Positions 1-64,000 of a DNA stretch of 64,000 bases are shown piece by piece. Origin of the DNA: Whalleya microplaca (taxonomy: Eukaryota; Ascomycota; Sordariomycetes; Xylariales; Xylariaceae); assembly GCA_022497155.1 (NCBI GenBank), contig MU385713.1, positions 372,001 to 436,000 on the forward strand. Reading direction: 5' to 3'. How positions within the stretch are numbered: the first letter of the stretch is position 1; each line of letters starts with the position of its first letter. The notes under the pieces are model-generated. The model saw only the letters and a list, made by a program, of their open reading frames with translations, was not told where the DNA came from and made no database searches. The position numbers and the translations under genes were made by a program.

Positions 1-620
1 ACACACCAATAAGATAACTCAAAAACTTCCGTGACTTGGTTGGTGCTAACATATATACCCAGTGATACTGACCACCCGATGTTGGTGCCCTACACGGAAC
101 GTTAGTTATGATTGGCTCTTTTGGATTCCCACTCCCAAAGACGATTTTGTACATTGATGCTAGTTCTCCCATACTCGCAAAGACACACAAGGTGCCAATC
201 CAGACGATGATGTAGCCGTAAATAGCACCTGCGTAGCCGCCATTCTCGAATGACTGCAGAAATAGTCTACGGATATAGTTAGGTTTTATTAAGCAACGTG
301 CATAGTGACGAAGAGACATACACAAGTTCTCCCTCCCAAGTGTTCATCACCGTACAGCTAAATCCAAGCATAGACATTAAGGCAAAGTTGCGCTACAAAT
401 ATCAAAAGTTCAACAATCAGCCATGAGTATTAGGGGTAGATGTTCTCACCTTAAGAACAGGCACTTTCCCAAGATGGGAAAGAACTTGATTGTCACGTTC
501 GACAAGTAACTGTGCACGCCTTACTGCTGTTTCAGTTGGGAGCCGCTCAGTGTTAAGCTCAGTGGATATTGCTTCATTTTCATTGCGCTTAAAAGTTTCC
601 ATTTCGTAGTCTTTCGGCAT
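1..620 (-). CDS. APC-family amino acid/choline permease, N-terminal part
   Basis: Plasma-membrane transporter of the fungal amino acid/GABA/choline permease group; the C-terminal part lies beyond the left edge. Exons read from splice signals: 620-450, 392-322, 266-153 and 89 onward, all phase-consistent. After a hydrophilic cytosolic N-terminus of about 57 residues comes a first membrane segment (LGFSCTVMNTWEG), then NGGYAGAIYGYIIVWIGTL, then MAPTSGGQYHWVYM, the signature seen in GABA and choline permeases. The start ATG precedes an acidic tail with no signal peptide, as usual in the family. Family assignment is firm; the substrate cannot be told from this fragment. Confidence 0.85.
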
Positions 621-1915
621 CTTCCCTGTGCTTCTTCGACGTCTGTTTAGGTGGATAAAAAGCTTTAAGAAGTTGTAATTCTATACGTTATTAGTAAGAA
701 TAGAGATATTGAATATGCGCGGCACAAGGACTATCGGAAAGAGATACAACTCTAGAGGAAGCGTTAGCCTGCGTATCCTTGGACAAAACTTCAGCCCTGG
801 AATATCTCTCACTTTCTAACTACACATAAATTACATTGTAACATAATGAAGTATGTTATTCGCACGCATATGCAGCGACATCGGTACCTACTGCCAACGT
901 CCAACGGTCGCGGCAGTCGAAGCCAACCAATCCACATAAGCTTTGTGGCACATCCAAGATTAGCATGTGTGGATTTATGCTTTTCGGATGCTTGCGACGT
1001 CAAAGATAGACAGGCCATGCTACAGGTAGTCACAAATACTCGACAAGGCTAAACGCGTGGAAGTGGTAGTGATTGGGATACTGGATGAACGCATAACATT
1101 GCGACGTAGTCTTGCGCGACCTACTGGATTCGTGACTGGTCCCGAAGATGAATAGGTAACCATGCTTTCCGGTTGGTAACCAACGAACACTAGCTACATG
1201 AACAGCCAGCTTTCTTCACTGCAAGTAGAATGAATCGCCATAGAGATGCATTTGAAGGATTCTCCAATGTCCAAGCCATTCGGCCCGCTTAAAAGTGTGT
1301 TGGTTCACATTACAGCGACGGGGAGGGAAACACAGCATCCAGTGTTACTACAAGTCAGAAAGAATCTCCGCAGTAAGTCCCCAATGCACCTATTATGGCA
1401 GCATGGTGCGCGACTCGTGGGGATTGCCCTACTTTTCCGAGAAAGAATGTGACAATCATCTTTTCGGCTGTCGGCACTAGCATACAGTGGATGGGCACCA
1501 TTCTGCACACGCCGTAGTGAGATTTCAACAAGTGCTCGGTACCTCAGTTGGCTGGCTATTATCCCTGTCACAGTGTCATAAATCAGGAGTCATATTGTGC
1601 ATGAAGGCCATAATGCGGGAATCAGTTCGATTAGGGTGCAACACAGCAACATAACATACAAGATGGGGGTTTATCCATTGTATCCCATTCCAATCAATGG
1701 TAGGTCGAGTCAAGCTTTCGCCAACACCTTACCCCCACACTTTGCTAGATCACTGGAACCAATAATCTTACAAGATACATCGCGGCTCATTTATGTATAT
1801 GATAGGTATTGCAAATACGTACTAAACGAAGTGAAAGCTCAAAAGTCAGCATTATCATTAGAAGAGGAAAAAAGGCTAAGCTTGACTGGAAACTTTGTAC
1901 CTTGGTTCGACTAAG
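621..1915. other. Intergenic, no supported gene
   Basis: Several short overlapping open frames occur on both strands, the longest 105 codons (1597-1914, plus), but none shows a recognisable family, splice pattern or signal. It contains the promoter of the permease and the 3' flank of the membrane protein gene. Confidence 0.5.
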
Positions 1916-3218
1916 TTATTTCTTACTATTTACCTCCAGCGCTGACGACCGTGTAACCCCCCAAGTCCTGACTTGCTTAATGAGTTTTGCTTCGCTAGAG
2001 TGACTTCCAGTTTCCCAATCACCCTTAACATTTACTGTATCAACGGTGACTGAAGCAGTCTGTGTAGAGCTTGCGTGCCCAAGGTTTGACAACTCGTGTG
2101 ATGCGGCATGGGTAGATCTGGACTGGCTTGTAAAGAGAGAACCGCGTTCTCGGCTTTGGCTATATCCAGAGGCAGAGATTGACTTCCCTGTAGCGTTCGC
2201 ACGACGTCGAATATCATCACTCCTAATCAACCCTGACTCCAGACTGTCGAGAAATGGTTTTAAATATGGAGCACAGGCTGCTATAATACCTAGACTTTGG
2301 GCTAACGACATTGAAAGGCTAAGGGACCAGTACCTAAACGTTGCATCTTCGTGGTTCGGTAATTTTTGGGACTCTTGCACCTGCCAAATAATTGCGGCAA
2401 TGGTTCTATTTCTTATTAGTACGTAATTTCGAGATACGCACCCCAAGAGACTTACAGGATCCGGGTGGCAAAGCACGATGAGACCACAACTTTGCGTTTA
2501 AGTCGGGTCTGTAGTTTCCATACTACCGTAATGGAAAACCATATCAGACAAACATCAAGTAAGATGTTCACCACATTGATATAATTCCACATAGACCCTT
2601 GATTTATACAGTCATTCGTAAGAAGACTCCATATTTTTGGAGTATTGCACTGGAACAGCAATATTGGGATTGATGTCAATGCCCAGACGAGCGTGGCCAC
2701 GGTAAGCACCCATGACAGGGCTCTATGGAGAGTGATGGGAGAGATCACTCTGATAAAAAATATGGCGGATAGTTTCGACAGAGCCTGACTCGCTATGAAA
2801 AGTACATTTGCCGCGTAATAAGACTTAAAAGTTAGTATTTGATAGTATTAATACTGAATAGGGAAGGACATACGCACCTTTTGAAAAGCTACAAGGTTGT
2901 CGTTTGAAAGATTTTCGAGATGTTGTCCCAGTCCATTTGCAACTCCAATAGATGTTGCGATTGTTTGTGAGATACTAAAAATCTAGCTATATCAGCATAC
3001 TACGTGATCTTGTAACTTTGACAGATGAGACTTACTAGTGACCCTACAATCATGCTATCATCCATGTGGACCGATTTTGACACCCCCCATTTCGTCCCGA
3101 TCCGGGTGATAACAAGCAGAGAACTGCAAATAAGCAGAAACCAAGATACAATATTGACCACAGCCCCGTGGTTGTCGGGACTGTCTTGTAAAGAGACGTG
3201 CTTATCAGAAGAGTTCAT
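1916..3218 (-). CDS. Fungal rhodopsin-like / PTH11-type 7-TM membrane protein
   Basis: Predicted integral membrane protein of about 381 residues. Exons 3218-3036, 2982-2878, 2823-2456 and 2405-1916 are joined by three introns in consistent phase; the second acceptor (TAGCTAG before ATTTTTAG) was chosen because the downstream AG breaks the frame. Seen: short extracellular N-terminus, membrane segment VVNIVSWFLLICSSLLVITR, the polar VHMDDSMIV stretch typical after TM1, YYAANVLFIASQALSKLSAIFF, a Cys-bearing extracellular loop, LLDVCLIWFSITVVWKLQ, FATRILTIAAIIW and a Ser-rich cytosolic tail of about 110 residues. Related proteins include PTH11-type receptors of pathogenic fungi; ligand and partner are unknown. 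Some members are not receptors, so the role is inference. Confidence 0.8.
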
Positions 3219-4715
3219 TTAGCCTTTAGCATGGTACTCTCTTGTTGTATCTCTCCTAGGTACTGAAGTATATTACTTCTAAAGCGGGGATATATAAAGA
3301 GGCTGCCGGCGGTGACTCCCGTGAATCTACTTGTCAGTTGATGGGGCGGTGATATGCCTAACTGAGGTCGGTGTTACTTCGATACTGGCAGCTCTAGTTT
3401 TATACATATATGATAATCAAGTGTTGCACAGAGGGGTTTAACCATCTGTTAACTTTGACTGAAAAGCGAATTCAATTGTGCAGCAGGTAAAATCAGGTGT
3501 CCGGTACCTAACTGCAATCATATCCGGGGATGATGCATAAAGCTACATAGGCTGTAGGAAAGATTTCGCATAAATGAAAGGAGATGTTACATTGCTTAAG
3601 TACCTGGCTACCTGGGTCAAATGGGGGTCATAGATGCTAATTCAAAGACTACAGTTCCTGCATTGAATGGTCACCCAACTACAGCATTATACTGCCTCGG
3701 ACCGAAAGCGGCATAATGATTGTTGCACATAGAACACCAACGTCACATAATGTATAGAGAGTATATATCCAATTGATAGTAGCAAGCAAGATTAGTAAGA
3801 ACTTTTATGCATTGTGACTCGCATTGGAACCTGTAAGCGATTGGGTACCTAGCTTACTGTTGGCGCGATATGCCAGCTGATGCATTGCCGCAAAACCGAC
3901 GCCGTTATCGCGGCAGCAATAACGCCTGATATATCCCCGCGACATGCATCCATATGTATAAAGAACCAGAGTTGGGTCAGTTGCTTCAGAGTAGACCCAA
4001 CTATTCTCTTGTCCATAAAATGTACATTTTACTGATTACTCGTATGTCATTGGCCCAAAAGCGATGCTGCAGTACTCTCCGGGCCAGGTCTACTTCGCAA
4101 GACGAGTGCGTGCGAGTATCCATGTCAGCCGTAGTAATTTTGCAACTCGTCTTCAAGTGGTCATAAGTGCGGATGTCTGTCCAAAGCGCCACGGTGAGCA
4201 CAGGTGTAAACACCTTGTGCGTAAATTTCTTGACAAGGATTTCCAGGTGTAACTTCGACGACTTGAATTCATCGAGATTCATGATTATAAAATGTATGAA
4301 TAAAAATTTTTTTTCTTTTTCTTTTTCTAATTTATTAGTATTGTCATGATGGTGCCTGGCAAGTTAGATACTATGTTTTGAACCGACACTTTCAACTTTC
4401 TCCTTCGTCATGCACTCGATTTTGTGTATACTATGCACGATACTAAGCTCTACCACCCTATAGACTGTAAAGCTTCTCACCGCACTACTAAATTGACATC
4501 TCGCTTCTACGTACCATTCATTGGGCGTGCTATCACCTGTGGCTAGAAGGCCTGGCATGGCGGACCAGGTATCAAGGGAGCGAAGCCACAAAAGTCAGCT
4601 TGTATCAATTAACTAATCTATATAAGACTAAAGAAAGAGACCCCTTTCTTTGTGTTCGCAATTTAATTCTCCCTGCTTCAATCTTACCTTCCTATCTCTC
4701 ACCATTTTATTGACG
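3219..4715. other. Intergenic, AT-rich, no supported gene
   Basis: No convincing coding structure. A pyrimidine-rich tract (about 4308-4330) and several short shadow frames are present. The end of the interval is the promoter of the acetyltransferase gene. Confidence 0.5.
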
Positions 4716-5504
4716 ATGACCCTAAAGCTCCATGAGCTTACAAACGAGGATGAGTTCAAGTTGGTGGTCGATATAGAGCACGAGGCTTATAGCAATCCTT
4801 TTAATGGCGTATGGGAAATCACAAAAGGTTCCTCCACGGAAGAATGCTGTGCCCGCCAATTTTCATGGCACAGGAACGATTCCAGTAGCCACTGGATCTA
4901 TGTCACCGACGAAGCGAGTGGTGATGTGATTGGTGGGACGCAATGGCATATTCACGAGACAAATCCATACGCTGTGGAGCAGCCAATGCGAACAGCTTAT
5001 TGGTGGCCTGAAGGTATGTTATAACTAGGAGAAAGTGCGACACCGCATGCAGATACTAAGATAGGAGATCTACAAGGTCCAATGAAGCAGATAGGAGACC
5101 AGCTCATCCGTGACTTGAGAATGCATCGCCCTGGCCATATGAGCAAACCACATCTGCGTCAGTCCTGCTTACATTTCTTTCCATGGACTAATTAATTAAT
5201 TCGGATTCCAACAGTGATATCTTATTGCTTTGTTGGTTCTATGCACAGGAATCGAGGCGCCGCAAGCTTGATGTTAAAATGGGGATTGGAAAAAGCAGAC
5301 GATTTAGGCCTGGACACTTTCGTCGAATCCACCGAAGTAGCTCGTAGAACATACGAGAAACATGGATTTAACGTTATTGGTGATCTTGATATGGATGCGC
5401 ATCTAGAGAACCCGAGTGAGGACTTTAATGCTCTGAGAGAAAGGCTTGGTTGTCCAATTCATGGTTGGATTATGAAGAGGGAGGCCCAAAAGAAGCATAA
5501 TTGA
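4716..5504 (+). CDS. GNAT-family N-acetyltransferase
   Basis: Acetyl-CoA-dependent acetyltransferase of about 226 residues. Exons 4716-5013, 5065-5157 and 5215-5504 are phase-consistent. The start at 4716 (MTLKLHELT) was preferred to an upstream in-frame ATG at 4650 because GNAT proteins usually open with a short beta strand of this kind. Visible: substrate half with WIYVTDEASGDVIGGTQW, then the acetyl-CoA motif A around HRNRGAASLMLKWG and the C-terminal ARRTYEKHGFNVIG segment typical of motif B. It lies 179 bp upstream of the MFS gene on the same strand and near the UstYa/precursor pair, so it may act on the cluster product; that is inference. A general small-molecule or protein acetyltransferase is equally possible. 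Confidence 0.82.
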
Positions 5505-5683
5505 CCCCTTACATGTAATCAAAGACACCACAGTGCCAATTACCTTCTTACATAACATACCATAGCACATTGGATGCGTAAAACTGATGTACCAATGCAT
5601 ATTGACACACGCTACTTCACCTAGACCTGCCTTGAGCATGTCTTGAGAATTGAAATTGAGATTCTTCCCATTATATATCCAAG

Positions 5684-7310
5684 ATGATCGAATCGATCGA
5701 GATAACCTCTGAAGATGCCAATCTGAACGATGCGATGGAAGTCACCAATTCAATGGAGAAAGTACATTTACCCTCGACATTACCTAAGTACATTGCTTCA
5801 GGACAAGCGGTTCTTGTTGACTTTGGCGATGAATCCGACATATCAAATCCTCAAAATTGGTCTTCGAAACTAAAATGGTCTCTCATCGTAATGGTATCTA
5901 CTTTGGATTTTGCTGTGCAAGTCTTCCTTGCTCCTGAATTGAAGATGTTCGCTTATCCTTCCATTCTTCAGAACTCTCGCGACAATTATATGTGCGCCTG
6001 TTGCCCCCCAGATTATGGATGAGTTCAAAGAGGAGAAAACCTCATATAGAACTCTCATCGTATCAATCTGGGAACTAGGCGAAATTCTCGGACCGCTCAT
6101 TGTTGCTCCTCTATCTGAGCTTCATGGACGGCTCTACTTTTACCACGCTGGCACTATCCTCTTCATTGTATTCTCCACAGCTTGCGCTTTGAGTACCAAT
6201 ATCCAGATGCTGGTAACATTCCGCTTTTTGAACGGGATGGCAGTTGTATCTACCGCACTCAATCCTAGCATGGTGGGTGATCTCTTCCCAGTTGAGCAGC
6301 GAGGCAGTGCAATGGCAATGGTAGGACTTGCCCCAATGCTTGGACCTGTTGTTGGTCCCATTATAGGAGGTTACATTGGTGATGCACTAGGATGGCGCTG
6401 GTGCTTTTGGCTCATCACTATCATTTGTGGCCTTCTCGAGATATGCTTTCTCGTGTTGTTACGGGAAACGTATGCGGTCCAGATCCTGAAGAGAAAAGCA
6501 AAGCAACTTCGGAAAGAGACACATAACCCTAACATAAAGTCCAAGTACGAAACCGAACATACAGCGCTGCAACTGCTTAAAACTGCCTGTATACGTCCCT
6601 TACTATTACTTTTCACGTCACCCGTCTTGTTTCTTATGTCTCTATACGTCGGTGTTGTCTACGGATATCTCTACCTTGTTATGACAACCATCACAACTGT
6701 CTTCGAAAGTTCTTATCACTTTTCATCAAGTGCCGTCGGCCTCAGCTTTCTGGGGCTCGGTGAGTTCTAGCTTAGACCCTATTCATTTCGTTGCTTGCTG
6801 ATTTTCTCTACGTACTTAGGGTTTGGCTGTGTAATTGGCGTTTTCTTATGCCGTGCCACTCTTGATCTCTGGGTTCGGCGAAAATCCAAAATTAGTCAGA
6901 TGCGACCAGAGCAGCGTCTCCCGCCCGTCATCTTCGGTGGGTTCATTCTTCCTATTGGTCTCTTCATATATGGTTGGACAGCCGAGTTCCAAATTCAGTC
7001 CATGGCGCCAATCATTGCAACTGGAATTCTCGGGGTGGGACTCGTATCTACCACAATCCCGGTGCGAAGTTACTTGGTTGATGCATTCGGAATATATGCC
7101 GCAAGCGCAATTGCAGGTTGCGCTGTGTTTAGAAACGTTGGTGGAACCTTCGTTCCACTCGCGGGACCACCGCTGTACCGACAGCTAGGGCTGGGCTGGG
7201 GAAACTCGACATTGGGTTTCATTGCACTAGCCTTCATACCTGTCCCGCTACTCTTGATGAGATATGGTCAGGCTCTGAGACTGAGGGACAAGCGAAAACT
7301 CGAAGAGTGA
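5684..7310 (+). CDS. MFS transporter (DHA1-like drug/metabolite exporter)
   Basis: Twelve-helix exporter of 503 residues. Exons 5684-5916, 5972-6759 and 6820-7310. The first intron (5917-5971) is read as a GC-AG intron with donor GCAAGT; only this splice keeps frame and restores the helix DFAVTLATIICAPVAPQIM. Further evidence: soluble N-terminus ending NPQNWSSKLKW, a motif A-like SELHGR loop, the ERGSAMAMVG-type region (VEQRGSAMAMVGLAPMLG) and antiporter motif C (GPVVGPIIGGYIG), then a central loop with LRETYA and a second six-helix half. Proton-coupled export is known for the family. Position beside the RiPP precursor and UstYa suggests self-protection or secretion of the cluster product, which is inference. 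Confidence 0.9.
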
Positions 7311-8314
7311 ATACACCTAAATCATGTGATAGTATTAGGTCTAGATCCAAGCCTCAGTGAAATGTCGCATATGAGTGTCTCGCCTGAATGTATACTTTTG
7401 GGGGGTTTATCCTAATTGAGGATATCCTCATGTCAATTTCATTGGATATTATAGTTATTTCATGTACTCTTTCATTCAAACCACCTTGGAAGTCTACAGG
7501 ATGATAGCTGAAATATTGTACCAAGGTTGAGAAATAATTAGGGTAATGTACGCGAATCTATCTCAGTGTCTTCGATAATTTGCACATATATGACATTCGA
7601 TCATGTAAACAACGGAAGCTAAGGTGTATCGTACGGTGTTATGCTACCATGCAGATATCTTCTCGGGGTTATTTGGCTCTTAAGGTTGCGTTGCGTTGCA
7701 TTGCATGTGCGCATGGAAGCGGCGCGGGAGCATCACATACCTACGTACTTAGATGTATGATGCCTGGAATCAATTCTCGCAAGGTATTGCCTGCAACTTG
7801 TGGACATGCATGATTCAAATGTCTTTGTGTAAGGCTGCGAGAAAATACTGTATCTACGTGCAAGTATAGATTAAATCTGTATCGGGTTTTGATACTTAGT
7901 CCAGCATCGGGCTTTAAGACTTAATCCTAGCCTTGCAAGGCTTGAAGGATCCGAATTCCATCCGTGATCAGTCGGCGTACAATGTAACTTCTAGTTAAAT
8001 TTGCAAGATACTGATATTAACTGATATTTCGATTACTGATTGTGGAGGAGATTTTGGGGCCGCGCAAGGCACACAGGGTGTGCGAAGGGGGTAGGTACTA
8101 CGTGAAAAGACCACCAACTTTTCATACCGGGGTAGAGCATAAAAATGGTGTGATAATATTTTTGCGTACCAGGCTATCTAAATCTTTCCCTGAGAGGAAT
8201 CTAGCTATTAATTCACCGGAAACAGGACAAAAACAGTACTCATCTTAACCTAGCCATAAGGGTGCAGCCGAATAAGTAGTACGCTCAACTTTATGTGGAG
8301 CTCTCATTCTACTC
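7311..8314. other. Convergent intergenic region
   Basis: 3' flanks of the MFS gene and the UstYa-like gene, which are transcribed toward each other. No coding frame or repeat worth reporting was seen. Confidence 0.5.
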
Positions 8315-9338
8315 TCAGTCGAACCAACTCCATTTCTTCTCATCTGCAGGCCTCCAATCCTTACCCTTTCTAAAATATTCTCGTACTCTTTCTAATTCAG
8401 GACTACCCTCCGGACAAAATCTCATTCTCGGAAGCTGACTTGGCTGATTATCTTCTAAGGTATGGTTTCCATAGCGATAACAGCCCGGATGAGCAAGCGT
8501 CCATTCTTGTAATGCGTCCCAGCTACGGCATTTACGAAACTGCTGTGAAGCTGTGACATGAGGTGTTGAGCGGTTCGTGACACGAAGAGTGTCGTCTGCT
8601 TGACAGAAGGTATCTGCAAGCATTTGGTCTAAGCAGTGAATAACGTGCGCGGGCTCTATCGAGGGGGGCAAGGATAATCGGTAGTCTCTAAACGCTCGAT
8701 ATACGTTTTTCTGTAAGAAATCTTTAGCATAAAACTGGCTTAAGCATTCCAATATAGCTACCTACAAGGCAATGCAGACTGTGATAAGCGTTCACAAAGT
8801 AGAGGGACTTGTCGGTATCCCAAGGGAATGTAGTGCCTTCAGATAATCCTTTCTCCTTTGCCCATAACTTAGGTACGGCAACAATACCTGAGTCTATGTC
8901 GAGGCGATCCCAAAGATGGTCTCGTACGTCGTCATCAGTGTCGGTGTATCCACTGCTCTGGTTCCAAAACACCTCCACGTCGCCTTCTTTCAGTCCGGCT
9001 AAAGAAGACTATCAGTAATGTCTCTTCAATCCCCTCATGAGGATATAGGCCGTACCGTATTTTGACCGAAGAGTCCAATTATCGTTCTTAGTGTTAGGCG
9101 AGACAGAAAGCGTAAACACGCTAAACTGTAAAATATTCAAAGTAATTGAAAGAATAATCAAGAGTATCAGAACCAGGTTGAACCGAGAAAGTCGAGTGTT
9201 ATCCGTCTTTGTGTTTGGATTGTGTGAGGATTCAAGGTGTTCTATGTCCTCAGTTGATTCTTTACCCGTCAGGGGCTTATATTCGTGCTTTCTAGTCATT
9301 ATGGATAGAGAAGTTTTAATATGTATAGCATTCCTCAT
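8315..9338 (-). CDS. UstYa-like oxidase (DUF3328), RiPP-cyclising enzyme
   Basis: Membrane-anchored protein of about 303 residues (290 if the second ATG at 9299 is used, whose MTRKHEYKPL start looks more typical). Exons 9338-9056, 8998-8766 and 8710-8315; introns of 57 and 55 nt keep phase. One N-terminal membrane helix (FNLVLILLIILSITLNILQF) is followed by the luminal DUF3328 domain with both family-defining HxxHC motifs: HSLHC at the end of exon 2 and HVIHC early in exon 3, about 35 residues apart. Splicing puts KNVYRAFRDY directly after HSLHCL, as in family members. Homologues such as UstYa/UstYb, PhomYa and AprY catalyse oxidative cyclisation of Tyr-containing core peptides. The gene is divergent from a Kex2-type repeat precursor 438 bp away, which supports that role. 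Confidence 0.93.
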
Positions 9339-9776
9339 GTTATTGCAACTAAAAACGATGTGAAAATCGGTTGATTGTCAAGTGATGGTGCAAAAGTTAG
9401 AGGACCGGGTTATCGTGCGATTGCAGATCTTGGCACTCCTCCCTATGGAGCTGACGGTGGTCATATTCTCATATGAAATATGGCACAGAAGAGTGCAGTA
9501 CTCCCTTGTAACACCTTCCTCTTGCATAGGCACCCCACGTTGGTACGGCCAATGGCTTTGTCCAGGCCTAGACGACTGTTCTCAGTTTGAATAATTGCAT
9601 ATTATGTGTTCCTACTTATTGACCCGACTTAGGAAACTGTTTATAACATGTCTTTACATCCACTCGATTTCTAGCTAAACTCCCCAGAATCCAACCATAC
9701 GCTTCGTCAAGCTCAAAATAATCCAATCAATATCACTACAAACACATTTTCTCCAATACAGACTCTAACGCACAAT
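9339..9776. promoter_or_regulatory. Shared divergent promoter of UstYa-like gene and RiPP precursor
   Basis: The 438 bp between the two start codons carries no supported gene. Toward the precursor there is a TTTATAAC element near 9640, about 137 bp upstream of its ATG, then a C/A-rich leader with an ATCCAATCAA (CCAAT) sequence near 9720. Head-to-head arrangement implies coordinated expression of precursor and oxidase. The binding factor cannot be named from the sequence. Confidence 0.5.
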
Positions 9777-10074
9777 ATGCTTATTTTCAAGCCTGTTTTG
9801 CTAGTATGTAGTGTTGTATCGATTGCTACTGCGCTTCCACTGAGTAAGTTGAATACTGAGTATTCCCACAGAAAAAGAACTCTGCAATTCCAGTCGGACC
9901 CTCATAAATTAACTATTATCTCAAGATACAGTGATTGACGGCCCCACACTCTTTATCAAGAGGGACGAAGACAACTATTTCGAGCCAGGAAGCTTTGCTA
10001 GGAGGGACGAAGAAACCTACTTTGAGCCTGGAAGCTTTGCGAAGCGGGACGCAATTGTAGAGTCACCGATCTGA
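9777..10074 (+). CDS. Dikaritin-type RiPP precursor peptide with two Kex2-bounded repeats
   Basis: Secreted precursor of 69 residues in two exons, 9777-9843 and 9932-10074, with a canonical GTAAGT...ACAG intron of 88 nt. Exon 1 encodes 22 residues that are essentially the signal peptide (hydrophobic core LLVCSVVSIATAL). Exon 2 gives a short spacer, then KR, a 14-residue unit ending RR, a second unit ending KR, and an 8-residue tail. Both units read DE-x-x-YFEPGSFA-basic-Arg; only positions 3, 4 and 13 vary. Ustiloxin, phomopsin and asperipin precursors share the layout of signal peptide, acidic lead, Tyr-containing core and dibasic site. The neighbouring UstYa-like gene makes this reading much stronger than a pheromone or generic secreted repeat. 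The core is probably YFEPGSF or a part of it (inference). Confidence 0.88.
9964..10047 (+). repeat. Two tandem 42 bp coding repeats (RiPP core units)
   Basis: Units 9964-10005 and 10006-10047 encode DEDNYFEPGSFARR and DEETYFEPGSFAKR. The YFEPGSFA block is identical in protein but differs at four synonymous third positions (TAT/TAC, TTC/TTT, CCA/CCT, GCT/GCG), so the peptide has been conserved after duplication. Confidence 0.92.
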
Positions 10075-13000
10075 TTCAATATTTCAACCGATTAGATGGA
10101 AATTAGCAGTGACCCAGAGAATGGCACTCGCAACACCATCAGAAGTACTGAGGTTGAAGTACTAGATATAATTATAAATAAAGCGGAATGGGTGAATAAG
10201 ACGATGGAACAATGAGTTCATCCGTTCAAGCATCGTGTACCGTGGCAGTCATAACTCTTGGAGAATGTTTGAAATAGCATCGTGAGATTCTAGAATTATA
10301 CATGTCAACCAGCCAGGACAAAAGCTTTGCGTCCAATGTTGGGGCTGTGTTTACGGGACTGCCACGTCGACCTGAAATATATATTATGAGCCACTCCTAG
10401 GTTCGTAATCAATGCAGCAGCTATATAAAACTTGGGCAACAGATGAATCATTGTGGCGTGCCTATTGATCATGATCATGGAGGAATTTTACTCTTGGAGA
10501 GGTAGTAGTTATATTATGAGGAATAGACTGGTCGGAGTGACACGGCTGTTCTGCTTCATACTGGAGAGCAAATCAGCATGGTCCCAGATAACAACTTTGG
10601 ACACTTAAGGACGCATGTAGTGGTTTCTATGGTGATCATCACATAAAGAAGTGCATTGGCTACGAATTCCGATAAGCTACGGCGGCCAAACTCAAACAAA
10701 ATTACTTACTCAAGTCACTCATCATGGTCACCTTGATCAACAGTTGCCTCGGGCAAGTGGAAACAGCAGCGGTGATACACTGGACTATGATATACTTGTG
10801 GCGACATGCTCAAGAGCGGATAATGACCCTAGATAGCGCTGTAGCTCTCCCTAGAACTCTACGGCGAGATATTGGTTCACAATACGATGTTCCTAAGCCG
10901 GATATCAAATTACCTGACACTAGTTTTCAGAACGAGCATGGTATTTAGTTATCAAAAACAATCAGACCCTCTACGTAAACGACAAGGAACAACAATGTCT
11001 AACAAGTGCCTAGGGGGCTGCATATTGAGGAGAGCTCCCCAGACCCCCACGGCTTTCTGACACCCTTGTAACTGTAGCAAGAGATGTGATTTCCGGCATC
11101 TGATCCATGCGAAATAATGTACATAAATACGTTACAACCAGCTGGAAGCGCCGCTCGGCGAATCTCGGAGGTATTCCAAATGGCTGCCATATTAGGTTCT
11201 CCTTTTCTATAGGCGGGATTAGGGGACCCCAAAGATAATAGGAACCTAAGGTTGGGAAACTGCAGCTGAATCACCACAGTGAAATGACTATCATACGTCG
11301 TTCTGTGGGATGGGTTGTACCTACTTCCTATCTACGAAATCGTTGGAGATGTAGCTTCGAGATGCATTGAATTATGAGGTGAGTATGTGACCTCTTAGGC
11401 CTACCTACTGTATTATATAGCGGTTTGGTTGGCAGAGCACACAGTGCGGAAAATGTGCGGCACCCTAGCCAATAGTAATCTAAACCTAGTCCCGACAGTT
11501 TGGTTCCAACCAAGCATTGAACCTGACTGCAGCACTGGGTGACCAAGTGTGCATACTTAGTATGAACACTATTACTATGTAAGGGGAGACAGGTTTTCGG
11601 GATGAATCTTGGTAGTTTTATATTTTCTATGCCGTTGAGAAAAGAATCAGTTTGGTTTATCGCTGGGCAGCAGGTTTTACGACAGCATAGGTAAAAATTG
11701 AAGAACGACAAACATCCACTGGATCAAGCGCTGAAGACAATGTAGCAAGTCTCAAAATTAACATCTTTTCCAATAGCTCGTAGAAAAACTGGAATTTTCG
11801 TTAAACAGTTAGCATCTTGTTGCACCGAGACCTTGCTGTGAGCGTTAGTGGTAGTTATAGTATATGTGACTACTTGACCAATGAAGGGGATTGTATAGAC
11901 CAATGTAAATCTGGTCGTAGATTATTGAAAGTAATAAGTCTATGATAAGAGTAGTAATATATAGCACTACATAGCCAGTCAGCTGACTAATTGCAACAAT
12001 AGGGGTAGTTGTTACTTACCACTGCTAGTATGGAGCTTGAATAAATAGTTGTTCCGAGCGCTTTGTATATAAATAGGATCTTCTCACACAGTAGGAGCTC
12101 ACTTAGAAAGGGACAGCGCTCAATTTACTGGTTGCGATCAAGGCAGCGTTCAAATGACAACTATACTGTCTTGGGACAGGGTGTCGGGGTAAAGGAGGTG
12201 CCGCTTCATGGCTTAACTGATCAGAGGTATTCAAGTCAACGAAACAAAAGAATCACTTATAACGGCGATTGATCGAAAGGAGAGATGTGTCTATTATCGG
12301 CGGCGAGGCCGTCTGAGCTGTGTATGTGCTATCTGAGAGTAAAAGAAAAAGACAAGCGATATATATGTGCCACGGCACACTAGCCCCATAACAATACACA
12401 CAAAAACTGTGATACTAGCATTTAACCACAAACGAGCGAAAGAGAGAGAGAGAGAGAGGCGGGGGAACGTTGTCATAGTAAAAACAAACGGACTTGTTAC
12501 ATACGCTGCTAACAGTTTACGCTCCCCGTGCCAAACGTCCAAACTTGTTGAATTAAATGTCATAAACACTGTTATGAGCCGAAAATAACCTAATATTAGT
12601 AGCACAGGTTGAGGCTGACATTTGTCTCGGGCTTGAATGGATATTCATTTTCTTACGGACGTCCTGAGGAAGAACAACATGTTTCAACACGTTTTGATCG
12701 TACCTAACAATAATGACAAATGCTGAGTTTCAGACGCAGTCAATTTCTCGCGGCCAGTTACTTTCTGTCTCCATCAAAGTTGGAGTGCTTGAGGAACTAT
12801 GGACTGACTTCGTTAAGGGGGAGAAGACGTATGTATCTTTCCTACGGGGTTCAAAACTTTGTCTTAGCACGCAGTATATATGTATATAATGTTAATTATC
12901 GGTTCTTTTCTATGTCAAGGGAGAGGTTATTTTAGAAGCAATTGTGACTCCTTAGTTATTAACAAATTGCTACAGTCATGGGATAAACCTGTAGTTATGG

Positions 13001-13461
13001 CTTTGTGGATTCGGAAATATTGTAGGACATGTCAAATAACGTATGTTAGTCTTTATTACGTAAACTAGCGGGGGACTTAAATCTGTTTCTGCATGTAATA
13101 TACTTCACATTACTCCTCTAACGCAGATTCTGGGGACAGTCTCCAAGCTAGTTAGCATACTTTGACTAGATAAGTATTCTTACCAGTCAAAATTCAATCA
13201 GCCGTTGTGTTATGTCAAATGTCATGGGGTATGGTACAATGCAGGTATACATAAGGAAAATCTCATGTTTTGAACTAATGGTATCTCTTTCAAAGTTTGT
13301 ACAATAAAACCCGACAGCATATATACCCTATTCCTCATGTGCCCATCCCCCCTAAACCGAACAATGCACGCTGTGTACCCAAAATAAATAGCTCCCTTTT
13401 CCGTTTACTCTCGTAGTTTACAAGACTTGTCATATAGCCGTGTCTCTGCACCATGGTTCGC
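10075..13461. other. Gene-poor AT-rich stretch
   Basis: About 3.4 kb without a frame I can support. Short frames on both strands lack family signatures. I looked here for a second UstYa-like gene, tyrosinase, peptidase or reductase of the RiPP pathway and saw none, but small exons could escape a manual reading. It may be a decayed repeat region. Confidence 0.45.
12441..12458. repeat. (AG)9 microsatellite
   Basis: Perfect dinucleotide run in the gene-poor stretch, with no associated gene. Confidence 0.9.
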
Positions 13462-14699
13462 TTAGGCGGTGGCCGATGCAGATGCAGAAGAAGTGCTGTT
13501 GGAACTGCCAGGAGGGGAACCACCGGGGCCACTACTGCCGGAGTTGGGGTTGGAAACGCCTCCCTCCTTATAAAAGAAAGCAGCGGGGGTGATGTCCTGA
13601 GACGAGGTCGCGTTGATACCGAAAGCGATCCAGGCGAACAGGCCGTCAGTGACATCATCACCGAGATAGGTATACTCGTAGAACGGGTCAACACCGTCGG
13701 TAGCGGTCTCCTCGGACAGGATACTGTCGTCGGCATTCGTAGTGAGCTCCTGTGTGTTGGTGTTGTAGGGCTCCGTCAGCTCGACAGCGGTGATCAGGTC
13801 TTGGTCGAAGAAGGCCTGGCCGACGTGGCTGGCGCTGACGTTGTTGCCCAGAGTGGAGTTGGCGAGGAGAGTGGCGTTCTGGTGGATCATGATGTGGATA
13901 TGAGTGGCGCGGCTAGTGTAATGACCGGGGAATATGGATTCGAACTGAGCGACGCCGTCGGAGTCGGTCTTCTGGATGCCGCGGAGCCAGGTGTTGTTGA
14001 TGTTGCTGTCGTCCGAATTGTCTCCGTTGCCGCTTGCGACAATACCACCATAGACGCCGGTGGCGTTGCAGTGCCACATCTCAACGTAGACATCGGTGAC
14101 AGGCTCGCAGGTGTTGATATCTATAACCTGGTAATCGAGAATGGTATCGACACCTTCCTGGTCCTCGATGACATTTTCTCGGACATACTCGCCGCCAACA
14201 TCTAAATGTTACGCATTAGCAATCGTGATGATGTCCATGCAAATGGAAGCACTGACAATAAGGTCCCTGTGTCACTTCGGGAGTTAGGAGGCAGGAGTTG
14301 TAGCCAGTAAAGAGAGTGGTAGCATCAGTGTTTGGGGTGTAGCCCAGGTCACTGGAATTGTGGTTGGTAGCTAAGACGGAATCAAGATCACGTTTCTTGT
14401 TTAAGCCTCCTGTAACTCATTTAGTACTTCTGACGAGAATGCCTGTGTCGAACCTAGGGACTTTAGAACGTACTCTTAGCTCGTGCTTTTTCAAGCAAGG
14501 CAGCTCGACGTTGAACGTTGCGCTTCTCAACACCACGAGCCTTTAGCTTGGGTGCGCAGTGGTCGAGGTTGGTGCGTTTGACAGAGGAAAGATAATCACG
14601 GCGTTCCTTGATTTCCTGGCTGATATCGTGGCCAGGATGGGCGACAACTGAACCAGCCAGGAAGGCCAAGCCAGAGACGACAGAGGTGGCAAAGCGCAT
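13462..14699 (-). CDS. Secreted intradiol (aromatic ring) dioxygenase-like protein
   Basis: Extracellular protein of about 372 residues related to protocatechuate/catechol 3,4-dioxygenases. Exons 14699-14474, 14409-14257 and 14201-13462, phase-consistent. It starts with a signal peptide (core VVSGLAFLAGSVVA, then HPGHD), has a propeptide-like basic region, then LTPEVTQGPYYVGGEYVREN, the canonical entry to the dioxygenase fold. The iron site is visible in PGHYTSRATHIHIMIH: a Tyr ligand followed by the HIH pair. The C-terminus is a Gly/Ser/Thr-rich tail that may be glycosylated. Secreted members are found in plant-associated and wood-decaying fungi and are thought to act on phenolics from lignin or plant defence. 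Neighbours give no pathway clue. Confidence 0.9.
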
Positions 14700-17119
14700 A
14701 TTTGCTGTTCAGGTGTAGTGAAGCGAAGTATATGTTTCTGAGAACGACAGGAGTAGAACCGACACAGTTCTATAAGTTAAAGAAAGAATGCACGCTGTTG
14801 ATGCTGGTGCTTAAAGAATAGGAAATGCTCGACATGATGGCACTTATATACTATTGCCTCTCATTTCAATACTCATACTATATCGACTCTATGATGCTAC
14901 CTCTACTCTCCGCAGTTGACAGCGGGTGGGTCAATATTCATCATCGTGAGCTCTTGGCGGTCGAGGGTTACGTGTGCAATAGATGTGATGTTACTGGTCA
15001 TCTCCTAGCGCAGGGGTGTATCACCAGTCCATTAATACCGTCAACGACGACGACAGCAACGTCAAAGCCCACAATGTGCCCGAAAAGGGATTGTCCGTGA
15101 AGAACCCGGCATTCATAGCCCCAGAACCCCGGAGCGAACAGCTGAGCTAACGAATCCCCCATCCGCTTTGCAGCAACTACCGCTGGGCCTCAGCCAATGG
15201 CAGATTTCGCATAAGTCAGTCGTAGAGACCAAGCCATCTGCTATCCCAAGTGCACGAACAGCTTGGCAGAAGAAGTGCGTAAGCGAAAATTCGCCCTCTC
15301 TCTCGACTCCACTTACTCGCCCCTGCATTACGCAGTACGTGATTTAATAGAAACAAAACAACAGCATGTGCAAGGCTACTACAGATATGCTATGTAGAGA
15401 TAGGGATGTGGGTTATCTGTCTCCCTGACGCGGAATGTGGGGGTTGAAAACACGCGTACCCCTTGACCAACCACATTCTTTGTATTCGAGTTTCCATTGA
15501 CGGTCATTCGTGACTGGTTCTCAATCCCGTTCCTACCTATGATGCAGTACATATGTGTAGGGCAAAATGATTCCACAATTTCAATTCAGCTGGAAGATAT
15601 TCTAGAAAAAATTGTTTCGGCGGCCTCGTGGAGTGCGCTATAAATATTTGAGGCTGTTCTAAGGGGCGGGCTAAACCCTTCATATACTAGCTTTGTTTTG
15701 TTTATCCTAGGTAAATGGGTTATAGTCTTTGATATATCCCAATTTGGATCGGGGGAAATCTTTTTTGCTGTCTCGCATAATAAATAAAGAGATCTACCTG
15801 CCTTAGGTATACAGGCGCAGAACTTGTTATGCCGAAGCAATCATCTCAGCCGCAATGTCGCTTCTACTAGCGTTAGCTGGTTACGCCTCCTCACGACTAC
15901 GGAATACCGAGAGGCTGAGAGGGCGCTATGCTTCAGTTAAGTGGAGAAGGTCCCTTAAATAATGGGGCTTTTCTAACTAAGTACTCCGTACTCAAACCTT
16001 GGTACAGATTCCACATAAAGATATGTAGCTTACGTCCTGTAGATAATCTCGATAACCCCTAGGTACCGTCATACCTAATCTCAACGCCAATCTCCTACAA
16101 AACTGAAGCTACCCACAACTTGTCACACACCTCGGCGCAGTAAAAACATAATCGTCAGCTTCATCGATCTTGTCAGACTCGCTATCATCTTCGCTCACCA
16201 TCCTAATAGTCCCAGCCCTACGCTTAGCTACTACCCACACTCTACCTCAATTATTCACAAGCCAATCGAACACTTCAAATATCACTTCACGCTGGCGTTC
16301 TACTTGAGAGATCGGCAGCTGTAGAGACAGACGTAGCGTAGTGAAGTCAATGAACATAACCGATTAGCTATACCTATAGAACTACCTTGGTTTATTCACA
16401 AACCATTGCTATCTAAATGGATGTATCCACTAGTATGACGAGTTGCTAGGGGCCTTTGCTAATTAAAGCACAATACCATCTTAGTATGAGGAGGTGAATA
16501 GCCGACGCTAGTAGCTCTACTGCTGTTGGAGATATCCTGCTCCTAGGTGCCCATAAGGGCATAAGGTCGCGCTATACAAATTCCCAGAGCTCAACGGTGT
16601 CTACGATCCCTTAAAGGCATTGCCAATCCAGTGAGGCATTGATTTGAGGAGGTGTTATCATCGAATATTGCCCCGTCTTCCTACTAGCCATCCAAAAGGC
16701 TTAGCTTTCGCTATGCCTAGTGACGCTACAAGCGGAAGAAACGTACTACAATAAATCCACACAAGAGATCAGGAGCAGTATTCTGTAAGAGATTGTGAGA
16801 CTTGTAGACTTGTGTGTGCAAGGGAGCTTGATTCATTGACTATCAATGAGTCCCGGAGGGACTCATATGCTATAGCTATGGAGGATTCACGACTCGTTGA
16901 TCTCGTTGGTCATTCTTCCCTGCAATCTCCTTTTTCCGAAAAACAACGCAAAAACAATCCCCACGTCCATCGTCCCCGTTGTGGCAGCATCGAGTGATGC
17001 TTTGTGACAGCATCGGTATGTGTATGTGACAGCATCTTTGTGAAATGCTGAATCGAACTCAAATTGTGTAAAAGAAAACCATGTAGGCGAACCCCTCTTT
17101 AAGATTACCTGGTGCGGAA
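14700..17119. other. Intergenic, repeat remnants, no supported gene
   Basis: Contains the promoter of the dioxygenase gene and about 2 kb of AT-rich DNA with short frames (for example 15586-15840, minus, 84 codons) that I cannot assign. Near 16985-17045 there are three spaced copies of a TGwCAGCATC motif. Confidence 0.45.
16846..16866. repeat. Small perfect hairpin
   Basis: ATGAGTCCC-GGA-GGGACTCAT: 9 bp arms with a 3 nt loop. No transcript context is visible, so a terminator or RNA role is not claimed. Confidence 0.6.
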
Positions 17120-18145
17120 TCAGGCCACCGGAATCTCCTGGGCCACACCACCGGACGGGGGAGGATCTTGATAATCGTCGGGACCATGGTCATCGCCGGG
17201 AATGTCGCCGCCCATATCGTCAGCTTCGGGGTTATCAGCTTCGCTGTCGGAGCTAGAACCGTCGACCCATGCCTCTACGACGTCGCCAGCTTCTAGGGCC
17301 TTCTCTTTGTGCAGCTTCCGCGCGTGGCGGAACATCCGTTGCTGTGCTATACCATATAGTCAGTATTTTTCTATATATATCTCCCCAGCTAGTCATCTAA
17401 TATTCTTAGGTAGATTCAAAGAATACCAAGCTTTCAAATATATATTATATAAGAGTTTCGCTCTTCAAGCAGAAGGGAAGGGAAGGGAAGGGTTATATGT
17501 GTCACTATATGCTACTTACTAGAGTACCCATGGTTGTGCTCACAGTCACCAACCCATCCGCACTCGATTTTTCCGTTCTCGTCCACGGTCAGAGGCAGCA
17601 GGTGGTTGTCTAAATGCATAATTATAGCTTCCTCTGTATCGAAGACGTCGCCGCAGATACCATCATGGAGCTGAAAGTGGCAGCGTTTGCCGATATGAAC
17701 GTCGTCATCATGCTGCTTTCGAGTCTCACGTGTCTTGTACATCTTCCCGCAGAAGCGGCAGAATTGGCTCCGATCCTCTGGATGCACTGGAATAGGATGT
17801 GTTAGAATATACTATTCTGGTCTGGGGAAGAAAAACCAGAATACAACTTTGGGTTGACCTACGGCGGTTCCATGAAGCATCAAAGGCACGCTGATACATG
17901 GTTACGTACTCTCGGGGGAGAGGACCATTGCGGATCGTGGCAACAGGGTGAGGGTGCGGTCGCGGTCGCTGATGGTCGGGAGATGTTGCCGCTGCAACAG
18001 GCTGCACACCTGTACCAGGTTGCTCACCTGAACCAGGCTGGGCATCTGGAGCAGGCCGCGGACCCGGAGCCGGCACAGTTGGGACAGCCGGGACCAGCGG
18101 GACCAGAGGGTATTGACCGTCATCAATGTGTTCACGATCCATCAT
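17120..18145 (-). CDS. Small C2H2-type zinc-finger protein
   Basis: Protein of about 258 residues. Exons 18145-17863, 17786-17520 and 17346-17120 (phase-consistent); two adjacent ATGs open the frame. N-terminal half is Pro/Val/Gly-rich and disordered. The middle has a C2H2 finger, FCRFCGKMYK...HDDDVH (C-x2-C ... H-x4-H), then two looser Cys/His groups: CHFQLHDGICGDVF...MHLDNH and CGWVGDCEHNH...RHARKLH, the last split by intron 2. The C-terminus is acidic (Asp/Glu/Gly/Pro-rich). DNA or RNA binding is plausible from the fingers; no target can be given. A (AAGGG)n tract lies in intron 2 and a purine-rich minisatellite just upstream. Confidence 0.7.
17473..17493. repeat. (AAGGG)n tract in intron 2 of the zinc-finger gene
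   Basis: Four near-perfect pentamer units on the plus strand, within the intron of the minus-strand gene. Confidence 0.8.
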
Positions 18146-18180
18146 GTAACAAATGCTCAATAGCTTGGTCTTGATTATAG

Positions 18181-18262
18181 GTGATGGGGGGCGATGAGAG
18201 TTGGAGAAGATACGAAGGTGGGAGAGAAGATGGGAGAGAAGATGGGAGTGGGAGTAGTAAAG
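18181..18262. repeat. Purine-rich minisatellite upstream of the zinc-finger gene
   Basis: G/A-rich tract with repeated GGGAGAGAAGAT units, beginning about 40 bp upstream of the start codon, probably in the 5' UTR or core promoter (pyrimidine-rich on the transcribed strand, as common in fungal leaders). Confidence 0.6.
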
Positions 18263-19347
18263 AGGGTTGTAGGTAGGTAGTGTTTTGGGATGGGATGGGG
18301 AGGTAGATGATGTAGGTTTGGGAAGATGTACGAAGATGCGGATGGGCAATATGGGAAGGCAGATGGTGTGTGACGGTGGAGCTGTTAGGAGCTGGAAGTG
18401 CAAATATTAAATGGGGAGGGTGGCAGGTTTTTATACTTGGAAAGAATGAAAATTTTGTGGCTGCAGAGCAGGTGCTCTTCCTATGTACATTCCATATTCA
18501 CTAGCTACTGTTTGTCTATAATCGACGAAAGGGGGCATAGTTGTGGTCCCTCAGTTCGTCGACTACGGAACACTTGGTGATTGGTCCCTCTCCCAACTCT
18601 GCACCTGCTTGTGATTCTTCCTTGACTTAGCCAAGGTCTATCCTAGATTTAATAACTGCAAAAGCTTTATTATAATTCTTATAATTCCCTCCCATGGCTA
18701 TAAATGCTGGAGAAGCCCTGCTGGCTGGCATATCCCAAAACCTGATGGGCCGGATGGACTGTCGAGGATTTCACGTGGCAGGACTTCTACCATATAACAG
18801 CAGCCTTGTCTATATCGATTATTCTGCAAATTAAACAGTCCTAGGACTTAGAAGCAAGGAGTTGTATGCAGCCCTCTTGTTAAAGGTAACGGGCTCGAAA
18901 GGAACAAGGTCATTGTATTTATAGGCCGGACATAGCCCGTTACCACTCTGAACAAATCACAATACATACAACTGTCAGAAGGGTTTCGTGGCTGTGGAAT
19001 AGAAATTCTTCTAGAGCTATATGTGTAATATTAGGATAATAGGGAATATGACGCCTAATAGGTATAGTATTCCACCTATTCCTACGGCCGCACATGTTGG
19101 CGAATCGGCACAAAATCTAAAGTTATATGCAATGTTATATGGCAACTAGGGTCCCTTGTAGCAGAATAGCAGGTACCTATTGGGGAAATATATTCAGACG
19201 AAGTTTGTCTACTAGTGCCAGTGAGGTCATCCGGTTTTTTTCATCCATCGAATTGGCAATAACGTGGCAAGTGATAAGGGATTACTTTGACCGCGACTGT
19301 TAGGTTATAATATGCTAGAAAGTCTAGGTCTCTAGTCCTAATCCATA

Positions 19348-20009
19348 TCAATCTACAGCGATACTAATAACTCTGAACATTCTGGCATGGTAGCTTAGCC
19401 TCCAACGCACTTTGGTCGATTGGTGATCACGCCATATTCCGTCCCAGATCTGCTGTGGCAACCACTCGGAAAATCCTACCATCAAGCTGCTTAGCACGAA
19501 TTTGTATAGCACGGAGCCATATGTACCAGCAGTGGAAATCGAATGGAACAGCCTCCTTATTCTACCTTTACCATATCTAGCATCTAGTAGAGGTATACAA
19601 CCATGATCGAGAGTCCTTATACTTAAGCTAACTCCATAGTGCATAGACAGTTTCCTGCGATGCCCACAGAATAGTTCCAATGCCGCTTCATCACCTGCCT
19701 TAGAAGCTATGGGTTTAAGGCCACAGAAAGCAATCATAGTCAATAGAACGATTATTGATCCGACAGCCCCTGTCAACATGCGTCCAACGCTTCCATCAAT
19801 TCAATTCTACGAAATCTTGATTTGAATTCAGTGGTTACCCACCTAGGTATCCCGAAAGTCACCTCTAGATGTTTTGCTACTCGCTGCGCCTGTATCTCGT
19901 GGTATCCGGGCCGGCTCTGGTTAGGCAGACACAGAGAAGAATTATCTTCAGAAGGAGTATTAGTGGGTGCTTGCGGGCGATAGTGATCAGGGACGCTGGC
20001 ATAGCGCAT
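19348..20009 (-). pseudogene. Possible degraded coding remnants
   Basis: Two open stretches in different frames, 20009-19773 (78 codons) and 19779-19348 (143 codons, starting with a hydrophobic helix VGSIIVLLTMIAFCGL), look more protein-like than the surroundings, but I recognise neither and cannot join them with a convincing intron. They end about 60 bp from the MITE. A broken gene is one reading; chance open frames are another. Confidence 0.25.
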
Positions 20010-20057
20010 AGGATAACTGTCAGCTTACCACCGAGAGCATCACAGTAGGTGGCATAT

Positions 20058-20065
20058 ACAGGGGC
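20058..20065. repeat. Left 8 bp target site duplication of the MITE
   Basis: ACAGGGGC, repeated exactly at 20495-20502 on the other side of the element. Confidence 0.88.
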
Positions 20066-20280
20066 CAAGGTTGTAATCCACTCCACGCTAATCCACGCGT
20101 GGGCCACTTTGTGGGAGCCACTCCACTCCATTCCACTCCATCTGACCTTGCTGCTGACTAATCCACGTCCACTTGAAGCTCTCGTGGGTGGAAGTGGGTG
20201 GGTGGGTGGACTAACTATGGAGTAGAAGGCCTGTTATTAGTGATTATTAGTAAAAGTAGGGATATTGCTAACAGGTCCCT

Positions 20281-20349
20281 GTGGCTAGTATACGCCTCAC
20301 TCCTGTGGCTAGTATACGCCTCACTCCTGTAGCTAGTATACCCCTTCCC
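20281..20349. repeat. 24 bp tandem repeat inside the MITE
   Basis: Two exact copies of a unit beginning GTGGCTAGTATACGCCTCAC and ending TCCT (20281-20304, 20305-20328) and a diverged third partial copy. Confidence 0.88.
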
Positions 20350-20440
20350 TTTGTGGCTAATCCACGTCCACTTGGTGTACACCCACTCCACATACACCCT
20401 CTGTGGATCCACTCCACACAGCTAGATGGTGGGATAAGGA

Positions 20441-20477
20441 CCACCCACTCCACTAGAGACACTAGTGGAGTGGGTGG
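20441..20477. repeat. Perfect 16 bp inverted repeat in the MITE end
   Basis: CCACCCACTCCACTAG (20441-20456), 5 nt loop, then its exact reverse complement (20462-20477), next to the right terminal repeat. Confidence 0.9.
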
Positions 20478-20494
20478 AGTGGATTACAACCCTG

Positions 20495-20502
20495 ACAGGG
20501 GC
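20495..20502. repeat. Right 8 bp target site duplication of the MITE
   Basis: ACAGGGGC, identical to 20058-20065. Confidence 0.88.
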
Positions 20503-21189
20503 AGACTAACCCAAATATAATTGAAAGAAATCAACTTAATGCACTTCAGTTAATTGACATCCCGAACTATTGAAAGCACTGCGGCTGGTAAGGCAAGCTC
20601 TGCTTGGGAGTACAACAGATTGCCTAATAGTATGTGTACTTGGTTGATCTGGTATCCATGGATGACGAATCAGCTCTTCAAAAAAGGATGGGAAGCCACG
20701 GTGTTGACAACTTTGGAAGACTGCAAGACAGTATGAAGTATAATTCCGAGGTAGTCTTCCAGAAGCTACAAAAGTATGGCTACTTTGTATGGAAGGTGAT
20801 ATCATTATTGATATCATTATCGTTCCTAGCGTATGGCGGACGCTAACCAGGTCGCTACAATGTGCGGCTTACATAGATCACAGCTCGCTCGTTGGCAGAG
20901 TTTTCAGAATGCGGTATCTTACATTGGAAACACCTAGCTTGAACTAGGGCTGGCAATGCACCAAGAATATTGGCACTGTCGAGGCAGCCCCTTTGAACGA
21001 GATGTTGATACGATGTTTTGTCAATATGGGACAAAGTAATGATGAGTATAGCGACTTGATTAGTGCAAGGTGAAGCTATAGGAAGGTGGCAGGGCCCTTT
21101 ATGTATACATGTATGAGCAGCCGGTAATACGTAGGCCCGTACCCTGTAGGGCGTATCTTAACATGTTTGTGTGACGCATGTTGAGTACC
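20503..21189. other. Intergenic, no supported gene
   Basis: Short overlapping frames on both strands (20554-20846) without a recognisable family or splice structure. Confidence 0.4.
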
Positions 21190-21525
21190 TTAGTTTGCAT
21201 CTGCCTGTAGTAGGGCCACATGATTTCCATCCATTAGTTTACGTCTACTGAACACTTTCACATACGACAATCTATTTATATCAACATTCCAGGCTGCCAA
21301 AACGGCCGTATTCAAGTTTTCCAGAGCCCGTTTCATTCCTTTCAGGCAGAATTTGTCCCCATTGAGCTCATATATATCTTCGAGCTGGGATTGCTGTAAG
21401 CTGGTCCTAGTCCTAGTGTCACCGTGGGACTTGAACTGCTCGAGGAGAGCTCGACCCTTGTCTTCCGCCGCGTGGTAGGCGTCTCTGTTGGCGGATCCAC
21501 TGCCCGAGGGCTCTGTGAGGCTCAT
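21190..21525 (-). CDS. Small hypothetical protein
   Basis: Frame of 111 codons starting MSLTEPSGSG; an upstream in-frame ATG at 21582 would add 19 residues. I do not recognise it. The sequence is hydrophilic, with a probable amphipathic helical middle (AAEDKGRALLEQFKSHG, SQLEDIYELNG, KGMKRALENLNTAVLAAWNVD). It is a single exon with no signal peptide or membrane segment. The composition is protein-like, unlike the neighbouring AT-rich DNA, which is the main reason to list it. Confidence 0.45.
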   Translation of the reverse strand: MSLTEPSGSGSANRDAYHAAEDKGRALLEQFKSHGDTRTRTSLQQSQLEDIYELNGDKFCLKGMKRALENLNTAVLAAWNVDINRLSYVKVFSRRKLMDGNHVALLQADAN

Positions 21526-22196
21526 TGTTGCGAAAAGGGGGATTTGAGCGAGAAATTCGGGAGGGTAACAGGCGAACAGCAACGTCTACGGCGTATGTCA
21601 CCGGGACAAAATGCTCGACAGCTCGAGCAGCATCAGGCAATACAGTTTGCTCAGATGATATGTTCTATTACTCAACAGGCTAGCACCCGCACACGGACCG
21701 TAATAAGCCCCCTTATTTAAAGGGGGCCTTCGCCGCGCCGCCGACGCGAGGGATTTTCCTCGTCACCTCACCTTTTCCACCCCCCAAGAGGAGGTTTTTT
21801 GGCAGTGGTCGGAGATTTTTTTTATCCCACTCACCGTCCTTTGGTTGTGCCTTTAGGGCGGGAAGGATGGAAGGGAGGATCGTATTAGGGTTGTGATTTA
21901 TTTGACTTTAGTTCGAGCAGCTATTTGGAGTCCTGGTCGGATGGCCGACTGCGACAGCGCATCGCCAGGTCTCAAAAGTAGGCTCATGCTCCCCCAATGT
22001 ATGCGTTCAGAAAAATCGTGCAACACCTGTTGAATGAATAGAATTCCTGCTTTGTGCGGGCTATGACCTCTCGAGGCACCCGTGCGTCAGCACAGTCCGG
22101 TCTTCCAGTGTTGCCTGCGCTGCGGCGTCCTCGAAAACGTCGTTCCTAGTTCCAACATGATACCATTATTCCCAAGTTAGTTTATTCTCGTGGAAT

Positions 22197-22784
22197 TCAC
22201 TGCAGCCCGTACCTTGAGTATAGCGGTGCCAATCGTGGCTCATCCTGGGCGACATGATCAAAGATGTCCGCATCTCGTTCGGCCCACATCCGCCGCACCG
22301 CCTCCCATGTAAAGCGGTTCCCATTGACCCCGACTTCCCTGAGAGACGCATGTTGCAGCACGCTTTCTACCCAAGCATGGCAAGCTCTTTCACGCTCTTC
22401 TGTGAGCATGGCTGATACCTGTCGCAGGCTTGGAATGGCGATCTCCTCTTCGGCCTGCAGGTCGAGCAGGAAACGCATCGCCACGTCAATCTTTACCCGC
22501 ACAACGCTGAACTCTTTAGTTAGCTCCTTCTCCTCCAAACCCGGTAGAATTGTCTTCCCTTCCCTAATCAGCCTCTCGAACGAAACGGGCCGGCTAAGAT
22601 ATGCATCGTCGCCAGTCCGCACCACCAGCACACTACACTCGGGCATCAGCCGCTCCAGCCACGCAGCGACTTTCCAGTGTTGGCTGTGGCCCCTGATCTC
22701 CGGAATTGGTTGTACCGGACACTCCATAGGCACCACGTGCTCGTCGGCCACAAGGACTACGGGCTTCACCGCCCATAACATCAT
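22197..22784 (-). CDS. Hypothetical protein, 195 residues
   Basis: Single-exon frame with coding-like composition. An in-frame TAG lies directly before the first ATG, so this is the natural start, although TGTAG could also act as a 3' splice site for an exon upstream. I recognise no family. It opens with a hydrophobic strand (MLWAVKPVVLVADEH), has LVVRTGDDAYLSRP, and the rest looks mainly helical and charged, with conserved-looking Trp and Arg in FTWEAVRRMWAERD. Confidence 0.5.
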   Translation of the reverse strand: MMLWAVKPVVLVADEHVVPMECPVQPIPEIRGHSQHWKVAAWLERLMPECSVLVVRTGDDAYLSRPVSFERLIREGKTILPGLEEKELTKEFSVVRVKIDVAMRFLLDLQAEEEIAIPSLRQVSAMLTEERERACHAWVESVLQHASLREVGVNGNRFTWEAVRRMWAERDADIFDHVAQDEPRLAPLYSRYGLQ

Positions 22785-23633
22785 CTACACTTGGTTTAGG
22801 TTGATTGGCGTACCCTGTAAAAGGGAAGAAAGAATAGTTGCATCGCCTGGATTATGAAGCGTGTATCTTCAATAAAATATATGTCTTGGCCCGACCATGG
22901 AATCTGTTAGCAAAGATGATGCTTGCTTGAATATAGACCGAATTCTACATTCACATTTCCCTCTTTCTTAATCGGCAGCATACTTTCGTTATCATACATA
23001 AATTCTTTGTACCAACCAAAATTCCAGTTCATTCTTTTGCGGATGGCTCTTATTCACATCAACATCTGGACGTCAGCCCCTATTTTCGATCGACCCCCAG
23101 AAGTTATTGAGGATTGAAATTAAGCTAATAATTCAGCATGACATAGTTATTACTTACAGGAATAGTCAATCAGGGCTCTTCGATGGGAAGATCCTCTCTC
23201 AAGGGGGCTCGACATTCGTCGACGTGTCAGAAATACAGAAGTGCCGCATAATCGCCTCAACATATGCAGGCTAGAGGGAGAGGCTTAGGCCCTTACGGAA
23301 CCTACTGTCGACGAGTTCATAATACTATATTCAGGGCAGCCTCATGTCATCAAAATACAGTTCGATTTTATAATGGTGTCTTCCAACGCCCCCCGGAACT
23401 AGCCCGGCATGGCAGTAGAGGGATGACTTGAGAAACAGAATGCCATACCTTCAAATACTGCCCATAAATGACCTGACACGCTTGGCTTTCCGGATGGATG
23501 AGCGTACAAAATTCGAGTGCCTTCCAAGGTAGAGACAAAAGATTGGTGGGAAGAAAGAAAATAGGGCCTCATAGGTAATGCTCTGAAAACAAACGGCATA
23601 TTATTAGTTTTATATAGAATCTAGCGTAGTACT

Positions 23634-25040
23634 CTAGTCTAATACTATAATGTCATGATCAGAGCCAATAGTCCTACCAGTGGTAGTATCAGCGTTGATC
23701 ACCTCCAGAACCCTCGGCAAGCGTTCAAAGATACAGTATTCATCTGCCTCTTTGATAACTTCCTTCAGGCTAGCGATCCATGCACCACCATCTAGAGTCC
23801 TCAGCTTGCGTCGCTGTGCTGGCGTCAACTTTTCCGTTGCCCATAGCAGATTGTCGTCATATTGGAACGCGTTCTGGCGGACCTCGGAACCTATGCACGA
23901 ACCTTCTGTACTGAGCACCGCCATGATAATCTCCCGCATGATGGTGAGGATATGCGCGCGGTTGGCAAACGACTTGTGCTTATACATCAGCCCATTGAGC
24001 TTCTCCATCAGCTTCTCGATTCTATAGGCTACGTCCATACCAGCAGCTTCTTCGCGCGCTGCGGACATCTTGTCGTACTTGCCGTACCAGCCGAGATCCT
24101 TCTCTGTGTTCTCGAGCAGTTTGGAGTAATCCGCTGGCTTCTCCCTCGGCTCTGGCTCATCGTCATGATCGTCTGCTGTTGGAGCGTTGCTGCCGGAGTG
24201 GCCAGCTTGTGGTGTGTTAGACTGTGTCTGCGGAACCCTCAACGCCTTTTTCGACTTTGGTGGCCTAGGGCACTGTGGTATGGGAAGAGGATCCCTGATT
24301 GAGAGGAGGGGGACCTGATACGTCCTACCACTATCATCGGTGCAATTAATCATGGGGTTAGGATTGCTTGAAAGTCTTCGCCTCTTCTGTCCTGTTGAGG
24401 GGCTTGTGTGGGAGGCTACTGGTCGAGTCTGTTGTACTGACGACCTACCCCGGATGGACTCAACCGATTGGGCACTGGTTGAAGTAGATCGGGTAGTAAC
24501 TGAAGCTGAGTCATCCGTAGAAAGCTCCGACGCAGGAGGCCGAGGAGCTGGAGTCTGGACATGTTGCTGGACATGCCGCTCTTGTCGCGCGATTGGTTGC
24601 TGAATCGGCTGATGGTTTGACTGCCGGAGGGGCTGCCGGATGGGCTGTTGGATCTGTTGCTGTGGCCGGGACTGCTGATTGACCGGATGGGTAGGAGCCG
24701 GCGGCCCTTGATTTGCCAACGCCTGCATTGGGTGTTGACCATGCAAAGCAGGAGTGGGAGATAAGCGGCGTTGATATAGTCGGTCGATATCGTCGTGTAT
24801 GCAGGGATCCCGCATTCCAGCCTTCACAAGCACATGGTCAATTTCTAAAGGGAACCTTCTTTCAGGATCGAGGGCAGCTAGTTTACTGTATAATTCTGTA
24901 CCCCTCGCATTGTCTGCCTGTGACCTGGCGAAAGGCGTCGTCGTTCCACCAGCTGGCACTGGTAAGGGAACGTAGGACTGAGGAGTCGTACTTGAATTCG
25001 TAGTATGAGACATACTGTGGGTTTGAGTCACGTATTCCAT
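23634..25040 (-). CDS. Disordered Q/P-rich protein with conserved C-terminal helical region
   Basis: Single-exon protein of 468 residues (459 from the second Met), not assigned to a family. Roughly residues 1-300 are low-complexity: Thr/Ser/Pro start, a Gln-rich run with repeated Q-P-I-R-Q type units, then Ser/Thr-rich and basic patches. From about residue 305 a structured segment follows (YSKLLENTEKDLGWYGKYDK, then MDVAYRIEKLMEKLNGLMYK, FANRAHILTIMREIIMAVLS). The last residues, DHDIIVLD, match a SUMO-interaction motif (a hydrophobic IIVL core beside acids). A nuclear scaffold or transcription-related role would fit, but that is inference. Confidence 0.65.
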   Translation of the reverse strand: MEYVTQTHSMSHTTNSSTTPQSYVPLPVPAGGTTTPFARSQADNARGTELYSKLAALDPERRFPLEIDHVLVKAGMRDPCIHDDIDRLYQRRLSPTPALHGQHPMQALANQGPPAPTHPVNQQSRPQQQIQQPIRQPLRQSNHQPIQQPIARQERHVQQHVQTPAPRPPASELSTDDSASVTTRSTSTSAQSVESIRGRSSVQQTRPVASHTSPSTGQKRRRLSSNPNPMINCTDDSGRTYQVPLLSIRDPLPIPQCPRPPKSKKALRVPQTQSNTPQAGHSGSNAPTADDHDDEPEPREKPADYSKLLENTEKDLGWYGKYDKMSAAREEAAGMDVAYRIEKLMEKLNGLMYKHKSFANRAHILTIMREIIMAVLSTEGSCIGSEVRQNAFQYDDNLLWATEKLTPAQRRKLRTLDGGAWIASLKEVIKEADEYCIFERLPRVLEVINADTTTGRTIGSDHDIIVLD

Positions 25041-27505
25041 ATAGAAGCAGGAATTGCGGAAAATCTGGAAGAAAAGAATTCTTGTCGTCAGAATAACGCG
25101 TCTCTGATCAAGACTCGCTAGTTGAGACGCGCTTTGATAAGCTTTCTAGATTGGTGGGTTTCGCTATGGTTAGCGCATTGGTAATTTCGGACCAGTTGCA
25201 CTTACACAGGTACCTAGGTAATCATTCTGCCCTCAATGTGTTTGTTAGGACAATTGTTGACACTAGCAAGCACTCCGTCAACTCTGCTGGGGTATCCCTG
25301 GATAGTGTTCGAAGACAATAAATTTGCAGCTAGCACAACGTGTAACAGCCGCGGGTTCGGTGAAAACCATAGGTATTGTTATACCAAGTTACTTACAACT
25401 AGATTGGCAACTCTTCCAGATAGATAACAAATATATTAGAATTCTCAACTTCCAAGTACATGGTACTCAACGTATAAAACAATGTTCAGTTCAGTAGGCT
25501 TCTAATCTAGTTTCAATGCAGTAGAGACATTTGTATGATTTTATAGGAATAATGGAATCACCTAACACCCTTATAGACCGCATAGTTCAGTCTTGCTATC
25601 TCCTTCTGAACCAATCTTAGTGCACAAGTTCATAATAGTATTCTTCGGTAAGTAATTGAGTCCATTTGATCTAAGCTCGTTGGCCTTGACCATTGCGTTA
25701 GAGAACTATGGCGACTCCTCACAACGGATGTTGTATTAGGTTAGAGGGGGAATGTAGCTGGTATACTCAAATAAGAACTATGTAAGTTTCGATGGAGTCG
25801 CATTTACTCCAATTTCTAACCTAGGTAGTTTAGTCCATGTAGCAGAGCTAAAAGTGTAACATAAGAGATAAGAGAAGTTTTGCCAAAGATTGAATACAAA
25901 TTTAGATGCTGTGCTTCTGTGCAATACATCCCTTTTAAAGGATTAATAAGAGTCTCTCACATATATCTTGTTTTATCCTTTTGATTCGGTTCACTTGAAA
26001 GGTGCCAGTATAACTGGGTATTATTTGGGGAATTTTCATGTCGAGACTTTACCTATATACCACAGCTTGAGTGAAACAAATCACGTTTACACTTGGGTCT
26101 TAAAGACCATATACTTGAAGCTGTACTTACAATAACCTTACACTTCCAGTCATTGTTATACTATGTTAGCAGAACCACATAAGGTATAAAGAGGATATAT
26201 GGCTCGTCCTTTCTTGCTATGGTACGGTAAATCAGTGCTGAAAGCTCTAGATCCGGTGACTAATGGGAACTAAAGTATCGGAACTAGTCTAGGGCTAAAT
26301 TGTCAATGGTTGGTGTGAGAGTGTAGTATTCCTTCAGGAATTATTTTGAAATAGCCTCCAAGGCGAGCAAATATGTCCCTCCGTTCCTACTAGGTTAGCG
26401 GAGTCTTATCTTTGACATGGAGTTTAATTCGGTGTTTTAATAGGTTATGTTGGATGACGTCTTGTGGACTAGAAATTTCTCATGGGAGACTTTACTGACT
26501 CCTCATTCTATACCTGATAGCCTAACCTTAGTATATTGCTCGTTTATACCCTTTTACATCATATGTGTTATTACCAGCAATCCAATCAGAACTCAACATA
26601 AATTATCATGCCAAATTTCGTTCAAAGTAGAGAATGGGTTGCTTTTAAGGTTGGTTGGGAAGCATGCTGTTGAGAGCTGCGGCTTGGTATAGTTAGGTAC
26701 AAAGCAAGATCCGGGTTTAGTATAGACATCTCCTAATGCTAAGCAAATTCTAGTCTCGTTATCCTATGCAACTTTTACAATTCAGATCCAATTGTTCACC
26801 CTTCATATCAATACATTGCGTCATCCTTGCTCTCATTGGACGGTCCTAACGCGGCGACCCCGACAACGGAAGTCCGGCACTTCAAATTCATGCATACATG
26901 TACATACCTAGGTAGAATAAGCGTGCGTTTCTATGGGCTATTAGGACACTTCATAACTTAGCGTAATATTGTGACGGGAAAACTAGCCAATAGCTTGCTT
27001 AAGATAGTTTTAGATGATTGATGTCTATTTTATGGCATATGGAGAATATTTTCCGGCCGTAGCTTCGGAGCGCGCCCCTGTTTGCGGGGTACAGCAGATA
27101 GGCAATTACTGTGTACAGCATACCAGACATACCTAGAGGTAGGCAATTGGATATACTATGTTCATGTATGTGCCAATGCATGGAACTGTAAGGGCTCCGT
27201 ATTACAGCACGAGATCCAATTTGTGCTGCATCGATAATCAGATGGAACTAGTGACCCACACTCTGCTTAGGTAATATATGAAAGGACCCTCTTAAACAAA
27301 GATGATGGGTCTGTCCATCCAATGAAAATTTGCAGTCCTTGGGATAGATCGCTTTCCTCTCATCATTGAATTTCACCTTGTCGCGACGCAGGAAACAGAA
27401 CTCAGGGCCTATGACGCGACGCCGGGCTCGCCATTAGATGCTCTGAGATGATTGACTACTTTAGCCACTGACCACGAGTTCTGGCCTAATTGGCCTTGGG
27501 ACATC
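25041..27505. other. AT-rich gene-poor interval
   Basis: About 2.4 kb with no coding structure I can support; frames are short and composition is markedly AT-rich compared with the flanking genes. The last 200 bp would be the promoter of the SYG1-like gene. Confidence 0.5.
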
Positions 27506-30500
27506 ATGAAATTCGCCAAAGAGCTGGAGCAGGATCTTGTTCCAGGTTGGTAGTCACCGAGTCCGCGAAGGAATAAGTCGATGCTAACTTGAGTCAAAGA
27601 ATGGAGGGTCAAATACTTGAACTACAAGGCTGGCAAGAAGTATGTCAAAAGTGTGTCGAGGGCGATCAACCGCGCAAACGGGACCCCTCTTGGCGCTGCA
27701 AGAAACACCGGCCTACCACCACATGTCGCTCCAGGCCCGTTTGCCCGTCAGCAAGAAAATGATGGGAATGACGTCGAATCTTTACCAACGAGTCCCGCGC
27801 ATGAAAGCCCTACGCCCGGGAGGGTTCAAAAGCCTCAGAGGATACAGCGGCCAGCCGCTCCTGAGTGGACGGAACGTCAATCATTAACTCACTCACCAGG
27901 CAATGAAACGCGCTATGGCTCTATTATAGAGAGCCGCAATGAATTTGAGCTGCCAGATCCTGCGTTAGGAGTACCTTCACAGACGAGCGACCGGCCAGTT
28001 GACTCATTTCATCATAAATCTATGAGTCGATTGTCCATGCACCGTAGTACGTCCATGGGACCGCCTCCTTCTAGTGGTCATCAGTCGAGTTCTGTTCCAC
28101 GACCCAGCCCTCTGTCTCACTACGCACCATCACCTGGTAGACTCAAGCGATTGTTCTCAGCAGGCCAACAACTTGGTAGAACTGAGAGCAAGCTCGGATA
28201 CGGCCTGCAAGCACTAGATACCGTGCGACAACGCGAAAAGGAGTTCTTTGATTTCTTAGATGGAGAGCTGGAAAAAGTCGAGACTTTTTATCGTCAGAAA
28301 GAAGAGCAGGCGGGTAACCGTCTAGCTCTCCTGCGGGAGCAGTTGCACGAGATGCGGAACCGACGTACTCAGGAATTAGCTGATCTAAGACGAAACAAAG
28401 AAAGAGAAAATGGACACAGCGACGACAGCAAAGCAACAACTTCTGGCTATGACAGCTCTCATAATTGGATGGATCCTATCAAAACTAAAATCTTCAAACC
28501 CGGTGCTAATTCAAAGGCCCTTTCCAAGATGCCCCTCACCCCCGTCTTCAGCGCTATCGGAGGAGATGCCAGGAGAGATTATATCAGAAAGCCCCCCGGC
28601 CACGATGTCCCATACAGGACTGCGAAGCGAAAGCTAAAGATGGCCTTAGAAGAATTCTATCGTGGACTGGAACTTCTCAAGTCATATACGCTACTCAATC
28701 GTACTGCTTTCCGGAAGCTCAACAAGAAGTATGACAAAGCCGTCAATGCTCGACCACCATACCGCTACATGAACGAGAAAGTCAACAAAGCCTGGTTCGT
28801 GAACAGCGATATTGTGGACGGTCATATACGGGCAGTCGAGGACCTTTACGCGAGATATTTTGAAAAGGGGAACCACAAGCTTGCTGCGGGGAAACTTCGT
28901 AGGTTGAATCGACGACCAGGCGACGAATCCGCGATCGCATTTCGAAACGGCCTTTTTATCGGCACAGGGGTGGTGTTTACCATCCAAGGTCTTGTATATG
29001 GTGCTCAACTCCTGTACGACCCGGACCCTACAATACGCCTACAAACTAGCTACATCTTGCAGCTATACGGCGGTTACTTTCTCATGCTGGTTTTAATGTT
29101 TCTATTTTGTATCAATTGCTACATATGGACGACCAACAAAATCAACTATCCCTTTATATTCGAGTTTGATGCAAGAAACAACTTGGACTGGAGACAACTC
29201 TCTAGCTTCCCAAGTTTCTTTCTGCTCCTATTTGGGGTGTTTTTCTGGGTTAACTTCACCAGATATGGGTCCGACGAGTTATACCTCTATTACCCCGTAA
29301 TTCTAATAGGCATTACCTTGATCATTCTCTTACTCCCAGCGCCGATACTGTGGCATAGAAGCCGTCAGTGGTTCATGTATTCGCATGTGAGTATAGCTAT
29401 ATGCTGATATCACATCCCTGCTGACCAATAAACAGTACCGATTGTTCTTCGCCGGATTATACCCCGTCGAATTCCGAGATTTTTTCCTCGGCGATATGTA
29501 TTGCTCCTTGACATATTCTACAGCAGTAAGTCGAAGTTACAAGTGACGATGTAACGTACCCATCTCATTTTTGGTGACTAACAATATATCAGAACGTTGA
29601 ACTGTTTTTCTGCCTCTATGCACATTACTGGAACGATCCCGTCCAGTGCAACTCGAATAATTCCCGCCTGCTAGGCTTCTTCTGTGCGTTACCACCAATC
29701 TGGCGTCTGTTCCAGTGTATTCGCCGATATCGCGATACCAAGAATGTCTTCCCACATCTTGTTAACGGTGGCAAATATGGTATGACCATATTGTCAGCTA
29801 TAACACTGTCACTCTATCGTATCAATGGTACAAACTCTAACCTCGGGCTTTTCGTCGCCTTCTCCGCTATTAATGGCATCTATACTTGTGAGTTTCAACC
29901 AAGTCCTACTTGTTCCTGTCCCTAATAATATCTAACATACACTTCAGCCATCTGGGATCTCTTCATGGATTTCTCCTTTTTCCAGCCTGACACCCGCCAT
30001 CGGTTCCTGCGGGACATACTTGGTCTCAAACGGCGCTGGGTATACTACGTGATCATGATCCTTGATCCAATCCTACGCTTCTGCTGGATATTCTACGCCA
30101 TTTTCACCCACGACAAACAACATAGTACCGTTGCTTCTTTCGTCATTTCCCTGGCTGAGGTCACGCGCCGCGGCATGTGGGCGCTCTTCCGTGTCGAGAA
30201 CGAGCATTGCGCCAACGTAGCCCAATACAAGGCCAGCCGAGACGTGCCACTGCCCTATAGACTAGAGCACGAGCCGCTCGTCGAGAATGTCAGCGAAGAA
30301 GCTGAAGAGCACAGGTCGCCAACGGAAGAAGCGGTTGCTAGCGGGTTCGACGTTTCCACCGTGGGAGCATCTGCGTATGGCCGAGAGGAAGCCGGCGTAG
30401 AGCCGCACATGCAAACCCAGGCTGGGGCATCGGGCCGCACACCCTCGGTGCCTGAAGTGGAAACCGGTCTCAGGAGGCGGCGGAGGTCCGAGTTACGCCG

Positions 30501-30726
30501 GACGAAATCCATCAGGGGTATCATGGCCGAGGCGCATATGCAGGACTTCGAGAAGCGGAGACGCCCGCCAGAGCCGCCTGCCGAGAACGAGGGCGAGTCC
30601 GCTGACGAGATGCCGAGCGATGACGACGAGGATGAGACGGGAAGCATGTTGGAGGAGCGCATGGAGGTTCGGCGGGTTGAGAGTTTGGTTAGAGGGAGTT
30701 CGAGTAAAGATGAGGATAAACCATGA
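27506..30726 (+). CDS. SPX-EXS protein, SYG1/XPR1-like phosphate exporter
   Basis: Membrane protein of about 996 residues. Exons 27506-27545, 27600-29386, 29436-29525, 29593-29887 and 29948-30726. The tiny first exon encodes MKFAKELEQDLVP, the conserved SPX opening, and joins to EWRVKYLNYKAGKKYVK. The SPX domain carries the basic inositol-pyrophosphate-binding cluster (KLNKKYDKA) and a long disordered insert. Transmembrane segments follow (NGLFIGTGVVFTIQGLVYGA, YGGYFLMLVLMFLFCINCY), then the EXS domain (YPVEFRDFFLGDMYCSLTYS, NGGKYGMTILSAITLSLYR, LDPILRFCWIFYAIF) and an acidic cytosolic tail. XPR1 exports phosphate; fungal SYG1 relatives are tied to phosphate handling and G-protein signalling. 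The first donor (GTTGGT) is weak but required by frame. Confidence 0.92.
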
Positions 30727-31451
30727 TTAATTAGTCGTCCGTTATAGATGCAGCCGCAGGGACACATATCTACGCATCGGAGCGAGGTTCAGATAGAGCT
30801 AGTACATACATATTTTGGCTCAAGGGGAAATAATATACTTAGACAACCTTCGATTCTATTACATTGCCTAATCTCGTAGTTTCGACTTCAATCAAGGGAT
30901 AAAGAGCCAGACTCTATTTTCTTTCAGGATATGGCTACATGCTTCCAGAAGTGTATCCACACTAAATAAGACTAGAGCTGTTGGTCTGCCTATGCTTGTA
31001 GGAAGACTTGATCACTTCACAGTCGCGCATATAGACTTCTAAATTGGGGTTATCCTCCTTTCAAAATATTTCTAGAAGTAATATGATAGTTCTTCACTTA
31101 TAAACTTCACTATGTGTCTTACTACCCCTTAAAAGTGGACTAGTTCACTCCTTTAGATAAGAGTTGAGCAACAGCACTTGAACCGTTGCACTTAGGTACG
31201 TTTTCAATCTTGTGAAACTTCGGGCCTTGTAATATGTGCTATAGTTCTGATCTCTCTATATTCAGCCCGGTATGGAGGCTCACGTCGTCGAGTCCATGAC
31301 ATCATCGAGTGCTAGATGCTCAAAGCAGGATTCAATAGCCAGAGTTGGAATATTACAGAAGGAATTAGGAGAGAACTATCCATATACTTGCTGAGATCAT
31401 ATTTTCGTGGTCAACATTACACGCCCCGAGCTATCATTAGCCAGCGCCTCC
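30727..31451. other. Convergent intergenic region
   Basis: 3' flanks of the SYG1-like and P450 genes. Nothing coding seen. Confidence 0.5.
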
Positions 31452-33476
31452 TCACAACCTCTCAAACCTCACAAGCAACCCATCCGCCGGTCTATACGTC
31501 AGACTCGGATTCGCGAGCCTAACCCCCCTCCCGACCTCCTCCTCCCCACCACTCAGCAGCTCGCCCCCCTCCCCCTTCCCCTTCCCCTTCCCCTTCCCCT
31601 CCCCCCAGCGCTCAACACCCAAGAACCGCCACCGACGCACCAACGCCACGAGCACGGTCTTGACCTGCACGAGCGCGAAGTTCCGCCCGGGACACATGCG
31701 CGGGCCCTGCAGGAAGGCCTGGAAGGCGTACGGACTCGCGGCGTCGCCCGCGAGCCGGTCCCAGCGGTCCGGGTCGAAGGCGGGGGCGGAGGCGCCCCAG
31801 ACGGAGGGGTGTCGGTGCATGATCGCCATGTTGATGTCGATCTGCGTGCCCGCGGGGATGGCGACGCCTTCGATGGTGAGGTCGCGCGAGGTCGAGCGGA
31901 TCGACATTAGGGCTGGGGGTGCGTGTGGGTGTTAGTTGGGTTGTGCTTGGGTGGGGTGGGTTGGGCTAGGTGGAAGGGGGGTGGTATAGGGGAGGGGAGG
32001 GGAAGATAGGGAGAGGGGAGAGGACATACAGGGTGAGTAGAGGCGGAGGACTTCGCGGATGAAGTTGTTGAGGTAGGGGAGGTTGGAGATCTCGTCGTAG
32101 TCAGGATGAGGACTTGTTTCTAGTAGAGACTGGATCTCGGATCGGAGACGGTCTTGGAGGTGGTGATTGGTGGCCAGGACATAGAGGGCCCATGCCATGG
32201 TGGTCGCTGTGCTTTCGTGACCTAGGAAATGGTCAATAAGTCCCAGATGCGTTGATTGGGTGTGAATTTCGGGGGTCAGACCTGCAGATGTAAAGTTAAG
32301 CAGCTAGATATCTTGTCAGCGTTGATGCGTGAACGGAGAGGGTTTTCTGACATGGCCAATAATATCGTCCGTTGCCCACACCTCTATCCCTGACTCCTGG
32401 CGACGCAGTTGAGCTTCTTCCAACATATACGTGAGTAGGTCTCTAGACTCCCCCATTTCTCGCTTGAACGTCCCGTCGGCTAAGTCTGCGGCACGTTGTT
32501 GGATGATCTCCCGCAACATTGTCCTGAGGTCGGCGGTGGCCTGTATGAACCGATAGTTGGCCTCGAGGGGAACAATACGTCGAATGGGCACGAAGGCATT
32601 TATCACACTGATTAACTGGCCTAATGGCCCTTGATGAAGCACGCGGCTATAAAGTTCCTGAAATCCCAGAGGGTACTTTGATGACAGAGTGTCTTGCTCG
32701 ATTCCGAGCACTGTCATGCAGATAGTTTCCATAGTGGATTTCGAGAATGTTTCGACGACTTGATCAACGTCAGCAAGAATCAGTGTTGGGTTGTAGGAAC
32801 TCCGTCCCTTTCAACTTACCTTCAAGAGATGTATAAGGCTTATTTCCGAGGGCACCCTCGAAAACATCCGAAAGGCCCCTGGCCTTCATCTGAAAGATAG
32901 GTAAAAGTTTTCTCATACTCGGGATGGAGAAAGGCCCAGCTAAGAGCCTCCGCTCACGCTTGTGAGCTTCCCCTTCCGAGAACAATAGGCCTACGCCTGT
33001 GATCTCACCCACCAAGCGGGAAAAGAACGGCGGTTTGACGAAATCATAGACGTGAGTCTGGAGAACAGCTTTATGTGCGGCCAAGTTATTCACCACGAGG
33101 GCCTCTTTCCCTGCAAAAGAGAGATACCTGATGAATGGGGCATCCGGCCATCTGTGCATCCATTCTAACTGAGCCCCAACTGGGCTATCAGCTCTGAACT
33201 TCTTGATCTCTTGTCCGAGAAGTAGGTTGTGATCCTGGTCAATGTTAGGAACAGTACACTGCTGACGGGTTGGCAACTTACCTTTGGTCCAGGTAGATGT
33301 CTCAGTGGGGAGAAGAAATTGGGATAGAGAACGACACGACAGATTTTCAACAGTGTGTACTGCAAGGTAAACAATGCGAGAAAACTTTTGAGAATCAATA
33401 GACTGTCCAATTTTCTGACCGGCTGGAGCGCAATCAACTGTAAGATCGTAAGTGCGACGCAACTAACTAGATCCAT
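31452..33476 (-). CDS. Cytochrome P450 monooxygenase
   Basis: ER-anchored heme monooxygenase of 563 residues. Exons 33476-33282, 33234-32820, 32758-32352, 32303-32282, 32221-32030 and 31912-31452. The N-terminus is hydrophobic (LLILKSFLALFTLQYTLLKI) and leads to the proline hinge PLRHLPGPK. Motifs in order: the helix C region EAHKRERRLLAGPFS, helix I AGHESTATTMAWAL (made only when the 22 nt fourth exon is included), helix K EVLR, the PERF-type FDPDRW, and the heme loop FLQGPRMCPGRNFALV with its Cys ligand. Near the C-terminus is a low-complexity Gly/Lys insert. Substrate is unknown. It lies more than 20 kb from the RiPP genes, so I do not assign it to that cluster. Confidence 0.93.
31566..31608. 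repeat. C-rich simple repeat inside the P450 coding region
   Basis: Run of CCCCTT-type units on the plus strand that encodes alternating Gly-Lys/Glu on the minus strand; probably polymorphic in length in steps of six. Confidence 0.85.
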
Positions 33477-33833
33477 CTCGAGGTTGGAGCGCTATAGGCC
33501 CAGGTCACTAATAATTAACATAAGATGTAGACATTCTTTATTTGCGCAACTATGTAGGTAATAGCAACATTTATAAGTAAGAATGGCCCTTCCGCCCTCA
33601 AATCCTCGAGGTAGTAAGTAAAGCGCTACTTGATTGAACCGATTTTGCTATCCGATAACGTGAGAGGCCATATCATTGCACGTGGGAGGGTTGTAGTGGC
33701 GTCAGCCAGGGTGTGGTGCCTGTAAGCGTAAGTGGTGGGATGGTAGAAGAATGCGAAGCTAAGTAGGACTTGCACGCAACGGTTTTATTTAACCATATGT
33801 TCACTTGATACACCACACAAGAAGTTCAGAACC

Positions 33834-34676
33834 ATGGCGCTCAACGCAGGTACCTTCGATAATCCCGCTGCGAACAACGCCCCGTACCAATCCGCCTGGG
33901 GCTACCATTGCGGCCCGATCACCAACGCCAACCCAGGTTGGATCCCAGCGCGCCAAACCGCCGCCCGGGCTGCCGGAACCGCCGTCCCTGCCATTACCAC
34001 CGGCGACAATGCTAGCCCGCCTAACGCCGCAGCCGCTCTTTCCAGTATGAACGGTGGAGTCTGCTGGGTCCTCCTGAATGACGGTGTCAACATGTGTGGT
34101 GTCGCCCTCGCCGGCCAGCCCGCCCTACGACGACACATGCGCAGCTTCCACCCCGGTGCTGTCACGAACCCTCGCCGCGCCCAGACCTCGATCGGGGAGG
34201 AGAACGCGGGAACCAACGCCCTCAAGCGATACGTTGTCTCGGGAGCCTGGCGTCGCGCCCAATTCAACCGCGAGCCGGGTCGAGGCCCCGAGAATGGCCT
34301 GATCGAGCGTTACGCCACTGCTTGCGAGCTTATAGCAGCCAAGGACGCCGTTTTTCGCGCCAACTTTGGCGACGGCCTGGGCAACTTCCATCGAGAGGTA
34401 TGTAAGTTCAACATATGTTCGAAAGGTGTTCGTATCAAAATGAGAAGAAAAAACTTTCGCGAGTCAGCAAGGGGGTATATACCTATACCTAGTATAGCAA
34501 TATTCAACTACCACAGTCCATCACAGTCCATTATAGAATATAGCAGTACTGACTATAGAATTATAGAAGTAATAAAGAGGCCACTCCCGGGGTGTAAAAG
34601 AGAAAAGTCCACTATAAGAGATATGTCAGATAAATTAGAGCATCGGTCGTTGAATCCCAGCGGTATCAGTGTTTAG
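33834..34676 (+). CDS. Hypothetical C2H2-like zinc-finger protein, 3' end uncertain
   Basis: The frame opens MALNAGTFDNPAANN and has good coding composition to about 34397, where GAG is followed by a GTATGTAAG donor; beyond that the open frame continues to 34676 but becomes AT-rich and non-protein-like, so a short intron and an unresolved last exon are likely. The first 188 residues hold one finger-like group (CWVLLNDGVNMCGVALAG, then RRHMRSFHPG), giving C-x10-C ... H-x4-H, in an Ala/Pro/Asn-rich context, and a helical C-terminal part (RYATACELIAAKDAVFRANF). It has the same overall style as the protein at 17120-18145, without clear sequence identity. Function unknown. Confidence 0.5.
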   Translation: MALNAGTFDNPAANNAPYQSAWGYHCGPITNANPGWIPARQTAARAAGTAVPAITTGDNASPPNAAAALSSMNGGVCWVLLNDGVNMCGVALAGQPALRRHMRSFHPGAVTNPRRAQTSIGEENAGTNALKRYVVSGAWRRAQFNREPGRGPENGLIERYATACELIAAKDAVFRANFGDGLGNFHREVCKFNICSKGVRIKMRRKNFRESARGYIPIPSIAIFNYHSPSQSIIEYSSTDYRIIEVIKRPLPGCKREKSTIRDMSDKLEHRSLNPSGISV

Positions 34677-35320
34677 GCTGGACCCCTAATGGTTGTATCT
34701 GTACGCTCATCTTCCGTAAGCCAACTTACAGAATCTGTACATAAGTATTGGGGTCGTTACCAAGCTTTCAGGAAATGAACGGTTACCTGATTGAGTAGCG
34801 ACAGACCAATAACAGTGAAGGAGCGCTCTTTCAGACTTCTCTCAATAAGTAAAGGGTTAATTAACCATTTCATTACTCCGTAGTGAGTTAGACTGAAGAC
34901 TCAACCCAATGCATTGAGTTTCTTGAATCTTGCTGAAACATGCATGAGCAATCCTTATAAAATAAACATAGGAGTTAGTATCTTAGTTACAGTGTCTCGT
35001 TACAACGATATAATCATGCTCAGGCTAAGTATATCATTAACTGAATAGACACATGAGCTGTGTTGGTCAAGTGACTTTTATTTATTATTACTCAGGTCAT
35101 CACATGCAGTTGTAAGTGCGGAAATGCGGAAAAATCGCGGAAATGACACGGATAAGGAGCCTTATCGGTCCTCCGTTAGCTTTATTACCTGGGCAGCTTA
35201 GCTCTGTTGACAATTGACACCTATGTACATATTTACCCCGGCCTCTAATAACTCAGCTTGATTGTGTTCTACTTTCAACCCTGTTTTAATATAGCTCGAC
35301 AATATTCAACACCAATCGAT
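34677..35320. other. Intergenic, AT-rich
   Basis: No gene seen; includes the promoter of the aminopeptidase gene. Confidence 0.5.
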
Positions 35321-37177
35321 ATGACCAAGCACACGCCCGACTTCCTGCGCCAACGCAGTTCCAACATGTCTCTTCGAGCCACAGCGGCAGCCAACGCAAC
35401 CAACGCTTCAAGCACTCCTCGACTATCGAGCTTCGCCAACCCGTCCGAATTCGAGATCAAACCCGCCATGTCTGCCGCCGAAAAGGCATTCATCCTGGGC
35501 GAGCTAGCCCGCAACGCGTCCCTGACCCTGTGCGATTCCTGCTACCGCGAGATACCAGACCACCATACGGACTCGCTGCCATTCCAGCTCACAGACGTCC
35601 GCAGCGCGTGCTCGGCCTGCAACGTCATGACCACGAAGCCCGAGGCGTTCACGGAGCCGTTCTGCCGCTTCCTGCAGGAGAACCCCACCATCTTCCACGC
35701 CGTCGACTACTTCACGAGCAAGGCGACATCCGTGGGCTTCGAGGAGGTTAGTATATCGATACATTGTAGCAGATGATCGCGGCCTGGGGCATTGTTGGCT
35801 AACTGTTGTTGCACATAAAAGCTCCCCGCTCGCGACGACTGGGCTGGCAAGGTCAGGCCCGGAGGAAAATACTTCGTCACGCGGAACGGAAGCTCCGTCA
35901 TCGCGTTCACCGTCGGGAAGGCCTACAAACCGGGGAATGGCGTGGCTATGGTGGCGGGCCACATCGATGCGTTGACCGCCAAGTTAAAGCCCGTCAGCAG
36001 CAAGCCGACGAAGGCTGGGTACGTGCAGCTGGGCGTTGCCCCGTACGCCGGTGCCCTGAACGAGACTTGGTGGGATCGCGATCTTAGCATTGGAGGGAGA
36101 GTCATTGTACGGGACGAGTCGGGCAAGACGGTGACGAAGCTTGTCAAGCTTGACTGGCCTAGTGAGCCTTTCTAATTTGCTACGTAACTCAATTGCTTGT
36201 GCTAATGCATGCTAGTTGCCCGTATACCTACGCTTGCACCGCATTTCGGGGTTGGAATGCTGGGCCAAAACAACAAGGAGACTGAGGCGGTACCAATCAT
36301 TGGTCTCGACAATTCTGACATTTCTGGCTCTAACTCGAGGCCGGTTCAACCCCTTGGTCCGGCTGGATCCTTTGTTGCGACGCAGCCACCCAGGCTCGTC
36401 CAGTTGATCTCCAAGCAACTAGGTATCAAGGACCACTCGCAGATCGTCAATTGGGAGTTGGAGCTTTTCGATCTCCAGCCCGCGACAGTGGGCGGCATGG
36501 ACAAAGAATTCATATTCGCCGGCCGCATCGACGACAAGCTCTGCAGCTGGGGAGCGTTCGAGGGGCTCCTGGCCTCGGAGGCCAACGACGACGACGGGAC
36601 GATAAAGCTGGTCGCGCTCTTCGACGACGAGGAGATTGGCTCACTACTCCGGCAGGGCGCGAAGGGCAACTTCCTGCCCCTGATCATCGAGCGGACAGTC
36701 GAGGCGCTCTGCGACTCCGGCTCCGGCAACAAGACCTTCGGGCCCGGCGTGGTCGGGCAGACGTACGCGCGCTCGTTCCTGGTCTCGGCGGACGTGACGC
36801 ACGCGGCGAACCCGAACTTCCTGGCGCGCTACCTGGAGGGCCACGCGCCGCGCCTCAACGTCGGCATCTCGATCTGCGGCGACAGCAACGGCCACATGAC
36901 CACCGACGCCGTGTCGACGGCGATCCTGACGCGCGTGTGCGAGCTCGCCGGCTGCACGCCGCAGGTCTTCCAGATCCGCAACGATTCGAGGAGTGGTGGC
37001 ACCGTCGGCCCCATGCTCAGCAGCGCCTTGGGCGTCAAGGCCGCGGATGCGGGCATGGCGCAGCTGAGCATGCACTCCGTCCGCGCCACGTGCGGGGCGC
37101 TGGATCCTGGGCTGGGTGTTAAGTTCTTCAAGGGGTTTTTGGATCGGTGGGAGAAGGTGGATGCCGAGTGGCAGTGA
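35321..37177 (+). CDS. M18-family (aspartyl/vacuolar) aminopeptidase
   Basis: Zinc exopeptidase of 575 residues that removes N-terminal residues, acidic ones in aspartyl aminopeptidases. Exons 35321-35746, 35822-36161 and 36216-37177. The two-metal site is complete: His of VAGHIDA, bridging Asp of GRIDDK, Glu pair of FDDEEIGS, Asp of SADVTHA and His of QLSMHSVR. The peptidase domain begins near PEAFTEPFCRFLQENPTIFHAVDYF, about residue 105. The roughly 100 residues before it are unusual: an Ala/Asn/Ser-rich start and a CDSC-x22-CSAC pair that could bind zinc. An upstream ATG at 35258 was not used because the added residues look untranslated. Cytosolic or vacuolar location is undecided. Confidence 0.93.
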
Positions 37178-38525
37178 GATCAGTTAGGTAGGCATTACAT
37201 GTACGGATAGATAGATCACAGGTTGCATGTCGCGGACGTTCGGTGGGAGGAAGAACGTCTGCGCCCTTGACTTATTTGAGCGGGCATGTTCATTGGCACT
37301 TTGAATGGATTTGTTACAAATACATAATCAGTTAGGCTAGATGGCTTAGGGTTGAATAAGGATAGATATATGTACTCTTTCCCCTTTTGTAATAAGGACT
37401 CACTTGATGTTGAGTATCGTGTTGGTGTGTGTAACAGTGTCTACAGCATGTCAGGATAATTATCGTGTCTTTTATACTTGAAATAGCCGAGTAATTAAAC
37501 TCTAACGCCGTTAGCCTTGTATTTCAACATTACGTTGCTAACACTTGCTACATTTTGCCCGTTATTCACTAACTGCCTCACGTACTGATACTTAGATAGC
37601 CTATTACTTCCTATACACTTGCATCTAATTCAAAATAATTCGTATTTTTTCTCCCGTACCTGAAGCAATCCATAACGGCTTATTGAGCAGTATCAGATAC
37701 GGATGGCGTTGTTTTATTTGTACCGAAAAGCACAATACCTAAATATCCCTACATGCTGTACATATATAAGTAATTAGGTAAGCTGTGGCAATGGGATCGT
37801 CAGGAACACAAAAGCGTGGCAAGCCACCTACGAAAACCGCCTGGTTTCACATGCAAACGCAGGGTGACGCAATTGGGTTCGTCCGTGGGGTTTGTCGAAC
37901 CCTCTGACCCTCTTCGTAAACATCTGCGTCCCCTGCAGTCACTTTTTACTATCTACTTGTAGCGATAAAACGGGCCAGACACACCAAATGGTACGGTCGA
38001 GAAGAAAAGATGTGGCAAACTAAAGTGATAGTTTCGCATAGTTTTGACGATGACTAGTCTGCTAGTCTCCTTCAAGCAGTCGGTCACGAGAGCGAGGAAT
38101 TGAGAATCGCTATTGGCTCCATGTTCCTTTTCAACAAGTTGTCCCTCGGATGTTCAACTTTTCATGCCTCGGATTGCCCGAGTCGTTATATATATCATCA
38201 TTGAGACTAGAGTAACTAGCGAAATGTATTTTATTTACTATTCTCTAGACGCAACTCGAGACCATCCGTATCTACTTCACACATGCGACTTTGAGGCTGT
38301 GTGATCTGGGAGGCTGTGTAGCGCATAGACGCCTTTTTGGTTCTGACTAGGGAGTTTTCTTCGTAACCACACCACTTCGCATCGTCAGCAAGCCTGTCTT
38401 CTCCTCTTCATCTATCTATCAAGGAAACGATACTATCATCAGATTTCATGTCCAAGTAGAATCGTACCATCCATCCGCGCCAACAGATAAACCAACCAAC
38501 AAGAGCGAGTCCCAATTAACGACCT
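37178..38525. other. Intergenic region
   Basis: No supported gene. Composition is AT-rich to about 38,000, then a pyrimidine-rich leader before the next start codon. Confidence 0.5.
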
Positions 38526-40450
38526 ATGGCGCAGCCTGCGAATCCCTCGAGCGCGGACAAGCTGAGCTCTCTCCTATCACGACTGAACCCCGTGCCCGGA
38601 TTCGCGGAGTACACGGGCCCGTACAAAGTCGGCACCGTCGATGTCGAGATACCCGTCTCAGAGCTCGACTCGCCGGCTCCCGCGCCCGCCAGCGCGATAG
38701 AGGCGGGCATCGAGACGGTCCAATTTCGCATATTCTACCCGACGACTCCAGATGCCCAGGGCAAGCGCATAACATGGCTGCCGGCACCACAGCGAGATCA
38801 CTTGTCGGCGTACATCCAGTTCTTGGGCGTTGGGACATTGGTGGCGCATGCGGTCTCGTAAGTCAAACCAGGACAGCGGGATTGAAAGCATGAGTGTACA
38901 TGTATAGGCTGACAGGTGGCTCATCTAGTTTCCTACCGCGACATCTCCACTACACCTCGATACCCGTGATCAAGAACGCGCCGCTGCTTGAGCCGAACAC
39001 TTCGAATCATAGATGGCCGACGGCGATATTCTCACACGGGCTCGGCGGCAGCCGCAACGCATATTCGCAAATAGTCGGATCGCTAGCCTCGCACGGCGTC
39101 GTGGTGATCTGCCCCGAGCACCGCGACGGCAGCTCCGTGGTCTCCTTCATCCGGATCCCGTCGGAGCAGAACCGGTACTTCGTGCGCAGCACGCGGCGCG
39201 TGATCCCGTACAACCGCATCCCGCACGACGCCACGGACGCGGTGCACGCGCTGCGCAACGAGCAGCTGCGCATCCGCCTGTGGGAGCTCGGGCTCGTCCA
39301 CCAGGCCGTGCTCGCCATCGATCGCGGCGGCCCCTCCTCGCCGCTCACGAACCTCAACCGCAGCACGCCGGAGCCCGCGCTCGCGCAGTTCCGGGATCGC
39401 CTGCACGTGCGCGAGCCGGGGAGCGTCATCTTCATGGGCCACAGCTTCGGGTCCGCGTCCGTCGCCCAGTTCCTCAAGTCCGTGTTCTACGCCGGCCGCC
39501 CCGAGCTCGAGGACATGGCCGAGCCGCTGTATGTGCCGAAACCGGGGTCGGCGATCTGCAAGCAGGTCACCCCGCGGAATGTTACGATTCTGCTCGATAT
39601 GTGGTGCTTCCCGCTGCTGGCGAAGAGCACGAAAGCGCTCTTTGATCTGCCGCTGCCTGTATATGCGGATGCGCACACTACTATCCCTTCTTCCCCTCCC
39701 TCCTCATCTCCTGCCAACACACCACCTGCCGCCACAACCACACCCCCCGGCGGCAGCGCCCTCCTCGCCATCGAATCCTCCGACTTCCACGCCTGGCGCG
39801 AGCACCTCCACGCGACCGCGCGCGCGCTGTCCCCCCGTCCCTCCGCGCCCCGCGTAAGCGCGGACGCCTTCTACGACGCCTCGGGGGTCCGCCTCCCCGA
39901 GCCGCACGTGTTCTACGTGGAGCGGTCGGCGCACCTGTCGCAGAGCGACTTCGGCGTGCTGTTCCCGTGGCTCACGCGCAAGGTTTTCGGGTCGGAGCAC
40001 CCGGAGCGCGCGCTGCGGCTGAACCTGCGCGCCGCGCTGCAGGTACTGCGGGTCAACGGGGTGCCCGTGGCGCGGACGTGGGAGGGGGATTTGCTTGAGG
40101 GGGGCGCGGGGGGGTTGGTGGGGAAGTTGGATGTTGGGGGTGAGGGCGAGGGCGAGGAGGGTGTGGATGGGGATAGAGGGAATGATGGGGTCGATGGTGG
40201 TGTAGGTGATGTTGATGGCATCCTGGACGATCCGGCGATTCTGGATCGCAGTGGGAGCGGTGCTGTGGAGGCCTGGAAGTTCATTGATATCGTCGGTATG
40301 GGCGTGGTCGAGGACGCTGAGGGCAAGGCCGGGACGGGCGATGCTGCTGCGGAGACGCAGGAGCAGGAGCAGGGTATGGCTGGGGCTATCGACCCGGCGG
40401 AGGATGTGGCTACTGTTAAGGCCATGAAGGCGGCTACTAGTTCAGCATGA
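38526..40450 (+). CDS. PAF-acetylhydrolase-like serine esterase
   Basis: Alpha/beta hydrolase of 617 residues, similar to platelet-activating-factor acetylhydrolase (a group VII phospholipase A2). Exons 38526-38857 and 38929-40450. The N-terminal strand region (TGPYKVGTVDVEIPV, FRIFYPTT) matches the family. The oxyanion segment FSHGLGGSRNAYSQI, the HRDGSS motif and the nucleophile elbow GHSFGSAS are clear, and HLSQSDFGVLFPWL supplies the catalytic His region. A Pro/Ser/Thr-rich insert occurs near residue 385, and the C-terminal 120 or so residues are Gly/Glu/Asp-rich and repetitive, longer than in animal enzymes. Likely cuts short or oxidised acyl chains from phospholipids. No signal peptide is visible, so it is probably intracellular. 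Confidence 0.88.
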
Positions 40451-41159
40451 GGCTATGTTGCTATAGTTGGTATCTTCCCTCCGCTCTCTGGGTCTTAGAA
40501 CAACGGGGTCTGGCGGTTGAAGATCTGTCGGTAATGGGTCAGTGGCGTCAGGTCGGTTGCTTCAGGTTGTACAAAACTAGGTTAGAACGGATTGCACGAG
40601 AAACGATACGAGACTCCCCTTGGTTGGGAAAGCTACTTGGAGGCTCTAGAACATTGTTTCATGTAATATCTCGGACACAAGACTATTTTAAAGACATGTG
40701 TACTTTAATACAAACCAATCACTACAGTTAGCTCCTGAAGTGACGTTAGATTCCTCAGTTAGAACATCGTATTTGTCCTGTTCTAAGGGGACATGACGAT
40801 GATGAATTTCTTAACGCCCGAAGGACGCAAAGACTATATTAAATCCCTGCTTACGAAGGAAAGACAGTCTCTTACGAGCCGGCGCGCAGCTATGGCGCAT
40901 AGGACGACTGGAGTACCGGAGCAGAGCCAGTGTTTCGCGTGACATAAGAGATACCCCTGCCCACCAGTAATAATACACATCTACGAGGACGTAGTAAGTC
41001 TTTGGTCCTTGAACAGGCTATGCGGTTTGATCTTGTGATCTATCATGATCGATATGACTCAAAACTAGAAAGGAATACCAAAAGAAACAAGTTGGAAATT
41101 GCTGACTTTCTCGAACGAGTGACTAATATAGACTTGATGAGGCCCCTTCAATGTTTACC
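40451..41159. other. Convergent intergenic region
   Basis: 3' flanks of the esterase and ankyrin genes; no gene supported. Confidence 0.5.
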
Positions 41160-43940
41160 TTAACCATTGGTCTTAGCCCGTTGAATTTCCCAGGCTAATT
41201 GTGCAGCTTGGTATAGACCGAGTATATGCTCGACCCTCTCTGCTCCCTTATCGCGCACAACCTTGGGCTTAATCCTTCTGATTTTCTCAGTGTTCTCTTT
41301 CTCGGTATAAGCATAACCACCGCGTCGGTTTACTTTTCGTAATCCGGAGATGTCTACCCCAACACTGACTTCATGAGCGGATGTTTTCCCTAAGACGACT
41401 CGTTTTCTTCTCTCGTTTTCTGCTACGGCCCACTCCCAGTCAATTAGTTGCCCTTCCACTAAACATTTCCATTCTTCCTCCCAACCCGCGAGCACAAAGA
41501 CATCAAATATAGTGGTTTCTTCATAGCAGTCAAAAATAGACTCCGGGCGCTTTTCGATCCCTAACTCTATAACGTCTTCCAGGAAGTTCAAGGCCCTTTC
41601 CAGTTCGAAGGAGACCCTGTAGCCGCGAAAAGGCTCTTGTAACAGGGGGTCTGTCACACCTCGGGTGATGGCTGAAGACTCCCTAGCTTGCTTGAGATGC
41701 TGGGCTAGTATTGTCCCCGCGAGTGCCACAGGCACGTCCAAGGCGATACCACTAAGTTGTAACTCCCATGCTACGTGGAAAATCGTGCTCCTGGATCCAT
41801 TATCTTGCATAGTGAAGGGTGTTGTCGGCATATCTTCTCGCACGAATAGTTGAGGGGATCGTGGGCCTTTCGGATCCCAATTCGCAAACTTGCGAATAAG
41901 ATTCTCCAGAAATGACGATGAGTCTGGGATGTCGAAATCGAATTCCACTAGTTGGCAAACCGACTGCCACTGACGCAGGAATTTTTTAAGCCAAGATGGT
42001 GAAGCCCCGATGCCGCAAATGTGGGTTTCTATTGACATAATTGAGGACTGAAGTAAGGTTTCATTTAGCCATAACTCCTCGATCTCGATATTGGACAAAC
42101 TGTAGAGGAAATGGAAAATTTCTCGACCCGAAGGCTGCAAGACTATGAAGTAAGGCAGGATGGCGTGCGCTAGAGGTGTGTTTCCTAACCTAATGGTGAA
42201 TTCATCAGAATTGTCCTTTGCTGCTATAGGTAGAGTTTTAGCTTTCAACACATTACCTGTCACGCGCGTTGATATCCGCACCCTTCTGCACCAGCGCTTC
42301 GCAAATGGGTAGTGAGCCATGCTCTATAGCGTACTTCTTATCTTTAGAATTGAATGGTACGTGGGTGTCTCAAAACTGCGACTTACATGGAGCAACGTCT
42401 GACCCATTTCATTCCGATCCGATGGCGAAATGGTCTTCTGCGAGAGCATATCTCGGACTGTAAAGAAATCCCCCTCTTTTATAGCACCCCAGACTTCATG
42501 GTCCATTTTGAGAACACGGTACGACTTGAATTGGGGTCCGCCATGAGCATTGCCTCTCGAGTCTGTCGTGTGCTTGTATGAGACTGAAATGCCTGGAAAC
42601 CAGCCCGGCGATGGGAGGAAGTGTGCGCCCATCTCAAAAATGCTCATTACTGGCTGCGAGGGTGTAAATATATCTTTGCGACATATCTGGAGCGTGAAGA
42701 CGCCTATACGAGTTTCAAACTGCTTTCTGCAGAAGTAAGCTATAGATATATCGTGCTTGTTCAACCTATGCGAGGCTTGCCCGTGTTGCATTGCACCCCT
42801 CTGAAGATCGAAAGGAGTCTCATCAAATTCATGGACCTGGTTGTCCGATTGATGATGGGGCTTTCCAGCTCTTTTGGATCCGGAGCTCTCCTGGGTTCTC
42901 GCAGCATCGGACTGCATCTTGCTCAGGTGGTATAGTATAGCTTGTTGGAGAATTTCCCCACTAGACCGAGCCAAGCCTCGATATTCCTTGTTTGTTCCTG
43001 CAATAAATGTGTCAAGATAGTTATCGAAAATCTCTGTAAGCACGTCTTGGAAGGAAGCACTGCCGTTGCTGGCAAAAGGAATGCGTTGTGTTGCCAGGGC
43101 ACGAAACTCTGACCGCTGCACCTCTACTCGGGCCACTGATTCCTGAGTCTGTGTCTGCAAGTTCCGAACATCCTGAAAACCGGCTTTCGTGTAATCCGTT
43201 AGAGATTTTACCATATTCGCGAGTGTATGTGAACCCTGAGCATGTAACTGGAGATTTTCGGCTCGGAAGTCGTTGATTGAATTCGAGACTTCGAGATGAT
43301 TAGCTTTTAATGTCCCGTTGATAGAGTGCTTCAAATCTTCAATTGGTGAGCGTAGATCATGAAACTTGTTTAGTAATGTTTTGATATCGTCCTTCGTGGA
43401 TTGCTCTGCTCGTTGTTCGATTAGAGTGTTTCTTATCTGACTTGTCAGGTGTAATGTAACTTCGCTCCTGAAGAATTCGAGCCTGTTGGCGTAATCATCA
43501 ATCTCTTTCTTGCTCCACACGATCTTTATTGCTTTCTTTGCACGGTGGAGTTGGCTGCCATTCTGGCTGGGTTTAATGCCACATGTTTCAAGCCGTTTTA
43601 GCAACTGCTTTGCAAGCTCACAACATCCATCTAGTACCGGTTGAATAGCCTGGTAGTCGAATATCAATTAACGCCTTGTGAAAAAACAAGCAGAACAGTG
43701 ATATTGTTATGTTACCTTTTCTTCAGGTGGAAGCGTCGCAGATGTTTGCAATATCTTCTTGGCAGAGGTGTCGAGGTCTTGGGAAAGAGCCTGGAAATGA
43801 GTGGCAATTGTGGCATGATCTTTATTTTCTGACGAAGTTGCATTGCTTCGAAGTTCCTTTGCAGTGTAGATGAGTTTCGCACTGAACTCGACAAACTGCA
43901 GCACGTTCGAGGCGAATCCTACAGCTGCAAATGGGTCCAT
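41160..43940 (-). CDS. Ankyrin-type protein with fungal NLR-like N-terminal domain
   Basis: Protein of about 873 residues. Exons 43940-43716, 43649-42387, about 42333-42264 and about 42223-41160. The start, MDPFAAVGFASNVLQFVEF, is the conserved opening of the fungal STAND/NLR-associated N-terminal domain. A long helical, partly coiled region follows to about residue 430, without a recognisable NACHT P-loop. Ankyrin-like units come next (EVWGAIKEGDFFTVRDML, GQTLLHYAIEHGSLPICEAL, GADINA, GNTPLAHAIL). The rest is helical and basic at the end. The third intron would be only 40-43 nt and its donor is ambiguous (GTGACA keeps frame, the better-looking GTAATG does not), so the exon 3/4 join is tentative. 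Role possibly in self/non-self or signalling (inference). Confidence 0.72.
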
Positions 43941-44423
43941 GAGAGCGATTTGATGTGCGTCATCAAACTATAATCTATGAGCTGATGAATGAATAAAAGG
44001 CTCGATGTTGTCCCTCAGGGGAGGAAACTTCAAGAAGTATGAAATATTCAGAATTATAGGCTACCTCAATGCACTGCCTCGGTATCTGCCTCGTTATCTA
44101 CCTCAGCATCTGCCTATCTGCAATGCAACCTCGAGTTAAGGCTTTGAAAAAGACACTGACGAATCAAGTAGATATGTGTCAGGCATACCGTAGGTGCTGG
44201 GGTGTGTTCTTGGGATACTGATGAACTACAACCCCGAGCCCAAGACACTTCACCAACAACAGCTTAAGAGCGAACATTTGCTTAATATTTCTGGACTAGG
44301 TCTATTTTACTGAGACTAATGTTTTGAATAGCTACCTAAATTCTGCAGAAGGAAGGTCAGTGCTCACAATGGTTACCGGAGGGAACGTTAGGTTATAAGG
44401 CATATTGAGCAAACATCTCAGCA

Positions 44424-44580
44424 CCCAGCAGTGGTCTCTTGGGAAAGGGGTCCGCCTCTCACCTATAGGCCCAGAGTTCGAGTCTCTACTGGGGCATTCG
44501 TCCCTTCTGGGGCTTTCGCCTTCGGGCTTTCGCCTTCGGGCTTTCGTCTTCGGGCTTTCTTATTTTTTTATTTTTATTTT
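44424..44580 (+). mobile_element. tRNA-Glu-derived SINE-like element
   Basis: The head (44424-44495) resembles tRNA-Glu(CUC): a TGGTCT A-box-like start, the anticodon-loop stretch CTCTCAC, GGCCC, and a B-box-like GAGTTCGAGTCTC; CCCAG and CTGGG at its ends could form part of an acceptor stem. The anticodon stem no longer pairs, so it is not a working tRNA. It is followed by a tail of three to four copies of a GGGCTTTCGCCTTC unit (44510-44556) and then a T-rich tract, a typical SINE body and tail. No target duplication was found by eye. Confidence 0.68.
44510..44556. repeat. Tandem GGGCTTTCGCCTTC repeat in the SINE tail
   Basis: Three to four copies of a 14-15 nt unit, one with a GTC variant, directly before the T-rich end. 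Confidence 0.88.
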
Positions 44581-45220
44581 TTAAATTTTTCTTTCTGATA
44601 ACATTTCCCCAAGGAGCTTATCTGCTATTTTAACTTGTCTCGTCTCAATGTTAAATAAGGATACTAGAAATAACTCCAAGGAGTAGATGTCACGGACTAG
44701 CCATCTTAGTAAATTGGCAATATGCAAAGTTGTCCTCTCAACTCTAGTACTTACCGAAGATAAAATATGAATATGTCGACTTTCACATACCCCATTTATC
44801 TATCAATTCTTGGTATGAGTAATACGGAACATAGGAAGAACCTTGATTTTTACAGATAATAGTAGGCGTAGTGAGGTTGGCTTAGTGAGGTTGAATTGAC
44901 TTTACCAACTTGCATAGTGCATATGTATGTTGGGAATTGTAGTGTAACGTCATGAACTAGGCTAGCCAATAACCTTCAAGTATTACTTTGGACCGATGGT
45001 AATGTAGAGCGTCATGCACAACTATATTACCACCTTCACACTATTATGGGTATGAGCCTCGCAGTGTTTCATGGGGTGATGATGTATCATTGGTGCTCAA
45101 AACCAGGAGCCCTATCTATGAACCAAAATCGTGAGAACTAAATGGGGCGAATGCGGTGACCTTTCTTCCAAGCCCCTACACCCTTCTATCATACAACATA
45201 CGCATCCTTGCATAGCCACC

Positions 45221-48200
45221 TTAGAAAGTTGGCGGAATCCTCTGAGCCTCTTCTACTAACCCCCTAAGCTTGAAAGTACGTAGCGAGTTCGTAGACTGCA
45301 TAGACATGTGTCCACTTTCCCTTCCACGACTAACACTCCTTGTACTCGAGACCGATCTCATGCGTGTATGCGGACCTGAACCCATCGACGGGTTCGGGCT
45401 CATGGTTGGCGCCTCACTGCGTGGCCGGCGGGTATGAAGCTGGCCCATCATGGAACTTAGCGCCGACTGCACGTTCTTTGGTTGGCCACCGGCGCTCATG
45501 GGCGGCGTCGGCGGGGCACCGATCACGGGGTAGAGGGGTGCCTGGGACTGGTGGCTGTGGCGGCTGTTGAGCGAATTCTGCCGGGAGCGCGTCTGGTTGA
45601 GTTTGCTGAGGAGCATCTCGGCCGAGTTTGGCTGCCTGACTCTGCTTGGCGAGCGGCTCGACCCACGACTTGATGGTGGCGTGGGCAGCCTGCCGTGCAT
45701 GCCCATGTCGTGGCCCTTGATCCCCAGGCCCATGCCCATCATCTCATTTGTTTCTGGGGGTGTGTGGATCCCGGCGTTTGCCATTGATCTTTGCAGCTCT
45801 TCGAAGCTCGCAGGCATGGCAGGCATTTTGCTTAGCCTTCGGATCGCCTTGCCGTTCTTCTCAACGAAGTTGTTCATAGCCTCGAGTGCTCCAGCATTTT
45901 CACGGGTCGCGACCGCGCTAGCGGCTCCTGTGCTCCTCCCTCTGGTCTGGTGTACTGCGTTGAGGGTATGTGGCTGCTGTGGTACATTTATCCGCAGTGG
46001 ACTATGTGCTGAGCCCAATGTCGCTTGGACTTTAGACATGACGTTGTCGAAATCGACGTTCTGGTGAGGATTGGTGCGGGACATGTAATAAGTGGACGAC
46101 TGTCCTGCTGCTAGCACATCGGTCTCAGCTTTATGCGCCATCACAAATAGACTTCCATCATGTATGCATCGCCGCACAAATGCCCAGCGAGCCCTGGCTG
46201 GGTTACGCTCTAGCTCAGGTCTGTAGACGGAGTATTGGGCAAGCTGGGCGTAGAAGATGCCTAAGCGGCGGGCGATACGCTCGAGGATCTTAAGGAGGAA
46301 TGTGGTGAGGGCTGCCAGACGGCTAGAGTCGAAGTCTGGGTCCTGCATTCTTTCGGTAGCTGCGATACTGTCGAATGCGTCCATGCCAGCACACGTTTCC
46401 TGGCGGAGATCCTCAAGCAATTCTATATCCAACTCCACGCTCTTTGCTGCGTAAGCAAAGACGCCGCGTTCTTGGAAGCGGAGGGCGCTCTCGGAACCGC
46501 ATACGAATTGGCCGACGTGTGCCACCTCCTTGGTGCAACTTACGGCATCGGCGCTCGTTTTGGCGCGTGCTACTGCTCCCAAAACATCCGGCAGCTGTGT
46601 GTTCGCTCCGGGACCATTCGCATTGGCGAGACCGAATGACAACTTGAGCACGAGCTCCTGCAGCTTCTCGCCGAAGAGGGCAGCGAACCCTCCCTGAAGA
46701 AGACGGCTTTGGTACGCATAAAAGGTACGGACTGCGAGCGTACTTGGCAAGCTTTCATGCTGCCAAATATTCAGGGTACCCGCGGGATCGTGAGATGACG
46801 AAGTCTCTATAGACGTCCCCTGAATCTCATGCATCTCAAATTGATGTGCTACCAGTGTCTCGACAGTAGTACGCAGGTATGCGGCCCAAAGATCGTACAA
46901 TGATGACATCTCCTGATCGCCGCCTTGGAATTCAGGCTTCGGGGTCAAGTGTCCTACAAAGTACTTCGTCAAAAGACTAGACACCTCGGGGTTATTAGTA
47001 TGTGCTAGGTTGTCGAATGACTTGGAACAGTCGACGCCGGCGTTCGACTTGAGGATTAGTGTGCCTCCCGGATGCATAGGGGCAAAATCTGTTACGTCGT
47101 ATACGCTTCCATGGACGCCAATCCACGTCCGTGTTCCCGGCCGGTGGCCGGTGTGTTGAGCAAGCTGGGACATGGGAATTGTTGGTAAATTGCAGGGCAG
47201 AGGCTTCGGGGTCATGAACACATCGAGCATGAAACGCCGCTCCGCGAAGGCCTTGTTGACAATGACGTCGACGTTTTCCATAGTTGCCGTGGCGTGATTG
47301 TATATTGCTTTGCGAATGCCGTTCATCACGGAATCGAATACGGCGACAGAACCGCACACGTAGAGATAACCACCTAGACCGCCTTGCTTCTTAGACATGA
47401 CAAGATCAGAGATAGTGGAACCCTGTTCGACGATCAGGGTATCGATATACCGGGGAGGGATTTCCCTCTCGACAAGATCGCGCGAGTGGGGATCGTAAGC
47501 AAGGCCCCGAGAATCTCTTGAGAAAGCCACATGGACTTCCATAAAGTCTGCATGGACATAGTCGCGTAGTTCATCCTCGAAGCAGAATTTCTCGCGTGAT
47601 TGTACACCTAGGTACAGATGATTCTTGCCTCCTGACAGTCCGCTAGTACTGAGGCGATACTGCCAGAAACTCCGAAAAGGGGCGATACCACTACCACCGG
47701 CAAAGAACGCACAAGGTGCTGTCGAGTCTAGTGGCAATTGGAATGCTAGAGGCCGGGAAACACCGACAAGAATCTCATCGTCGGATACCGTATCATCTGA
47801 TGGTGGGCATGGATTGAGAAAGCTACTCGATACACCCCCACGAGAGATCTCTTCTTGCTTGGCAAAGGTTGAGCACAATTTGTACTCAGCACGTGAGACG
47901 GCGAGATCGACAGTGCTAGGAAGAAGCTCGTCCGTATAGCTAGCGATCGAGTACGTCCGAGGTACCTCTACCGGGATGAGGTCAGTAAGCCACGAAAGGT
48001 TAGTCAAGTTAAATGCCTTGTCCCATATTAGAGGCGGCGTGTCGACAAGTGCACCTTGTAACAAGTCACCGAGTGAGCCCCGAACAGGCCATTCTTCTGT
48101 GGCTAAGACCTGAAGGACGGTATGAGAAGACGCATGCAGGAGACCGTGAATTTTAAGAGCAAGTTCTTTAGTGATTGGTGCCAGGTGACCTCGACGGAGA

Positions 48201-50492
48201 ATATCGGTGACAGTCAACTTTCGTATTTTCGTTCTGCGCACAGATGCCAAGTGCTGCTCGAAGCGAGACCAAGTTCCGTTGACTTCAATAGGATCGTTAA
48301 GATGATCTTCCAATCCTAGGGCGGCAGCAACTTTCGCACATTCTTCCCAGCTATTAAGGGGCATAACTGCAAGGCGGTCACCCGGTGCGAACGTTATTCC
48401 TGTATCTTGGATGTCTAATGTGACTAGAGCGATTGACCTCGTTGGATCGGAGTCAACATGTGATCGGTTCAGAACTCGCGTGACATAACGGCATTCTTCA
48501 AACGTGCCTCTCATTTGATGTGGCTCCACTGGTAAGCTTCCGCCTATTTATTTTATGAAGTCAGTTTCTGCTTGCAGATCAAAGGATATGCATATTCATC
48601 TGAAAGAGACTTCTGAACCGGAGTTACTTACGATAGGGTTCAAGACGCTCTTTCATGGCATCTGAAAATTGTCGGTGGGTTTCTTCCCACGGTCGTTGCC
48701 CATCGGCGGCACCGGAGAGCCCGTTTGTCTCTGTGCGTCCAGTCTTCGCAGCGATTTCGAGGATCCCAAAGACTTTATATCTGTGCGTGCCCATGAAACC
48801 TCGTTCGCCCGTATATGCCTCAACAATGCCATCCATTACCCCCATGAGTCGGGGATCGCCGGACTGTTCGACAAACTCGGGTATACGGTAGTGGTACTCG
48901 ATAGCCGCAATGAAAGCCCTAAGGTTAGAAGGCAACCACGCGCGGAGGTGAACTCCCTCAGCACCAAGAAACGAAGTATATCTGGGAATTCAAGTATTAG
49001 TCTTATAACTTCAATTTAATGACCGTGTTGCTCCTATATGGTTAATATGAACGTGATAAGGGGCTTATGCCTATATGAGACCCAGCAGCGTTGCTCAGGG
49101 TGCATCGCTGGCACTGGTGCGAACTCACTTCTTTCTTCCTAGGAATGCGTCCATGACGAGGTAGGGTGGGAACTGCAACCCAGAGGAAGCTGGACATCTT
49201 CGAGATAGAGGAGCGGAGAATTTAGCCCAGCGGACCCATTTATGGACAGGGACGAAGTTGTCGCCCGAGTTTGGGTTCACCGAGATCGATTGAAAAGCGT
49301 TCGGCATGCGCTCTAGGATTTCTTTGAGCCGGATCATCTCGCGAAGGAGTCCCTCCACATTCCTATTCATGACATGTTCCTGGCAGGCTGCGATGGCGTC
49401 GGGTCCATGTTGGAATGATGCTGATGTATCAGCAACACCCTTAAGGAATGCCACCTCAGATCGCTCTCCAAACATCGGCCATCGAAGTTCCATGTTGTCG
49501 AAACGGGCGATGTACGGGTACTTCGAGGTAGGATCTTTGATCTTCAGATTGTATGACGATTGGTCGACGAAGGTCAGATGCGGTAATGCTCGCCCCATGC
49601 GGCGCGAGACTTGATAGTACGGTAACGCAATACTCAACGGAATTCCCACCAACTCTTCACCAAGTTCATCACCCATCGGGCAGTTGGGCCTCTGTTTCTT
49701 GGTATTCGATACTGAAACGCCTTCGTTGCCATCGTATTTGACCTCAAATCGATATATATGGCACAACATGCCAAGAGCAACAATGGCCGCCCAGAGTGCC
49801 TGATCCGGGATGACATCTTTGGTGCCTTCCACGATGGCGAGTGCTGCCACAGACTCCTGAACACGCCCCCTAGCAACACATCCGGGCATTCGTTCGCAGA
49901 GATCGACCCATATTCTTCCTGGCGATTTTGCTAAGGCGCTGGCCGATTCGTCGTAATCCACGGGGCAGAAGCCATGTTCTGCGCTGAGATACCCATCAGC
50001 CCAGCCTGTCTGTGGTCCAATTTCCTCTGCCCTCAGCATGACTTGTCTAGCCGGTGCCCCTAATGCAACAGCTAGTAGGTCTTGTTCATGAGCGTTGAAG
50101 GCATCTATCTCGGCCTGGTTCTTGGCTGCGTCTATTTCTTGTATTGTTGCCATATTGGAGTAGAGAATTTGAGTGATCGATTTGCGCTCCCTGGATGACG
50201 CACATTTAGCTGCTATCCTTCGTTTAGTTAGTTCCTATATGAGTCCGTACCTCATTCGAAGCCATTCCTCGGCATCAACACCTCGGGGGATCTGATGGTG
50301 TTAGTCTTTCTATAAAGCTGAGTACTACACATAACGTACATCAAAAGCTTCGTGGACATCCCCTGGCTGACAGTAGCCGGAGAAGGAGCAGCCTCTTGGT
50401 CCCCTCTTGCTGGTGCCTCCGTTTGAGGCTGCAGCGCCAGCCGGGCATACGCCACCGACAGAGCCGGAGACTGGACAGGATCGTTCAGACAT
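45221..50492 (-). CDS. PrnB/IDO-like heme domain - FAD/NAD(P)H reductase - cytochrome b5 fusion
   Basis: Single gene of five exons (50492-50340, 50291-50251, 50190-49129, 48981-48632, 48543-45221), 1642 residues, all phases consistent. Order: Cys-Pro-rich start (SCPVSG, VCPAG); residues about 78-530 resemble the PrnB/DUF1864 branch of the indoleamine-dioxygenase superfamily (FVDQSSYNL, FMGTHRYKV with candidate heme ligand His485); a CPR-type FAD domain (RTYS at about 731, GGVSSSF at 771); an NAD(P)H domain (GGSGIAPFRSFW at 818, VCGSVAVFDS at 931); cytochrome b5 with HPGG (His1026) and the second heme ligand His1050; then a helical region and a Ser/Pro/Arg-rich disordered tail. There is no FMN flavodoxin domain; b5 may carry electrons instead. 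A self-sufficient oxygenase is inferred; the substrate is unknown. Confidence 0.85.
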
Positions 50493-52979
50493 GATTATTA
50501 TGTTAGTATTATCGACAAAACTCGAGAAATATCTCAACCGGACAAGAATTCAAGAACAATTAAGCCACCAGGGCAGAAGTAAAAGCACCGCCAGGGGCAA
50601 ATCGAGAAAAAAACGGTCTATCCTGTTTTCACGGGAGAAAAGAGTTGAATCAAATTCAAGTGAGAGATAGGGTGGAATAGAACGAATATCTACGGTATTC
50701 ATTAAAGAAAAGGCATCCTCTCCAAAGCTTTGACCGCAGTGGAGCTACCTGGCAGTAAACTAGGTATGAGGCTGGCGATGTATCAAAGTTCCTCTCGAAC
50801 AGTCACGGCATCAGCACTTGGGCGGGCGATTCCCACCCAATAGACGTGAAGTCCACCCAATAGATGCGATGCCTGCCCTGAGCGGCGAATTGTACGAATG
50901 AAGGCAGGTCCGTAGCCTTCTCCTAGGAACCTCCATCGGACCAATAGGATACTGTACCATCGATGAAGGTCCAGTACTAAGCGAAACAAGCCAAGGCTAT
51001 GTATATCTAGAAACCTTGTAGACACTGGGGCGGGCCCTAGCCGCTTTCCCACCATGTGAGATGTCGGGGGAAACTTTAACAAATTGCATTGACACTTGAT
51101 GCACCGTTAAAACCTCCGCCCACATCGGCAGCGGGCCGATATCTAGTCGATTCCCTGCTCTGGGGTGGATCGTCCACATGCGTACATAGATTCACGGACG
51201 TCGTCAATCAAGGACTCGAAAAGGGCAACTATCAGCACAATGAATCTGGATCCAGTGATCTGAGTAGGGCGTACGTGCGAATAATCCTCAAATGAATAAG
51301 GAGATCAGTAAATCATTCCATTTCACTGCGAGGTAGTTGCCGCTCTGAGGCTTCTGTGATACCGCGTGCTCCTGGCATACTGATAGACGTTAAGTGGGAG
51401 CTATATGATGTTGATCACTCCTTAAATGGCTCGTCCAAGCTATGATATAAGCTGTGAAGAAATAGAATTGACAAGCTTGACAGCTACTAACCCTGGTCCC
51501 AGCTTGATGTTTCGAGTGGCGCCAGCCTAGGCGACACCTCATTCATCTACTTGAATAACTTGGCAAGGGGCATGAGGGTGAATAATTTATGATTCTTAAC
51601 CACTAGCCGCCGCCAGTGGCCAAGACAAGCTGCATGTTTGGGAGTTTGATAACGATATGATCATAGGGTGTCCTGGGCAGCGTGCCACGACGTCGAGTCC
51701 CATGCAAAACCTCAAGCGGCTCTGGCAGGAAACAACATAAGCTTACCTAGGAAAACGGGGCGGCACGATACCAATGGAGAAAGGTTACAGGACTAGTATC
51801 TAGAGCGCGCCCACGATAACGGGGGGCCAAGCTAAATGCCGCGTGGCTCTCAACCTTGATATTTCCGCGTACCAGGGGAGCTGATACAGACATTAGCTAA
51901 TGAATTTCCGAAAGGGGGGTATTGAGGCTCTTTAGCAAAACCGCCGCCAAGAGTCTTAATGCAGGTTTTTTTTTATGGAAGTCTTATCATTACCAGGAAC
52001 AATTGAACAAAGTTCCTCCCACTTTCCGACTTCCCTACCAATCGACTCATGATTTACGTGCTATTTCCGGGACGGCGCATTAGAATCTCGGGCTATGATC
52101 AGATCTCCCACCTTCCATTGTTCTTTGATCTGCGTCAAATCTGTCAATCAATTCGATTGACATTTATAGCTCGACGTCTAGTCATTAGTATGCATATAAA
52201 GAAGGGGTTAAAGAGGATACTATCACTGCATTATTGATGACATGGCCAAATGATCAAGCGGGAAACTAATCTGAATAGATGTAACATTAAACAACGTCGT
52301 CTAATAAACAGTCCGGGGTATAAGCTTATAATCCTACATAGCTACGCTGCTAACAACGAACTATATTGAGCCAGGGTATCCCATTATTCTTCAGGTGATA
52401 GACCATGGTTAGCTCTCTATTTTGAACACGTAACCCCGATTGATGAATTGTGAGTACCTATGACCTATGATGTACTGTAGTTTACTTTTATTATCATTAA
52501 ACCGACTTACGTATGCTTGCTGTCGATCAGGATGTATTCGAAACGGCGTCCATTTTCTCTCTAGCATAAGGCCTCCCAGCATCAATCGCCAAGCCAGGTG
52601 GTCGGGACAAAGTGTCGCATTGATTGTCTCCGTTTCAAAACCACTTCTCAGATGTCAGTTGTTCTTTAGGCGCTAAATTTCACTTTCCTTGATTGAATCT
52701 GAGGGGGGGATGCTATTAAAAGCCAGATGAGGCAACGAGGTCATAATTCGGAGGAATGGCGTGAGCGAGCTCATGGCACTACCCATCAGCGGCACATATT
52801 GAGTATGGTATAGCAAGGTACTTGCCTTACGACAGTATCTAGAGAAAGCATTCATCTTAGACTAGTACAGAGCCAATCCTTCACTATCGTGACTTGTAGA
52901 AGACAGTCGAGTCTTGTGAAAAGGGGGATTCTTCATACCGGTCAATTTTTGACCATGGAAGGTCGGGGTATCATATAAT
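50493..52979. other. Gene-poor interval
   Basis: About 2.5 kb including the fusion gene promoter. Open frames are short, and none shows family features or an intron pattern I can defend. Confidence 0.5.
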
Positions 52980-54530
52980 TTATCTCTCCGCAACTAATGC
53001 CGTCTTCTTTGGTGTCGAGGTTTGGTTGCATTCAGCGTTTTTACTAGAGTCCTTCCTACGTTTCTTTCCCTCGAGCATTTCTCGCTTCTCTTGCTTCCGC
53101 GCCTCCTTGGATAGGCTGCCTATGACCTTGCTCTCCCTACCGCACGGCCAATTCTTAAACGCAGCTGTTTCCTGTTCCTCGGTCCACTCTTGTGGAAGGA
53201 TGGCGAAGACAAGGTATGAGGTATGCGTCTTGATCTCCGGTTCAGTTCGATGGATTAGTCTGCCGACCATCCAAGGTTTGACTGACGACACATCACCTGA
53301 CTCGTTGTTTTGCAGTACGGCTTTAGCATTGCCATTAGCAAGACCATCGTCGTCCGCCATCTCTTCGTCCTCATCCATATTCATATTGACATTAGCCCTC
53401 TTAGGCTTTCCATGGAATTCCTTGAAATGGCCTTCAACCTCCTTGAGCCTAGCAATAGCTTCTTCGACATTGCTCGCGGTCTGATTTAGCCCTCGCTCTA
53501 CGGGTAGATTCAGACCAACTCGCTCGCGCATGACATTGATTCTTCTGTGGGCCACTTCAACCATCTCGATTTCCATCCAACCCAGGCGGCGCATGACTTC
53601 GATAGTCTTCGTCACTTGCTCAATGCACGGAGAAAATGTACACAGATATACAGTCCGATCTGCACGAAGAGGCGATTTCCATTCCGAGTCCGTTTCTTTG
53701 AGGGCATCTAGTCCACTGCTTGCCAACTGAGATGCGGTTGGTTTCCGCCGGGATAAATGTGGGAGAGCCCGCCATGGTGCTGGTAGGTCTAGAAAAACGC
53801 ACTGCGCCTCGGGACTTTGGTCGTCAACAAGAAAACCGTCATTGTAAACATCTCGGTGTGTGATATTTACGATGCCTTCCAAGCGGTGATCGCTGATCTC
53901 TTGTCGCATCTTTTGAAAACGATCCTCGTTGAACTCAAAACTGAATACCTCTCCCTTCTTCTCGTCTGTGCTCTTGGGATAACCGTTGTAGACTGCTCTA
54001 GCTGCAGCGTGTGTGAAACTCCCGCTTCCCGCGCCAGCTTCTATTATCTTCATCCCGGGTCGTGCCCGGATCCGGTGAAGGACATAACTGTAATCGGGGG
54101 TATACACTACTTGGGTCCGATGTGGCAAACTGGATGTCCATATCTCTGGTGTGGGAGGTAGGATATGAATGAAACCACTCGTAGCAGTCTTCACATCTTT
54201 AGGAATGTTTGCACTTTCGCTGACCTCCCCTACACCACTATCGAGGCCTTCAATATCTGCATCGCCGTCTAGCTTTCGCTTTCGGCCTCTAGAGCCTGTG
54301 TCGACAACCGAGGCACGTATTTGTGACCCCCAAGGTTTATTAAGTAAAGTCGAATGCGGGAATGAGCCAAATCGCGTGTTGATCACCGCCCCCTCTGCAT
54401 ATCCGTCAACAGCCCCAGTGCCTTGTTTAAGGTAAACAGGTTGGATATTGTCACGAGACAGGTGGGCAAAGGCAAGGGTATCTGGTGTCGTTTGAGGGCC
54501 CGGATCAAGAAAAGGCGAAATGGTTGACAT
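52980..54530 (-). CDS. TRM61: tRNA (adenine(58)-N1)-methyltransferase catalytic subunit Trm61/Gcd14
   Basis: Catalytic half of the nuclear Trm6-Trm61 complex, which makes m1A58 in tRNAs including initiator tRNA. Single exon, 516 residues. The N-terminal beta domain holds NTRFGSFPHSTLLNKPWGSQ, followed by a basic possible nuclear signal (GRKRKLDGD). Then come FIHILPPTPEIWTSSLPHRT and the SAM-binding motif IIEAGAGSGSFTHA, FSFEFNEDR, the catalytic FLDLPAPW motif and YLCTFSPCIEQV, all conserved in the family. The C-terminal insert is acidic and Asn/Met-rich and is longer than in yeast. It is divergent from the cysteinyl-tRNA synthetase gene with a 499 bp shared promoter, a natural pairing of tRNA-function genes. 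Confidence 0.95.
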   Translation of the reverse strand: MSTISPFLDPGPQTTPDTLAFAHLSRDNIQPVYLKQGTGAVDGYAEGAVINTRFGSFPHSTLLNKPWGSQIRASVVDTGSRGRKRKLDGDADIEGLDSGVGEVSESANIPKDVKTATSGFIHILPPTPEIWTSSLPHRTQVVYTPDYSYVLHRIRARPGMKIIEAGAGSGSFTHAAARAVYNGYPKSTDEKKGEVFSFEFNEDRFQKMRQEISDHRLEGIVNITHRDVYNDGFLVDDQSPEAQCVFLDLPAPWRALPHLSRRKPTASQLASSGLDALKETDSEWKSPLRADRTVYLCTFSPCIEQVTKTIEVMRRLGWMEIEMVEVAHRRINVMRERVGLNLPVERGLNQTASNVEEAIARLKEVEGHFKEFHGKPKRANVNMNMDEDEEMADDDGLANGNAKAVLQNNESGDVSSVKPWMVGRLIHRTEPEIKTHTSYLVFAILPQEWTEEQETAAFKNWPCGRESKVIGSLSKEARKQEKREMLEGKKRRKDSSKNAECNQTSTPKKTALVAER

Positions 54531-55029
54531 GGTAGCTATTATGAAGAAACATCTACTAGTATGTCAAAGAGGAGAAATAGTGGGATGAGATGAAGTTGAG
54601 TTTGTTAAGAGGACTATACAGAATGCATAGAAAGAACCTTAAGAATGCTACCGAACAAATCGCTGCAAAGTAAAATTTCAGGTGAGGCTGAACTGATGGA
54701 GACGCTAATGGCGGGGAGGTTGTGGCGGTTGATAGCAGAAGATGTGGCTGGAGATGGAGGGGCAGACGGACCCTAGAAGCCCGGCTGCCCGGCACCTGCA
54801 AGGCTATTATTAGAGCACTATTGAACCAACCAACCAAGGCCAGAAGTACCTAACTTAAGTAAATTATCACCCAAATTGCGACACTCTACGGAGTACTCAA
54901 TCAGCCTTCCTCCCACTATTGTGAGTCAATCGCTCGTTGCCCAGAGCTGACTCTCAATGTAACACGCTGGCAACACCTTCCCCTTCTCAACATCTCTTTG
55001 TTTTCTTTCTCATGCATTCTTAGTCCTTC
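54531..55029. promoter_or_regulatory. Bidirectional promoter between TRM61 and CysRS
   Basis: 499 bp between divergent start codons, with pyrimidine-rich stretches directly before the CysRS ATG. No gene supported. Confidence 0.5.
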
Positions 55030-57772
55030 ATGCACATCTTCCGTGCAGCTAGACAGTCGATATTGTACCTTCGAACCCCTCGATATTTTCTACGTAGAAC
55101 TTTTGCGACAAACCGCGCCATGGACTCGATCAAGGTTCATAACTCACTGAAGCCGGGAGGCCCCGTCCCCTTCGTGCCCATCGAGAAGGGAAAGGTTGCT
55201 TGGTATGCATGCGGCCCGACTGTCTATGACCAGAGTCACTTGGGTCATGCGCGAAACTATGTGTCGACAGATATAATTCGGCGGGTGCTGCAGCACTACT
55301 TCGGCTTTCAGGTGAAGTTCGTCATGAACATAACCGATGTGGACGATAAGGTAATGATATATCATATGTCATGATTCGAAGATCGCATTGTGCTAATTTT
55401 ACTGGGATCCCAGATCATCATAAAGGCCCGAAGACAGAGATTGCTCGAGCTCGAGAAACAGAAAAGCTATACCGATGAGGAGCTGAACAAGCTAGCTAAG
55501 GCCGCATTTCAAGCATACGCAAAGAGTAACCTCCCGCAGCTACTCGAAGGAGATGGCGAGTTGGACCTCGATAATTACGTCTCGCGACGGGATGCCGCAT
55601 ACGGCTCTGTACTGGCCGGGGGCACTTTGTCCGGGGAGGGCAAGCCGGGCGACGACGAGGCAAAACTCAAGATGCACATAAGCAACATGACTTCGGCTCT
55701 CATTGCCATCAACGGAAACCAAGTGTTCAAGGGCGCCGACGAGATTCTATTACCATACCTCGATTCTCTGTACAAAGAATCTATTGATACTAGCGACCAG
55801 TCGATCTTTACCGATCTAACGAAATATATGGAGGATGAATTTACGAGCGACATGGACGCATTGAATGTGCTTCGACCTGATGTGGTCACGAGAGTTACGG
55901 AATATGTACCAGCTATTGCCAAATTTGTGGAAACGATTGTCGAGAAGGGTTTTGCATACGAGGCCGAAGGATCTGTCTATTTTGACATTGCAGCGTTCGA
56001 AAAGGCGGGCAATAATTATGCGAGACTACGACCGGACAGCCGAAACGACAAGGCTCTCCAAGAGGAAGGAGAAGGCTCGCTATCTAAGAACCTAGGAGGA
56101 AAACGTGGCGCGGGCGATTTTGCGCTGTGGAAGAAATCGAAGCCGGGCGAGCCATATTGGCCCAGTAAATGGGGCAATGGACGGCCAGGCTGGCACATCG
56201 AGTGCTCAGTTATGGCGTCTGATATTCTGGGATCCCGAATGGATATTCACTCCGGTGGTATGGTCTTGTCTTTCCACTACGCATCCGGACCATACTAACG
56301 TTACTTTCTAGGAATCGACTTGGCCTTCCCTCACCATGATAATGGTAAGCAAATGATTGTTGCTTGCTTCAGTTCAATCACGCTGATATCTTACAGAGCT
56401 GGCGCAAAGTGAAGCCTTTTATTGCGAACATGGCCATGAGCATACCTGGGTTAACTACTTCCTGCACATGGGCCATCTGTCCATATCCGGATCGAAGATG
56501 TCAAAGTCCCTGAAGAACTTCCAGACAATCAAAGATGCCTTAGCTACCAACTATACATCGCGGTCTATGCGAATAGTTTTCTTACTTGGGAGATGGAACG
56601 ACGGTGTCGAAATCTCCCCGGATATGCGGACTCAAGCTGACAACTGGGAAAGTTCCGTTAACGTAAGTCAATTCGATTACTTTAATTTGATTCGGAAGGC
56701 TGACCAATAGCAGAATTTCTTTACAAATGTCAAGTCGCTTCTAACAGAAGCAACGGGCACTGCAGCGGCTGTGACCGGCGATTTGAAGACACTTACAATT
56801 GACGGCGATAGCTCCGTAGAAGGTCTACGCGCTGATTTGGAGCAAGCCAAGAAAGACATTGAAGCGGCGTTCACAAACTCTTTTGATACCCCTCAAGTCA
56901 TGCGAGTGATCGCAGAAATAATCAGGAAAGCGAACATTCATATCAGCACCCACAAGAACGACATAGACCTCCCAGCGGTTGAGGCCACCGCTCGATGGGT
57001 GACGAAAATCATAGGGATCCTTGGTCTCGATGCCAACGCAAGCCCTCCATATGACGGTCTAGGTTGGGTCTCCGCCGCCGCCGCCGCCAATCTTGATCCT
57101 CAGACGGCTGTGCAACCATACAAAGCTGTGTACAGCGCCGTCCAATCAGACATACAAGCGCTCGACCTTCCCCTCTCCGAGACCCTTGGTACTCTTCTAT
57201 CCCAATCCCCAGATGCCGAATTTGATTCGCTAGTCAGCACAGGGGCCAGGGATCCCGAGCAGCTGGCACTCCCCTACCTGCGCGCGGTATCGAAACTACG
57301 CGACGAGCTTCGGCGATTAGCGCCCACGGCCTCGCCAGAGACGAAGAAGTCTGTCCTAGTCCTGAGCGACCGCATACGCGACTTCGACCTCACCAACCTC
57401 GGCGCCTACCTCGACGACCGGCCGGACGGGCTGCCGTCACTGATCAAATTTGTCCCCGCAGCCGAGTTGATCGCCACTCGAGACGAAAAGGCGGCCCGGG
57501 AAGCCGAGAAGGTGCGCGCGAAGGAAGAGGCCAAGCGTGCGAAGGAAAAGGCCGAGGAGGAGAAGTGGGCGAAGGCCAAGCTGGCCCCGGAGGACATGTT
57601 CAAGGGCGACGAGAGGTACGGCGAGTGGGACGCCGAGGGGCTGCCGACTAAGATGAAGGATGGTAGCGAGGTGCCCAAGAGTCAACTGAAAAAGCTCAAG
57701 AAGGAATGGGACAGGCAGAAGAAGGCGCACGGCGAGTACCAGGCTAAGTTTGGGGGAGGGAGCACAGCATAG
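55030..57772 (+). CDS. Cysteinyl-tRNA synthetase
   Basis: Class I synthetase charging tRNA-Cys, 840 residues. Exons 55030-55350, 55414-56257, 56312-56344, 56397-56662 and 56714-57772. Signature [16 protein letters not shown] with the HIGH-type HLGH; zinc ligands at ACGPT, HIECS and the HHDNE segment (built by splicing the 33 nt exon 3 to exon 4); KMSKS seen as [10 protein letters not shown]. The family-specific C-terminal region ends in a Lys/Glu-rich helix. Two in-frame starts exist: the first gives an Arg-rich, acid-free 30-residue leader typical of mitochondrial import, the second (55120, MDSIKVHNS) gives the cytosolic form, as in eukaryotes that serve both compartments from one gene. Confidence 0.95.
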
Positions 57773-59453
57773 ATCGCCCGGCTAGGACTGTTGATCCTTC
57801 GGCATAGCATGAAGGATAGCTGGCCTCCAGACGATGGTGTTGCGGGGTGGCAGGGTGGTAACTAGTCTAGGTATACCCAGACCTGACATGAGCGTTGACG
57901 AAACGCTGGCCGCGAACGCGATGGCTGCTGTCATCCAATCAATTGACTCCTCGGCATTATCTGAGCATCTACTGAATTTCCATTGCTTTATTGTGATCTA
58001 TAGGCCATGCTCTACTTGTAGTTACTGGATGATCTTCTCTCCCCAGCTGAAAGAGGGAGAGATCGGACAAGTGATCGGCCGGCTTAGCCAAGGTTTTTGG
58101 CTCTCCCCCACGTTTAATTCCCCTTGCCCAGCTGCGAGAACAAGCATTCGCCAAGCCGATACCCGACTTGGCGCGCCGACCATGGCGCAACCCTTGTTCT
58201 GCATAGACTGAACATTGAACAACCACACCTCACCTGGAGCTTTGCATCTAATGCTTATCGAGCCTACATACGCTAGTGTGCCTCTGTCCCTGCTTTTTCT
58301 ACCACGAAGCGGTTTGGGCTGGCAAGCTACGGCGGGGAATGCCTTCACGGTGTTGCTTAAGATGTGTCAATTATAACGGGATGACGAAGGCCTTGGAGGG
58401 TTCATAGGCTATCATCGCTCGAGAAGGTTGCTCGGAGCAGCTGTGAGCAGGTTACAGATATCGACCTTGATGGCGGTGACCCTGTGTCTAGCGTCGCGGG
58501 CTGGGCTGTGTAGTCTACGCATTAATATGGCATTGAGATGGCAGCCCTCCAGCGGGTGATGCAATAGGTGAGCTTTGCTTAGCTCGTATGATTCAGGGTT
58601 GAGGGGTTGAGGGGCTGTCTCATTTGAAAGAGGGGTTAAGTCCTGTCACTCTCGTATAATGATAGCTTGAGGGTATTGATGATAAATCCTACATACGTAA
58701 AAATCATGTCTCTTCTGGTGGTATCACAGCACTAACAACACAGTATTGATATTCACTCAACATAGAAAAGCTACGGTTGACGGAACAACAATCTCGAAAG
58801 AAGCCGTAGGCTCTCCGGATGTAAGCAAAAAGCACTCTTCAGGCACAGAGGGGTTGAGGGAGGCATAGAGGCAGCCCAGGAAGAGAATCCAGCTAGATTG
58901 TCGGGAATAGCACCGCAGCGGCTCCACCTTTCCACGCCGCCGGCGCGTATCTGACAGGTCTAGAGCTCTAGGGCGATATGCACGGTATTACGTGTTTGGC
59001 AGGCATATGTTTCAATAACCCGGATACCCGGCAAGCCAGCCCTCTGGCAAACTCTCCCAGCTCTCCATGATTAGCGGTCTGGATCAGCGTTATTACCTAA
59101 CTTGTGCAGATGTACTTGACGTCTTCTTGTTATTAGGTGGTAAGTGAGTGGCCCAGCTAGTAGGTACAGCCACTGGGGACTGGGGGCTGGGATCCGGATA
59201 TGGAAATGGTTATGGGTAGATGGCATTCATGCTGGCTGGCTCAGTCGGATGACGGCAATGGCTTGCTTTGTTGCCTTTCAGGAGTAGGCTGTGTGTGAGC
59301 TAGTTAGGTTAGCTGGCTCGGATATATATAAGATGCTTCCCACCCGCCACAGTGCTTCCTTTGAGTGATTTCAGATCTCACACATCGAAGAGACGAATAG
59401 CAAAATAAAGAACTTAAATCAACTCGAAAATACTTCCGATTAAATCAGCAGCC
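57773..59453. other. Intergenic region with CipC promoter
   Basis: No supported gene in about 1.7 kb. There is a short GGGTTGAG direct repeat near 58600. The last 130 bp contain a strong TATA element and the leader of the CipC-like gene. Confidence 0.5.
59321..59332 (+). promoter_or_regulatory. TATA box of the CipC-like gene
   Basis: GATATATATAAG lies 122 bp upstream of the ATG and is followed by a C/A-rich leader, consistent with a strongly expressed gene. Confidence 0.6.
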
Positions 59454-60070
59454 ATGTTCGGATTCGGTACGTCAGCACAGACAGTTTACTCCCCAAAGAA
59501 TACAGCTGGCTTACTGACCTGACCGACACCAGACAGCAACAAGGAGAAGCGCGACCAGATCTACGATGGCCAGCCCCACGAATCGCACCTGAGTCACGAG
59601 CTCATCGGCGGCGGCGCCGCCTTCGAGGCCATGAAGCTGTTCGAGGACCGCCAGCGAAAAGAGGGTATGTGTTCTCCATACTACCTACCTGCCACCCTAT
59701 CCTCTTCGCCGTCATCCGCTTCTCGTGTACATAAGACATGAACATATCAGCTAATTAGACGCTGGGATGCAGGCAAGCAGGTCAACCACGCCTTCGCGAA
59801 GGAGCTACTCGCGGGCATCGCCGGCGCCGAGGTCGACAAGCTGTTCGAGACCAAGGGCCTCGACGCCATCGACCGCGAGAAGGCCAAGCACCACGCCAAG
59901 AAGGAGGCCGAGCAGATGTACGACCACCAGTACGGCAGCTACGACCAGTATGACCCGTAAGTCACTCACTTCGCTAGTATTCTGTTGGTTAGTGAGCTGG
60001 TTGCTGACTTGGTATGTTTGTGTGTGTGTATAGTGAGCAGAGCCGTCGACACCCGAGTATGGACTACTAG
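59454..60070 (+). CDS. CipC-like protein (DUF3759)
   Basis: Small cytosolic protein of 121 residues, similar to concanamycin-induced protein C of Aspergillus. Exons 59454-59466, 59533-59664, 59773-59956 and 60034-60070. The first exon is only 13 nt (MFGF) and the last gives EQSRRHPSMDY. Core features: HESHLSHELIGGGAAFEAMK, FAKELLAGIAGAEVDKLFET and a charged helix, AIDREKAKHHAKKEAEQMYD, with a Tyr/Gln/Asp-rich end. Homologues are abundant, stress- and growth-phase-induced proteins of unknown biochemical role. The neat TATA box fits high expression. Confidence 0.9.
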
Positions 60071-60833
60071 ATCAAGATCCAGGGAGTTGGATAGCTTAGG
60101 GTTATATGTTTAGATTCTCCAGATGAATGAATTATGTGAAATGATTACATGTCGATAGACCATTTTGATGTGACTTTCAACGTATTGTGGTATTACAAGT
60201 GATTCGGGTTAGATGGCTCAAATGTTGCAGATAGCCGATTATTAAAGCTAGATTTTCTCTAAACGTCTGATAGTCTTTGTCTCATTGAGTTCAAGGCTGT
60301 AGCGACTATGCCCGAGATAGAGATTGCCCATATTAGAAACATTGCAGGGTATAGCTGTGAGTTAGCACACAAAATATCATGCTAAAACAACCTCACGACA
60401 ACGCACATGACCCTTCAAGCTGACGTTATCATTGTGCTCGAAACCCATCATATGAGCTTGCCTTCTTCCTGCATCTGAGTGTATGTAATACATATAACGA
60501 GATATGCCCGAGCAATCCAACTCGCTATACAGAGTTCAGCACAGGCTTATGAGATCAAGGATCTAGCGGATGGCATACGGGCAAACGCGTAGCATACTCT
60601 TTATTCCCTGATTCCTCGCCCACGGCACACAACACCACACCACAATGTGCAGTCAGTAGTCCCCCAGCAGCGGCACCCAGTCTCAGTCGGCAACTAGCGT
60701 TTTCTAGAACAAATCGGTGTATATCCGGTGGTGCCCAAGCTTTCCCCCCTAACGCCGGTGACTGTGTTCGAAATTGGCAGCGTAGCCCCCTTTTCTCCCC
60801 GGGAGTAGTAGTAAATCCCTTTACTCCATCGAT
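60071..60833. other. Convergent intergenic region
   Basis: 3' flanks of the CipC-like and Sm-D3 genes; nothing coding seen. Confidence 0.5.
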
Positions 60834-61310
60834 CTATCTTCCTCCCCGCCCGCTAGCCCGGGCTCTGCTGACCGTCGCCCGTCCTCTCGCGAGACCGACA
60901 CCGCGACCTCTGGCGTTACGACTTCGGAACATGGGCGCGTTCCTGCGAGTGAGAGATTGGTCAGTATGATTACGGAGAAACCTGATAGTGGGACCGTACT
61001 TCAACATGTCGGGCACGATGAAAAACCGCACGTGGCTGCCGCGGATGTAGACCTGGTCTAAGTGGCTGACGCGCCCGTCGCGCGCCGTCACCGTGATGTC
61101 CTTGAGCTGGACGTTCATGTTGTCCTCCGCTGTGTGCGCCGATTAGCAGAAGGCCCATAGAGTAACTAGGTATTTGCAAGAGAGAGAGAAAGATAGCATA
61201 CCTTCCAGCAGCTTGCCACGATATGTCTGGCCCGAGGTGATCTCGAGGGTGATGATGTGGCCTTGCGCCTCGTTCAGGAGCTTGATGGGGATACCGATTG
61301 TCGACGTCAT
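60834..61310 (-). CDS. SMD3: Small nuclear ribonucleoprotein Sm-D3
   Basis: Core spliceosomal Sm protein of 115 residues that forms part of the heptameric ring on U1, U2, U4 and U5 snRNAs. Exons 61310-61202, 61129-61000 and 60942-60834. The Sm fold is complete: [20 protein letters not shown] and [17 protein letters not shown] for Sm1, and [20 protein letters not shown] for Sm2 with the RG of IRGS. The tail is Arg/Gly-rich ([12 protein letters not shown]) and a candidate for arginine methylation. The second intron begins GTACGG and joins DMLK to NAPMF exactly as in other D3 proteins. Divergent from the TrpRS gene. Confidence 0.96.
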
Positions 61311-61843
61311 GATCGCGAAATTAGATATGCTAACAACACTACTGTAATTCTATATCGGAAGGGGATGCAGCGGTCGAGTGCGTGTTGTGTGTCGGGCTGC
61401 CGTTGCCAAGGTCGTGCTGGAGGGGCCGAAGATAGGTAGGTAGCTTTTGAAGCTGGGATAAACAATTTCCTTCCAGCGACGCAGGGACCCAGGGACGGTG
61501 AGGGAGCTCTAGGTGGAGAATTTGATTTTCCGGTCCACGCCGAGCGGGCCCCAATTAAATTCGTGCCGATTCACCGAGCCCCAGTGTGGGTCACCTCGAT
61601 AAATTGATAAATTGGTAAACTGCATCCCAGGACCCCTGCTTTGCATGTACCCCTCCAAAAAGTTAGGACGGAGAATGCCCCTCCATGCCACACGTTGATT
61701 GACTCACTGTTCCATGTTGTCGTCTACAAGCGCAGCAATCGCGGTGAGATTTCTCTTGACAACTTCGCACAAGCTGTCGCCATATCAACTGGAACCTTCG
61801 TCACCTTTGCGGTTCACCAATTGTCCTCGTAGACCCTCAAACC
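61311..61843. promoter_or_regulatory. Bidirectional promoter between SMD3 and TrpRS
   Basis: 533 bp between divergent starts; no gene supported. Confidence 0.5.
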
Positions 61844-63666
61844 ATGGCCTCCGAGCCTGAGGCGCCGACCCAAGAGGTCCCGCCTGTAGCAGCCCCGGAT
61901 GTTACCTCCCCTCCGCCGTCTAAACAGACCGTCGACCCCTGGAACGTGGCTGGCGAGGTGGGAGAAGATGGGAAGACCAAGGCCATAGACTACCACAAAC
62001 TGGTGGAGGAATTCGGAACCAAATTGATCGACCAGGCGACGTTGGAACGCTTCGAGCGCGTCACTGGCCACAAACCACACCGATTTCTGCGCCGACAGAT
62101 CGTCTTTAGCGAGCGTGACTTGGGTGTAATATTGGACCGATATGAGAAGGTATGGGATGCAGATTATCAATTAGCGCTTGGTTGTGTCTGAACGGTGGTC
62201 TCTAGGGTGAACCTTTCTTCTTATATACCGGCCGTGGTCCCAGCAGCGACAGTATGCATATCGGCCATACCCAGATTTTCGATTTTTGCAAGTCAGTTCA
62301 TGTCTTTATCCGGTGACACCCGTGTATTTCTTTAGTATAAATGTCCTGGAGACTAACATGGTTCCCATAGGTGGTTACAGGATGTCTTCGATGTCCCCTT
62401 GGTCATCATGCTTACGGATGGTTTGTGGCCCTAGCCCCGGCCAGTACATACTTTACTGACAGTTGCGCTTGATCAGACGAAAAGTTTCTCTTTTCTGAGA
62501 AGAGAACAGTCGAGGAAGTCATAGGATACTCACACACCAACTGCCAGGATATCATCGCGATAGGCTTTGACCCTAACAAGACCTTCATCTTCTCTGACTA
62601 CCAGTTCATGGGCGGTGCCTTCTACAAAAATGTCACCCGGTTCGCAAAAATGATCACTTACAACACGGCCAAGGCTGTTTTCGGTTTCGATGATAGGTAA
62701 GACCGTCATCTTCCCATTCTTAGCAGTGCGGTCAGTTTCATTTACCTGTAGCCCCTTTACTAATAAATCTATAGCTCCAATATTGGCAAGATCCACTTCG
62801 CCAGTATACAAGGTGCTACGGCATTTGCAACGACATTCCCTCACATCTTTGGTGACGACGAAAAGAAGACTGCTACTATCCCGTGCCTCATTCCTTGCGC
62901 CATTGACCAGGATCCCTACTTCCGCTTGACTAGAGATTGTGCTACCAGACTGAAGTACGCTAAGCCGTCGCTGATCCATTCGCGGTTCCTTGACGCTCTC
63001 CAAGGGCCCGGATCAAAGATGTCTGCTAGTATAGATACTTCGGCTATCTTTATGAAAGACACGCCGAATCAAATCAAGAACAAAATCAACAAGTATGCTT
63101 TCTCCGGAGGCCAAGTCACAGCCGAGGAGCAAAGAGAGAAGGGTGGAAACCCAGATGTCGATGTTTCCTACCAGTACCTACAGTTCTTCATGGAAGATGA
63201 TGAGGTTTGTTACTGCTCTGTACAATACATACTATCAATACTGATGTGACTCCAGGAACTTGCCAAGATCGGCAAAGACTACAGAGAAGGCAAGCTGCTG
63301 ACAGGAGAAGTATGTTAACAGAACTATCTATTCGGTTCTAAACACTAACATTTTCTTTAGCTTAAGAAGATATGTATACAGTATCTACAGGAATACGTCG
63401 CTGCCTTCCAGGAGCGGAGAGCGAAGGCAACAGACGAAGTGGTCGATGAGTTCATGTCAGTACGCCCACTGAAGTGGAGGGGAAACCCCAGAGTGGAGAG
63501 GACCGTCCCTATCGTAGAAGACGCGTCGGCCAAAGCCGAAGGCGAAGGCGGGGAGGCCAAGTTGACGAAGAATCAACTCAAGAAGATAGAAAAGGAGAAG
63601 CAGATAGCAGCGAAGAAAGCCGCGAAGGCGGCCGAAAAGGAGGCGGCTAAGTCAGGAGCAGCATAG
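61844..63666 (+). CDS. Tryptophanyl-tRNA synthetase, cytoplasmic
   Basis: Class I synthetase, 483 residues, in seven exons: 61844-62149, 62206-62291, 62371-62420, 62477-62696, 62775-63204, 63256-63309 and 63361-63666. Eukaryotic-type features: an N-terminal acidic extension, [38 protein letters not shown] with the HIGH-type HIGH, VIMLTDDEKFLF, KMSAS as GSKMSASID, and a C-terminal Lys/Ala/Glu helix ([20 protein letters not shown]). There is no mitochondrial leader, so this is the cytosolic enzyme and a separate mitochondrial gene is expected. Several small exons are held together by canonical splice sites and exact phase. Confidence 0.96.
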
Positions 63667-63724
63667 TGAATTTTATTATTATATATACACCAGGAGCCAT
63701 TCGCTCCATGGCTTCCTTCATCCC

Positions 63725-64000
63725 TCACGTCTTCATACTAAGTCCTTTGAAAAGCGCGGGGTCGATCGCGGTGCCTTTCTGCAGGTCTAGCCACTCCATA
63801 TATTCGTCCACCCGCTTCATTAGTCGATTATCCTTTTTGGTGGACTTCTCTATCTCTCCCTCGACAGTCTTGTGCTTCGTGGGCCCGGACGTGGATACTT
63901 TGTCCTCCGATTCCGAGTACTCCTCGGCAACCAGCTCGCCCCTCTGCTTACCCTTGCCCTTGCCCTTGTCCTGGCGCTTAGGGTCTTTGGTGTCTTCCAT
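63725..64000 (-). CDS. Charged hypothetical protein, 91 residues
   Basis: The ATG lies exactly at the window edge and the frame runs to a stop at 63725, tail to tail with TrpRS. If the ATG is the real start the protein is 91 residues: a Lys/Gly-rich disordered start (DKGKGKGKQRGELVAEEY), an acidic/Ser segment and a helical C-terminus (NRLMKRVDEYMEWLDLQKG). If an exon lies beyond the edge the protein is longer. I do not recognise a family. Confidence 0.5.
   Translation of the reverse strand: MEDTKDPKRQDKGKGKGKQRGELVAEEYSESEDKVSTSGPTKHKTVEGEIEKSTKKDNRLMKRVDEYMEWLDLQKGTAIDPALFKGLSMKT

What the first reader, a model, noticed from the sequence alone, without database searches (positions are those of the whole stretch)
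8315..10074. Undescribed dikaritin-type RiPP cassette: UstYa-like oxidase head-to-head with a two-repeat Kex2 precursor
Seen: a DUF3328 protein with both HxxHC motifs and a membrane anchor, and 438 bp away on the opposite strand a 69-residue two-exon secreted peptide with KR/RR/KR-bounded units containing YFEPGSF. Known: ustiloxin, phomopsin and asperipin-2a are made this way, with a Tyr residue of the core cyclised oxidatively. The core differs from those I know (YAIG, YVIPID-like, FYYTGY), so the product should be a new cyclic peptide. A single UstYa-like gene beside a transporter recalls the compact asperipin cluster.
Basis: partly seen in the sequence, partly recalled or inferred. Interest (0 to 1): 0.94.

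Follow-up and report, generated by a model that had tools for sequence, protein, structure and literature searches.

The report
Small fungal cyclic-peptide gene cassette
A fungus carries a small gene set, a secreted two-copy peptide precursor beside a copper-oxidase-type gene and an exporter gene, that most likely makes a new ring-shaped peptide of an already known type.

Summary
At 9299-8315 (-) is an intact three-exon UstYa/DUF3328 gene (Pfam E 2.4e-20; 290 aa, identical to a Whalleya microplaca protein). At 9777-10074 (+), 477 bp away head to head, is a two-exon precursor with two dibasic-bounded units sharing YFEPGSFA. It is already an annotated hypothetical protein (71 aa there; intron acceptor 6 nt earlier). 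The repeat is not chance: 4 of 4 base differences between the two 8-codon cores are silent (P 0.0007-0.003), and randomised DNA gave 0 such pairs. The adjacent MFS gene belongs with the cassette: for 8 of 25 UstYa relatives an MFS relative sits on a contig of exactly the same length. By my judgement 7 of 18 UstYa loci in this genome carry such a precursor, so the kind is ordinary here. No precursor relative was found. No tyrosinase, NmrA-type reductase or S41 peptidase was found within 150 kb. Best reading: a minimal dikaritin-type RiPP cassette with a new core, probably a Tyr-O ether macrocycle. Product and crosslink are inferred.

The parts
9777..9843 (+). precursor exon 1: start codon, putative signal peptide (MLIFKPVLLVCSVVSIATA)
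   Evidence: matches annotated protein P0001; signal peptide by eye
9844..9931 (+). intron of the precursor gene, 88 nt; the annotated model ends it at 9925 (82 nt)
9932..10074 (+). precursor exon 2: rest of leader, KR, two core units, tail, stop
   Evidence: own-genome protein search finds only this copy
9964..10005 (+). repeat unit 1: DEDNYFEPGSFA-RR
10006..10047 (+). repeat unit 2: DEETYFEPGSFA-KR
9300..9776 (.). 477 bp between the two start codons, probable shared (bidirectional) promoter
   Evidence: for the length; promoter role inferred
8315..9299 (-). UstYa/DUF3328 oxidase gene, exons 9299-9056, 8998-8766, 8710-8315; 290 aa; HSLHC and HVIHC motifs
   Evidence: PF11807; identical to P0002; motifs in 17 of 17
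5684..7310 (+). MFS transporter, exons 5684-5916, 5972-6759, 6820-7310, 503 aa; first intron has a GC-AG boundary (my reading)
   Evidence: PF07690; splicing; relative on a contig of the same length as the UstYa relative in 8 cases
4716..5504 (+). GNAT acetyltransferase gene (at least two exons); membership of the cassette not tested
   Evidence: PF13673/PF00583 on 5196-5504; start by eye

Best explanation
A minimal dikaritin-type RiPP cassette. The precursor enters the secretory pathway by its signal peptide; Kex2 (in trans) cuts after KR/RR and frees two dodecapeptide units (DEDN- and DEET-YFEPGSFA) once the basic residues are trimmed. The membrane-anchored UstYa enzyme, a copper oxidase acting in the same lumen, uses the acidic DED/DEE stretch as a recognition element and oxidatively crosslinks the conserved YFEPGSF core, most likely from the Tyr phenol oxygen to a beta-carbon of a Phe (or another residue), to give a macrocycle 2 H lighter per bond. 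The MFS protein exports the product or protects the maker. SHOWN: genes, motifs, repeat, constraint on the core, linkage of MFS and UstYa in some relatives. INFERRED: processing, copper use, crosslink and its atoms, export, biological role.
For: UstYa family match; both HxxHC motifs in 17 of 17 aligned relatives, with further invariant cysteines C195, C220, C236, C258. In the (low-confidence) model each motif lies on a helix, 152-170 and 179-194, pLDDT about 70-83 there, as described for CctR. Two dibasic-bounded near-identical units, absent from strict randomised control. Four of four base differences in the core are silent, P 0.0007-0.003 by mutation model, while the start of the unit varies (D/E, N/T). 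MFS and UstYa relatives on contigs of identical length in 8 cases, among them one of 8,715 and one of 37,711 bases. In the same genome 7 of 18 UstYa loci have such a precursor by my judgement, head to head with the nearest UstYa match in 5 of 7 (coordinates). Published: DUF3328 genes concentrate next to Kex2-repeat genes and 65.6% of repeats there contain Tyr (PMC7329392, section read); CctR, a DUF3328 protein, is a binuclear copper enzyme whose HxxHC residues are essential (PMC12435403, passages); asperipin-2a has a Tyr-O to Phe-Cbeta ether made by such an enzyme (PMC12186524, passages).
Against: No relative of the precursor among 5.8 billion proteins except itself, though UstYa relatives are many: conservation of the peptide is untested. 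No transcript or metabolite data. Only two core copies. DUF3328 enzymes also hydroxylate and halogenate (PMC12435403), and two of the other precursors here have no Tyr in the repeat, so a Tyr ether is not certain. Same-contig linkage was seen for 8 of 25 non-self UstYa hits; 17 have no such partner, and in Ciborinia camelliae, Tricladium varicosporioides and Rutstroemia sp. the two hits lie on contigs of different length. One search scored only the 7999 candidates sharing most words and listed no Whalleya entry for the MFS. The structure model is poor overall (mean pLDDT 57.6, pTM 0.37).
Confidence: 0.85

Rival explanations
1. The precursor is a secreted Kex2-processed peptide that stays linear (a signal or host-directed peptide), and the UstYa enzyme acts on something else.
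For: Most Kex2-repeat proteins (6120 of 7878) have no DUF3328 neighbour and some are linear pheromones (PMC7329392). DUF3328 proteins also act in non-ribosomal peptide and polyketide pathways (PMC12048977).
Against: Head-to-head adjacency over 477 bp; similar pairing at six other UstYa loci of this genome by my judgement; no NRPS or PKS domain found in window 1-5000 and 9801-19800; the core contains Tyr.
Confidence: 0.1
2. UstYa modifies the core, but by hydroxylation, desaturation or chlorination instead of a macrocycle.
For: DUF3328 proteins catalyse hydroxylation and halogenation as well as macrocyclisation (PMC12435403, abstract and passages).
Against: Tyr followed by Phe in a constrained core, a single DUF3328 gene and a transporter, as in the asperipin cluster where the enzyme makes Tyr-O ethers (PMC6514808, passages; PMC12186524).
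Confidence: 0.2
3. The GNAT acetyltransferase at 4716-5504 is a cassette member that caps the peptide, giving an N-acetylated product, like what is proposed for the GNAT-containing lichen clan R2 clusters. (Compatible with the best explanation.)
For: GNAT domain beside the MFS gene, same strand. Lichen clan R2 has one ustY homologue with GNAT genes and no reductase (PMC12048977, passages).
Against: GNAT linkage in relatives was not tested; GNAT genes are common (recalled); in clan R2 no repeat precursor was found by its authors.
Confidence: 0.2
4. The repeat is a chance open frame beside an unrelated UstYa gene.
For: No homologue of the peptide found.
Against: 0 strict hits in 40 x 262,668 randomised bases; silent-only core changes; an annotated two-exon model exists.
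Confidence: 0.03

Closest known systems
Asperipin-2a cluster (aprA, aprY, aprT, aprR) of Aspergillus flavus
   Same: One DUF3328 gene, a repeat precursor, a transporter, no tyrosinase; core with Tyr and Phe (description from PMC6514808, passages).
   Different: Different core, only two repeats, no NmrA-type reductase found on this contig (that aprR-type reductases fall in NmrA is recalled); GNAT beside the transporter.
Ustiloxin and phomopsin clusters (dikaritins)
   Same: UstYa-family enzyme; ustiloxin cores are flanked by ED and KR motifs (PMC6514808), here DED/DEE and RR/KR.
   Different: Those use a tyrosinase and two (ustiloxin) or five (phomopsin) DUF3328 proteins (PMC7329392). Here one DUF3328 gene; nearest tyrosinase match on the contig is about 160 kb away, beside another UstYa locus.
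Kex2-processed repeat proteins (KEPs) of Umemura 2020
   Same: Signal peptide and tandem units of 8 or more residues between Kex2 sites.
   Different: That survey required three or more repeats (PMC7329392, section read); this precursor has two and would have been passed over.
Lichen clan R2 RiPP clusters (Parmeliaceae)
   Same: Single ustY homologue, GNAT, no tyrosinase or reductase (PMC12048977, passages).
   Different: No repeat precursor and no multidrug transporter reported there; here both are present.
Six other UstYa-precursor loci of the same genome (L013, L022, L025, L029, L034, L039)
   Same: Dibasic-bounded repeats near UstYa.
   Different: Unlike cores; the nearest UstYa paralogue among the fetched loci (L022) is 35% identical over 184 residues.

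Membership tests
UstYa / DUF3328 (PF11807) | Profile match above the curated cut-off | tested here: met
   73.8 bits against 25, E 2.4e-20, residues 31-233 on profile 4-220 of 220
UstYa / DUF3328 (PF11807) | HxxHC(x)nHxxHC motif | tested here: met
   H154SLHC and H181VIHC; two motifs in 17 of 17 aligned sequences
UstYa / DUF3328 (PF11807) | Binuclear copper, O2-dependent activity | not testable with these tools
   known for CctR (PMC12435403); here only a low-confidence model that puts both motifs on helices
Dikaritin RiPP, 2021 definition (DUF3328 enzyme as class-defining; as told in PMC12048977) | DUF3328 protein with two HxxHC motifs | tested here: met
Dikaritin RiPP, 2021 definition (DUF3328 enzyme as class-defining; as told in PMC12048977) | Precursor with signal peptide and repeated cores at Kex2 sites | tested here: met
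   two units; signal peptide judged by eye, no predictor run
Dikaritin RiPP, 2021 definition (DUF3328 enzyme as class-defining; as told in PMC12048977) | Oxidatively modified peptide product | not testable with these tools
   needs metabolomics
Dikaritin RiPP, 2015 five-gene definition (as told in PMC12048977) | Tyrosinase in the cluster | tested here: not met
   18 PF00264 matches in the genome, the nearest on this contig at C4:541270-541981, about 160 kb away
Dikaritin RiPP, 2015 five-gene definition (as told in PMC12048977) | Several DUF3328 proteins | tested here: not met
   one UstYa locus here; the next on C4 is about 154 kb away
Dikaritin RiPP, 2015 five-gene definition (as told in PMC12048977) | Methyltransferase in the cluster | tested here: inconclusive
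   none in six-frame Pfam scans of window 1-5000 and 9801-19800; 5001-9800 seen as ORFs and genes; left of the window and most of 19801-64000 not scanned
Dikaritin RiPP, 2015 five-gene definition (as told in PMC12048977) | Transporter or peptidase | tested here: met
   MFS at 5684-7310; no S41 peptidase on the contig (3 matches, none on C4)
KEP sensu Umemura 2020 | Three or more tandem repeats of 8 or more residues between Kex2 sites | tested here: not met
   two repeats; criterion in PMC7329392
Asperipin-2a type cluster | Precursor, one UstY, transporter and reductase | tested here: not met
   first three present; 53 NmrA matches in the genome, none on C4; other reductase types only scanned for in window 1-5000 and 9801-19800

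The most novel reading that the evidence does not exclude
A new, Hypoxylaceae-wide subfamily of minimal dikaritins (UstYa plus MFS, possibly plus a peptide N-acetyltransferase) that makes Tyr-O-to-Phe crosslinked peptides from precursors with only one or two cores. Such precursors fall below the three-repeat threshold of published genome mining, so the subfamily has been missed although the enzyme is conserved from Hypoxylon to Helotiales.
Probability: 0.35. Interest if true: 0.55.

Novelty: new member of a known kind. Interest (0 to 1): 0.36.

Why it matters
If right, it adds a peptide core seen in no other protein searched (YFEPGSF) and an orthologous UstYa-MFS pair in a chemically prolific fungal family whose RiPPs are little explored: a survey of 13 Hypoxylaceae species and one relative reported, in the passages I saw, ustiloxin-like RiPP clusters only, and said that the true diversity could not be estimated (PMC8403587). 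Tyr next to Phe, with a second Phe six residues after the Tyr, makes the crosslink site directly testable against the copper-dependent asperipin cyclase. It also shows that a two-core precursor escapes the three-repeat filter. As a kind of system it is ordinary for ascomycetes.

Tried and rejected
Precursor relatives: one database search, 2 candidates, 1 hit, which is the precursor itself; own genome, single copy. No held paper with the letters YFEPGS. No solved structure related to UstYa by sequence, single or profile. NCBIfam: nothing for either protein. Pfam: nothing for the precursor.

Too weak for a fold search, so none was made; only the helix assignment at the motifs is used.

Pheromone: considered and rejected; the units lack the pheromone-like pattern (recalled), and pheromone genes almost never lie beside DUF3328 genes (PMC7329392, abstract).

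Rows dropped before counting the own-genome precursors: L012, L021, L027 and window 39096-39146 as arginine- or lysine-rich low complexity, L014 as doubtful.

Plant peptide hormone mimicry of the core: thought of, no evidence, not pursued.

One search was a filing that lacked fields.

Full report
WHAT WAS CHECKED. The window is contig C4:372001-436000 of a 48.1-Mb, 114-contig genome. Database entries identical or near-identical to its proteins name Whalleya microplaca; the contig length given there, 1,513,493, equals that of C4. So the source is that species, a xylarialean fungus (placement recalled).

THE ENZYME. The minus-strand gene has three exons (9299-9056, 8998-8766, 8710-8315; introns of 57 and 55 nt) and gives 290 residues identical to the annotated protein P0002. 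Pfam UstYa (PF11807) matches with E 2.4e-20. HSLHC and HVIHC are the two HxxHC motifs; two such motifs stand in 17 of 17 aligned sequences, being P0002 and 16 of the other 25 hits (the nine left out were short, partial or unnamed). Four more cysteines (C195, C220, C236, C258) are invariant in that alignment. In the DUF3328 protein CctR the double motif binds two copper ions, alanine mutants of it lose activity, and further cysteines form disulfides that hold the dimer (PMC12435403, passages read). No solved structure is related by sequence. The predicted model is weak (mean pLDDT 57.6, pTM 0.37) but puts a long helix at 36-64, the likely anchor, and each motif on a helix (152-170, 179-194) at pLDDT of about 70-83.

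THE PRECURSOR. 9777-9843 plus 9932-10074 gives 69 residues. The annotated P0001 has 71, through an acceptor 6 nt earlier. Both keep the frame, the signal-like start, KR, two units DEDNYFEPGSFA-RR and DEETYFEPGSFA-KR, and a short tail. The two units differ at 8 of 42 bases. Within the 8 core codons 4 of 4 differences are silent; under random substitution this has a probability of 0.0007 to 0.003. Outside the core two differences change a residue (D/E, N/T), one exchanges R for K inside a dibasic site, and one is silent. So the YFEPGSFA part looks constrained as a peptide, independent of any relative. Two similar consecutive dibasic-bounded units were seen 0 times in 40 randomised copies of the 262,668 bases then held, against 4 real cases.

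SURROUNDINGS. On the plus strand to the left is an intact MFS transporter (5684-7310; first intron read with a GC-AG boundary) and before it a GNAT acetyltransferase. Six-frame Pfam scans of 1-5000 and 9801-19800 show only a fungal rhodopsin domain and a Dioxygenase_C domain at E 0.001 or better. Beyond 19800 only the SPX/EXS gene and one frame of 31000-33000 were scanned; DNA left of the window was not. Because ustiloxin and phomopsin tyrosinases lie 7 to 8 genes from the precursor (PMC7329392), the whole genome was asked: 18 tyrosinase matches, the only ones on C4 at 541,270-541,981, about 160 kb off; 53 NmrA matches and 3 S41 peptidase matches, none on C4. These searches score only the best candidates.

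RELATIVES. UstYa has 26 hits including itself: ten Hypoxylon and Daldinia entries at 63-74% identity, then Helotiales and others at 38-61%, plus a fragment at 86% over 24% of the query. The MFS has 25 hits at E 1e-150 or better, out of 7999 scored candidates. Contig lengths coincide to the base in 8 pairs: H. rubiginosum 740,719; H. fuscum 72,170; H. sp. FL1284 3,666,037; H. cercidicola 2,046,320; H. crocopeplum 586,670; H. sp. NC1633 137,927; Lachnellula arida 37,711; and an unnamed 8,715-base contig. I read equal length as the same contig. The other 17 of 25 non-self UstYa hits have no such partner; clustering at 90% and the E cut-off may hide some, but in Ciborinia, Tricladium and Rutstroemia the hits are on contigs of different length. 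The precursor has no relative in the same database. As that search needs shared five-residue words and annotated small proteins, this is inconclusive, not negative.

SAME GENOME. PF11807 gives 34 matches, which I group into 18 loci by position. All 18 were scanned: the window, nine loci in the 20 stretches (mostly 10 kb on either side) and eight in shorter stretches of 5-7 kb. By my judgement seven carry a dibasic-bounded repeat peptide: the window, C63 (L013), C23 (L022), C27 (L025, 21 units), C13 (L029), C78 (L034) and C4 near 538.9 kb (L039). Relative to the nearest UstYa match, five of the seven are head to head; C23 is tail to tail (a second UstYa match on its other side is head to head) and C4 near 538.9 kb is tandem. 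At looser settings the scan gave 9 real hits, of which I dropped L014 and L021, and 3 in 30 randomised copies of 321,668 bases. Several of the other precursors also show equal residues with different silent bases (by eye). The other eleven loci gave no accepted hit; with the shorter flanks and exon-cut frames some may be missed. The C4 locus near 535-542 kb, with two UstYa matches, a repeat peptide and a tyrosinase, looks like a fuller, ustiloxin-type cluster and shows by contrast how minimal the window's cassette is.

WHAT IT IS. A minimal dikaritin-type RiPP cassette. It meets the DUF3328-based definition, not the older five-gene one, and not the three-repeat definition of Kex2-repeat proteins (PMC7329392, sections read; PMC12048977, passages). 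It works most like the asperipin-2a system, in which one DUF3328 enzyme forms Tyr-O ethers to beta-carbons (PMC6514808, passages; PMC12186524, passages), but no such reductase was found. With Tyr followed directly by Phe and a second Phe six residues after the Tyr, a Tyr-O to Phe-Cbeta link is the first guess (about 0.35 for that exact linkage; inference). The GNAT next to the transporter recalls lichen clan R2 (PMC12048977) but its link is untested.

NOVELTY. The core is in no held paper and in no other protein searched. The kind is common: 1758 DUF3328-linked repeat precursors in a 2020 survey, and seven loci here. Searches for Hypoxylaceae, Xylariales or Whalleya together with RiPP words and for Whalleya microplaca listed no paper whose title or abstract start treats this cluster (20 of 34, 5 of 5 and 10 of 13,030 papers were listed); of these only PMC8403587, PMC12048977, PMC6514808 and PMC7329392 were opened, in part. 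Most subscription journals and all bioRxiv preprints are not held.

Noticed in passing
G000 C4 about 534,995-541,981 (L031, L039): A second UstYa locus on the same contig, about 154 kb from the window's one, with two UstYa matches, a repeat peptide (unit with VDFDAVGDEY-KR) and tyrosinase matches at 541,270-541,981: it looks like a fuller, ustiloxin-type dikaritin cluster.
   Followed up: partly
L025:3370-4377 (G000 C27, about 286.4-287.4 kb): A 21-unit Kex2-type repeat gene (unit SDADAATKYIAD-KR) about 1.6 kb from a UstYa match; two more groups of UstYa matches lie within 20 kb.
   Followed up: partly
L013:8381-8533, L022:275-352, L029:6588-6770, L034:5821 onward: Four further UstYa-linked repeat precursors with unlike cores; those of L022 and L034 have no Tyr in the repeat, but Phe, or Trp and Phe, so not every UstYa partner here can use a Tyr phenol.
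   Followed up: partly
window 5917-5971: First intron of the MFS gene reads with a GC-AG boundary; no Whalleya entry for this transporter appeared among the listed database hits, so the public gene model may be missing or different.
   Followed up: no
window 9920-9931: Tandem intron acceptors 6 nt apart in the precursor gene; both keep the frame and change the leader by two residues.
   Followed up: partly
window 4716-5504: GNAT acetyltransferase gene next to the MFS transporter, possible cassette member.
   Followed up: no
window 13462-14208 (-), about 2450-3010 (-), 27593-29407 (+): Dioxygenase_C protein, fungal rhodopsin-domain protein and an SPX/EXS protein; probably unrelated neighbours.
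   Followed up: no
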